From positions 19,392,315 to 19,456,314 of the forward strand of contig OZ038454.1 of NCBI GenBank assembly GCA_964036195.1: a DNA stretch of 64,000 bases. The letters run 5' to 3'. Shown here piece by piece: positions 1 to 64,000 of this stretch. Every line of letters begins with the position of its first letter. The first letter of the stretch is position 1. The position numbers and the translations under genes are program-made. The notes beneath the pieces are model-generated. The model made no database searches and was not told where the DNA came from. It saw only the letters and a program-made list of their open reading frames with translations. The DNA comes from Sphaerolaimus hirsutus. Its lineage: Eukaryota > Nematoda > Chromadorea > Monhysterida > Sphaerolaimidae.

Positions 1-592
1 GCTCCCAGATATGACCTAGTGTCAACATATATAGGTATATCAGACACTGGCAATACTCTGTGATGTTAAATATGACCATATAATGGCTGTGGAGCCATGG
101 GATAGCATTATAAGTGGTGATTTGTGTCAAAAATATCCATTTTTTGTCGACATATCGTTCGTATATTGCCTTATAGTCGAATGTTCGTGACTTCAGGTAA
201 AGTTTGGCACGGAATGGTGATCAAACAAGGTTATAAAAGGAGGTTGTTACTTTGGGAGTGAAGTTACACACTGTGGAGGTACATGGAAGCACATTACCTC
301 AATATTATATATTACAGCAACATATGTCAGCTTATTCACCCATGGTAGCACATAGAAATGGATGTTTTGATACTAAAAATGCAACAAAACCAATGAAAAC
401 AACCACCAATGTCAATTTGTGTGTGAAATTGCGCGCTTGCGCGCAAAAATTTTGCAAAATACCTAGTGCTTAGTACTAAAAATTTCGGCCGATGTTTTTT
501 TAAAAAAAAAAACATTTCGGAGGTCATGTTTTTTTTAAAAAAAAACGTTTTTTTTTTTAAAAAACGTTTAAAAAAAACATCGGCCAACCCTA
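1..592. mobile_element. hAT-like non-autonomous element, right part (family B, AAACGTTTT arrays)
   Basis: The left end lies outside the window. The sequence matches the complete copy at 51451-52125 over its whole length with only scattered substitutions. It ends in poly-A/T runs punctuated by ACGTTT and then the terminal CCAACCCTA. The following 8 bases (593-600, GTCACTGC) would be the target duplication, but the left copy cannot be seen. An internal GCGCGCTTGCGCGC palindrome lies at 431-444. The short open frame at 252-473 is conserved between the two copies, but nothing about it suggests a protein. Confidence 0.85.
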
Positions 593-1683
593 GTCACTGC
601 ATATAAATTTGATAATTTTTTAAGAACAACCCAAGTGTCCCAAACAAGTTCGCCACCCAACTGCATTATAAAAAATTGTTGTGAGAACATACCTGATATA
701 AAATTGAATCAGATATGAACCCTAGTTCTGCTCATTAAAATTTTTTCAGTAGGGCACCCACCCTGTCCCATAAACAGCAGATTGAAAATTTCACTTTAAA
801 CTAATTTTTTGTATCACACTTGAAAAGTTGGTTTACAAAGTTCACTAGGGGAGGGTCTAAGGTTCAAAGTTATGTAAACAACATAACCTTTAAAATGCTA
901 CCATAAGGAAATTTATTTGGGGTGAATGAAAAAGTGAAAATTTTGTCAAATTTTCTTCCTGAAATGACATCATTTTGACATCATAGAATTCAACCCAAGT
1001 AAATTTTCTCAAGGAAGCATTTTAGAGGTTATGTTGTTTACATAACTTTGAACCTTAGACCCTCCCCTAGTGAACTTTGTAAACCAACTTTTTAAGTGTG
1101 ATACAAAAAATTGGTTTCAAGTGAAATTTTCAGTCGGCTGTTTATGGGACAGGGTGGGTGCCCTAATGAAACAAATTTTTTTTGGCTGAAATAGTGTTCC
1201 AAACCGATTCATTTTTATATTAGGTATGTTGTTGCAACATTTTTAAATGCAGTTGGGTGATGAACTTGTTTTGGAGCACTTGGGCTGTTTTTAGAAAATG
1301 GTTAACTTTATATGCAGTGACCCATGCTTTAGTGGGTCGTTGGCAGCCGCCCCACTGGTGGATCGTGAAGGGGGTTGTTGGCAAGACATCCCCCAAATTT
1401 CAGCTTTATACCGCCATCACAGCTGGAGATATGGCTCTCATAGTGTAGCGAATCAAGTGGGTGGTGAACTTGTTTGGGACACCAAAAACGCCAAAAAAAT
1501 TGTTGCATATAGGGCGACCCACCCTGTAGTGAGTCGCCGCACCTCCCCCATTGTTGGGGAGTAGAGGGGTCTTACAACTTTATATATACAAAGTTTCAGT
1601 TTTATAACAACCCCATGGACGGAGATAGTGCATTCGAAGTGAAATAAAAAAATGGGTGGTGAACTTGTCCGGGAAGGTGTTTA
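593..1683. repeat. Fold-back repeats in WBP11 intron 1
   Basis: Two pieces are visible. 629-1284 is a long inverted repeat: the left arm begins CCCAAGTGTCCCAAACAAGT, the right arm ends with its imperfect complement, and the centre is near 955. 1290-1683 belongs to a family that ends in GGGAAGGTGTTT; related copies lie at 56456-56750 and 59650-60080. Short open frames here are not convincing as genes. Confidence 0.7.
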
Positions 1684-1754
1684 GGAATGTTGAATAACAC
1701 AATTGACCAAAATTTGGTTGGACGAAATGTCAACTAGTGTGGGCAATAACGCAC

Positions 1755-1944
1755 CCATTTGATCCAGTTTCTGCATTTGTTCAATCAACTCATCGGGATC
1801 CTTCGCCTTGAGGACCGCATGCCTGATGGCGACCCTCTGCTTTTTATTCCTTTTCAACTCCTTTTTGCGTTCCAATTTTCGCTGCACATCGGCCGGGTTC
1901 ATGCGCCGGCCGCCCTTGGTGTTCGAAGTTGGCCGCTTGCCCAT
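1755..1944 (-). CDS. WBP11: WBP11 (WW domain-binding protein 11), exon 1 only
   Basis: This is the amino-terminal exon of the splicing-associated nuclear protein WBP11 (also called SIPP1/NPWBP). It starts at the ATG on 1944-1942 and reads MGKRPTSNTKGGRRMNPADV, followed by a strongly basic stretch (KLERKKELKRNKKQR) and a KAKDPDELIEQMQKLDQM segment. This matches the conserved N-terminus of animal WBP11. A GTGCGT donor follows at 1754, in phase 1. Past the donor the frame reads into sequence unlike WBP11, so the boundary is well supported. The remaining exons would lie left of position 1. In vertebrates the protein binds WW-domain proteins and PP1 and acts in pre-mRNA splicing. Only about 63 residues are visible. 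Confidence 0.9.
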
Positions 1945-2015
1945 TTTTGTTTTTCGAATGTTTTTGGCGACCTCTGATTATGACCCTGATTTGAAATCAC
2001 GTTTTGGGTTATCGT

Positions 2016-2815
2016 AAAGACTATACCCGGTGCGCATGTAAACCCAGTGCATATGTAGACGGGGGCCAGGTACATATAAAGAATTTTTGAGCCGGGGTGG
2101 GGGTGTCTGCTTCGGAGGGCGGTAAACGGGGGTGGGGGGCTCAGCCCCCCTCAAATTTTACTTATATGGTGACGTAATGGCGTCATAGCTAGGGTTCAAA
2201 CGGGATCCCGATCCCGATCCCGTGAAATTCCGGGATTTAGCAGTCCCGATCCCGATCCCGAAACTTTTCAAATCCCGATCCCGATCCCGAGAAACTCCAA
2301 AGTCCGGGATCCCGATCCCGGAAAAACTAGTGGAAATTATCAAAAGTGAAAAAACGACGTTTTTGCATGTAAAAATGTGAACGCAAACCCCCAGCGTTCA
2401 TTTTATGCCACGTTTCTGGCTTCCAACAGTGTTTTTAGACCTTTATGAACAACTGTGATGCCAAAACATTGGCCAAAATCTCTATCCCAAGACCCCAATC
2501 CCGATCCCGAAAAAATGCCAATCCCGATCCCGATCCCGTGACCCCAATCCCGGCCAATCCCGATCCCGATCCCGTGACCCCAATCCCGGCCAATCCCGAT
2601 CCCGAAATCTCAAAAAACCAATCCCGATCCCGATCCCAAAAAGTCAATCCCGTTTGAACCCTAGTCATAGCACTGCAAAAATCGCTGACATTCGGTGTAT
2701 TTTGTGGACAATTGACAGTACGAGGACCGATTTACTTAAAAAATATATCAGTGATGGAATATTACGGTAAATTTGGTCTACATGTGCACTGGGTCTACAT
2801 GCGTACCAGCACAGA
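2016..2815. repeat. Composite repeat between RIOK2 and WBP11
   Basis: The edges carry the CATGTAAACCC / CATGTAGACC motif family (2030-2060 and 2770-2815), which is also seen at 28310-28835, 36863-37230 and inside 57331-58491. Inside is a degraded copy of the GAGCGGGGG / GGCTCAGCCCC family (2090-2180), and into that a GATCCC-array hAT element was inserted. No coding exon is apparent between 1945 and 3018. Confidence 0.55.
2190..2663. mobile_element. hAT-like element with GATCCC arrays
   Basis: The ends are TAGGGTTCAAACGGGATCCC and its complement, flanked by the perfect 8-bp duplication GTCATAGC (2182-2189 and 2664-2671). Both ends are built of repeated GGGATC/GATCCC hexamers in opposite orientation around a unique core of about 110 bp (2340-2450). 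Sister copies are at 54552-54985 (inverted) and 55077-55488. Confidence 0.92.
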
Positions 2816-3018
2816 CCCGTCGTATATTTCGGTGAAAATAATAATGATGTAAAGTAACACAAGCAAAATTGGGACTCTTTGAGACCGATTCCGGCAACAA
2901 AATATTCACATGATACTGGAAGGCACCAGATATTTCATTAAATAACACACTGCCATCAACATAAGTATCTATAAATAGTATCCAAAAAACAACAGTAGCG
3001 ACGAAAAACGTCAACAAA

Positions 3019-7780
<4,762 letters not shown>

Positions 7781-8591
7781 TTCTCTAGCCTACTGAGCAA
7801 CCGCAAGCTTCTTATATGGACAGTAGTGTTTGGATACGTGTATTAAATCAAAAATGCATATATTCTCGTTCGACGGTTTCTGTTGCCCGTTTTTTTAGAG
7901 ACTAAGGCGACGCGTGATCTTGTGAATTTGTCCCACTCAAACTGCTTGTGAGCTGAAACAACTGCGTTCTGGGTGTAACAAAGATTCTCTATTGGACAAG
8001 CTGTATCCAGATAATAGGCCTTCATCAAAAAAACATTGGAAACTTGGCAGCGAGCCAACTTGCATAAATTTTTGGATACAACAGCAAAAAGTGAAGTTAT
8101 CATAGCGTCGAATACTTTCTAGATTGATGCATTGGTCAGATTTAACGACGCAGTCACACATTTTCCACGATCACAGTCGAGTACCTTTGGTAATTTTAAT
8201 GAAATTCTGGTCGGGCCGGGTGAAACGTAACTCATTCGCAGATAAGAAAAAATAAATGACATGCTGGCTGTGGCTCGTGTGACGCCGTTTGGTACAGCAT
8301 CGACTTCGGTTTTGCAGTAGTGAATAAGTATTCTGATAGAGGATTTGTCGGCCGAACCAATTTGCAGTATCACAAACAACATTACGCCATACTTTCACCC
8401 ACAGAGTCATTTTTCCGCCACTGTCATATTGCACAAACAATTTGTCACTTGCGTCAGCTTGCTTCGTGTATTTATACAAAGACGAATAGACTAATCATTC
8501 ACACTTTCAGAAATGTAAGCTATTGCATGACCCGAGTTAATTTCGAGGCATCCCTGTGATAAAAATATATTCGGACGCGTCGTTCAGCACC
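7781..8591. promoter_or_regulatory. Intergenic gap between divergent RIOK2 and GTPBP1 starts
   Basis: Only 811 bp separate the two start codons, so this must hold both promoters and any 5' untranslated exons. I see no TATA box I would defend and no obvious CpG-rich block. No known repeat family is evident apart from short A/T tracts. A bidirectional promoter is inferred from geometry only. Confidence 0.4.
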
Positions 8592-11500
8592 ATGGAGCCG
8601 GAGGAGGTGCGCGGGTCGGCAGCGGCCGCGCTTTTCGCCGAATCAGACAACAACGATTATGTGGTCAGTTGTTCTTTTTGTTGGCAATTCAAATCGACGT
8701 GTACAGCGCGCGCTCAGTTTCACGCAAGGTTTTGGCATTGTGCCAAATCCGTAAAATTACACAGAACCCCGACGTTCCCGCGATCTCGCGCACCAGCTGC
8801 GACAACGGGCAACCAGACGACACTGCTGGCGCGTCGTTACCGGTCAATTCGTTGGCCGTGTCCAAGGTGTTCAGCAAGCTGGCGTTGTTCGAGCCTACCA
8901 GCGAAGAGGTGGAGCAGCTGTCGCAGACACTGCAAATTCGATTGAAGGATGGCTGCGGCGAGTGTCTGTACGAGGTGGGCGCGTCCGAGCTGTGCGATAG
9001 TTTCGGTTGGTGTCAATTTGGTGTTTGAAATAATGTTTAAATAATCGTTTAAAAAGAACTTTCAAAGGTTCAAAAATACGCGTTTTTCCATCCATATACA
9101 TTCGTATACCCAGTCGGCTTTCAGGCGCCTTTTTTACCATGCCCCGCCTTTTTTACAGGCATCAACCAACAGGAACTATCAGCATCAGAAGAAACGCTGC
9201 AGCAGTTGGCTCGCACGCTGGACGCAGTGTGCACGAAATTGCGAGACAAGGATACACCCGGACACGGGCTCACTGCGGATTTTCTGGTGCGGCGTAATGT
9301 GACCGACGATGATTTCATTGAGGTGTGTGTGAGCTTGGTTGAAACGTGACTGACCTTAATTCGACTGCCCATAGCAATTTCACAAGTCTGATGTCTATAA
9401 TCGATTAGAAAAAACCATGAAACTGGAAAATAGCTACAAAATTTTTAAGCACATACCCCAAATCCTTGAATAAGACCCCAGGGAGTTATTTTTTCGTCAG
9501 ACGTTTTGGAGGGGGGAGTTATTCGAGGGGGAGTTGTTTTTTCCTCACCTCTTAAACAGGAGGGAGTTATTCGAGGGGGGGTCTTATTCAAGGATTTGCG
9601 TTACATAGCTGGAAGCCAAAAATAGCTGGAAGTAATGTTTGCCTCGGTATATAAAAATAGCTCAGCGGCGTCTTTCGGTACATAGCCGGAGCTTTTTGGG
9701 GATAACCCCCCCCCTACTAAACCCCCTACTAAACCCCACATACCCCCTACTAAACCCCGCATACACCCCCCCCCCTTGAAAATCCACTCTCACTTTCTCC
9801 CGCCTCAGGTGCGCGTAGCAGTAGTAGGCAACGTGGACGCGGGCAAGTCGACCCTGTTGGGCGTGTTGACGCACGGCGAGCTGGACAACGGGCGCGGCCA
9901 CGCCAGACAGAAGCTCTTCAGACACAAGCACGAGATGGAGACCGGCAGGACATCTTCGGTGGGCAACGATATTTTGGGATTCGATGCCGGCGGGGAGGTG
10001 GTCAATAATCCGGATCCTCATGATGGAAAGTTGGATTGGACGTCGATTTGCAGGTGGGTGATTTTTCGAATCAAACCTTTATTTTTCATCTGGGTATTTT
10101 GACCCTCCCGGATGTTGGTTAGATAGCAATTTTTTTTTTTTGGGGGGGGGGGGTGTTCTCGAGGGTTTAATAGGTATAGACTTTTTCAAGGTGTTGAAAG
10201 CAGAAAAGGGGAAATTCGCTTTAAAATGGCGGAAATATAGCTAAAAATATGTATACAAGACTAAAATAGGTGAAAAACTATTTAAAAGGTATGAACATTT
10301 GTGATTTTGAGCAAAATTTCTCACATATCGCTCCAGATAAGTAGATAGCTGTGTGATTGGAGGGTTCGCTCATTCGAGACCCCTGTTTTTCATCCTGATG
10401 TAATTTCCATTTTTGTCACTTGAACGAACTAAAATTTCGAAATGTCCCCCCTCTACACGCGCAGAAACGCCGGCAAAGTGGTCACATTCATCGACTTGGC
10501 GGGCCACGAGAAGTACCTGAAGACGACCATCTTCGGCATGACGGGCCACCTGCCGCACTTCGCCATGCTCATGGTGGGCGCCAACGCGGGGGTCATTGGC
10601 ACCACCAAGGAGCACTTGGGCTTGGCGCTGGCGCTTAGTGTGCCTGTTTTTGTGGTTGTTACTAAGGTTCGATGGGAAGATGGGATGGATGTTTGAGTTT
10701 TGGGTGATTTCTTTGTTTGTTTGTTTTTAGCTTCATCGGTATCGGTGTCAGAATGTAAATATTTTTCGTTTACTAGCGTGATCTCGGCTAGGGATGGAAA
10801 AACGAGTTTTTTTCCAACGACCCGTTTCAAACAAAACGCTTGTTTTAAATAAAAACTTTTTTCTATAGGCCCCAGATAATTGCTGATTGTTGATCGTGTC
10901 GTGATTTAGGTCCAAGTGAACCTCCAGGTTTTATTTTTTTTGTATCAAGTCACTTTGGATCGGAATAATCCAGTACATGTAATTTCCCGCACATCGTAAA
11001 CATGATCGGCTTTCAGGTGGACATGTGCCCGGCACCAGTGTTGGCCGAGACGTTGAAACACCTGCAGAAGTTGCTGCGGTCGCCCGGCTGCAGGAAGTTG
11101 CCCGTCATGGTGGCCACCATGGACGACGTCGTTGTGGCTGCTAACAACTTCACATCGGAAAGGTGAATTAAATTATGTTGTAAGAGAAGGCTAATGCGTT
11201 GCGAGTGACGTTTCCCACTGTGGAAGTATGTAGGGTATAATATACTACAGTAGTATATCACGGCTTTTTATTACACACAATGGCATGCAGAAATGACACA
11301 AAAAATTCCACAAAAGCAATGAAAACAACCACCAATATCAATTTGCAGTGTGAAATTGCGAGTATGTGCACTAAAAATTGCGAAATACCTTGTGAATAAG
11401 TGAGACCGTTAAAAAAATTCGACTCCGTTTTAAAAAAACGGTTTCGACGCATGCGGTTTTTGCAAAGCGTTTTTAAAACCGCTGGGGAAAAAACGCCGGC

Positions 11501-14500
11501 CAAGTAAGACTGACATTGCTTCGTTGACTCATCGGCGTGTAAATATATGCCAAACTATCACCGAACCTTCTCAGCCCTCCCCGACTTTCAGGATCTGCCC
11601 AATTTTCCAAGTGTCCAACGTGACGGGCCACAACGTGCCCTTGGTGCGGTCGTTCCTGAATCTGTTGCCGGTGCGCGCGGGCGCCAGCGAGAACGAGCCG
11701 GCCGAGTTTCAGATCGACGACACTTACTGGGTGGACGGCGTGGGCACCGTGGTCAGCGGCACGTGTTTGAGGGGCATGATACGGTCGGTTTTTTGTGGGT
11801 TGGTGTGGGTGTGTTATTTCGGGCCGGTTTCGCAAGTGGAGGAGTAATATGGCACTTTACAAGTGGAAAGTGAAATGAGAAGTGGGAATTGAAATGAGAG
11901 GTAAAACGAGAAGTGAGAAGTGGGAATTGAAATGAGACGTAAAACGAGAAATGAGAAGTGAATTCAGAAGTCAGGAAGATGAGAAGAAAATGTTTATAAC
12001 TTTTTACTTATTTCACTTCTCACTGCTCATTTTAGTTATCATTCTTCAAATGGTTTATCACTTCTCACTCCACTCTTCACACCTCATTTTACTTCTCACA
12101 TTTCAAATGTTGTTTTACTTATCCACTCGCGGAATTGACCCATTTTCCCAAGATAAATTGATCACACAACAACGCTCTTGCAGCGTGAACGACACGCTAT
12201 TATTGGGGCCGGACGCATTCGGCCGCTTTGTACCCGCACCGGTGAAGTCGATACATCGAAAGCGATTACCAGTCAAGGATCTCAGGGCTGGCCAGACTGC
12301 TAGCTTTTCGTTGAGGTAAATCCTTTTTCTGTTTTATTTTGGTTCGAAGGCAAATGGCACACTTTTTTTATTAGTATTGGCTTTTGTTTCAATTCGCGCG
12401 CGCAGCCTTTCAATTCCACATTCGAAATTTTTGGCACGATTGAGAAATAAATATGAGTAATCATCATAATTTGTCGACGCAAACGGTTCATCCGTGTCAT
12501 TATTATTACTTTGACTGAAAAAAACGTATTTTTCCATTCTAAAAAGTTCGAATGAGGGAGCAAAAGTGCAGCTAAATTGCACATCGATCGCGCATGTCAT
12601 ATAGGATCACAAATATCTAACTGCAGTCTAGTTTTCACGCTTTAGGCTCAAGTAAGTGATCGGTAACTCCTTCCTATATATAGTGCGTAGGGTCGATACT
12701 CAGCATTATTGAACCACCGGTTGTCCTAGTGTTCGATGACTGCGCGGAGACAATTTTTGGCACACGGCCAGGTTTTGCGCACGCCTATGCTCGCGCACAC
12801 ATACAACACACGAAACCGCACACCAGACTTTTTTATTTTTATTTTATGGATTTTGCGATTATATAAGGTACATACGGTGTTGGTGGTGCGTTTTTTGCCT
12901 TGGGGGAGGATGCTGGCATTGAAAATAGGTAGAAAATCGCTTTCCCGGGTGTATGTCTATTTGATTAAACCGGTTTTGTAGGTTAGGGTTCATGGCTGTT
13001 CAATACAATCGTAAAAAGGCTAAAAATATTAGCTAAAAAATAGATGCAATCGTTAAAACAGCGTAAAAATAATCAGTATGGATTGTCTGTAGTAGCACCG
13101 CCCCTTTACTGATCACATGCACCCACCTTAGTTTCCCTGCTAATGTCGGATCTGGATCTGTCGGCATCTTTTCCATCACCGTGTTCGACACTTTTCTTTT
13201 TTCTGTCGCGAGGAGTGGCAATTTTTTCATCGCGAAATGTGGTACTTTTGTCGTTTCCGTCGCGATGCGTGATACTTTTGTCTTTCCCATTAAAGGGCGT
13301 GGCACTTTTCTCTGGCGTGGTGTGGTCTTTTCCGCCGTGGTCCTTTGCATTTTTGACTTTTCCATCACGAAGGGCGGCAATTCTCTCTTTTCCATCACCG
13401 GGGGTGGCAGATTTGTTTTTTACATCAGGCTTCTTTGTGCCCTCTTTGGGTGTAATTGTGACAGGTTTGTCTTTCCCCTCTCCGGGGGTGCCAATTTTGT
13501 CTTTCCCCTCTTTGATGGTGCCAATTTTGTCTTTCCCCTCTCCATGGGTGCCAATTTTGTCTTTATCCTTGCTTGCTGTGGCTGGTGGTTTCATCCGGCT
13601 GTCCTGGGTGCACTCGTCCGGGGTCGCGGGCGGCTTAATCAGGCTCGCCTCCTCGCTGAAGCACGAGTTTTGCGCTGTGGTGAGATTGAGCGACGTTTTC
13701 GAGCGGGATTGGGTTTGAGGGTTCGGGATGGGAACTTTGTAGTTTCGGGTTTCGGCGTTGAAGGGTATAGTGGGTGGGTTTTGTAGGTGGATTGTAGGGA
13801 TTCAAACTTCCAGATACTAAACTAATGACATTTGTGACTAGATAGGTAGATGACCGCATTTATTTTGCTTTCAGTGTCAGTATTTGCGCTCTAGTGTACG
13901 TTTTATCTAAATAGAAACGTTGACCTTGTTTGTACCAATTCAGCAAGTGGAGAAATAAAAAACATTTTATAAGTGAGAAGTAAAAAAGTAAGGTAAATTT
14001 ATAAGGGAAAAGTAAATTTATAAATGGTAAATTTACTTGTCTTTCAACTTTTATCTTCTCATTCATAAAAATGTTTTTTTTCTATTTCTCCATTTGTGGA
14101 ATGGACCCCTGAACTACAGGGGTGGTCCGCAGGGCTCTTGTGAATTCGACCCCCGGTGTGAACCCGCACGAGCGTAAAAATCCTGGCGACCCCTGCAGAG
14201 CTGGAACTTGAGGAACGAGCTGAAATGACCGGGCTCAGACGGATTACCGACTCCAAAGTTCCGATCCCGATCCACAAATAAAAATTCAGAAACCTTATTA
14301 TCTTACAACAATTCACAAATATAAATAGACAAACTCGATCCCCGACAAAGTGTCGGGATACTTCACGCTCAATCCGGGTCCCTACACCCCAGTCCCGACA
14401 AATTCGAATGCCATTCCCGATCCCGAAAACTCGCTTCCGTTTGAACCCGATTTTGGCGATCGGAATCGAGTTCCCAGTTGAATCCCACTTGCTGTTGATT

Positions 14501-17500
14501 TTTTTCACGTTTTTACTTTTACAAATAGTTTTTTCTTCGATGATTTCATATACTCATTCAAAGTGCACACTTCACTGCCAATGGGCACGAATATTTCTCT
14601 TGTCATATGCGTATGGGTTTCGCACCCAGTTAATCGGGTAAGCTCAATGGGTTCCGAATAGCTTACATTCCAACGCGCGCGGCACCGGCGGCGCCTTCGC
14701 TGGTTCGGCTGGTTTCCCCTCCTCTACCTGTGTGTTTGCAATTATGTTGATTGATGTGTCCATTTATTAAGTAGGGGTTCAGCAGGGCCAGATAACAAAT
14801 TTCGAACAGTGGTGCTTGGACTGAGGCGAGAGAAGCATCTATTTATTCCATTTACTGCACAAAATTTGTCTCAGTCCCCCCCCTCAAAAGTCCAAATCGC
14901 CCAGCTATTCGGAGCTAATTTTGCCCCAATTTTTTCTTAATTTCCATGACTTTTTGTCTATTTTCACCTTCAAAATCACAACCTAGTTCAAGTGTCTTAT
15001 TGCCTATTTTTTGCAATATACAGGGTGCGGCAATTTAGACCAACGCTTTAGATTTTGAATAACTTGACAATGGGTGGTCGGATGAAAGTCAAAATTTAGG
15101 AGAACATTAATAACTAAATAGGAAGGTTCCCTCCAAATATGGCTGCGATAGATCCAAACAATCACAAGTTATTCAGGCAATTGTAATATGTTATTTATAA
15201 TTGTTACTCTACCACCACCTCGTGATACGGTTCAAATGGGATCGAGTTTGGGGGTGGGATCGAGATTGGCATTGGCATCCAGGGACGTACGCAGGATTTT
15301 TGAGCGGGGGGGGGCGGATTGTATACGGAGCCCGGCGAACGGGGGGGGGGCGGCGCCCCCCCCCCAAAAAAAATTTTGCCCTATAGTAAAGGAATAGAGC
15401 CATGGCGCTGGCGCCATTTTTAGGCGCCAGCGCCATGGCAGTATTGGCGTTGGCGTTGGCGACAACGTCTACCATGTAGGTATCTATACCTATATATGGT
15501 ACTAGGTCCGCTTTTGGCACTGTTGGACACTTTTCTAGTGCAATTTGACGCTTGAAAATACATATTAAAGAATGGGGTGGGGATTTGCGCGCTTGCGCGC
15601 AAAAAATTTTTTAAAGTGCCTACAAGTTCGCCTCAGAAAAGTGGCATTTCTGGCAAATTTTTCTGTCCGGCCCGGGAACGGGGGAGGGGCCGCCCCCCCC
15701 GCCCCCCCCTGCGTACGTCCTTGTTGGCATCTCTTTTTCTTGTCGCAGCAGCGCACCCAGGGACGTATCCAGGATTTTTGAGCGGGGGGGGGCTGCTTGT
15801 TTACGGAGGCCGGCGAGGGGGGGGGGGCTCAGCCCCCCCCCTAAAATCTTAGCTACATAGTGGCGGAATGGCGCCATGGCGCTGGCACCATTAGTAGGCG
15901 CCACACCATGGCGCCATTGGCGTTGGCGCCAGCGCCATGGAACACTGTATTTGTATGTAGATATACATACAAAACAGCAAAAAGCATGACATCGAGTGTA
16001 TTTATAACGATTTGCGGCACTATGGAGCAAATCTGATGATAATACCATATGTCTGGTGAAGAATGCGCGCTTGCGCGCAAAAATTTTTACGCTGACGTTG
16101 AAAAAAGTCGCATTTTCCGGTCACTTTCTAGTCTCGCCCCGGGAGGGCGGGGGCTGCAGCCCCCCCGCCCCCCCCCTGGATACGGCCCTGAGCGCACCTG
16201 AATGCGTGCGTGCGCGACACTAATCCGCCTTGCCGATAAGGCGCTCCACACGCTGGAAACGCTGGAATGTCAACTGGTTTGGAGTCAATTCATTTTAGCT
16301 AAATTTAGGTAGCAGGATTATTTTCAAGTGCATATGTGGCAATGTCGAAAAGGTTTCGCGACCCATAAACGAAAATCTTGATGAAAACCATTCGACCAGT
16401 TGACATTGGGATGTCAACTGATGTCAACTGCACCAACCGGTTTTCATCAAGATTTCAGTTTATGGGTTGCGAAACCATGTTCAAATCACATGGCAATATT
16501 GATTCCGTTTCGACATTGCCGCATGTGCACTTGAAATTGTCATGCAACCAAAATTGAGCTAAAATCGAGTTGACACTGAAACCAGTTGACATTCCAGCTT
16601 GTGGAGCGCCTAAGAAATCGGAGGGCTAAAGCGATGGGTCTAAAGCAACGTGGTCGTAGAACAACGATTATTGGTGTTTGCGTGAATAACTCTTGAACCA
16701 GTGAAGCGATCGCAGCCATATCTTGTGCAAACCTTTCCCATTTAGATATTAATGTTCACCCAAATTTTGACGTTAATCCGACCACCCAGTATCAAGTTAT
16801 TCAAAATCTAAAGCGTTGGTCTATATTACCGCACTCTGTATGTCTCTGTATATTTTGGCTATATTTCCCCTATTTTTAGCTATTTTCCCCTATTTTTAGC
16901 CATATCCCCTATTTTTAGCTATTTTACCTCCATTTCCGCATTCTACACCTATCAAAAGACAATAGCCAATTCTACACCTATAAAAAACCTTGCCCCCACC
17001 CGGGCACATAAATTCACCGTCTGAGCGCTGGCGTCCGACTGCCGTGCGGACGTGTTTTCGGGCGGGTTGCCCCCGGGCACGGTGCTCGTCTGCGTCGCCA
17101 TGGTCGGCCTGTTCGAGGGTGACGTCATGGCAGGGGGGTTGGATGGGTTCACGTTGCCCGGCTTTTTTGGTGACACCTTTATGGGTCCCGCGACACCAGG
17201 ACCTGGCGGTTTGGCTGCGTTGCCGGGTGGTCTGCGATGCGACGCGCCCTGTTATGCGTATAGTCTACTGATGGTACCTAGGCATTGTAATGAAATCTAC
17301 CGTATCCCGTCTGAATAAACGAACATACATCAAAAACTCCTTATCGGAGCAGATGACATTGGTCCCACTTTGGGTAAGTTTGGTGCGCAATTTTCCACGT
17401 AACCTTGTTCATCTAATTGGAAATGTTTAACAAAAAAGTATTGAGACCCATTATTCATCAAAATACGGTAGAATTCATTGTATAGCGCTCTATCTATCCA

Positions 17501-20500
17501 CTTTAGCCGTGAAACGTTCAACCGCCCGCGACTGACGCTTTATCTCCCGTCTGCGTGCTCGTCTGCTGCGTGTTCATGTCCTTGCGCGAGCCGGGCTTCA
17601 CGACGACCGGCGCCGGCGCGGCCTTGCCGGGCGGCTTCTCGCCGCTCGCTTTATTCATCTACGCATGCGTTATGTGATTGCGATGTGCATGTGAAGGGTG
17701 TGCTTCTAAAAGTACCGATTTACATCTATCTGATTTTGTGACGATCTTCATGCGCTTCCCAAATTGTACCATTGAAAGTACTGATCTACGATGGAGCCAA
17801 TTCACTAAATTTTATATAGCTATTTACACATGTGTCACCCAAAGATTATACCATGTATATCAATATACAACAATATACCCCAAATACCCATACTCAAAAT
17901 ACCCATACCCAACACTCATGTGTGGGAATTGCATAGCCCAAACCCTGAATTGCGAATCGATTTTTTGTAGATCTGTACTTTTAGAAGCACACCCCTCATG
18001 TGCAGTTTTCTTGATTATATCGACCAGCCGCGCTCACTTGTTCTTGCTGCGTCGTGTCCACGGTGACGGTGAGCGACCTCGGCTCGTCCTTGGAGGCGCC
18101 CTGGGGGCAGTCCCAGACCCTGTAAAATGTCAAATGTCGTGTAAAAGACCGTAAAATGTCAAATGTCATGTAAAAGACCTTTAAAACGTCAAATGTCATG
18201 CAAAGTGTCAATAGTCATGTAAAATGCCCTGTAAAATAGCAACTCGGTTGTCATTTTCCAGGGCAATTCACATGATTTTTCACACTTTGCATGACCTTTG
18301 ACATTTTACGTGATCTTTTTCACGACATTTGACATTTCAGAGGAACTTGACACTTTGCAGGTTCTTTTACAGGGTCTGGGACTGGCACCTGCAGAGCGAC
18401 GGCGCGTCGCTTTTGCGCCCTTTTCCGCCGCTGTTCCTGCATGCTGCAGCACAGCAGCGCGAGCGGCAGCGACACCGCTGTGATCAGCAACATTGGCTCT
18501 ATCAGAGCCAGCATCGCCCCGCCCAGCCGACTGCGGCCAGGGGGGCACTCCCGGACCCTGTAAAATTCCATGTAGCATGTTAAGTGTCATGTAAGGTGTC
18601 AAAAGTCATGTAAAATGACCTGTAAAACGGAAAACGTGTTAGCCATTTCACATGGCATTTTACATGACTTTTGACACTTTGTATGACGTTAAGCATGTCT
18701 CAGGGCATTTTACACTGGTGTGGGAGTGGGCACCAGCTCTGCTCGCGCGTGGGGGGAATTTTCTCGTGGCTAGGGAATTTTTGGAATTGAAAATGCTCGG
18801 TGGTTCTTGACGTTGCTATTGCTGCGTTTTTATTCGGTTTTTGGAGGTTGGATTGTCGCTGATAGTGGCTGCCTACTATGGGTAAAAATATCAGTGAAGA
18901 TATTATGTTTAGCGCGATGTGTGAGCTTGTTGTGGGTGAGATTTTTTTAGCGCCGTTTATTAGCATCACCTAATTTATACTTTAATATAAGGCCCTAAAC
19001 ACACTATTTCTCTACCAAAACTTCAAAACTTTGTAAAGCTCAAATCAACTTTGAACGCATTTGAGTTCTACTGAATGAGGTGTCCGTCAACTACGGTTTC
19101 GTCAACACAGGTAAACTGAAATGCGTTAAAAGTTGATGTATGAGTTTTCTTTTATTTGAAATTTCTAAAAAGCTGATAGAAAGCTAAATAGCGTGTGCGG
19201 GCACATTCCACATGAATTTGTGTAGATAAAATACCCAACCTGCGTTCATCCACCCTGCAGAAAGTTCAAAAAGAAGGAACTGCGCAAAGGAATGGTCATG
19301 GTTTCGCCGGGACTGGAACCCAAAGCCTGCTGGGAGTTTGAGGGAGAGATACTCGTTTTGCACCATCCGACCACAATTTCCACCAAATACCAGGCTATGG
19401 GTGAGTGCTCATAAAATGCTCAATTAGTTTTGAAGCGACTTGTTGTGTAGCTTTGCTATTGCTAGTCGCTTGGTGAAATGGCACGTTCGAATAAGGAACG
19501 CAAACTTTTAGTGTAAACCGTGCCCCAATAATCAAAACAAAGAAGTCGCCTCCAAAACATAGTTGTTAAAACGTATTTACGTTTACTCGATAGATACTCG
19601 CGTACTGCCTAAATACGTTTACGTTTCCTCCCGGAAAAAATACCTATACTCACAATCTCGCGTACTTTTTGAAAGTACGTGAGTACAGAAAACGTATTTT
19701 AAGAGGACAGAAAATTTCATTTTGCCAGACAGAAAGTGACAAACATAGGACACTTCCTAAGAAATACTTACCAGGAGAGAAAAACACACATCTTTGACGC
19801 ATTTCAGAGTAAAAATTAAAAAAACCCATCAATTTTCACGTTATTTTTGGGTGACAAATACCCACTTTTACGTTTTCTGTGAGAAAATTACCCAGTTTTA
19901 CGTTTTCCCTGGAAAAAATACTCATTTTTGCGTTTTCTCTGAAAAACGTATTTTACTCACTTTTTACACAGTGTTAAAGTCAAAATAAAATAATTTACGT
20001 TTTCTGTACTCGTGTGAGTAAAATAAAATTACTTTATGTTTACGTTTACTTTTTAAAAAGTTTAGTTCTTTTAACAACTGCTCCAAAAAACCGCCCAGTT
20101 CACTGCGGCCCCATCCGTCAAACGGCGACCATAGTCTGGATGGAGCGCGACTGTCTGCGCACGGGCGACAAAGCTTTGTGCCGCTTTCGCTTCATCAAGA
20201 ACCCCGAGTATCTGCGCGCCGGCACGCGGCTGGTGTTTCGCGAGGGCAGGACCAAAGCCGTGGGACAGGTGGCCAAGCTGTTGCCCGCCGGCGTGCCCGG
20301 CCTCAACCCCAACGTCGCCGCCGGCGCGGCTGCCGCAGCGGTAGGCAGTGGAGCGCCCGGCCAGAACAGGGCTGGGAAGAAACCGGTCGTTCATCACGGA
20401 GGTCGGTGGAGTGAATTGGGAAGTGCATCAAGCTATTTGAGGGGTAGGAAAGGGGGACGCCTATATTAAGCCACACAACCCCCGCCCCAATTTTTCAGCT

Positions 20501-21266
20501 ATTTTATCCCTCTGGTGGAGCGATGTCCCATCTGTCCAACCCCACGAGGTTCAAAACTTGGAATACCCCTGCTATTCACCCATAGGGGACTCGAATATCG
20601 TCTATCTATCTAAAAATATGTTTTTAGCGTCATCCATAACGAAAGAAAACACAGTCCTTCGGGTTGAAAATGTCACTAGGTCGATCCTTTTTTGCAAATT
20701 CAGTTTGACGCAGATGTGTGTAAACGCAAATCAAGGATTGAATCGTAACAAGTTCACCAAAACGTGCAAACTGAACAATGACCCCATGCCGTGGCGTAGT
20801 CAGGGGGGCGCGGGGGGGCGGCCAAATTTTTGGAGGGGGCGCCCCCCCCCCCGTTCGCAGGACTCCGTATAGAATCCGCCCCCCCCCGCTCAAAAATCCA
20901 GGATACCCCACTGACCCCACTCAACTTTGATTCGCAGCTTCCAAGGACGCCGGTGGCCAAGGAAGCAGCCGGCGCGGCGGCAAGCGCAGACCCAGGCGGC
21001 CCACTCAAACGGACCCAGATGACGTCACTGCGTCACCGCAGAGTGTGAATGCCGCCGCAACAGCGCCGACTGCAGACGGAGCCCTGCCAGCTGCGCCACC
21101 CTTTGATGTTGCCGCTACTGAGCTGGGCGGCACTGGCAACGTGCCAAAATTTTCCGCTGACGCGTCGTTGTTAATGGACGCGGCTGCGGAAATCGCGACG
21201 GGCGTTGGGGGACATAATAAAAGATTAAGGCAGAATGATGTCGGTGCGGAGAGTGAAAGAACATAA
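8592..21266 (+). CDS. GTPBP1: GTP-binding protein 1, eleven exons, complete
   Basis: GTPBP1 is a translational GTPase related to eEF1A and Hbs1, linked in vertebrates to tRNA delivery and exosome-mediated mRNA decay. Exons: 8592-8663, 8765-9005, 9159-9322, 9809-10053, 10465-10666, 11017-11162, 11592-11783, 12184-12315, 19261-19400, 20099-20401, 20938-21266. All are GT-AG and in frame, giving 721 residues (vertebrate about 670). G1 is GNVDAGKST (166-174), G3 DLAGHEKY (251-258), and G4 TKVD (307-310, split by intron 5). Domain 2/3 landmarks include [32 protein letters not shown] and [10 protein letters not shown]. The first ATG in frame was chosen; the N-terminus is short and diverged. The Arg/Gly-rich C-terminus ([13 protein letters not shown]) resembles the vertebrate tail, followed by about 80 Ala-rich residues. 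Intron 8 (12316-19260) contains another gene on the opposite strand. Confidence 0.95.
9455..9602. repeat. Hairpin MITE remnant in GTPBP1 intron 3
   Basis: AAATCCTTGAATAAGACCCC is mirrored by GGGGTCTTATTCAAGGATTT. This is the same CGAATAA/hairpin family as 5018-5345, but with degraded outer ends. Confidence 0.7.
10120..10396. repeat. Remnant of the CAGGGGTCTCGAATG repeat family in GTPBP1 intron 4
   Basis: The right end reads CATTCGAGACCCCTG, the complement of the start of the element at 30512-31492. The body carries the same ATAGCTAAAAATA and TTTTTCAAGGTGTTGA material. The left boundary is unclear. Confidence 0.5.
11231..11512. repeat. Diverged family-B hAT copy in GTPBP1 intron 6
   Basis: It aligns by eye with 250-590 (AATGAAAACAACCACCAATATC, then GTGAAATTGCG, then GCGAAATACCT) and ends in ACGTTT-like A/T arrays and CGGCCAA. 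No intact terminal TAGGGTTGG or target duplication was found. Confidence 0.55.
11826..12155. repeat. Degraded introner-like element (family 2) in GTPBP1 intron 7
   Basis: The left end GGTTTCGCAAGTGGAGGAG is mirrored near 12120-12145 by ATCCACTCGCGGAATTGACCC. Between them are repeated GAAATGAGAAGTGGGAATTG units and their complements. It is the same design as the intron at 34588-34830, but more diverged. Confidence 0.6.
13106..18514 (-). CDS. Unknown membrane-anchored Lys/Gly/Asp-repeat protein, nested antisense in GTPBP1 intron 8
   Basis: I do not recognise the protein. The exons (minus) chain in frame: 18514-18389, 18100-18038, 17658-17533, 17248-17018, 14727-14667, 13674-13106, for 391 residues. 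The chosen ATG opens a hydrophobic segment ([16 protein letters not shown], residues 8-23) followed by a basic stop-transfer ([12 protein letters not shown]), so a signal anchor is likely. The frame is also open upstream of this ATG across another introner, so the true N-terminus could be longer. The middle is Pro/Thr/Gln-rich ([15 protein letters not shown]). Exon 6 encodes roughly ten-residue repeats of the type GKDKIGT-x-x-E. The last exon is drawn to the TAA at 13106; a GTGGGT at 13126 could instead be a donor. The first intron (18388-18101) is an introner. The nested, antisense position suggests its own promoter. Confidence 0.65.
13938..14112. repeat. Introner-like element (family 2 type) in the nested gene's last intron
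   Basis: Left GTACCAATTCAGCAAGTGG and right CCATTTGTGGAATGGACCCC are inverted relatives of the family-2 ends. The centre is AAGTGAGAAGTAAAA/TTTACTT arrays. The match is imperfect and it sits inside a larger intron, so it is probably an old insertion. Confidence 0.6.
15280..15723. mobile_element. hAT-like element, CAGGGACGTACGCAGG subfamily
   Basis: The perfect 8-bp duplication TTGGCATC lies at 15272-15279 and 15724-15731. Inside are G and C runs next to the ends, GCGCCATGGCGC-like palindromes, and a GCGCGCTTGCGCGC palindrome at 15587-15600. Confidence 0.9.
15758..16190. mobile_element. hAT-like element, CAGGGACGTATCCAGG subfamily
   Basis: The perfect 8-bp duplication AGCGCACC lies at 15750-15757 and 16191-16198. 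It shares the internal order (GAGCGGGGG, GGCTCAGCCCC, GGCGCCATGGCGC, GCGCGCTTGCGCGC at 16065-16078, GGCTGCAGCCCC) with 25448-25868 and 55720-56137. Confidence 0.92.
16230..16609. repeat. Fold-back element (AAGGCGCTCCACA ends)
   Basis: The arms run from AAGGCGCTCCACACGCTGGAA to TTCCAGCTTGTGGAGCGCCT and fold around a centre near 16420. Inner arms share GTTTCGCGACCCATAAAC and its complement. The sequence carries several GTTGACAT / ATGTCAAC motifs. Confidence 0.65.
17283..17482. repeat. Small MITE, second copy of the 3515-3647 type
   Basis: It shares ATCTACCGTATCCCGTCTGA and AATAAACGAACA with the RIOK2-intron copy, and the ends are inverted (TAATGAAATCTACCGTA / TACGGTAGAATTCATT). It lies in the nested gene's intron. 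Confidence 0.55.
18101..18388 (-). mobile_element. Introner (family 1) forming intron 1 of the nested antisense gene
   Basis: Read on the minus strand the intron begins GTGCCAGTCCCAGACCCTGT and ends ACAGGGTCTGGGACTGCCCC then CAG. The exon before it ends in AG and the intron itself ends in AG, a 2-bp duplication that makes a canonical GT-AG intron. Removing it joins CAG to GGC in frame. The core is built from repeated CATGTAAAATG/CAAATGTC-type words in both orientations. Confidence 0.85.
18538..18733 (-). mobile_element. Introner (family 1) upstream of the nested gene's start
   Basis: On the minus strand it begins GTGCCCACTCCCACACCAGTG and ends CAGGGTCCGGGAGTGCCCCC followed by TG. TG also precedes it, so the 2-bp duplication is TG and any intron would be GT-TG. 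It lies in the presumed 5' untranslated part or an upstream coding exon, so the frame cannot test it. Confidence 0.65.
18985..19195. repeat. Fold-back MITE in GTPBP1 intron 8
   Basis: Arms contain AACTTTGAACGCATTTGAGT and the near-complement around 19110-19140. It is the same family as 4103-4290 and 44640-45120. Confidence 0.5.
19558..20080. mobile_element. hAT-like element with TACGTTTAC / AGTAAAA arrays next to GTPBP1 exon 10
   Basis: The ends resemble CA..GTTGTTAAAA and its complement. The 8-bp duplication CTCCAAAA is perfect (19550-19557, 20081-20088). The right duplication ends 10 bp before exon 10, so the element now supplies the sequence where the branch point and pyrimidine tract of this acceptor should lie. 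The interior repeats TACTCA-TTTTACGTTTTC-type words. Relatives are at 29414-29806 and 32191-32589. Confidence 0.85.
20792..20915. repeat. Fragment of the CAGGGACGTA hAT family in GTPBP1 intron 10
   Basis: It contains GTAGTCAGGGGGGCG, a C-run, then a stretch complementary to the family's left end (CCGCTCAAAAATCCAGG). The centre is missing, so this looks like two ends joined by deletion. Confidence 0.55.
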
Positions 21267-23062
21267 GTTGCTGATTGATCGCATCTTTGCTGCAGTTGTG
21301 AAGTTGTGATTGATTGTGTTTTGTGTTTACACGAAGTTGATTTCATTGAAGTTTTGTTTGTGGCATTGAATGCGGACTCAATCATACATAGCGTTTTTCA
21401 ATGGAGGAGAGTGGGTGGATGAGTAAGTTGACTATATTTTGAACAGTTTTTACCGCCGTGTATGTGTATATATACTCGCAATGACACCAAAATATTTTGC
21501 GCATACTGTATCGGCACCATAACGTTTTTCCAGAAAGGTTAGAATTTCCCTGTTTTTGGAACGCCTTTTTGGCAGTGGCGCCATGCCATCACTAAATACT
21601 TAAAATGTGCCAGTTTCTGTCTTCGAATTTCTTCAAATTGTTTGTTGTTGTGTGTGTGTCAGTTCATAAATATTTGTTGTTTCCCGTTCATGTATAGCAG
21701 TAGCGAGTAGTTGTTTATTAGCGGCCCACACACTACTTGACAAACGTGTGTCAACTATACTCTGTGTCAACTCAGATTTTGGCTCCACGTGTCGCAGAGC
21801 GATCTTCCAATGCACTTGCCGTAATAGGTATTTATTTTCAACATTGCCGCATGTGTCTTTGGAGATCGCTCTGCGACACGTGAAGCCGAAATCTGAGTTG
21901 ACACAGACCAGTTGACACAAGTGTGTCAACTTGTGTGTGGGCCGCCATTGCGTCGATCAGCTTTACCAAATAAGTGTCCTGTGCTGTTACACGCATATGA
22001 TTTACTGTTTTGTTTTTTTTACATTTATTGGTCGGCCCTCTTTGTGGGATGAATATCGTGAATGTTCACCAGATTGCAATTGTTATATCAGCAAATTCAT
22101 TGAAACTTTTCATAAGTTGGATGCACAGAATTTTTTAAATTAACACGGTTATTTCGTTTTGAACAATGTCTATATAATACGGCGTTGATAATATCGAGTA
22201 AGTTGTCAAAATTGAATAAAAATTGTGCTTAACAGAGAAATTTTGGTCAAAATTTATTGGTGGGTCATTTTTGCGCTTTCATATAGCTCACCACTGTGTG
22301 ATATCCCGCAATGATAACAATTTTCCTGTTTCCCATTTTTTCCCACAAAAATAACCTACAGTAAAACCTCGAATAAGTTCTCACTGGTGTTATTCTTTTA
22401 GGGTGTTTTTGTCTCGGTACTTATTTGAGGGTTTGAGGGGGGGGGTTCATTTTTTTGTCAGAATTTCCAAGTAAAGTGTATGATCATTTTTGTATAAATG
22501 TGGACAAATCAGTTCTGTTATCCGAAGTCCGAATACAGATTTCACAATTTAAGAAATGAAGCCAATACATCGGCTGCAAAAGAATACATGTTTTTTGAAG
22601 TACACACACAAAACGCTTTTAGACATGTGAAATCTTTCCGACCCATCAAAAGGTTTTCTCATTCCTCACTCTAGTATTTGACTGGCGTGTTATTTGAAGG
22701 TGACTTAGGTTTTTAGGTTATCCACTTAGATCACCGCCATATTTTATTCCGCTTCCATCCCCGCTCCACTCGCGCCGCATGCTAATGATAATTACGACCA
22801 TGTAAATATTTACTTGCCGCGTCTGTTTCTCATGTTTTAAAGTCGTCGTAAACCACGGCGCCTGTTTCGCATGTCGGCTTTTTGTGGGCGCCGCCCTCCC
22901 CGAAAAAGTTGTGCGACATTGCACTGCTTGTTGTGCGCATCTGTTGGGCAGCTGTTTGAGCGTTTTGACGCGTTTTTACGCTCGCCCGCGCTCGAAAATA
23001 GAGATGTGTAGCTTTGTGAATCATTGTTGAGCAGAAAAGCTTTTGTTTAATTTGCTTGAAAG
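21267..23062. other. GTPBP1 to Ig-gene intergenic region
   Basis: 21719-21948 is a fold-back repeat (listed separately). 22370-22450 holds a degraded CGAATAAG hairpin-MITE end. The rest (21267-21718, 21949-22369, 22451-23062) shows no exon, RNA or repeat I can support. The last part presumably holds the promoter of the Ig gene. Confidence 0.4.
21719..21948. repeat. Fold-back MITE (CACACTAGTTGACAC family), copy 1
   Basis: GCGGCCCACACACTACTTGAC at the left is mirrored by a stretch ending TGTGTGTGGGCCGCC at the right. The inner arms share TTTTGGCTCCACGTGTCGCAG and its complement. Near-complete relatives are at 31589-31793 and 35676-35896. Confidence 0.75.
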
Positions 23063-26000
23063 ATGTCTCGCATTGCGATGGTCGTTTTTTGGCTCCTGCC
23101 TCGCTGTTAGTGCCACCCTTTTTTTAATGAGATTTGGTTGACATGATATTTTCGTGTAAATGAACCCACTCCGCGATATGGGAATTCGTGCTTCGCACGT
23201 TTTTCAAGTGGCTATGCACACAGAACAATTGGCTGTTCGATGACGTTCAGAACTGCCGAAAATGTCGGCACTGCATATATTAATTGTGCATTCTGGCAAA
23301 GTTTAACGTATTCAGTTGACTTATGGTTGACGGTCAACTGGAGTACGCGTTGGCATCCTCGCGCAATGCCTAGCATGCCGGAGAATATGTATTTTCTAAA
23401 AACTATGGATCATTTTTAAGCAAATATTTTTCCCGCGGTACCTCTAATCTTTCGTTTTGACCTTTGCCAGTTTCTCCAAAATTTTTCCTGTAGTCACTGT
23501 AATAGTTTCAGATTGCGTCAAATAAAAACTGTCAACTCCAAATTAGGCGTGGACCCACTAGTTACTGCATACACATTTCACAACTTCTACCCCCCCCTAA
23601 TCACCAGTGTGTGTCAGCGAGGAGATCCTGGTGCCCGAGGGCAGGGCCGTGTCCCTATTCTGCGACCCGCTGTACGCCGACTCCACTGATGAAAGCGCTG
23701 TGGCTGCGTGGTTCAAGGGTCAACGGTTCATTGGTGGGTGTTGGTGTGGGGTGTTTTTGTGGTTATTTGGGAAGATGAGTTTGATTGTGGCAGTCTTTGG
23801 ACCCGCGCACTAGTTGACATCAAAATTTGTCAACTAAATTTTGGTCAATAGTGTGATTTCGATCCTTTGTGATAGAGCATTGTTAATTTTATATAGTGAC
23901 ACTTAATTTTCATTGTTTCTGTTAAGTGTGATGGTTTAATACATTTTTTAGCTATTTAGTTGACATTTATTTGCGATGTCAACTAGTGTGTGGGCACTTT
24001 ATGCAGTATTTTGTAGACAATGTTTCGAGTTGCAATTGTTGCTGTCGCCGCCCGATTTTCCATTTGCAGTTCCAGCATCCAAATGTAGCATTACCTCCGC
24101 AGGTCGATCCACGCGCGACAGCAACTTGTATTTCGACGCGGCCTTATCTTCAGCTGGCCGCAGCGCCGGTGGATACGACGATATACCTGAAATTGGGTTT
24201 TTGGTGGTGCAAAATGCAGCCGTGGGTAAGTTTTACAGCCGTTACTATCTAGATATGTATTTGAAAGTGACTATGAGCTTTTAAAGTTAGAGTGCTGTCA
24301 CTTGTACGTTTGCTTGTCACTTAAGTTACCACTTGATTTTTACACTGTCATTTGTTACTTTTGCTGTTACCTATCTAAATTGCTTGGAGGAATTCCCACT
24401 CTGTGTGATCACCCAACATCAGCTGTAATTTTTTCGTACTGATCGCTTCCGTATTATTTTTTGATTTTGTGGTAGATTCACCATTATTTTCAAAAAAATC
24501 TGGAATATTTATGATAAAACCTACCCCCCCCCCCCCGATTTTTTCGACGTTTCGCTCTGTCACAGCAGCCATCACCCGAAAGCGGATTCTTAACGATCAC
24601 CATTGTATCTTCACACAATCTAAAAAAAACTCGAACCGCAGGCCTCTCGAACGGCAGCTACCACTGCACGTGCGACGGTGTCCGCTCAGCGCCGTCGGTG
24701 CTCACGGTGTCCTTCATGGCGGACACGTTCAGGCTGGCGCCGCCATCGGTCGTCCGCGCGCCCGTGGGCGCCGATGCGCGCGTCGAGTGCCGCCCGCCCG
24801 ACGCTGTGCCCAGTGCCAATTTGGTGTGGATGAAGGTCTGTTTGTGAAATGTGGGTGAATTGTGGGAATTGCTGTCGGATAGTCTCTTACGCTATAAAGT
24901 GGTGATTATCGCTTGCCTTACATTTTACACGGCACGGGTATTATGCTGGCCGATTTGGGGGGGGGCTGATTTTAGGCGATAGTAGCCAAAAATTAGCCAT
25001 GGGTTAAATAAATAGCTGAGCGGCCTCGGGATAGATAGATTGCTGGGCGATTTGGGGGGGGGGGGTATCCCCGACCCCCTTCCTTACCCCTGTTACACGG
25101 TCCAAGACCCTGGCCTGATCCATTTCGGATTTCGGGAAAATCTGCCACGTAATTCCGCATCAATAATTCTTCCGTAGCGGTGACTTATACACTACAGCAT
25201 AACCCAAGCCCCGCACATGGCTTGGGCACTTTTTATTTTTAGTGTCCTGACCGTAATTTGGCTTGGAATGGTTTATGATGTCAGAATTGACATTTGCATT
25301 TTGGGGGTCAGAGCGGCACACACCAAAGGGCACCCATGTATTGTCAACTCAATGTTTTGTTTATATGCCTCATTGTTTTCATGTGTCGCATTGATGCATT
25401 CATTTCAACTTTCATATAATGTAGTGGAGTCCTACCATCATTCAATGCAGGGACGTATCCAGGATTTTTGAGCGGGGGGGGCTGCTTGTTTACGAGTGTC
25501 GGCGAACGGGTAAAATTTTTCCCTATATAGGTACGAAAGAGCGTTTTGGCGCTAGCGCCATACAAAGGCGCCACGCCATGGCGCTATTGGCGTTGGCGCC
25601 AGCGCCTGGAACCGCTTTATATGTATGTAATTATGCATACATATACAGCGAAAAGTTGTAAAAATGTGTTCATTTCTAAGGATATTGGTTTAAAGGGACC
25701 ATTCGCTGAAAATACAATGCATGGGGACGAAATTGCGCGCTTGCGCGCAAAATTTTTAGAAACATCAAAAATTATATGGGAAAAGTCGCATTTTCCGGGA
25801 CTTTTTAGGTTTCACCCCGGGAAGGGGGGGGGGCTGCAGCCCCCCCGCCCCCCCTGGATACGTCCTTGATTCAATGAATAAAATTTTGTGGTAAATTTCG
25901 TAATTTATTAAGCCATATTAAAAAACAAAATATTATGATGAAAAAATGTATAGTTTTTGGTTCACTATTCAGATGGGTTTGGTAGGTTGGTACTAAGTGC

Positions 26001-29000
26001 TATGTGAAGTGATAAGTGCAATTGTCAAGTACAATTATTGATAAGTATTTACAAATAAGACAATTACCCCGCACTTAATTACCCGCATTTAATTACACTC
26101 ACAAATACCACCCGCATTTAAGTACATCAATTATGTACCTTTCATAACACTACATCAAAACAAGCTGCCGAGCAAATGTGCCATCACATGAGCGGATTAT
26201 TTGTGCTGCAATGACAGCGGAAACAATGAAAGGACTGTGCCGACAGCCCAACTTTGAACAGGAATACCCTGAATAAAAGCAGACCTTGGGGGACTGAGTT
26301 TTTTCTTGTGCGAGAGCACGCTTCTGTTGTTGCGCAGGCGGCGAAAATCAGTGTGGCAAAAAAAATACCCAAGCCACTTGAAAGCGTCGCTCTAGCTGTA
26401 GTGTATAAGTGCACCCTGAACCCTATAGACATCCAAAAAATCTTATCAATAACCCGTAATCACCATACACCTACAGGACGGCCATCTGCTGCGTATGTCC
26501 GACGCGCGCTACACGATCACGCCGCACGCGTTGACGGTGCACAACGTGACGCCGGATTCCGCTGGCCGGTATCATTGCGTGGCCAGGAACTTGGCCGGTA
26601 CTAGGCGGGCTGAGTTTCTGTTGATCGATGAGAGAATGGATTATGTCAATGGTTGGTTTTTGGGTGGTCTGGTTGTTTTGGTACGGTACTGTTCTGGTTT
26701 CGGTACATGCGCTGGATTTAAAAGATACCGTATTTGCTTGAATAATTTCCCCTGAGGATTTTTGAGGGGGAATTATTCAAGTGGAGGAATTTTTTTCGTC
26801 AGAATTCTCAAGCATATTTATATCATCTGATTTCAAGTAATATTTATGGTTGATTAACACAAAAAGTGCCATTTTTGCTAAAGTTGGGCACACTAAATTG
26901 ATCACATCTCTTGGGGGTATTGTTTTTTCCTCACTCGTTTTGCAGCTGGAATTATTCAAGGGGGACTATTCAACTGTCGATTGTTGCAAATGTGAATGCC
27001 ACACTTTAAAATCTCAAATTCTAGCACCAAACTCTCAGCATCCACACCATCCATCTACGAGGACCAATCACGAACCACACAAACCCCGCCCCAACCACAC
27101 TTCACCCAATCCACGTGGCTGCCCATAGTTCTATGGTTCGCGTGTGGCATCGCAGTTGGCACGGTGGCAGTGAGCGTGGTGATGGTTTGCTGCAGTTGTT
27201 GTTTTGGTTGTGTGGGTGCTAAAGAGGGGGTTGAGGAGCGAGGGGGTGCCGGACTTGGAAGGGCGGATGCTGTGGCACCGGCTGTTAGAGATGGTTGGTT
27301 GGCTTGGGGGTTTTTTGGTTGCTGGGAATGTGCATCGCTGTTTCGGTGGATGCATGGAGTTTTTAAATTCTTTATATTTCTTTTCTCATTCAATATGCCT
27401 AACTGGCGTGTATTTGCATTTATCAAAAAAACTCGTTTAACTTTTTTCATCTTATTATGTCTGTTTCTGTGTATTCTCAATTGGAATGCGTAATTGCTCG
27501 CAGACTTGAGATCGCATCATCGCTACGCCACCGTGATGCCCGTAATAGTGTGATTATTGGTATTCTGCCATTTTGTACAAAAACTTACTGGTTTTGCCGA
27601 AATGTTTTAACGATGGCAGCATTTTCAACATTTTTTTAAACACGGCCTTTAATTTTGGTTGTGGATCATTATATTGGCAACCACAAACTTATTTTTAATT
27701 ATCTTTATACTTGTAATTTGAGAAAAATTTTAATTTATTAAGCATTGTCAGATTTTATATTGAGAAACGTGTAGATTTTCATTCAACATTTCATTTCGTT
27801 GATCTCATGTAAATAAAGTGTTGTCTGCCGGTTTACGATGGCCTTAAATATTTTCATTTGAAGCAGCGAGCGGAAAATGAAGACACTGGAAAATGAATGA
27901 ATGGCCTGCGTCATCAACGTTGCATTTACAAAACCGCGTTGAATTGCCGCGTGGGCATCGCCACTGTACTACCTGAAACAAACGAGTATAACTAATACTA
28001 ATGTCAGGTCAATTAAGTTGTTCAACCCGTCCCGCTGGACATCCCCAGAGGACTAATCGCCGTGGCAGCTCAGTGTCGTCATGTCCGCCGGGAGCAGCTC
28101 TGCCGACGCGCCAAGCAAGTGCAGAGTGACGCCAGTGGCTGGGTGTCGCGTCTCTTGTAATTTGTTTTTTTGGGCCGCTTGGATCTTATTCGGGTTTGTG
28201 TTTCGGTGAACCGCAAAATCTCGAATGAGTCTCCCTTCTTCATTAACTGCTCCCTTGAAATCAGACAGACCATAGAAGCCACGCCTCATTTTGATCATTA
28301 CGACCCTGTGCCTCTAGACATGTAGACCCGCTATTCATGTAAACCGGCTAGTCATGTAGAAGCTGTAGTAATGTAATTCTACCCGCTAGTCATGTATACC
28401 GGTCAGTAATGTATGCCCCTGATTGGGACTGTACATGAATAGCGAGCTGGGGAATAACAGCGAGGACAGGACGGGTGGGGGATTAGTGGCATGTGTACAC
28501 AACTTATGTGGAGAAAAGTGAAAAATTATTTTATCTATTTTTTACAGTATCCTACCCTACGAATTCACAGATACTAACAGACATTTTTATGACATGAATT
28601 ATCAATACCCTCGAGAAAATAGATAGGGAAGCTAAGCTGTTGAGCAACTCTATCAGTCTGTTGACCAGCCTGTCAATCTGACAATTTATCAACCACAATC
28701 ATGTAAATTTGCCATCATGTATGCCCACCACTCGCTGCTAATCCCCAACCCCGGCATACATGACTAGCGTGTAGGATTACTTGACTACCGAGTACCGAGT
28801 CTAGATGACTAGCGAGTTCACATGACTAGAAGGCCTACTCATCATTGCAAATTTAAATATGTATAATACAAAGGAATGTTTAACCTACTGCGACAGCAAT
28901 TATAAATAGCTGCATGCACCCGCCGTTTTGATGGGCTCACACTGACTATTGCAGTTCATTTGTAAATACATTAAATTTTAAACTTGTTAATGGAACCCAT

Positions 29001-30485
29001 TCGAACAATTACATCTGTTGTAAACCCTGATGAGATCCTCTCCTTGAAAAACTCCCAGTAAAAAGATTTTCTCCGGGACTGATTTTGTGGATTTGCGGTA
29101 AATACGTTTAGGTAACTTATCCATGCTTTACACCGAAACCTACAACGAAACTGTGATTTTTGAGATGTAAAAGACCGTATCGGTCGGGTGTAGATATCGT
29201 TATCACAGCGACTCAGCCACCGGCGACACTCTTCTAGGGATAACGCGGATGAAATGGCAGGTGCTTCAACTGGGGCTTCATCAGTTTAACGTTTTGAAAT
29301 GTTGGGTGATGAGTTAATTGTGGTGCTGTGTGGATTGGATTCCAAGGCCGCGTATGCCGCTGATCGAGTTCCGTGCTTTGCTGGTTCCATCAAAGTGCAT
29401 CTGACAAGTTCAACTTCAAGTAAATACGTTCACGTTTCCTCTGAAAACGTTAATGTAGGTACTCGCTTTTACGTATACTTTTTGAAAGTATTCGAGTACA
29501 GCAAACGTATTTCAGATGTCTTTTATGTCAATTTTTGAAGGGAAAGAAGGAAGAGAATATGTTTAAAATAGTCGAAAGTGGATATAAAAGCGAAAATGGA
29601 TTTGTGCGAAAAAGGGGGTGATATATCTAAAAAAATACTCACGTTTACGTTTTCCAGGGGAAGAAGTACCTTTACTCACTTTTATTCGTGAGTAAAAGTA
29701 AAAAAGTTATATTACGTTTTCTGTACTCAGAGGTTGAGTAAAAATAAATATTTTACGTTTAGGTATAGGTACTTTGAAAAAGTGCGGTACTTTTAACAAC
29801 TCTGCTTCTAAGCTTCCAGAAATTCGTCTCTTTTATGCACTGTTAAACGTGCTAAGTAGCGGGGGAATTAGCGTATATCCTCGAATAAGACCATCCTCCC
29901 CCTGGAATATCTCCCCCTCAAAGACTCTGACGAAAAAAAACTCCCTCTCTTGAATAACTCCCCGCTCTGAGTGAAAAATTTGCTACAATGTTTTTAAAAA
30001 TGATCTAATGAAATACAAAAGAATGTTAACGTATGGCAGCGACAACAGATGCATAACGTGTACGCTGTTGAACTGTTAAATAGCTGGATTACATAAGTTG
30101 ACAGAATGCATTCATACAACGAATTCAGTCCAACTTTTCTGAGGAAAAAATAACTCCCCCCTTGAAAAAATCCCCCTCAAAAACTGTGACGAAAAACTAA
30201 CTCCCCTGGGGTCTTATTGGACGATATACGGTATTTGAAAATTCGAAAACGAAAACGAAGACGAAAATTCACTACTCAGTCATCACTTTTTCATTCATTC
30301 ACGCAGAATTGGAACAGGAGTTTAGCGGGCGGTATACTAATAACGATCTGGCCTACAAGGATATCAATGATGTCATAACAACAAAAGGTTATCCGTTGAC
30401 TCCGCCCCCTGTGATTCATCCGTGGCAACCGGGACAACAAGGCGGCGGGGATTCTGGTAGAAAGTCTGTTTTTGTTGCTGTTTAG
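23063..30485 (+). CDS. Two-Ig-domain single-pass membrane protein, seven exons
   Basis: A cell-surface protein of the immunoglobulin superfamily; the orthologue is not recognised. Exons: 23063-23105, 23608-23733, 24070-24225, 24642-24835, 26477-26651, 27039-27293, 30307-30485, all GT-AG and in frame, giving 375 residues. Exon 1 encodes a short signal peptide (MSRIAMVVFWLLPR). Ig1 has C33, W49 and YHC at 115-117; Ig2 (I-set-like) has C158, W171 and the DSAGRYHC motif ending at C207. The phase-1 borders are typical of Ig exons. A transmembrane segment runs from about W258 (WLPIVLWFACGIAVG) and is followed by a Cys-rich juxtamembrane stretch and a Pro/Gln-rich cytoplasmic tail. The C-terminus FVAV could be a hydrophobic PDZ ligand. 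The end is set at TAG 30483-30485; GTAG just upstream at 30457 could be a donor to an unseen exon. Confidence 0.8.
23805..23999. repeat. Fold-back MITE related to the CACTAGTTGACA family in Ig-gene intron 2
   Basis: GCGCACTAGTTGACATC at the left is mirrored by GATGTCAACTAGTGTGTGGGC at the right. It has the same outer arms as 21719-21948 but a different centre. Confidence 0.65.
24933..25092. mobile_element. Short hAT-like element (CAGGGGTAAGG / ATAGATAGATAG family)
   Basis: The perfect 8-bp duplication TTACACGG lies at 24925-24932 and 25093-25100. It is a 160-bp deletion derivative of the family whose long copy is at 30512-31492. It lies in the Ig-gene intron after exon 4. Confidence 0.85.
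25448..25868. mobile_element. hAT-like element, CAGGGACGTATCCAGG subfamily
   Basis: The perfect 8-bp duplication ATTCAATG lies at 25440-25447 and 25869-25876. GCGCGCTTGCGCGC is at 25735-25748. It lies in the same Ig-gene intron as 24933-25092. Confidence 0.93.
26725..26970. mobile_element. Hairpin MITE (TACCGTATTTGCTTGAATAA family) in the Ig-gene intron
   Basis: It starts TACCGTATTTGCTTGAATAA. The internal GAATTATTCAAG blocks and the final GAATTATTCAAGGGGGACTA are inverted, but the outermost right end is lost. Confidence 0.6.
28310..28835. repeat. Element with arrays of CATGTAGACC / GCTAGTCATGTA
   Basis: The left 120 bp repeat ACATGTAGACCCGCTATTCA-like units, and the right 110 bp carry the complementary ACATGACTAGCG units, flanking a unique centre. 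It has the same layout as the motif-array hAT elements, but I could not read a target duplication. Confidence 0.6.
29414..29806. mobile_element. hAT-like relative with TACGTTTAC arrays
   Basis: The right end reads GGTACTTTTAACAACTCTG, the complement of the CAGAGTTGTTAAAAGTACC end of this family. The interior holds TACGTTCACGTTTCC and its inverted counterparts. The left end is degraded and no duplication was found. Confidence 0.6.
29871..30231. mobile_element. Hairpin MITE (TATATCCTCGAATAAGACC family)
   Basis: TATATCCTCGAATAAGACC at the left is mirrored at the right by GGGGTCTTATTGGACGATATACGGTA. The inner blocks AACTCCCC / GGGGAGTT are as in 5018-5345. It stops 76 bp before the last Ig-gene exon. 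Confidence 0.7.
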
Positions 30486-30511
30486 ATTTTTTTCTGTTAT
30501 GACGACAATAT

Positions 30512-31492
30512 CAGGGGTCTCGAATGGGGGCGGGGGCAGGGGTCCTCTAGGGGGGGGGGCTGCCCCCCCCCCAAATCGGCCAGCTATCTATATATCCCGG
30601 AGACCGCTCGGCTATCTATCTATCCCGAGGCAAAATTTTTGGCTACTACCCCCAAAGACCCCCAAATCGCTCAGCTATCTATCTATCTGGAGTGGTTTTT
30701 GAGAAATTTTGCCCCAGTTTTCGCTCAAAATCACTAATTTTCGCACCTTTTTATAGGCACCGTTTTATCCGGTTGTATACATGGTTATATACCTATTTTT
30801 GGCCATTTTAAACCTACCTTTGGCTACTTTTAAGTGATTATTAGCGATTTTTCCCCCTTTCTGCCTTCTTAACCTTGAAAAAGCCTATATATTGTGCCCC
30901 CGCCAGCCCCCCCCAAGCCCCCCCCAGCCCCCCCCCCAGAAAAATTTTCAGCTATCTATCCCTCCGGAGGAGCGATTTGCTATCTATCCAGCCCCCGCGA
31001 AGGCCAAAATATTGTAGACCCTGTGGGGGGGCGCCCAGCTATCTATCTATCCCGGAGGCCGCTCAGCTATCTATCTATCCCGGATGCAAAATTTTGGGCT
31101 ACCCCCTAAACCCCCCCCCAAATCGCCCAGCTATCTACCTATCTGGAGCGATTTTTGAGAAACTATTCCCCAATTTTCGCCAAAATCGCTATTTTTCTTA
31201 CTTTTTTATAGATTTTCACTTCCAAAATCATAGTTCTTGTTCCTATTGGCCTATTTTCAGCTATTTTTAGTACTAAATGCTCTTGTATACCATTTTTGAG
31301 CTATTTTACACCTACTTTTAGCGATTTTTCGCCCTTTTCGTCCTTCTATGCCCCGAAAAAGTCTATATATCGCACCACCACCCCCCCCCCCCCCCCAACC
31401 CCCGCAGAAAAATTTTCAGCTATCTATCCCTTCGGAGGAGCGATTTGCTATCTATCCAACCACTCAGAGGGTCGAAATTCAAGATACCCCTG
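30512..31492. mobile_element. hAT-like element with CTATCTATC arrays (CAGGGGTCTCGAATGGG)
   Basis: The perfect 8-bp duplication GACAATAT lies at 30504-30511 and 31493-31500. The interior alternates CAGCTATCTATCTATC, C-runs of 8-14 bases and TTTTTAGCGATTTTTC words in both halves. Its insertion point is 26 bp after the stop codon of the Ig gene, so it probably lies in the 3' UTR. Confidence 0.88.
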
Positions 31493-31588
31493 GACAATAT
31501 GCTTGCAAATGTCTGGCGGTTTGCAAAAACGTTTAAAAAGTCTTAAATTGAATTTGATGCTATTGTCATAAGTCTGCACTAATACCGG

Positions 31589-31793
31589 CCCTCACACTAG
31601 TTGACACTTGTGTGTCAACTGGTCTGTGTCAACTTACATTTTGGCTTCATCTCCAAATGCACATGCGCCAATGTTGAAAAATATATTACGGCAAGTGCAT
31701 TGGAATATCGCTATCTGCGACACGTGAAGCCGAAATCTTGAGTGGACATAAACCAGTTGACACACATGTGTGAACTAGTGTGTGGGCCGCCAA
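31589..31793. repeat. Fold-back MITE (CACACTAGTTGACAC family), copy 2
   Basis: GGCCCTCACACTAGTTGACAC at the left and GTGTGTGGGCCGCC at the right. The inner arms match 21719-21948. Confidence 0.75.
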
Positions 31794-31845
31794 TGGTTGG
31801 ATTGCGAGACATGACTGGCTGTCTGCGTTGATTAGTAATAGCAAA

Positions 31846-31908
31846 AGCGCCACGGTTTTGGCGCCAAGCGCCAAAAGCGCCATGGCGCTTTTCCATCACT
31901 AGTATTGA
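31846..31908. mobile_element. Very short GCGCCATGGCGC element
   Basis: TAGTAATAGCAAAAGCGCC at the left and GGCGCTTTTCCATCACTA at the right resemble the ends of 45137-45326. The flanks GCGTTGAT and GTATTGAC match at five of eight positions, consistent with an aged duplication. Confidence 0.5.
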
Positions 31909-33136
31909 CTTATTTAAGAGGGGGTAGACCGCTTAGGTATCTGTGATATTTACTTAGTACACATCTCCCATTAGTGGAAAACCCAGTATTTTTTCAACGA
32001 CTTGTCACCCCCCCAAAAATTGAAACGGTAATAGAAACGTAAATACAGTTTCAGACAATGTCAGCGTGCAACGCAATTTCCATTTATTTCAGACGGAAGC
32101 CTCGCGACTGATTAACTGATGCAAAAGTGACCGTTGATCGAGTTGTTCGCACCGTGTGGATGTCTCTCTCTACATTTCACCTGTTATATGCAGAGTTGGT
32201 TATGCGTAGTTACTTTTACTCAAAAAGTACGCATACTCGAGTACCAAGTAAATACGCATACACATACTTTGAAAAAGTATCTGTACTCGTATCTAAAAAA
32301 GTATTTTTGCCATTCGGGACCCCTGCTTTTCATAAATAAAACTTATTAATAGAAAGAAAACACCTTTTTGTTGTTCAGGGTAAACATTCATAATGCTCCT
32401 TTCTACATCTACATTAAAGTTGATTTTTCTCACTGTTACGCTTTACTGGAAAAAAAGTATTTAAACTCTCATTTACTTGTGAGTAAAAGTAAAAAAATTA
32501 CTTTACGCTTTCTGTACTTGGTGGCGAGTAAAAACAAAATACTTACTCATGCTTACTTAGAAAAAAGTTTGGTACTTTTCACAACTCTGGTTCTATGTGG
32601 ATATAATATTTTTTAATTGAGCTGACACTCAGTTAACAATGCCCGGAGAGTCATCAATTTTACTCTTGAACCTGTCACTGACAGCTCATCGGGCTTACTT
32701 TGTGCGTTGTCGTTACATTTCACTTGTTATTTTCTCAGTTGTGGCATGTTGTAGTTACCGCTGTCAAGCTGTCGCAAGTGTATCCCGAGAGATGGTCTGC
32801 TCTCATGTATTTTGTGCAACTCAGCTAACTTTGTTCGTTGCCGCGTTTTATGATTTCAATATTTTCAACTATTTCTGTATCAAACGCGAGCAACTATTCT
32901 TTTCGTAGTGCTTAGAATTTTCGCTCATATATTTTATTGATAGAAAATAAAACATTGCAATTTCATGATTTGTGATTTTTTCTCGAACAGTGACGTTTCA
33001 GTTGGCTGACGAGCAAATTTTGATGTACCTAGTTCTGCCTGCTTCTTCATTTTAGAGATCAACTCGACGTTCGAAATTCAATTCGAAATTAACTAAAATA
33101 ATACTAAACTTGGCGCCTAAATTATTTCAAAAAATA
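31909..33136. other. Ig-gene to 7TM-gene intergenic region
   Basis: Apart from the hAT element at 32191-32589 I see no recognisable repeat. The open frame at 32639-32908 is Leu/Cys/Phe-rich but has no family feature and is not called as a gene. The 5' part of the receptor gene presumably starts in 32900-33136. Confidence 0.35.
32191..32589. mobile_element. hAT-like element with AGTAAAAGTA arrays
   Basis: The ends are CAGAGTTGGTTATGCGTAG and the complement of CAGAGTTGTGAAAAGTACC. The flanks are GTTATATG (32183-32190) and GTTCTATG (32590-32597), an 8-bp duplication with one change. The interior repeats TACTCAAAAAGTACGCATAC and inverted forms. Confidence 0.82.
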
Positions 33137-34993
33137 ATGACCGACCCTGAAATCTGCATTGGAATTCTCGAAAAGCGGGACAATTGGAACCCGGGAAATT
33201 CCTACTATCTAAACTACCTGCTGTTTGTGCCCATTGGCGGCTTGCTAAGTTTCATCGGCAATATATTCTGCCTAATCGTTTTGTACCCACTGGCAAAATC
33301 GAATCGACCAGGGCTGTGGATGCAAAGTGTGATCTTCATTTTTGACATAATAATCGCAATTTCGTTTTTCTTTTTCGGTCTCACTGAAACTTTCATGGGG
33401 CTGGACGCGAACAAGGGCTCTGCTTTTTTTCACAGCAGCCCCATATTCGTCATTTGGGCTGTATTCATTGTGAGGTTTCTTCTAACCATGTGCCAGTTCC
33501 AGACCGTGTGAAATGCCCTGTAAAATGTAAAATGCCATGCAAGGTGTCAAAATAATGTAAAATACCCTGCAAAATGGCAACCAAGTTGCCATTTTGCAGG
33601 GCATTTTACATGACTTTTGAAACTTTGCATGCCATTTGACATTTTACAGGGCATTTTACAGGGTCTGGGACTGCCCCCATGACTTACGCCTATCTTCTGC
33701 TGGTCCTGTGCGCCGGCTTTCACAAAATCATGGCCGTGCGTTGGCCGTTCATGTTTCGCGGCTTGGAACACAACTTATTCGCTCTGTACTGCGTGGTCGG
33801 CTCGCTGTGCGTGGCCATGCTGCTCTACATGCCGGAATATGTTCTGCCCAAAGTGGTGCACTGCGGCGGCGAGTACTTCATAGACTGGAGCGGGCGACAG
33901 AACCAACACTGGGTGCTGGCGGACTTGGCGGTGACGGCCAGGTGCCAGTCCCGGACCCTGTGAAATGCCCTGTAAAATGACATATCGAGCAAAGTGTCAA
34001 AAGTCATGTAAAATGCCCGGAAAAATGGGAAATGTGGCATGCCATTTTACTGGGCGTTTTACATGACTTTCGTCACTTTGCATGAGACTTGACATTGAAC
34101 AGGGCATTTCACAGGGTTTGGGACTGCCCCCAGGGAGGTGCTGCGCATGATCGCCTCCGTGTCGCTGCTGGTCATCTTCGTGGCCATATCGTACGTGCAG
34201 CGGCAGCAGCTGGGCGCCGCATCAGCGGTGGCTAATAGTGGCCAAATCCTCAGCCAGGCCACCACCAGGTGCCAATCCCAGACCCTGTAAAGCGTAAAGT
34301 AAAGTGTCAAATGTGACGTATAAAGTGTCAATTGTCATGACAAATGTAACGTAAAGTGTCAATTATCATGCAAATTTCAGTAATAAATGCCTTTTTGTCC
34401 CGATTGACATTTTAAATTACATTTGAGACATCACTTTAGACTTTACAGGGTCGGGGACTGCCCCCAGCAAACTGCTGCTCACGCAGGCCGGCACCATGGT
34501 CGTGGGCACCGGCGCTGTTGCAACCTGGTACATGCTACTACACGTTTTTGAACTGAATCTGTTTGAGAGCTGGGTGGACACTACGTGGTGCCAGTTCCGT
34601 AAGTGGAGAAGTGAGAAGTAAAATGGTAAAAGCGATGTAAAATGGCAAAAGCGACGTAAAATGGAAAAAGCGAAGTCAAATGGCAAGTAAATTGGTAAAA
34701 GCAAAGTAATAAAAGTAATAATTTCTCGTTGCTTTTGCCATTTTATGTCTCAATTTACATTCGCTTCTGCCATCTCACTACGCTTTTGCCATTTTACTTA
34801 TCACTCCTCCGCTTGCGGAACTGGCCCCTGGTTCCTGTCCTACGTTCTCAACGTGCTGTTTTACGTGTCGCTGTGCTCGGATCTGCGCTGGCGCGTGCTG
34901 GGCTTTTTGGGTGTACAGAAGTCGTCCGTGACCAGCACCGTGTCCGTGATTCACGACGTGAAGGGAGTTCAACCGGTCATTGAGGCGCCGTGA
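33137..34993 (+). CDS. Seven-transmembrane receptor (class A-like GPCR) split by four introners
   Basis: Five exons (33137-33489, 33681-33941, 34134-34268, 34468-34587, 34831-34993) join in one frame to 343 residues. Seven hydrophobic segments are visible. TM1 carries the class A Gly-Asn pair (IGN, 40-42), TM3 runs into HKIMAVRWPF where DRY would be, and ECL2 has HCGGEYF. TM5-TM6 are linked by a Gln/Ala-rich loop, and TM7 ends NVLFYVSLCSDLRWR, an NPxxY-region variant followed by the helix-8 Arg. The tail is short (IEAP end). The ligand cannot be inferred. Every intron is an introner in phase 2; two are GT-AG, one must be read as GT-AT and one as GT-TG. Without the insertions the coding region is intronless. 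The ATG at 33137 is the first in frame. Confidence 0.85.
33490..33680 (+). mobile_element. Introner intron 1 of the receptor (family 1), GT-AT
   Basis: It begins GTGCCAGTTCCAGACCGTGT and ends ACAGGGTCTGGGACTGCCCC then CAT. The exon before ends AT and the intron ends AT, a 2-bp duplication. Frame continuity (ACC AT|G ACT TAC) requires this boundary within a 3-bp ambiguity, and no shift within that ambiguity gives a terminal AG. The core repeats CCCTGTAAAATG and its complement. Confidence 0.88.
33942..34133 (+). mobile_element. Introner intron 2 of the receptor (family 1), GT-AG
   Basis: It begins GTGCCAGTCCCGGACCCTGT and ends CAGGGTTTGGGACTGCCCC then CAG. The AG|...AG| duplication makes canonical ends; exons join as GCC AG|G GAG. 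192 bp. Confidence 0.9.
34269..34467 (+). mobile_element. Introner intron 3 of the receptor (family 1), GT-AG
   Basis: It begins GTGCCAATCCCAGACCCTGT and ends ACAGGGTCGGGGACTGCCCC then CAG. AG duplication; exons join as ACC AG|C AAA. The centre carries AAGTGTCAATTGTCATGA-type words. Confidence 0.9.
34588..34830 (+). mobile_element. Introner intron 4 of the receptor (family 2), GT-TG
   Basis: It begins GTGCCAGTTCCGTAAGTGGA and ends CCGCTTGCGGAACTGGCCCC then TG. The flanking TG is duplicated. Exons join as ACG TG|G TTC. The core is AAAATGGCAAAAGCG / CGCTTTTGCCATTTTA arrays, different from family 1. No alternative boundary preserving the frame ends in AG. 243 bp. Confidence 0.88.
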
Positions 34994-36233
34994 TGACATT
35001 TTGTGTCGTTGATCAAATATTTATATTTTTTAACTGTCAATTTCCTGGCGTTTTTAAGTAGATATTCTAATGCTTATTTTTGAAGTCATTTTTGTTGTGT
35101 CTCTTAGCAACTATTTTGGGCATTCAATGTTATTTCGCAGGAGTGCACTTGGCGAAAGAGCACGCTACGGCAACGGCAGGCGCACTACAGTAAATACTAA
35201 TATGTTTCACAATAAGTGCATACCTAATTGAGCTGAAACACCTATGCATTGGACTTTGCTTATCTGCGCCCTATACCAAACCGGTTTTGTGCCCGTTCGC
35301 TGTTACCTCAGTGCACCCTTGGTGCAGTGGGATCTCACGGCATGCAGTTACCCTACAATAGTGTAAATACCTATGAATTTATGTAATGTTCGTATATGAC
35401 TACCGCATGATTCTAGTGAAGGAAATTACGTGTGCTTTCCTTCCCCGGGCCATTTTCACAGATTTACCATTCAGAGGGCCGCTCTCAAAAATGCGTCATG
35501 TGGGTACCTATCTTATAAAGGTTCTAGCTGACCCTGTACACACTAGTTGACAAATGAAAACTCCAAACGTTATAAATCTGCTTTCACCACATCTGGGTAC
35601 CAGAATGCGAAATCTGTCAACTACTGTTGACGAAGAACAAAAATTAGTCATAGAACACATTCAAGTTTGCCACAATGGCGGCCCGTACACTAGTTGACAC
35701 ATGTGTCTCAACTGGTCTGTGTCAACTCAGATTTCGGCTTCACATGTCGCAGAGCGATCTCGAAATGCACATGCGGCAATGCTAAAAATAAATATAACGG
35801 AAAGTGCATTGGAAGATCGCCGTGCGAGTCGTGAAGCCGAAATCTGAGTTGACACAGACATTTGAAAGACGTGTGTCAACTAGTGTGTGGGTCGCCAATT
35901 AATTATTTTTAACCTGCATCATCGGGAGTTAACGAACTTCTCATTCCAGTAAACCCAAATGCGTTCAAATCTGATTTGAGTTTTCCAAAAAATTTGAAAT
36001 TTCGTCAGAAAACTAGTGCGTGCAGGGCCAATGTGTTCAAAACAAATACATATAGGTAGCAGGTTGTCAATGTCGTCAACTAAAAGAGTGTGCGTAGGCA
36101 CTATGTATCTTTGTGTGCACCTATTTATTACTTAAACCAATATTTTCATCTGTTATACATATATTTACTTATGTGTTAGAAATGTATTGCCAAATTTCAT
36201 ATTCGATACACATTACATTACACGACCTGGGGA
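34994..36233. other. Region between the receptor and the four-TM gene (convergent 3' ends)
   Basis: 35540-35660 is a partial CACTAGTTGACA repeat, 35676-35896 a complete copy, and 35920-36040 a TAGTTTTCT fold-back fragment. 34994-35539 has no recognisable feature. Confidence 0.4.
35676..35896. repeat. Fold-back MITE (CACACTAGTTGACAC family), copy 3
   Basis: GGCGGCCCGTACACTAGTTGA at the left and TCAACTAGTGTGTGGGTCGCC at the right. The inner arms carry TTTCGGCTTCACATGTCGCA and its complement. Confidence 0.78.
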
Positions 36234-36439
36234 CACGGACAGTTCCGCAAATTGAGAAGTGAGAAGTAAAATGGCAAATGCGACGTGGAATGGCAAAAGC
36301 GAAGTGAATTGAGAAGTAAAACGGCAAAAGTGAAGAGAAATTATTTTTATTTTTTAACTTCTCTTTTGACCAATTTACTTACCATTTCACTTCACTTTTG
36401 CCATTTTACTTCTCACTTCTCAATTTGCGGAACTGGCAC
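36234..36439 (-). mobile_element. Introner (family 2) just past the stop codon of the four-TM gene
   Basis: On the minus strand it begins GTGCCAGTTCCGCAAATTGA and ends AATTTGCGGAACTGTCCG then TG. TG also precedes it. It starts 28 bp after the TGA at 36470-36468, so if transcribed it would be a 3'-UTR intron with GT-TG ends. Confidence 0.7.
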
Positions 36440-36467
36440 CAGTAAACGAGAATGTAAATAATCCAGT

Positions 36468-39400
36468 TCATTCATCGCACAGGATTTCTGGAATCTGTCC
36501 AGCCATACTGTCCTCAGTGTAACCATACTGTGTACTCTCATTCAAAGTTATGGACGATTTTATCAAAGGTTCCGTATTTGCCACACTTGTTGGCTTGCTG
36601 CCAAGTGTTCCACTTGCAGCCGTCTTTGACTCAATTGTGGTGGTTTGCGTCTGGCACTGGGTCCATGAATATGTATTTTGGGTGCTGCTTGGTTTGTGTG
36701 CTGACGAGAGGGGTGACTGCGGGTGGGTGGGGGAGGGGTAGGTTTTACACAATACACTTACTTGAAATGCAAAATTGAAATGCGTCAAATTTGTTGCAAA
36801 TTCAAGTTGCATGCAAGTATTCATCCAAAATTATTTATGCCTTAGTCATTAACGCGTGAGTACGGCCCTGTGCCATTACGCATGTAAACCCTTTACGCAT
36901 GTAGACCCGGGACACATTTAATTATACCAGGCATGCTGAAAATAAACAATAAAACACATGACCTAGTGATTTTGAAGGTGAAAATCTATAAAAAGTATGA
37001 AAATTAGCAATTTTGGGTGAAAGTTAGGGTCAAATTGCTCAAAAGCGCTCCAGATAGCTAGATAGCTAGACAATTTGTGGGGAGGGGGGAGTGTTCAGGG
37101 GAAATAGCTTAAAAAATTTGCCTCTGGGATAGATAGATAGCTGGGCAGTTTGGGGTCCCTCTTTCTTACCCCTGTGGGGGGGGGGCTTTTCTTATCCCCC
37201 TTTCTTACCCCTATAATGGCCCTACATGCATGATGGGTTTACATCCATGATAAGCTTGACCCGCGTGTACTTATGTAACCACTTTCATAAAAAACAAAAA
37301 TATTACCTAAAAAATAAAACGTACAATGTTTTTCTAGATGTTTTTCTTTATATTGGAACAATATTGTTTTTTTTTAACGATGATATTATGATGGAGTGTT
37401 TCCTCCAGAAAATTGTTCCTCGGAGTGCGGAGAATTTCATAAAATTTCTGGCAAAATAATACCCCCTCGAACAAGCCTCCCTTGAATTAACCCCCAAAAA
37501 TTTACTATCAAAAAAATAAACTCCCGGGGCTATTTCGAGCAAATACAGTATGTATTTTCGCAAAACATTTCTCCCGTTTTCTCGACATTTATCTACCTGG
37601 GTGGATCTGGTGTGATCCTCATTGTCAAATCTGTCTTCATGGGTGTAGCTTCCTTTTGACAGCAAAGCTTTTTCTTTCGACTGCTCAGCCATTTTAGCCA
37701 TTTCAGCCATTCTCTTAGCTTTCGCAATATCATCTCGGTTGTATCGTTTTGGAGTTGTTTTGTGTTCATCGTGTTTTCCCTTTTTTCTTTTCTTTTGTAA
37801 TTTGATAAACAAGTGTATTTGTATGATTACCAGTAGGATGACAATTAACGCCTGCGTACAAGAGTACACTTGGATTTTCGGAACATGATTGAAGTTAGTA
37901 AATATCAGTAATTTTAAATAGAAACTTAAAATTCCATTTTTTTTAAAATTTAAATTACTTACTGTATTTGCTTGAATAGTTCCCCCTTGAAAAATTCCCC
38001 CTCGAATCTCTCCCCCCCCCCATGTTAGACGCGTAAGGAAAAAATCCCCCTTGAATAGTATCCCCTGCCCCACGAATGGACTAAAAATATTGCACATCTG
38101 GAAATCGAATTGAATCGAATCGAATTGTTTCATCGAATGGAAATGCAGTACATCCGGTGTGCGGTTATCGAGTGGGGTCGTCTTATCCTTTTTTGTCTCT
38201 CGGGGAGAGATATTCAAAATAAAATCAATCATTAAAATCGGTAAAAATCACCCAAATGCAAACCTGGAGAAGACAGCACATTGCATTTAAAACGGTCATG
38301 GCCAGGAAAACTCGATTGTCTTCATATGGTCCACTGCGCTTCTGACCCCAAATATACACCCCCGTTGTCGTGGTTATTTTGTCTTCAGCGTTGGTCACTG
38401 CAGTAAATGATAGAATCAATAGGATTGTGGCCACTAGTGACAGGATGCTGCATATTGCTTCGGCGAGGCTGCTCTGAAATGTAAATTCAATACTAAAAAT
38501 CGATTGTTGTTGCGGATGCACAGAAGTGCAGTGACAGTTGAGGCGTCCAATTCTAATTAAAGGTCGACAAGTCCAAAATATGAAAATTTCGAGTTAGGCC
38601 CGGAAACATCATCTGGGGGCACTTCAGCACATTTGTCATTATTTTTCATAAATTTTTTGACCTCACAAACCTATATACGATAGTGCCAAATTTGACATTA
38701 TGGGGAAAAATGCAAAAAATTTGGGCAAGAAGTCCACTTACCGTATTTCCTCGAAATACCCCCCCCTCTCGGGACCACTATGAAACAATCACCCCCCCCC
38801 CCTCGAAATACCCCCTCCCAAATTGAGTGTAAAGGGAACGTACATGACAATAACTGTAGTTTGTGTTCTGTGTACTGCAGAACACACGTTAAAACAATGT
38901 CGGTGTCACGTTAGAACAGTGTACATACCATCTACATACTAATATTAGTCTACAGAACCTTATAAATGGCAGTTTTTGTTGCATTTTTCGACGTCTGCGT
39001 ACGTTTCAGACAACAATTTCGTACTTGGTTTTCAAAAAATTTCTTGTGAAATATTAACCCCCCCCTCGAAATACCCCCCCCTCTCGGGACCACTATGAAA
39101 CAATCACCCCCCGGGGGGTATTTCGAGGAAATACGGTAGGTAGTTTTGGGCTAAGAGCCGACAAGTGCATCCTCTGCAGTTTGCATCCTTTTTTATGGAA
39201 AAAAAACGCAAGAAATGTGATAAGTCCACTGTGGAAACCAATTTCTATAAATCGACAAGTCCATAAATATTCCCATAATGCTGCGATTACAGCTCGGGCG
39301 TAAAATTGACCAGCGTAAAATTGATTTTTGGGCATAAAATTAATTACCGGTGAATGGATAAAGATATGGCATTGTAATTTCAGTCAAAGAAAGCGCACAT

Positions 39401-42400
39401 GCAGATGTTGCTTGTGTCCAAAGCTCATCTGTTTATTTCAATTGCACTAGAAGTTGTGAATTTTGGCGCAAATTTTTTTTATTTTACACCCTTATTTTAT
39501 GCCACTTACAGCGCATAATTGAAAAAATTGTGCTAAAATTCATAACTCCCAGTACGATTAAAATAAACTCATGAGCTTTGGACACAAGAAACGTCTGCAT
39601 TTAAGCTTTCTTTGACTGAAATAACAATGTCGTATCTTTATCCATTCATCTGTAATTAATTTTACGCCCAAAATAAATTGTACGCCCGGTCAATTTTACG
39701 CCCGAGCTGTAATCGTAGCATTAGGCAGCCTCGTCGTCGAATGTTCTCAAAAATGTCAAATCGACAAATCCATTTCCCTCCCCAAAACAGTTTTGCTCTG
39801 ACCGAATGGAATTTTATGGACACCCCATTTTTTGCATATACGTTGAGAGCAGGGGCTGAAAATTTGACACTTTATTGTCAACATATGGAAATTAATGGAA
39901 AGCACGAGAGAGCCAAATTGGACACGCACCACGGGCCTGGAATTGGGTCTGAAACTTAAAATGCGATTTATTGTATTTCCTCGACATACCCACCTCGAAA
40001 TACCCCCCAAATATAGTGTATAGAGAACGTAAATGACAAAAGCTATGGTTTGTGATCCCGGAAACGTACAACACACGTGAAAAACAATGACTGTGTTATG
40101 TTAGAACAGGGTTTATACCGTCTACGTACATATATAAGTACTAGCAGTCCTCGCGCCGACCTTCGGTCGGGCCCATCATTTCATCATTTAAATTTTTTGA
40201 GCCCTGGGGTACTATTCAAGGGTTATGGTAATTTAGTGTCAAAATGGAGTGCATATTTGAAATCAGTGGCGTCAACTAAACCCAAATGCATTATTTTTGA
40301 TTTGAACTTTTTTGGGCTCTGGGGGTTCTATTCAAGTATTATTGCAATGCAGTATCAAGATGGAGTGCTTAATTGAGATCAGTGTCATCAAAACCCCACA
40401 AATGCAGTTTTTCATAATTTGAACTATTTTAAGCCCTGGGGGTAATATTTAAGAGTTATGGTAATGTAGTTTCAAAATGGAGTGTGTATTCAAAATCAGA
40501 GCCATCAAAACCCCCCAAATGCCAGCCAAGCCCAAGTAAAGGAAATCATAATATTTTCAAAAAGTGCATTGCAAGTGCAACACACTGTAGAAATGATGGT
40601 GCACTTTCCCAGAATGTGGCTATTCAACATTCTATTATGTTGTATTTGTGTGTTCCAAAATGATTGGGCCAGCACAATTTTGTAGTTACTTCTGTAGAAA
40701 AATAATATTCATGATACTCATAACTGTTTTATTTAAATGCAAAAATTTGTCATCAAGTTGAAACTACCAAATTAGGGGAGTGTCACATGAAATGTGATTC
40801 AAAGCATGTTTCAATTGTTTATGTAAGAGTGGCCAAACATGCATCATTTGTGAATATAACTGTCATGTATATGTATTATTTGACTTTTTTAAACTGTTTT
40901 ATTTTTATTTGTTTAGGAACACAAACATTTTTCTTGTTCAAAGATCAGCTTTATCAAATTGGAGATCAAATAGAATGAAATTATTAGTCATTTACAATTG
41001 TTGGAATGACATCACATCATTTCTCTGATTTGCTATGTATGTTCTTATACATTTACAAATTAGAAACACATGTTTGTATTGTTTAAAAATGAGATAGATT
41101 ATTTGGGGTTTGGTAGGATTTAAATTTGAATATATAGTTTGAACTTTAATATTGCATATATTTTTATTTGTCAGTTTAAAAGAGTCTCTATTATGCACTG
41201 TCCCAATAATTTTGGAACCTTCAAATGAATCACCAAACATGTTCAAACCTCCCAGCTTTGCTGCTTATTACAACACAGACCAGTGGTGGCAAACTTTCAA
41301 GGAAACAAGCATTGAAATTCCCATTTAAATAATTGAAAAAAATTGATCCTATAGAAACTTTTAAAAACAGTTTTGAATTGCAAATTGTTTTGTAAAAGTT
41401 TTTGAAAGCTTCTACTATATACTGAATGTGTCATTCTATTGGGAATAATATTGGGAAAGATGATATATAACATAACATTCTAATGACTTTTTTGTTGATG
41501 ATTAAGATATTTTAAACCATGATACAAATGCAATTTTTTGCTTTTTTCTGTAATGTTTCACCCCAAATTACTCCTTTATTTAAAAAATTATTAACCTTAT
41601 ATGTTTAGTATTTACATTACATGTTTTTACCATTGGGAAAAATAAAAATATGAAAATATGACAACATTTTTAATTTTTGCATTTTTATTCGCTATCACTA
41701 GACATTTTAGTGGTGCAACCAAAATTCTCACATCACACAAAGCCCTGCCTGTCTAGACAAATGAATCAGCAAACATGTCCAAACAGAGCCAGCTGGTGCC
41801 AATTCCAGACCATGAACAGTGTAAAGTAAAAAGTCAAATGTCAAATGTCAAATGTCATGTCAATCAATAAAAGAATATTTTATTACTGAAATTTGTGTGA
41901 CAATTGACACTTTACTTTGCATTTGTCATGATCATTGACACTGCATGACATTTGACATCTTACTTTGCAGTTAACAGAATCTGGGACTGCCCCCTGAAAG
42001 CAGCTTGCTTGCAGGCTCCGCCCACTGTGTTAGTGTCACTGCTCTAACCTCTGTCACCTACCCAGTATAAAACCAGCTCCGTAGACAGCCAGAGCTCAAG
42101 TCAGACCCACTTGGGTCTGCACCTAGACTCAATATAGGGTTCTACCTCCTATATTGGGATTGTATTTTTATGTAGGGGGTGTTCCCAACCAGTGGCCCCC
42201 GGTGCATAGGATGGGGGGTTGTCCAAGTGCAAAATTGTAGGAAGCAAGAATTTCCTTAGCTAAGAGCAGGAACCAATTCAATTTTCTACCAGGAACCAAT
42301 TCAATTTACTGATACAAGTTGACTCTGGAAACTCAGTGAACTTGTATCTAATAGCTCCATTGTTCCATAGGACCAGGGAGCAATTCAATTTTTTACTTGG

Positions 42401-45400
42401 ACCCAATTCCCCTTCTACCACAAGTTGACTCTGGCAACTCCCTAAGTCAGCTTGTGTGTGCTGGATTTTTTGGCAGCGACCCAAGCCTCCCGCCCCTATT
42501 AGTATTAAGAAGAAGATAAGATAAGTCTATAGAGTCTTATATATGGCGGTTTATGTTGCATTTTTCGACGTCTGTGTAGGTTACAGACAACAATTTAGTA
42601 CTGGGATTTCAATCAATTGCTGGGGAAATAATAACCCCCCTCGAAATACTCCCCTCGTTTGACCACCCTCAAAAATCTCACTCTGAAAAAATAAACCCCC
42701 TGGGGCCAGATTTAATACTCCCTACAGATTTGTAGGGTAGGGCGTACGCCCGATAGATTTTTTAAAGATCAGCCGCATCGACGCACATGCACCGAGAGCA
42801 AGGCGGTTCGTAAAATACACGAAACTATCCCTTAAGGTCGCCGATATTGCAATATGACGAATATCGCTTCGATTTTGGCCCGGAAATCACGATTTTCGTC
42901 ATTTCTTGGCCGTCTGTCAATTCGTTTTTTATTTTTTTTTGTCGCGCTTTTGTAGGCTCGTGCATGCATTTCTTTCTTGTCGCTGCCCTCATGGTTTCGG
43001 TTGCAGACAGTGAACACTAAAAAAGTGACCACCTGACTACACAAAAGCGCGACTTATGCGAGTAACCCGCCCGACAAAATAAAATAAAAAACGAATTGGC
43101 AGACGGCCAAGAAATGACGAAATCGTGATTTCCGGGCCAAAATCGAAGCGATATACGTCATATTGCAATATCGGCAACCTTAAGGGATGGTTTCATATAT
43201 TTTACGAACCGCCTTGCTCTCGGTGCATGTGCGTCAATGCGGCTAAACTTTTAAAAATCTGTCGGGCGTACGCCCTACCCTACAAATCTGTAGGGAGTAT
43301 TAAATCTGGCCCCTGGGGGTATTTCGGGGAAATACGGTACGCAAAATCGCAGTGTGGACTTGTCGACTTTTAGAATTAGACGCCTCAGTTGTGTCAGGAC
43401 AGGGTCATAAGTGCTGCAAATATTAGGTAGTAAACTAATGAAGTGTCTTTTTTCGATTTCATACAAATATACATTTGTGCATCCCACATTCTTTTGTACG
43501 TTGACCGATTTTGATGCCATTTGAGTATGTTGAGGTTTGGGGTCTGGGCTATGAAGAAATGTTTTTGTTTCCTCGAATAATCCCCCAGTCCCGAGATAAG
43601 GGGGGTCTATAAAAAGGTGGTCATTTTGCATGGCCGATCTACACATTCACTTTGAACCTTACTCACTCAGCCATTTCTGGGCCAATTTGGATCGTTCGAC
43701 ACTTAAAATGATCAGCACAACCAGTAGATTCCATTTGTGTGGTCGGATGAATGATGTCTAAATTACGTATGCCGATTTGACCCAGTTTTTAACACCAAAA
43801 ATTAATTTTCCTAAACATGCTATCATATACTTTAGACAATGGGGATTCATATACCAAAAAAAATTATTTCAATATCTCTTTCCAATCAAAAGTAATAGAA
43901 CTTTAAACTTCCGCCTCCCATACATGTAAATAACTAATCAAGAACGATGAATACAGATAACCTGAGCATAAAAATGAAACTTACAGGTTTTTCTGATCAT
44001 TTTAAGTGTTCATTGGTGGAAATTGGCTGAGAAATGGCCGAGATATGGATTTCTGAAGTCACATGCATTGCTGATCATGCAGATTTTTCCATTTATTGTT
44101 GGGAGGCGAATGTTCAAAGTGATATAACTTTTGACTGGAGAGAGATATTGAAAAAAATTTTGGGCCAGATTCATTCTTTTTGTCTATAGTATATGATAGC
44201 AACTTCAAAAAAAAACGTCTTGAAAAATTATAATTACGATTATTTTTCATGTTCAAAAACCGGGTCAAATCGGCATACGGGATTGAGACATCACTAACTC
44301 GACCACAAAAATTGAATCTGCGGATTGTCCTGGTTATTTTAAGTGTTGAACGATCCGAATCGGCCCAGAAATGGCTGAGTTATTAAGCTTCAAAGTCAAT
44401 GTGCATATTGGCCACGTAAAATGACCACCTTTTTATAGACCCCCTTATCTCGGGACTGGGGGATTATTTGAGCAAACAACAACATTTCATCATAGCCCAG
44501 ACCCCAAACCACAACATACTCAAATGGGATCAAAATCGGTCAACGTACAACACAATGGAAAGCACAAATGTATATTTGTATGAGATGGCGAAAAAAGACA
44601 CTTCATTAGTTTACAACCTAATACTAGAGGCTAATGTTTTAATTTTTTGTCAACTTATAAATTACTCTTCAATGCATTTGAGTTAAAATAACTGTAATAA
44701 GTTACTTCTACCCTCCGTCGACTGTAGTTGGCGGACACTGAATTCCAGTTTACGCGAACGACATTCAAAGTTGATTTGTCAGTTCACTCAGTTTTTAAAT
44801 TGCTGACAGTAATCTAATGTGTGTAGCGCCAATATTATTCAGGGCACCCAAGGACCCGTTCCCGCCATATTTTCCGGTGTTGTTTTCCTTCAACGACGCG
44901 GGCGGCGCACACTAATACACCACTGATGATTGGAAACTCATAAATCTGTTTTGCACACATTTGAGTTTACCAGAATGAGGAATCTGTCAACAACTGTTGA
45001 CGGCGATCAAAAACATACCTAATCAACTTTGGCAAACTGAAATGCCTTTAAATCAGATTTATAAGTTTCCCAACATTGGATTTGGATGGTGTACTAATGT
45101 GCGTGGCCGCATTAGTTAACGCCAAGTACCCTTCACTAGTGATGTGAAAAGCGCCAGAACTTTGGCGCCATGGCGCTTTTCCGTCCCTTAGCGCCAAGCG
45201 CCAGAAGCGCCATGGCGCTATTTGCTTTGGCGCTAGCGCCAAGCGCCAGCACCAGGCATTTTGTTCTTGCCGGCAGTCAAAAATAACGCCAAGTGCGAAA
45301 AGCGCCATAGCGCTTTTACATCGCTACCCTTCACAACCTCTCCGCCCACACTCACCACACCCATAGTGACCACACTGTGCCACACTAGCCACTCCACTTT

Positions 45401-45550
45401 AGAAGTGAGCCCAGCGGTTACAGCCGCGATGCCGCCGGCCACGATGGACCCGCTCCAGGCGCGCAGCATCGCCGTCGACATGAGCGACAATTCGCCGTTG
45501 GTGTTCACCGCACCGCCCGATGCGATAAACAGATTCGTCACGCTGATTAG
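36468..45550 (-). CDS. Four-transmembrane protein, possibly MS4A/CD20-like; 3' four exons
   Basis: Exons (minus) 45550-45356, 38473-38264, 37851-37597, 36716-36468 join in phase 0 (302 residues); a 5' exon with the start codon is missing. The first visible exon has LISVTNLFIASGG, then AWSGSIVAGGIAAVTAG, like the W-x-G-I-x-F-I-x-S-G region before TM2 of MS4A proteins. A TM3 (AEAICSILSLVATILLIL) is split across two exons, and TM4 is FLAMTVLNAMCCLLQ-ALIVILLVIIQ, followed by a Lys-rich cytoplasmic tail (KLQKKRKKGK) and a Ser/Thr/Gln-rich end with YGY and PEILCDE. MS4A assignment rests on layout and short motifs only; it may be another tetraspan family. The 6.9-kb intron between the first two exons is filled with nested elements. 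Confidence 0.6.
36863..37230. repeat. CATGTAAACCC / CATGTAGACCC element with nested ATAGATAG repeat
   Basis: GGCCCTGTGCCATTACGCATG at the left and GGCCCTACATGCATGATGGG at the right enclose a degraded copy of the CAGGGGTAAGG / GATAGATAGCTGG family (37030-37200). Confidence 0.55.
37480..38085. repeat. Two degraded hairpin MITEs flanking exon 3 of the four-TM gene
   Basis: 37480-37556 carries TTGAATTAACCCCC and a right end CGAGCAAATACAGTA; 37965-38085 starts TACTGTATTTGCTTGAATAG. Both are ends of the CCGTATTTCCTCGAATAA family. They lie in the introns on either side of exon 37851-37597. Confidence 0.55.
39278..39721. repeat. Fold-back element (CTGCGATTACAGCTCGGGCG ends)
   Basis: ATGCTGCGATTACAGCTCGGG at the left and CCCGAGCTGTAATCGTAGCAT at the right form long arms containing GTAAAATTGACC and its complement. 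The centre is near 39500. Confidence 0.75.
40197..40545. repeat. Three tandem units of about 116 bp
   Basis: AGCCCTGGGG-like units start near 40200, 40315 and 40432. Each continues with a TATTCAAG-like word, a TCAAAATGGAGTG word and AACCCCAAATGCA before TTTGAACT. The units differ by many substitutions. Confidence 0.75.
40546..41795. other. A/T-rich unique stretch inside the 4.8-kb element
   Basis: No exon, repeat array or RNA gene is recognisable. Short frames at 40787-41246 have no protein character. Confidence 0.35.
41796..41996 (+). mobile_element. Introner copy (family 1) outside any known exon
   Basis: It begins GTGCCAATTCCAGACCATGA and ends ACAGAATCTGGGACTGCCCCC then TG, with TG also preceding it. 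The core repeats AAATGTC/GACATTTG. It sits within transposon sequence in the four-TM gene's intron, on the strand opposite to that gene. Confidence 0.78.
42000..42490. repeat. Possible LTR or promoter-bearing repeat fragment
   Basis: A TATAAAA at 42065-42071 is followed about 30 bp on by a transcribed-looking region. 42240-42430 repeats GAACCAATTCAATTTTCTACC and ACAAGTTGACTCTGG-type words two to three times. TGGCAGCGACCC at 42471-42482 could be a primer-binding site. Nothing further confirms an LTR. Confidence 0.3.
42706..43309. mobile_element. Fold-back element with 9-bp duplication CCCCTGGGG
   Basis: CCAGATTTAATACTCCCTAC at the left and its complement at the right continue as arms of about 220 bp around a centre of about 165 bp. 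The flanks 42697-42705 and 43310-43318 are identical 9-mers. A 9-bp duplication with long inverted arms recalls Mutator-like elements, but 8-bp hAT-type placement is less consistent here. It is inserted into a hairpin MITE. Confidence 0.75.
43421..44623. repeat. 1.2-kb palindrome
   Basis: TATTAGGTAGTAAACTAATGA at the left and TCATTAGTTTACAACCTAATA at the right continue as imperfect arms over nearly their whole length (shared blocks include CCCCCTTATCTCGGGACTGG and ATGACCACCTTTTTATAGAC). The centre is near 44020. No clear target duplication was read. Confidence 0.8.
44640..45120. repeat. Fold-back MITE fragments (AACTCAAATGCATTG family)
   Basis: AATGCATTTGAGT, GTTGACGG and CAACATTGG blocks recur in both orientations, as in 18985-19195 and 4103-4290. 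Probably two overlapping copies. Confidence 0.45.
45137..45326. mobile_element. Short hAT-like element made of GCGCCATGGCGC palindromes
   Basis: TAGTGATGTGAAAAGCGCC and the complement of TAGCGATGTAAAAGCGCT are the ends; the 8-bp duplication CCCTTCAC is perfect (45129-45136, 45327-45334). Inside, AGCGCCA and TGGCGCT alternate seven or more times. The right duplication is 21 bp from the splice donor of the four-TM exon. Confidence 0.9.
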
Positions 45551-45704
45551 CTGGGTTGGAGTGGAGGGTGAGTTGAGTTGGTACTTTGTTGAGCGATTCG
45601 AGGGGGTCATTTGTTTCGCCAGAAACTTTGTGAAATTCCGCATGCTCGGACGTTGGAAAATCAACCAATTCATAGACGTATAATATGTGTTTATACATTA
45701 TATA

Positions 45705-45963
45705 CTGTATTTGCTTGAATAGTTCCCCCTTGAATAATTCCCCCTTAAGAGAGTTGATCAATTTGTTTTGCACAATTTGAACAAAAATGGCACAATATTG
45801 TGTTGATAAAACATAATTCGTGAAACTATTTGATACAAACATGGTTGAAAATTTTGACGAAATAATAATCCCCCTTGAATAATTCCCCCCTCGAATAGTT
45901 CCCCTCTCAAAAAAAGTCTGACGAAATAATTCTCCACCAGGGGGATCAATCAAGCAAATGCGG
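45705..45963. mobile_element. Hairpin MITE (CTGTATTTGCTTGAATAG family)
   Basis: CTGTATTTGCTTGAATAGTTC at the left and its near-complement GATCAATCAAGCAAATGCGG at the right, with C-rich inner blocks. TA precedes it; the right flank was altered by the hAT insertion at 45968. Confidence 0.7.
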
Positions 45964-45967
45964 TGAC

Positions 45968-46105
45968 TAGGGTGTCAAATTTCCGTTTTCCGTTTTCCGT
46001 TTCCGCTTTCCACAGGCAATTTTTTTTCGTTTTCCGTTCCGTTTTCCGGCAAGTGCAAAAAATTTCCGTTTCCGTTTTCCGTAAAAAAAAATTGTTGACA
46101 CCCTA
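45968..46105. mobile_element. Miniature hAT-like element of CCGTTTTCC arrays
   Basis: 138 bp between the perfect 8-bp duplications GCGGTGAC (45960-45967, 46106-46113). The ends are TAGGGTGTCAA and TTGACACCCTA; almost everything between is repeats of TTCCGTTTTCCG. Confidence 0.92.
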
Positions 46106-46119
46106 GCGGTGACTGTATA

Positions 46120-46390
46120 CTGTATTTCCTCGAATTACACCCCGGGGGGGTTATTTTTTCAGAGTGGAACACTGATACACTGTTCTAACATAATACAGTC
46201 ATTGTTTTCACGTGTGTTCTGCATTGCCTGGATGACAAACCGCAGCTTTTGTCATTTACTTTCCCTATACAGTCAATTTGGGGAGGGAGGTATTTCTAGG
46301 GGAGGGGTTATAAGTTCATAGTGCCCATTTTGAGGGGGGGGGGTATTTCGAGAGGGGGTATTTCGAGAGGGGTATTTCGAGGAAATACCG
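46120..46390. mobile_element. Hairpin MITE (CTGTATTTCCTCGAATTA family)
   Basis: CTGTATTTCCTCGAATTACAC at the left and GGTATTTCGAGGAAATACCG at the right, with TA on each side. G- and C-runs lie near the ends. Confidence 0.75.
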
Positions 46391-46483
46391 TATACGCATA
46401 AACCCTACCTAACGTCTCTCAGTCATTGGTTTCAACGTTTGTTCCGCATCATACATATCACAAATAGCGGTATTTGTCGTGTA

Positions 46484-47562
46484 CCTACAGGGTTGGCAAA
46501 ATCTCAGAAAAAAATAAAAATAAAATAAAAATAAAATGGAATATTCAAGAATAAAATAAAATAAAATAAAATGGAAAATTTAAGAATAAAAATAAAAATT
46601 GTATAAAAATTCGAATTTTTGTAAAATTGTATGAAAATTCATATTTCTGTAAAATTGTATAAAAATTCATATTTTTTGTAAAATTTTGTCTCATTGCTTG
46701 AGTCTCTACCTGTTGATTCATAGATCTGGGGGCAGTCCCAAGCATTGTAAAGTGTCAAATGTCATGTAAAATGTCATGCAAAGTGTCAATTGTCGTGACA
46801 AATGTAAAGTAAAGTGTAAATTGTCATGACATGTAAAACTGTCATAAAAATATCAATTGTCAAGCAAATTGTGTTCAAATCTCATGTTTTATTTCAAAAT
46901 CTTATGTTTTGTATCCAAATGATGTTGTTGTTGACTCCAAATCTTATGTGAACATTTGGATACAAAAACATAAGATTTGGATATAAAACATATTATGGAT
47001 ACAAAAACACAAGATTTGGATACACAATTTACACTTTGCATGACATTTGTCATGACAATTGCCACTTTGCTTGAAATTTTACATGACACTTGACATTTTG
47101 CATGACAATTGATACTTTACTTAACATTTGTCATAACAATTGTCATAACAATTGACACTTTGCATGACATTTTACAAATGTGCCCAGCACACTCCAGTAG
47201 TCCTTCTACTGAAAATGCAAACCATTCTTATCAATAATTGTAACTTTACACTTGCAGCTAGCTTACAATACATACTGCATGCAACTTTTGAAAAGTAAGG
47301 GAAAAATTTGTCACAGGTTTTTCATGTATAGGTCTAATTATAACATTTTTCTGGCCTTGCATGCATGTTTCTGATTTTTTGTACAATTTTTGTACAATTT
47401 TTGTAAAATTTTTGTAAAATGTGTCATTTTATTTTATTAATGACTTTTGGGAATAAAATAAAATAAAATAAAATGAAACAAGAATAAAAATAAAATAAAA
47501 TAAAATTTTTATACAATTTTTATACAATTTTACGAAAATGAATTTTTATAAAACCAACCCTG
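46484..47562. mobile_element. hAT-like element with AATAAAATAAAA arrays and a nested introner relic
   Basis: The perfect 8-bp duplication GTCGTGTA lies at 46476-46483 and 47563-47570. The inner ends are CAGGGTTGGC and CCAACCCTG (with four extra bases CCTA at the left). Both ends carry AATAAAATAAAATGGAA-type arrays in opposite orientation. 46733-47190 is an introner-like insertion (GGGGGCAGTCCCAAGCATTG, minus orientation) with long CAATTGTCATGAC-type arrays. Confidence 0.8.
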
Positions 47563-48687
47563 GTCGTGTACATTCTCTTTACACTGAACTTGGGTGGGGG
47601 TATTTCGAGGGGGGTTTATTATTTCCTCAGCAAAATTTTAGGGGGGGTATTTGGAGGGGGTTAATTTAAGGAGGGTTAATTCAAGGTAATACTGTATTTG
47701 TCCTTTGTGTTGTTTACCTATGGTGCAAAATAATGCTGGGGGTGTAAATACGAAAGGTGTATCGTTTCCCGACCCCGCTGGTAAATACACTGGGTTCAAC
47801 GTGGATTTCTTCTGTGGGTAGATATATTCCGAGCTGATACGGTAGCTAGTACGTTAGATAAGAATGCGCATAGTGTTGACGCACCAAAACAGCAAGGTTA
47901 GCGATTTTGACACCAGGCACCATTGAATTGTATTCCTCCAGATTCATTTAGACGACGGTACTTTATTTTACTTTTCAGTTTCACAGAGTGCAATTTTTAA
48001 AACAGTTTTTCATGCATTGGATGCGATGAGCGCTGTTTTTATTGAATTATCGGAGGAAACTGTCTGAAGGAATATGGTATTCTCTCGGAGACTGTTATTT
48101 ACTTTAACATCTGGCAAACATTCGTAGAAATGTGCGGACGTTTATCGAGGTTTAAGCGTTGAAATGTTCGCTGTCGTAATTTTGCTTGACGTTCAGGATT
48201 TATGGCGGACAATTCAAATTTTTCGCTTTTTTATTTTCTGGTCAACACATGATCGTTAGACATTTACGAAATTTTCCGTAATGTCGTTTGAGCTACGGAA
48301 ACTCGCGACGACACCACATCACGGGTTTTAGTAAAAACATCGATATTTTGATTCCAGTGGAACTTAATCCACTATCAGATTTATTGTTGAAGCACCAAAT
48401 CATAATTTACGTTATCAAGCCGGTTGATGTCTAATGGGTCTTTTTATCTTGGGTTAAAAATCTCGTGTAATTGGTTCAGCTGGTTATCAGCAGTCAATGA
48501 TTGCGTATGATAGGCGATGTGCGACGATAAATTCGACGATTTTGTGAGACGACGCGTCAGCGGGGCAGCTAGCAGTCTATCAGTGGGTATTTGTTTATGT
48601 TTTAATTTCGTTTTGATGGATTTTTCTCAATAACCAGGATTTATCCTGCCAGCCCATAACAACATCAATAACATTTTCTTTCTTCAG

Positions 48688-51600
48688 GTGAACTACCATT
48701 CCGTGAGGTCTGTCAAAGAGCAGCGGCCATCTGTTTTCATTCACCATGTTCTGATGCACCTTACGCGCTCTTTGGTACGTTTTCCGGGTTTTTTTCTCGT
48801 TCGAATGTAAAATGCTGTAAAATGCGTTCGAATGTAAAGTAAAGTCGCTGGAGACGATGATCCGTAACATGTCCGTTTACAGGCTGACGGTCTTCCGTTA
48901 GACGTTACGAAAGCACTGGAACAACGTTTCCTCTCGTCCGAACTTCGCTGTGACACGTCGATCGCTACCAATGTGATTGCCAAGAAATCTGGCACTGAGC
49001 CAAGGGAGGATTGGCTATTTGGTTTGCCCCTGTCTTTTGAGGGTGTGGCCGTGGTTCAGCAGTTGGTGGATTTTTTGGGAAAAGAGCCCGCTCTATCCTC
49101 GGAGGGCATTTTCAGGAGACAGGGTGCCATGGGACGCATAGCCGATTTGAGAAGGTTATAAATGAGGCGTCTAATTCTAAAAGTCGACTAGTACACCAAA
49201 TGCGATTTTGAGTAAATCGCATTTTAAGTTTCAGACACAATTCCAGGCCCGTGGTGCCTGTCCAATTTGGCTCTCTCATGTTTTTCATTAAGTTCCATAT
49301 GTTGACAATAAAGTGTCAAATTTTCAGCCCCTTATCTCAACCTATATGTGAAAAATGGGGTGTCCATAAAATTCCATTTGGTCAGAGCAAAACTGTTTCG
49401 GGGAGGGAGATGGACTTGTCGACTTCTTGCACGCGAAAACATTTTTGTCCCCGGGGAAGCCGAGGCTGCCTTATGGGAAACTTATGGACTTGTCGCATTT
49501 TAGAAATCGGTGTCCACAGTGCACTTATCACATTTCTTGTGTGGACTTGTCGACTTTTAGCCCAAAACTAAGTGGACTTGTCGACTTCTTGTCCAAATTT
49601 TTTGCATTTTTCCCAAAAAATGTCAGATTTGGCACTATGCCATATGGGCATGTGCGGTCAAAATTTTTTTATGGAAAATGAAGAAAAATGCGCAGGCGTA
49701 GCCCCAGATGACGTTTCCGGGCCTAACTCGAAATTTTCATATTTTGGACTTGTCGACTTGGACGCCTCAAATGCATTCATATGATTTTTCATCTAAAGTT
49801 TTACCTTACCCTTTTTAAGGTTGCTGTGTTTGGGCCGGTCAATTTCGCTCACTGCCCCGTCGCCACTGACTGGCACTAATTTCTCTGTGGACGACATCGC
49901 GTGTTGCTTGAAGGAGTTTCTCATTGAGTTGCCTGACCCTCTGTGTCCCAATGTGCATCTGCCCGTGTATGAGATCATCGCTCAAGGTTTGCATATAAAT
50001 TTTTTATGCTATGTTTCTTTATTTGAAGTTTGTTCATTTTGGATATCTGTGGTATTTCACGCCATAAGCGAGGCACAAAATACATAGTCAACTTAGGGTT
50101 AGCACTTGATGTTTTAAAAATGATTAAAAAAATCTGATTTAAAAAAATCACAGGGTTTAAAAAAAAATCAAAAATAAAAATTTCTGGTAGACTTGCACTA
50201 GATATTTTTCAATGTTTTAGCACGCAATTTCTCATACACATTACCATTGGTAGTGTTTTCTTTGGTTTTGGGGGCATTTTTAGTGTAAAGGCGACTTTTA
50301 GTGATAAATTGATATACTTTTAAAAAAAATCCAGGCATTTAAAACAATGTGATTTTTTTCAAACCCTAGTCAACTATTCTTAAGTGATGGGTCTCTGAGG
50401 TTTTGAATTAGGGTTGAAATACCCTATTGAAATCAATTAGCATAGGTAACTAATTTTTTGTGTGGGGGGCATTCGCCTGAACACTAATTTTATCCTTTGT
50501 ACCCCCCGTTTGCTCAATAACTGTCGTAATTCCAAACAACCCCCCCCCCACCCCAGATCTGCAACACACGGCAACTGCAGTTTTGTGCGACAGCACCCGC
50601 GCCAGCGCCATGGCACGATGTGTAACCGCTATCAGTCTCTTGGTGCAGTTGTTGCCCACCGAACACTTTGAACTATTCAACACTGTCATGCGATTGTTGA
50701 ATGACGTCACCATGTACAAGGAGAATAATAAAATGGATGGGGATAATTTGGCCAAAGTTTTTGTGCCCGTCTTATTTTATCCGCATACAGAGGTGTGTTT
50801 TCTGTGCTTGAATGTGTAGTTCTGAGGAGGGAACAAATGTTCTCCCACACACTGGATAATTTGAAAATAGCTAATTTCAGAAACTCAATAAAACAAAATT
50901 TATTTACAGTAAATCCTCGAATAAGGGGGCGTTTTTTTCCTCAGAAAACTAGGACTTGATTCATTGTATGGATGCAGTTAGGGTTGGCACTTGTTTTTTT
51001 AACTGATTAAAAATAAATCTGATTTAAATAAAATCACAGGGTGGAAACTGATTTTAATAAAAAAAATCAAAATGAAAAATTTCTGGTTGACTTTCACTTG
51101 AGGTATTGGTATTTTGCGGTTGAGGTATTTTGCAATTTTTTGCGTGCAAGTGCGCAATTTCCAATACGCATTACCATTGGTGGTGTTTTCATGGGTTTTG
51201 GGGCTATGGATATTTTTGAAAGAAATCACTGCTTATAATGATATCCCATGACTCCACAGTCATAAGATGACCACAATATACATACAATACACTGTCTGAC
51301 ACTTAACATACACATATTTTTTCTCTATACCCCCATTTTGGGCGATTTAAAAAATATGATTTTAATTTAAAAATAGTCATTAAAAAAATTGATTTAAAAA
51401 AAGAGATCAAGGTGTTTAAAAAAAAAATGGATTTTTTTCCAACCCTAGATTAGGGTTGGAAAAAAAACGTTTTTTTTTAACTCGATGTTTTTAAAAAAAA
51501 CAACGTTTTTTAAAAAAAAAAAACGTTTTTTTTTAAAAGCTCCCAGATATGACCTAGTGTCAACATATATAGGTATATCAGACACTGGCAATACTCTGTG

Positions 51601-54600
51601 ATGTTAAATATGACCATATAATGGCTGTGGAACCATGGGATAGCATTATAAGTGGTGATTTGTGTCAAAAATATCCATTTTTCGTCGACATATCGTTCGT
51701 ATATCGCCTTATAGTCGAATGTTCGTGACTTCAGGTAAAGTTTGGCACGGAATGGTGATCAAACAAGGTTATAAAAGGAGGTTGTTACTTTGGGAGTGAA
51801 GTTACACACTGTGGAGGTACATGGAAGCACATTACCTCAATATTATATATTACAGCAACATATGTCGGCTTATTCACCCATGGTAGCACATAGAAATGGA
51901 TGTTTTGATACTAAAAATGCAACAAAACCAATGAAAACAACCACCAATGTCAATTTGTGTGTGAAATTGCGCGCCTGCGCGCAAAAATTTTGCAAAATAC
52001 CTAGTGCTTAGTACTAAAAATTTCAGCTGATGTTTTTTTAAAAAAAAACATTTCGGACGTCATGTTTAAAAAAAAAAAAAACGTTTAAAAAAAAAAACGT
52101 TTAAAAAAAACATCGGCCAACCCTACCCTAGATGCAGTCTGTCAACTCATGTAATTCAAATATTTAACCGTCCAACAACAAAAATGTGTATACACTGCAT
52201 ACACATAATGTATCTGCTGTAGGCTAATATTGTGTTGTATTTTTGTATTGTGTTGTTTTCTTCCAGACGGGGCGTTATTCTAACACTAGTGCTGAGTACC
52301 CTCCCTTATTCCTGATGCAGGACTGGGACAAGATCCTGCCGCACATGTCATCCATGCAAAATCTATTGTCGCTCATGATATCAAATTGCACCGAGATCCT
52401 ACGCCCACCATCTGCTCTGGTGCATGACCTCAATCAGTATTGCATGCGACACCCGATCAGACCGGTGAGCGTTCAAACCCCCGAAGCAAAGGGCAGCCCG
52501 TATTGGGCCAGGGATGGGGACACCAGTGATGCGTTGACTGATGGAGTTGGCAACACGCCAAGCAAGGGACAGACTCCCAAAAGTAGAAAGTCTGTCCTGT
52601 CTATAGCATTTACGAGGAAGTCTGTGCTTACAGAGGGTAGTTCTCCAGCTTTTGTGAGTTTTTTTAAGTTTACTTTCACCGGAGTTTGATGAATATACAC
52701 GCTTAATTAGACTGTGACCCACACGAGTCTCCAACGGTTTTTGGGTGCTATATATCTGTCCAGGAGGACGCTTAGCTATTCATCTATCCATCCCACAGGC
52801 AATTTTTTTTGCTACTTACCCCTGAACCTCTCAAATATTTTTTTCAAATTTTACCCCTATTTGTGCTAAAAATCGCTGATGTTCCTACCTTTTTGTCTTT
52901 TTCTTCTTCATTTGCATTACGTTTGCACACCTAATTCACCGTTCCAACCCCTCTCTCAGTCCCCGGCGCCTGGCACCCCCTACTCTGTGGATCTGGACAC
53001 GTCCGGGGTGACTTGCGAGGACTCTGCCAACTCGCTGGCCGACCGCCAGCGCAGCGCCAAATTGGCTGGCGGCGTGGACATGGACGTGGAGCTGGCACAG
53101 CTGTACGCGCACGTGCAGGCGATGCCCGACGGCAAGGTCAAGCAGAGGATGCTCACCAAGGTGGGGGAGGCTTTGGTGGTTGTTTTTGATTCTGGTGAGC
53201 TGAGGTCGTTGTTCCTTGGTCAGCCGCATGTGCGCAGGTTTTTCCAAGGGGGGGCTGCATAGGATGGCAGAATTTACCGTACCGTACCGCATTTTTGGGA
53301 AATTTACCGTACCGTTTACTAGGGTGGCAGACGGTACGGGCTTGCGGTAAACCGTACGGTACGGTAAATTTTCTCTTTTGCGGTAAACGGTACGGTACGG
53401 TAAATCTTCATTTTTGCGGTAAACGGTACGGTACGGTAAATCTGAAAAGTGCGGTTCGCGGTACGGTACGGTACGGTAAATTTTCGCTCGTCAGAAATGT
53501 ACCAATGCCGGACTACAGACAACTTTTACTTCATGAATTGACACTAAATTGAATTATGCAAAGTGTTAATGGACTTTAGAACACAATAACAGTGTGATAA
53601 CATAGAATTACGTTAACCACAATGCAGTGGTTCAATATATAGGCTTTTTCAAGGTTTAGAAAAAAGAAATGGAGAAAAATCGCTAAAAGTGGGTGAAAAA
53701 TTGCAAAAAGTGGGTGAAAAATTGCTAAAAGTGGGTGAAAATGGTAAAAAGTATATAAGTGCATATGGCAATTAGCCATGAATTCAATTTGGGGACACAC
53801 TTCAACCCACATTGAAGACCCCTGCTGTGTAGCCATAAGATAGCAACTGATTTCAATTCAACAGCAAAGTTGCTATTTCATGAAAACATTAATTTTTCTT
53901 TTGATTACCTTTTGTATACTACCCTACATCAAACATATGTACCTACAAAACATTGAGGGTGATGTAAAACACCTACAGTGCGATTTGAAGCACATGGCTT
54001 GATTTTAAAAACGCATTATACTAATGTAAATGAAGAGTTGCAGCCATATTGCATGTGGAAATGGAAGAGCTTCAAATCAGTCAAAACAATGTTGTCAAAT
54101 TTGCGTGCTTGCGCGCAAAAAATTGCAGAACACCACATTTTAAAGTAAATTTTAAGGTGCATTTTTAAGGTCAATCTGGATAAAATTTACCGCATTTTCT
54201 GCGGTAAATGAGTGCGGTACGCGGTACGGTATGGTAAATTTTGGAAAATGCGGTACGTGGTACGGTACGGTAAATTACTAAAAGTGCGGTAAACGGTACG
54301 GTACGGTACGGTAATTTTTCCAAAAATGCGGTACGGTATGGTACGGTACGGTAAATTCTGCCACCCTACCGTTTACCGCACTTTTGGAAATTTACTGTAC
54401 CGTACTGCGTACCGCACTTTTCAGATTTACCGTACCGTACCGTTTACCGCAAAATTGAAGATTTACCGTACCGTTTACTGCAAAATGGAAAATTCACCGT
54501 ACCGTACAGTTTACCGCAAGGCTGTACCATCTGCCACCCTAGGGCTGCACCTAGGGTTCAAACGGTATTGACTTTTCGGGATCGGGATTGGTTTTTTGAC

Positions 54601-57150
54601 ATTTCAGGATCGGGATTGGCCGGGATTGGGGTCACGGGATCGGGATCGGGATTGGCATTTTTTCGGGATCGGGATTTGGGTCTTGGGATAGAGATTTTGG
54701 CCAATGTTCTGGCATCCACAGTTGTTCATAAAATTCTCAAAACACTGTTGGATGCCAGAAAAGTTGTATAAAATGGACGCTGGGGGTTTTTCGTTCACAT
54801 TTTTGCATGCAAAAACGTCATTTTTTCACTTTTTATAATTTCACTGATTTTTCCGGGATCGGGATCCCGGACTTGGGAGTTTCTCGGGATCGGGATCGGG
54901 ATTTGAAAATTTTCGGGATCGGGATCGGGACTGCAAAATCCCGGAATTTCACGGGATCCGGGATCGGGATCCCGTTTGAACCCTAGCTGCACCCCCACCC
55001 TCCAGCAATAAACGTATATCGGAGGCCGCTCAGCTTTCCATCCATATGGAAATGTTTTGCTACTATACCCTGCACCTAGGGTTCAAACGGGATCCCGATC
55101 TCGGATCCCGTGAAATTCCGGGATTTAGCAGTCCCGATCCCGATCCCGTAAATTTTCAAATCCCGATCCCGAAACTCCTAAGTCCGGGATCCCGATCACG
55201 GAAAAATTAGTGGAAATAATAAAAAGTGAAAAAATGACATTTTTGCATGCAAAAATGTGAACACAAACCCCCAGCGTCCATTTTATGCCAATTTCCTGGC
55301 ATCCAACAGTGTTTTGAGACCTTTATGAACAACTGTGGATGCCAGAACATTGGCCAAAAGACCCCGATCCCGAAAAAATGCCTATCCCGCCCGATCCCGT
55401 GACCCCAATCCCGGCCAATCCCGATCCCGATCCCGAAATCTCAAAAAAACAATCCCGATCCCGAAAAGTCAATCCCGTTTGAACCCTACCTGCACCCCTG
55501 AATTTGTGTGCTTATGTAACTATTTGTACCTACTCTTAACCTATTTTTAGCTATGTTCACCTATTTTAAGCGATTGTTTTCTCTTGTTTAGCTTCCAAAC
55601 CTCAAAATAGCCTATGTATTGAACCCCCCCCAGGGGTCTCGAATGGGGGGTTCGATATATAGGCTTTTTCGGTTACCCCCCCCCCCCAAACCGCCCAGCT
55701 ATCTATCTTCTGTCCCGGACTGGGACGTATCCAGTATTTTTTTTTGAGCGGGGGGGCTGCTTGTTTACGGAGGCCGGCGAGCGGGGGGGCCCCCCAATTT
55801 TACGTACACAGTGGCGGAATGGCGCCATGGCGCTGGCGCCATTAGTAGGCGCAACGCCATGGTGCCATTGGCGCCAGCGCCATGGAACGCTGTATATGTA
55901 TGTAATTATACATACAAATACAGCAAACATACACACAATTTAGTATATTTGTAACGATTTTGGCCTAAGGGAGCAAATTTGTAGATAATACATCACGTCT
56001 GGTGAAAAATGCGCGCTTGCACGCAAAATTTTTTACGCTGACATTGAAAAAGTGTCATTTTCCGGTCACTTTCTTGTCTCAGCCCGGGAGGGGGGGGGGG
56101 GCTGCAGCCCCCCCGCCCCCCCCTGGATACGGCCCTGGTCCCGGAGGTTGCTCAGCTATCTATTTATCCCGGGGCAAATTTTTTGGCTACTACCCCCTAA
56201 CCCCCCCCCCAAATCGCCCAGCTGTTTATCTACCTATCTGCACCGATTTTTGAGAAATTGTACCCAAATTGTTGCTCAAAAGCGCTACTTTTCATGCTTT
56301 TTTATAGATTTTCAACTCCATAATAGCTACATAGTTCATGTTCGTTATTGCCTATTTTTGCTATATATGTGCTTATATACCTATTTTTATCCATTTTTCA
56401 CCTACTTTTAGCGATTTTTCTCCCTTTTCTTCCTTCTACACCCCGAAAACTATACTAAACACCTTCCCGGTCACGTCCGGCACCCTATTTTTGATCGTAC
56501 TTGTGACACCCTATCTCCAGTTCTAGGGCGCGCCAGAAGCTGAAACTTGGGGGAGATATTGGCGCAACCCCCCTCTACCTCGCATGAATTAGGGGGGTCG
56601 CCGCGACCCCCCTAATTCATGCGAGGTAGAGGGGGGTTGCGCCAATATCTCCCCCAAGTTTCAGCCTCTGCGGCACCCTAGAACTGGGTATAGGATGTGA
56701 GAAGTAAAATCAAAAAATGGGTGCCGGACGTGACCGGGAAGGTGTTTATATTGTACCCCCGCGCGACTCCCCCCCCAAACCCCCCAGAAAATGTTTCAGC
56801 TATCTATCCCTCCGGAGGAGCGATTTGCTATCTATCCAACCACTCGGAGGGTCGAAATTCACTCGGAGGGTCGAACCCCCGCGGGGGTCCAAATCTACAA
56901 GAGCCCTGCCCCCCCCCCCGATGGTGACCCCTATACCGCAGGGGCTCAGATAGATAGTTTATCTCTCCTCGGAGGGATAAATAGCTGGTCGATTTAGGTA
57001 CCCCAACCCTCCTCCCTACCAAACTCCATGGTGCTAAACACACAGTTTGCAAAGCAGCAGCGGCTGGCGCTTTCGCCCGGTGCCGCGCCGTCTGCCAGCA
57101 ATGGAAAGCGCTCCTTCCTGCGCAAGATATTCAACAAGACCAAAGGGTGA
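48688..57150 (+). CDS. ARHGAP19: Rho GTPase-activating protein, ARHGAP19-like; seven 3' exons
   Basis: A RhoGAP that would speed GTP hydrolysis on Rho-family GTPases. Exons: 48688-48774, 48883-49154, 49820-49986, 50557-50792, 52267-52653, 52960-53160, 57046-57150, in frame with GT-AG ends (484 residues); the start exon is not found. The GAP domain begins around GLPLSFEGVAVVQQLVDFL, has the arginine finger in SEGIFRRQG, the conserved KEFLIELPDPL, and NKMDGDNLAKVFVPVLF with the conserved Asn. The C-terminal LAQLYAHVQAMPDGKVKQRM followed by LTKFAKQ resembles the LFQHVHDMPE...KKKLIRQFNKQ region of vertebrate ARHGAP19, and the end is basic (KRSFLRKIFNKTKG). ARHGAP11 is the main alternative. The 3.9-kb last intron hosts at least six nested elements. 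Confidence 0.82.
49164..49768. mobile_element. 605-bp element with GAGGCGTC ends in RhoGAP intron
   Basis: GAGGCGTCTAATTCTAAAAGTC at the left and GACTTGGACGCCTC at the right; AAAT on each side. It repeats GGACTTGTCGACTT internally. It starts 9 bp after the splice donor at 49155. It is a short relative of 38540-43386. Confidence 0.7.
50094..50367. mobile_element. hAT-like element (family A relative) with AAATCAGATTT-type arrays
   Basis: TAGGGTTAGCACTTG at the left and TTTTTCAAACCCT at the right; AGTCAACT is repeated on both sides (50086-50093, 50368-50375). The core (TTTCTGGTAGACTTGCAC, GCACGCAATTTC) matches 50979-51447. Confidence 0.8.
50979..51447. mobile_element. hAT-like element (family A), older partner of a nested pair
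   Basis: It starts TAGGGTTGGCACTTG and ends CCAACCCTA. The left duplication is GATGCAGT (50971-50978); the right one is at 52131-52138, displaced by the later insertion of 51451-52125. The arrays are TGATTTAAAAAAA-type words. Confidence 0.88.
51451..52125. mobile_element. hAT-like element (family B), complete copy
   Basis: TAGGGTTGG and CCAACCCTA ends with perfect 8-bp duplication CCCTAGAT (51443-51450, 52126-52133), which includes the last bases of element A. The ends are ACGTTTTTTTT arrays. Nearly identical to 1-592. The palindrome is present as GCGCGCCTGCGCGC at 51969-51982. Confidence 0.93.
53260..54541. mobile_element. hAT-like element built of GGTACGGTA arrays
   Basis: The perfect 8-bp duplication GGGCTGCA lies at 53252-53259 and 54542-54549. 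The ends are TAGGATGGCAG and CTGCCACCCTA. Several hundred bases at each end are repeats of GGTACGGTAAA or the complement, and an inner set of CTAGGGTGGCAG / CTGCCACCCTA ends (53322, 54369) suggests one copy inside another. The centre carries GCGTGCTTGCGCGC near 54102. Confidence 0.9.
54552..54985. mobile_element. hAT-like GATCCC-array element, inverted copy
   Basis: The perfect 8-bp duplication GCTGCACC lies at 54544-54551 and 54986-54993; its left copy overlaps the duplication of the preceding element. The core is the reverse of 2340-2450. Confidence 0.92.
55077..55488. mobile_element. hAT-like GATCCC-array element, third copy
   Basis: The perfect 8-bp duplication CCTGCACC lies at 55069-55076 and 55489-55496. 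Same orientation as 2190-2663. Confidence 0.92.
55720..56137. mobile_element. hAT-like element, CAGGGACGTATCCAGG subfamily
   Basis: The perfect 8-bp duplication GTCCCGGA lies at 55712-55719 and 56138-56145. It is inserted in a CTATCTATC-array repeat (55627-56960). GCGCGCTTGCACGC is at 56011-56024. Confidence 0.92.
56456..56750. repeat. Near-perfect fold-back (TAAACACCTTCCCGG ends)
   Basis: TAAACACCTTCCCGGTCACGT at the left, complement at the right, centre at about 56603 (GGGGTCGCCGCGACCCC). It shares its ends with 1660-1683 and 59650-59670. It is inserted in the CTATCTATC-array repeat. Confidence 0.8.
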
Positions 57151-57330
57151 ATAAGTGAATCTGCATAAGTGAATATGTACAGTACAATGTGAATACATCG
57201 ATATGTATACAATGAGCGTGCATTTGTCAGTAGTTGGACAGATTTGTTGTAGATACTTTTTTTGTGACACGTTTTTCAGACATTTCACCATTTGACCCAA
57301 TTTGATCACCTCCATTTGTGGAATGGGTGA

Positions 57331-58491
57331 TAGGGTTGGGGAACCGAACCGAACCGAACCGAACCGAACCGAGAACCGAGCACAATTTTGGAACCGAGAA
57401 CCAAGAACCGGAACCGAAAAAAATACCCGAACCGGAACCGAGAACCGGCACTTAGACCCGGAACCGAACTAAAGAACCGAAAGAACCGAAATTTTATACA
57501 ATAATCGGCGGCCGGCCCCTCCCCTTCTCAGGTGAGAGTAGGAAGATGCATGGAAATGTAACTTCCGGCATCAATTTTTAGGGTGATTTGTAAAAATTTT
57601 GCGCACAAGTCACAATTCTTGCTTCACGTGACTGGTGATTTCATCTCACCGGTTGCGCAGCCTCATGTGTTCACGATCCTGCCTAAAATGTGTATATGTA
57701 TGTAAAATACATATACAGCAGTCTGTGGGGTCTGTGCCAGTGTGCATGTAAACCTGGTGCGCATGTAGGCCAATTTTCCAACATTTTTCCATCACACTGA
57801 TATTTTAGAAGTACATTGGTAATCATACTGTTAATTCTCTATAAAATACAGCGAGTGGGGTGCCAGTCTCTCTATATTTACATGTATTTACATACATATC
57901 AGAGATTTATGGCACCAATGCGAATGGCGCCAGTGCCATGATGCCATTTCGTCACCATGTAGGTAAACTTTTAGGGCGGGTGGCTGAATCCCCCTCCCGT
58001 ACACCGGGCTCAGTAAACAAACAGACACCATGCTCAGAAATCCTGGATATGTACCTGGCCCCCAAGGCAAGGGGTCTACATGTGCACTGGGTTTACATGC
58101 ACACTGAGTTTTGGCTGTCTGGGGCACCTACGCCAATGCCAATGGTGCCATGGCGTGGCGCCTATGAATGGCGCGAGCGCCATGACACCATTCCATCACT
58201 ACAGGGGCAAAATTTTAGGGGGGGGGTTGTTTTATGTTGTTTTTCCTTTGTTCAGCTTATTATTTTTATATTCCCGATTTTTTCATTACCCGATACCCGA
58301 CTTTTTCATTACCCGGAACCGAAATTTTTGACAATTTGGACCTGAAAGAACCGAACCGGAACCGAACTTGAGAACCGAACCGAGAACCGGAACCAAAAAT
58401 TTTGAGGAACCGAGAACCGAGAACCGAACCGAAATTTTTTAGAACCGAGAACCGAGAACCGGAACCGAAAATTTTGAAATTCCCAACCCTA
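57331..58491. mobile_element. hAT-like element built of GAACCGAACC arrays
   Basis: The perfect 8-bp duplication ATGGGTGA lies at 57323-57330 and 58492-58499. The ends are TAGGGTTGGGGAACCGAACC and CCCAACCCTA. Interior 57720-58120 carries a CATGTAAACC/CATGTAGACC element and pieces of the GGCGCCATGG family. It begins in what looks like a family-2 introner end (TCCATTTGTGGAATGG at 57311-57326). Confidence 0.92.
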
Positions 58492-58499
58492 ATGGGTGA

Positions 58500-59265
58500 T
58501 GCTTCAACGTTGAAGCAGGGGTAGAAAGGGGGTGGGGGGGCGTTTTTGATGCGTTTTTGAATCCGTTTAAACAAGTTTCTAAAGATGGTGCATTCCTTTA
58601 CATAACAAAGATTTTTTCGCTGAATTGCGTGCGACCTCATTTTTGTTTCGATAAAATGATATAATATTTCAAATTTTTTCTCAGATAGTTTTTTATGCAT
58701 GGTGATTGGTGCCTTGTATCAATAGCTCCGATTTGCTTGTTATAGGTTACTTTCAATCGAGTTGTTCTAATATTTATTTCTGCACAGCGGTGTGAAATGT
58801 TTTGGCTAGCACCCCTTGCCCCATCGCTGCCTATTCGTCAGCTTTTTTCCACTTGATGCGAATGTGGTATCGGAAAAGCTAGAAAATATTTTTCTAGTGT
58901 TATTGTTAATGCTTTTTTTAGTAATTTCTGTGTACGATCCGACATGTCGTTTTTGATGTGGCTGAATTGTCGCATGTTGTCTTGTTGCACACTTCGATGA
59001 CTTGTGCACGTTAAGTCCCTCACGGTTTGTTTTAAATATGTTTTTTAACCATGTCACTATGGTTGTGTATTTTTGCACATATCTCCGCAATTTTTCAATG
59101 CATTCATTTCCATGCTGCCGCATACCGAAGTTCTTCCGCACCGTGCAATAAACAATCCAACCAAATAATGGGCACTTTTTTCCGCGATCACATCCCCCTG
59201 TCTCACATAAATCGGACATTCACCTACCGAAATAGCCAAAATTTCAACACTTTAAACGCTCGAAA
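58500..59265. other. Unassigned stretch before the 59.3-kb exon
   Basis: Short frames on both strands lack protein character. No repeat family recognised. Confidence 0.3.
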
Positions 59266-59653
59266 ATGTCCCAGTCCCAAACGCTCGGCGCATATTCCGC
59301 CGATGCGCGCAAGGACATACAAACCGTTTGCTACGATGCTGGTTTGGTGCATTGCCGGAGAAGGGGCCAATATGTGGGCCAGTGGTGCGTGGCCCCCTGC
59401 TGCGCGGATAGACACCAGGTGCCACTCCCAGACCATGTAAAAAGCCGTGTCAAATCCTAATGTCGGACAAAGTGTCAAAAGTCATGTAAACTGCATTGGA
59501 AAATGGCAAACGTACCTTTGCCATTTTCCAGGCCATTTTACTTGACTTTTGACTCTTTGCATGACAATGACATTTGCCATTTTACAGGGCTTTTTACAGG
59601 GTCAGGGAGTGCCCCCAGCAGAGGGGTGAGGCTGTGTCGCCCAGTGTGAGTTG
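59266..59653 (+). CDS. Candidate two-exon gene fragment split by an introner
   Basis: A GC-rich open stretch starting at ATG 59266 (MSQSQTLGAYSADARKDIQT, then Cys-rich) runs to 59418. After the introner 59419-59618 the frame continues QRGEAVSPSVSW and stops. The function is unknown. A second frame is also open across the first exon, so the true frame is uncertain. The gene may be a fragment cut by the repeat that begins near 59650. Confidence 0.35.
59419..59618 (+). mobile_element. Introner (family 1), GT-AG
   Basis: It begins GTGCCACTCCCAGACCATGT and ends ACAGGGTCAGGGAGTGCCCC then CAG; AG also precedes it. The core repeats AAAATGGCAAACG-like words and CATGTAAA. 200 bp, the same size as the receptor introns. 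Confidence 0.82.
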
Positions 59654-60080
59654 GTAAACACCTTCCCGGTCAAGTAAGCCACCCATTTTTTCCTTTCACT
59701 TCGGAAGCTATATCTCGGGCTATGTTGGGGTTATAGAGCTGAAACTTTGTGAATATATACTTGTAACATCCCTCTACTCTGCATCAATGGGGGGAGGCAT
59801 GGCGACCAACTACAGGATGGGTCGCCCTATATGCAAAAATTTTTTGCCATGTTTTCAGTGTCCCAAACAAGTACACCACCCACTTGATTAGCTACACTAA
59901 AGGGGCTGTATCTCCAGTTGTGGGGGTGGTAGAAAGCTCAAATTGTAGGGGTATCTTGGCAACACCCACCCCTACTATACGGCAGTGGGGCAGCTCCCGA
60001 CAACCCACTACAGTTTGTGCCACACTGTATAGTTTTTTTTATTTTTAAAAACGACCCAAGTGTCCCAAGTAAGTATTGTA
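59650..60080. repeat. Repeat related to 1290-1683, opposite orientation
   Basis: TAAACACCTTCCCGGTCAAGT, CCACCCATTTTTTCCTTTCAC and GGCGACCCA-type blocks match the WBP11-intron repeat in reverse. The LTR retrotransposon follows at 60117. Confidence 0.6.
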
Positions 60081-60116
60081 TTGCTACTGTTGCCATGGTT
60101 ATTAGGTGGTGATTTA

Positions 60117-60792
60117 TGTTGGCACGTGTCCAAGAAAGTTGTTGACGTGGGTTATGGTAATTATCAGTTCAGACAAAAATATGGGCGTGGCAAGTTATGT
60201 GTGGGCGTGTAGCCCGTATAAAAGAGAGCATCTGCCAGTCATTTGGGGTTCGGAACCGGAATAGTGAAAATACATCAAGCTAGCAAAGCTAAGCTGCAGC
60301 TGAAAATAGTAGCTGAAAGTCCAAGTGACTGGATTTGAGGAACCCGTATGCTTGGCAGGTGCTGTGGAAGTTCAGTGCCGTGTGATCCAAGTATTGTGAG
60401 TGTTTGATATATTTAAGTGTTTGACCATCAATAAACTTGTGCCAAGGGGCAACGACCGGCTGCGTTTGGCTTGCAAAGTAACTCAGCAACACGACATCGA
60501 ACCTGCACTTCATCACGAGCGCTCAACCAAATCACATCAATAAACCCACATGCATAACATTGCATGTCATCGGTGAAGTCGCCGGGTATCCTTGTCATCC
60601 TCCTGAAGTTCGTCGTAGTCAGAGTGGACGTTGGAACCTGTAAAGGTGTAAGTCCAACTTCACATAGAAAAGTGGTGATTGTCTGTGGCGCCACGCAACG
60701 GTACGTCCCAGGTACGTTACAAATTTTGGTTTTTGTGGAAGTTGAAATTTGTGTGAAATTTAAAAAAAAAATTTTTTTTTGGGGGGAAGCCA
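60117..60792 (+). mobile_element. Putative 5' LTR of a retrotransposon
   Basis: It starts TGTTGGCACG and ends GGGGGG AAGCCA, i.e. TG...CA. It contains a TATA box (TATAAAAG, 60218-60225), downstream initiator-like sequence and AATAAA (60430-60435). TGGCGACAGTAGCC at 60797 resembles a Ty3/gypsy-type tRNA primer-binding site. The 3' LTR is outside the window, so the borders are inferred. Confidence 0.6.
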
Positions 60793-61009
60793 ATTCTGGC
60801 GACAGTAGCCACACCCGGCAAACAGCAGAAAGCGTCTGACGCTTTGAAACAGAAGATAGGCACCTGGTGCCTATATCCACACCGCAATGCAGGTGCAATA
60901 GGTGCGAGGCACCCATTGCCACTTTGCAAGTCCACAAGTTGGAAGTCCCTTTTGAGTAAAAATACACAAGTGAAAGACTAAAGGGGCACTCACACTTGAA
61001 AAACTCACG

Positions 61010-64000
61010 ATGGTGTTTGAGCTGCCGCCTCTGGTGCCCGAGTTTGACGCCGATGGCAAACTGATACTGCCCAGTCTGCCCGAGAACGTGGTTGAGGTGA
61101 AAACCATGGAGGAACTGGACGAGCAGATTGCCAATGTCACTCGCCAGCAGCAAATTCTGCAAAGTAAAAATTACTCTTTTGAAGATCGTAGCCTGCGCAC
61201 ACAATGTCGCGCCTATTTAGCTAGACTAGACGGTTTACTAGCCCAATTGAAAGCAGTGAAAAAAACATTAGTCACAGAAGAGGCGCTGCGTCGCGCAAAT
61301 GCACGCCGAAATGACCCGGGTGAAGTACAGGGGGGGTCAAAGGGGAACCCAAACGATCCCAATGCACCCAATGCAAACCCACCCGAAACAAACACCAACC
61401 CACCCAGTGTGCCTCCGGCGTCCGGTGATCCAAATGGGGGTCCGCCTACGGGGGTACAACGGCGCCTGTGGCTGCGAACCCGCCACCAGGACGAGGTCTG
61501 CCTCGCACCCCACCACCAGGCACGGCCAGCACGTCACCAACAGCGAGCGCGGTACCGACCATCTCTGCACAAGGTTCGATGGGGATGGGTGCAAATCCCC
61601 GCACCACTGTGATGACAACGGCGCGCCGTCGCGCATTCAGTGGATCTTTTACAAGTAATGTACATGGTACAACTATGGTCACAGCCCCTGGCTCAACCAA
61701 CAATGGTATGACGTCACCAGGAGGGGTACCACTCTTACAAAGGGATCCATCAGGGGCCCAGAGTCCACATAATAGCGCGTCAACGCGTGCAATGTCATCA
61801 CAGGGGGGAGGAGTTGGGGGAAATTTTCCAAACCAAGGGATACCCAACCGACCTGGTACCACTATTGATCTGGTAGGGGATGTGAAAGTGCCAATGACTG
61901 GGGGTACCGAATGGTACCAAAGGTATATGGATGACCGGGAACAGACGGTCGACTACTTGCGCAACGCCACAAACCAGCGCCTGCAAAATTTAGAACTTGA
62001 AATAGCTCATGCAAAGCGTGCCGCACTAAATGATAGCGTGAACCCCTATGAACTGGGGGGGGTAAGGATTCTGTACTTACAGGACCCTACATCACCGCCC
62101 TGAGCCAGAAATGCTGCGAATATGGGGGGGAGCGTGCTGAGGGAGCTATAAATCCCTCAGTGTGGATCAAACAGTTAGAGGTAGCACTATATTCACTTTG
62201 TATTCCAAAAAAGAAGTGGCCCTTGTGTCTGTCACTTCGCTTAAAAGGTGAACCCCTTAGGTGGTTGGCAGGGGTAGATGATGCAACTAGGGCTAATTAT
62301 CAAGAGCTAAAAAGGCAATTTTTACTGACTTATGAGAACACAGAAGTGCAAATGCGGGCACGAGATGAACTTTCTCGCACAAAACAACTCAAAAGTCAAT
62401 CTGTAAAGGAATTTTACCATATTTTAAGGGACATGCACGCATCTGCATTTGCACATCTGGATGAGATGACTAAAGAGCGTGATTTTCGCATACTGTTTGC
62501 CAACAGTATATCCCCCCAATTGCAAATTTTTTATAGGACCCTATCGCCAGCTGAACAAAACCAACCATTTCATACTCTGCTGGAGCGCTTATCCACCTAT
62601 GAAAGCCAAGTGACAGATACTTGTGCACCACTGTCATTTGAGGGTCGCCCTGTGGCCGTGTGGCCGGTTTGTGTTGAATAGGCGGCGGTTTGAAAGGCGC
62701 CCATATGGAGACCACGACAATGCCTCCACAAATCAGGCAAATGACCCCCTTAGTCAGCTGGAACGCCCGGCAGAAGTGTTGCAATCTGCGCGTACGGTCC
62801 ATAAAAATGATGAAAATGAATTTGTCCCCAGGGGTGTGGACATAGCAAAAAAATTGGATGAAATTTCTGGCGAGATAAAAAAAGGCACCGAAAGGGTTGA
62901 TAAATTAGAAGCCCAGTTTCGGGATGATGCCTCGGAAATGAGGCGGGCCATCTTAGAAGTAGGCCGAAAAGCGGCGGAAAATTCCACGCAGGTGCGTGGG
63001 ACAACTTTTCGCAGGGGGGGGGGAGGAAATCCAAATTTTCCAGGAAGTTCCCCAAGCCGAAACTTCCAAGGAAGTTCCCCTAATCGAAATTTTCAGAATA
63101 TGAACCCAGGTGGTCAAAATCAAAATTTAAATTCGAGCTTCACTTCAGCTCCCCCCAGTTCACCTAATTACGCCCAACAAAATTACCAAAACCAACAAAG
63201 CATGCGCGGCACCGGGTGGAACGCGCCATATCGCTCACAGGGGCCAGGTCCAAATACGGGCCAGGGTGCAGGTCCACCGCGCACATGCTATCAGTGCGGC
63301 CAAGTAGGTCACATTGCCCGTGCATGTACAGCCCCGCGCGCACAAAATAGGCAACCTGAGCGAGTGAATCATGTTTATCACTCTCTGTCAGCATTAGCCG
63401 CGGGGGTAACTTTTGAGGGTGACAAGGGTGAAGGGAACACCGTGGAACATTTGTTTTCCATTATTTCGGGGGGGTGCAAAAACTCTACAAAAATAGTATA
63501 CAGCACCAAATATGGCGCAAAGCGGCGCAAATGTTCTCATTTGGCCCTAAAGCCAAATGCTGTTGGGAATAGTGAGGAACAGGAACTAGAAAAAAATAAA
63601 AAAATAAAAAAATTGTTCCCTTCGCCCTCCAACCCACAGAGTGTGAAGCGGCCGCAGATGTCTGAAATAGGTGGCGCAATGCAGGTGGTCCCGTTGAAAT
63701 TGGACTCATTGCAGTTGGGCCCAATACGCACGGTCCCAACGGAGCGTGCAGGTGCGCAGAAAAGTGCAACCGCGGCGCCAGACGCGGTATGTGAAATTAC
63801 CTGCGGCAGCGAAAATTACTGCGCACAGGAAAATGTGAAAATAAGTGAAATTAATAAAGTAAAGGAAGGTAAATTTGTATTAGATCTATCCCTTTGCGCG
63901 AACCTGTCAACTAAAGCACAAGCAGAGAGGAATAATGACAAAGATAATGAAATTAGTCCAGTTGATAAAATTCAGTGTCGTGTTGACAAGTCCACGCAAT
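61010..64000 (+). pseudogene. LTR-retrotransposon gag region with frame breaks, open to window end
   Basis: Three or more reading frames must be combined. Segment 1 (61010 to about 61450) starts MVFELPPLVPEFDADGK with a coiled-coil-like QIANVTRQQQILQ. Segment 2 (about 61450-62060) is Pro/Thr/Gly-rich and ends with WYQRYMDDREQT. Segment 3 (about 62060-62660) is a retrotransposon capsid-type domain (SLRLKGEPLRWLAG, QFLLTYE, VKEFYHILRDM). Segment 4 (about 62660 to 64000) has a coiled coil, Asn/Gln-rich linker and one CCHC zinc knuckle, CYQCGQVGHIARAC (63286-63327), and stays open to the edge. Breaks lie near G runs (about 61435 and 62056-62063), so they may be assembly errors or real decay. Protease and polymerase would lie further right. 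A Ty3/gypsy-type element is likely. Confidence 0.8.

Follow-up and report, generated by a model that had tools for sequence, protein, structure and literature searches.

Four foldback elements lying between positions 33490 and 34830 of the 64-kb stretch of nematode DNA analyzed here (the window) break up one coding sequence of a receptor-like gene, and cutting out all four leaves a 343-codon, 7TM-like frame that ends at 34993. We found that the ends of the elements and the duplications beside them coincide with the frame-restoring boundaries. This supports the view, already taken in a preliminary description of the same DNA, that transposon-like elements, here with target-site duplications, have inserted into coding sequence. 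Since they sit exactly at frame-restoring boundaries, these four introns were most likely absent from the gene at an earlier time. Elements, duplications, asymmetric ends and frame restoration are all demonstrated in the DNA itself, and they are best explained together if NuwaI-like foldback transposons act as introners in a nematode, an explanation that, taken as a whole, we regard as probable. The elements would then most likely represent a nematode introner family of a known DNA-transposon type, new in its host, in its transposon group and in the way its splice sites are recruited.

A receptor-like frame interrupted by four elements

The lengths of the elements (191, 192, 199 and 243 bp), their positions, the phase 2 placement of all four junctions and the 343-residue frame obtained on their removal had been given before and proved exact (Table 1). 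Keeping any whole element brings in a stop at codon 125, 212, 257 or 301, 7 to 12 codons past its junction. When zero to two extra bases were kept at each element, 4 of the 81 combinations reached 340 codons or more; as one of these departs at the last junction only, the frame pins that junction down less firmly. We also placed the same pattern of cuts at random. Of 3000 draws, about 2700 were tried, draws close to the locus being skipped, and two of them gave 343 codons or more free of stops. With junctions tested singly and the neighboring elements left in, the fractions of random places giving a frame as long were 0.010, 0.074, 0.22 and 0.22; by this measure the joined frame is unusually long at junction 1 only. 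The coding part comprises 1032 bases free of premature stops and frameshifts, and its third-position GC of 0.71 looks coding. The spliced protein looks like a divergent 7TM receptor: the 7TM frame described earlier holds for six membrane segments, which rise above the threshold of a hydropathy scan, but TM6 falls below it. We found no Pfam or PDB match for this protein, nor any relative at E ≤ 0.001 among the 3108 candidates of one protein search that required shared 5-residue words; exon 1 alone gave a weak match to DUF6418 (E 0.0097), below that family's cut-off. The 64-kb window holds no receptor paralogue that could serve as an empty site.

Three of the introns are of one type and the fourth is of a related type, and they are alike to their first and last bases; such likeness up to the boundaries, together with insertion into exons and exact restoration of the frame, is among the marks of introners. 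The ends pair across the whole length of each element, with RNA folding z-scores of -17.2, -15.4, -8.7 and -15.1 for introns 1 to 4, and all four elements are in sense orientation to the gene. Reading each element as GTGCC...CCCC places it between the triplets CAT/CAT, CAG/CAG, CAG/CAG and GTG/CTG, for elements 1 to 4 respectively. The direct repeat noted in the preliminary description is thus present, but not at the 2 bp proposed there: it measures 3 bp in three of the four elements, and the fourth shows the GTG/CTG mismatch. We dropped the 2-bp duplication because 3 bp equalizes the lengths of both ends and fits seven of the nine GT-ended copies in the window. On the 3-bp reading, both terminal repeats are gapless and of equal length, the 5' one being GTGCCA(G/A)TYCC and the 3' one GGGSCAGTYCC; the counterpart of the former is GGGGCAGTCCC in the first type and GGGCCAGTTCC in intron 4. 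Intron 3 starts with GTGCCAAT, and not with GTGCCAGT as had been read. The shared phase 2, true as it is, turns out to be weak evidence because of where the triplets fall in the receptor coding sequence: CAG ends at phase 2 in 6 of 15 occurrences, CTG in 9 of 40 and CAT in 21 of 22.

Table 1. Positions in the window of the two genes, the four intron-forming elements and the related copies.
Feature	Position	Strand	Ends and flanks	Remarks
Receptor-like gene, 5 exons	33137-33489, 33681-33941, 34134-34268, 34468-34587, 34831-34993	+		343 codons plus stop; spliced frame
Element/intron 1	33490..33680	+	GTGCCAGTTCC...GGGACTGCCCC plus CAT duplication	GT-AT ends; phase 2
Element/intron 2	33942..34133	+	GTGCCAGTCCC...GGGACTGCCCC plus CAG duplication	GT-AG ends; phase 2
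Element/intron 3	34269..34467	+	GTGCCAATCCC...GGGACTGCCCC plus CAG duplication	GT-AG ends; phase 2
Element/intron 4	34588..34830	+	GTGCCAGTTCCG...CGGAACTGGCCC; flanks GTG/CTG	Second interior type; GT-TG ends; phase 2
GT-ended copy	18104..18388	-	CAG duplication	Antisense within GTPBP1 intron, possibly in nested minus-strand gene
GT-ended copy	18541..18733	-	CACTCCC variant ends, CTG duplication	
GT-ended copy	41796..41993	+	CTG duplication	Coding context none seen
GT-ended copy	59419..59615	+	CACTCCC variant ends, CAG duplication	
Degenerate copy	36230..36439	-	GT end retained, 3' end disrupted; CTG/CAG flanks	Second interior type
Composite/truncated copy	46729..47192	-	3' GGGACTGCCCC/CAG kept, 5' end unrecognizable	Other repeat nested; outer limit approximate
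Relative without GT end	11821..12142	+	Starts GGGCCGG	Second interior type; inside ordinary GT-AG GTPBP1 intron 11784-12183
Symmetric relative by ends	42703..43312		GGGCCAGATT at both ends; 30/30 end bases match; CTG duplication	610 bp; no GT end
GTPBP1 gene	9152..20469	+		Exons 2-9 read (gene ~8.8-20.5 kb); 7/7 introns GT-AG

Related copies elsewhere in the window

The elements occur beyond the receptor-like gene. Five further GT-ended copies lie in the window, and several copies fall outside recognizable coding sequence; the family is not limited to genes. All nine readable 5' ends have T at position 2 and none of the nine 3' ends does. Nine of nine copies start GTG and nine of nine 3' ends, read inward, start GGG, a count that leaves out the composite, the GTPBP1-intron relative and the symmetric element, and that may be favored by the search, copies having first been found by patterns and profiles made from GT-ended ones. 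As the GT end is also seen in copies that lack a coding context (41796), it looks like a trait of the family and not the result of local selection. CACT replaces CAGT at both ends of the copies at 59419 and 18541, and the GT asymmetry is retained, as expected if the two ends are kept alike for transposition.

Matching triplets flank seven of the nine GT-ended copies (six CWG, one CAT), the mismatches being GTG/CTG and CTG/CAG. A scan for end pairs beside any identical flanking triplet, which permitted G or T at position 2, gave 21 pairs against 10.25 per randomized window; with at least 18 of 30 end bases matching, there were 8 against 0.1 per randomized window (at most 1 in 20). Of these eight, one is a cross-pairing of the neighboring introns 2 and 3, and the seven genuine pairs have the plus-strand triplets CTG, CAG, CAT, CAG, CAG, CTG and CTG, with CWG in six and CAT in one. 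Element 4 and the copy at 36230 are missing from the scan because their flanking triplets differ.

Across the seven first-type copies, the ends are more conserved than the interior (0.88 and 0.93 against 0.81). A profile built from six copies finds others that are not members of it, for example 18541-18733 (8.5e-40) and element 4 (5.2e-11); the degenerate copy at 36230..36439 is the one in the window most closely related to intron 4. The two families distinguished in the preliminary description do differ in their interiors, but they have one terminal repeat in common and their profiles cross-match, so that the two interior types look, from these comparisons, like two branches of one NuwaI-like group. 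The recent gain claimed for the introns finds no support in the divergence of the copies: pairwise identity over the 36 pairs of nine copies is 0.68-0.88, and its low end is near the chance level of the aligner. A control of 30 shuffles gave a mean identity of 0.72 and a maximum of 0.81, for which reason dating by copy identity was abandoned. Judged by its ends, the symmetric element at 42703-43312 could stand for the ancestral end.

The window contains one gene interrupted by elements; a second is only possible, in the region 18104-18733 on the minus strand, within GTPBP1 intron 12316-19260. Between two GT-ended copies there lie 152 bp with a GC content of 66%, and a short membrane-type frame runs on across 18104-18388 at phase 0. 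The region may hold a nested antisense gene with further element-made introns; its joined frames are of unexceptional length, matched at 0.27 and 0.07 of random places. One pattern scan each of viral and of prokaryotic contigs gave no match, and an Rfam search returned nothing at gathering score. The window also holds further large palindromic elements (737-1178, 39276-39723, 54783-55272 and 56456-56748), a different inverted-repeat element that occurs twice and has similar arms (21761-21907 and 35715-35859), a retrotransposon gag frame at 62160-62681 (Retrotrans_gag, E 2.9e-07) and, at 6088-6405 on the minus strand, a RIO-kinase exon (RIO1, E 7.2e-10) that appears to be part of a multi-exon gene.

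The GTPBP1 gene gives an indication of the host's affinity. In a tree of 23 rows, 22 of them hand-picked from the 240 matches listed, its protein forms a pair with that of Plectus sambesii, a nematode (97/88), and four more nematodes join the two in the surrounding set (99/98). Less favorably, Trichuris, on a long branch, falls outside, the named nematodes taken together are not a single group (3 changes), and support is poor on 11 of the 20 inner branches. Plectus also comes out ahead, by 34 bits, in a GTPBP1 search that took in full-length proteins. As judged from this one gene, the DNA is probably that of a nematode outside the heavily sampled groups. A host resembling Fritillaria was considered and rejected, because the ordinary introns read are GT-AG and the tree points to a nematode.

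Splice sites and rival explanations

Introns 2 and 3 are well-formed CAG/GT...CAG introns with the canonical U2 ends GT...AG, which introns 1 and 4, ending in AT and TG, do not have. We propose that the ancestral element would have ended in GGGCCAGT and that, on insertion at CWG, it would have duplicated the triplet. A G-to-T change at position 2 of the 5' end would supply the GT donor, and sense insertion at CAG would then produce CAG/GTGCCAGT...CCCCAG, in which the upstream copy of CAG would act as the exonic half of the donor and the downstream copy as the acceptor. Excision of the element plus one triplet would return the original reading frame exactly. At CAT and CTG, as in introns 1 and 4, either a non-AG 3' end would be used, perhaps with the aid of the hairpin, which would draw both ends close, or splicing would be poor, and these two introns may be unspliced. 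Splicing, mobilization by a NuwaI-type transposase and the order of change from GGG to GTG are thus what we infer.

The acceptors of ordinary introns in this DNA are CAG with weak pyrimidine tracts (for example CCGCCCAG), and their donors vary, which makes CCCCCAG and GTGCCA unremarkable as splice sites. Against an introner reading, two of the four introns break the GT-AG rule that seven of seven GTPBP1 introns obey. Moreover, all three first-type introns contain TTT(T/C)ACAG/GG 19 nt before their end, a site that shifts the frame when used with the GT donor; it would be a competing acceptor and counts against smooth splicing. Alternative splice pairs were searched with donors from -45 to +79 and acceptors from -150 to +45. 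Within this range, intron 1 has no in-frame GT-AG pair and two GC-AG pairs only; several GT-AG and GC-AG pairs hold the frame at introns 2 and 3, the exact pair included; and the in-frame pairs of intron 4 all keep part of the element, 96-159 nt overall and 102-159 nt for the GT-AG pairs. One such alternative in intron 4 is the GTAAGT donor at 34599 with the AG at 34706 or 34715, which keeps 126-135 nt.

Long AG-free stretches trail exactly the two introns without an AG acceptor: 171 nt downstream of intron 1 (first AG at 33852) and 86 nt downstream of intron 4 (first AG at 34917). With no AG nearby, the non-AG ends of these introns would be without a close competitor. Against shuffles of synonymous codons, the stretches have P = 0.0072 and 0.0608 and jointly 0.0006 of 5000, in a test made post hoc on one gene.

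The same non-AG ends can be read differently. Introns 2 and 3 might be spliced while elements 1 and/or 4 are later, imprecisely removable insertions in a gene recently inactivated or altered, a reading that we hold to be unlikely, though deserving of attention. In line with it are, besides AT and TG, the want of an in-frame GT-AG pair at element 1, the 96 nt or more retained by every in-frame pair at element 4 and the self-complementarity of element 1, the best among the nine copies (0.87). In neutral simulations at 1% substitution with 0.1% indels, moreover, the frame stayed intact in 520 of 2000 runs, so that a young dead allele could look intact. Yet the flanks of element 4 already differ, a mild argument against great youth, and neither non-AG end has an AG closely downstream. 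Older decay fares worse. That all four elements are unspliced MITE insertions in a pseudogene might account for the failure to find protein relatives (in Pfam, PDB and one protein search), but it is improbable given the unbroken coding sequence, its coding-like third positions and the sense orientation of every element. No simulation of 2000 left the frame intact at 7.5% substitution with 1% indels (153 without indels), a level that assumes the divergence of the copies to have arisen after insertion; the other counts, again of 2000 each, were 1416 at 1%, 707 at 3% and 49 at 3% with 0.3% indels. These counts make it unlikely that the gene is an old dead one.

We give very little credence to the idea that old introns were later filled by transposons. 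GTPBP1 intron 11784-12183 does hold a second-type relative, but in the receptor-like gene the ends of all four elements are the frame-restoring boundaries to the base, no residual intron sequence is left and the duplications are coding triplets. Least credible of all is that the repeats arose by chance or through an artefact of assembly. The window is rich in palindromes, the one point that we found in favor, but the eight close end pairs against 0.1 expected exclude chance, and the profile from six copies catches others unused in making it; fold z-scores down to -17 tell the same way.

NuwaI-like ends and known introners

Filed by their ends and duplication only, the elements appear to be non-autonomous NuwaI-like (PIF/Harbinger-related) foldback transposons: CWG duplications and ends starting with GGG match them to the animal NuwaI group. 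As characterized in the NuwaI section of PMC4482050, this group of the PHIS superfamily makes a 5'-CWG-3' duplication, has terminal repeats of 12-61 bp, in most cases beginning with GGG, and is found in animals only, in 16 genomes (12 bony fish, a beetle, a crustacean, a mollusc and an anthozoan). Our elements resemble it in the CWG duplication, seen in six of nine GT-ended copies and as CTG in the symmetric element, and in their animal host. Of their ends, the 3' ones and those of the symmetric relative start GGG, and the 5' ones read GTG; nematodes are absent from the 16 genomes of PMC4482050, and its NuwaI section makes no link to introns, unlike that drawn here. A Pfam scan of a few frames of the window showed no transposase.

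Introners of Micromonas and Aureococcus were reportedly described by Huff et al. in 2016. DNA-transposon introners, as presented in the relevant parts of PMC9860276, are short and non-autonomous, carry one splice site and obtain the other from the duplicated target, and their splicing mostly leaves mRNA length unchanged; there, Gozashti et al. report introners in only two animal groups, copepods being named. The elements described here likewise have one site carried and one co-opted, and differ in the nematode host, in the 3-bp CWG duplication and in the use of CAG as both donor flank and acceptor. Nearest in arrangement is the Chrysochromulina introner, which carries the 5' site, co-opts the 3' site, makes a 4-bp duplication and has no inverted ends (PMC9860276, same parts); unlike that family, ours has inverted ends, and insertion in sense at CTG would leave it with an end other than AG.

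Introner elements of the dinoflagellate Amoebophrya, to the extent covered by the text of PMC7789003 used here, have hairpin inverted repeats that bring exon boundaries close to each other, direct repeats of 3-5 nt and non-canonical ends, all of which have their parallel in our elements. More than 60% of Amoebophrya introns are non-canonical and no family-specific inverted-repeat motif is given in that text, whereas here one terminal motif is clear and the host is, as far as one gene shows, a GT-AG one. Fritillaria is an animal with many non-GT/AG introns, and to that extent like ours; in the figures taken from part of PMC13326754, AG/AC (18%) and AG/AT (16%) are the commonest non-canonical types and GT/AG accounts for 5%. 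In contrast, ordinary introns here have GT-AG ends, and each of the four element introns starts with a GT donor. For nematodes themselves, a survey of 104 genomes, in the part of PMC9169325 concerned with gain, names no source for 168 gained Caenorhabditis introns.

In the open-access papers searched, we found no report of a link between NuwaI and introners or of a nematode introner source like this one. The system seems to be of a known kind, in what is seemingly a new host and a new transposon group, with a neat recruitment of both splice sites. One may envision that the CWG target of NuwaI-type transposons amounts to a proto-splice site, ready-made, and that a single base in the element end turns a MITE into a self-excising intron, CAG/GT...CAG, the family thereby seeding introns in a nematode lineage and the foldback even permitting removal at the non-AG ends created at CAT and CTG. 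We advance this wider idea tentatively, as a plausible one that could well prove wrong.

If true, these proposals would provide a concrete source for intron gain in nematodes and would tie the proto-splice-site idea to the target choice of a transposase. They would give a simple rule of recruitment, a CWG target plus one base in the element end, and with it a prediction open to counting in every assembly from the group, namely that exonic sense insertions at CAG outlast those at CTG. A nematode gene with four such introns would show, in an animal, how mobile DNA makes new introns.
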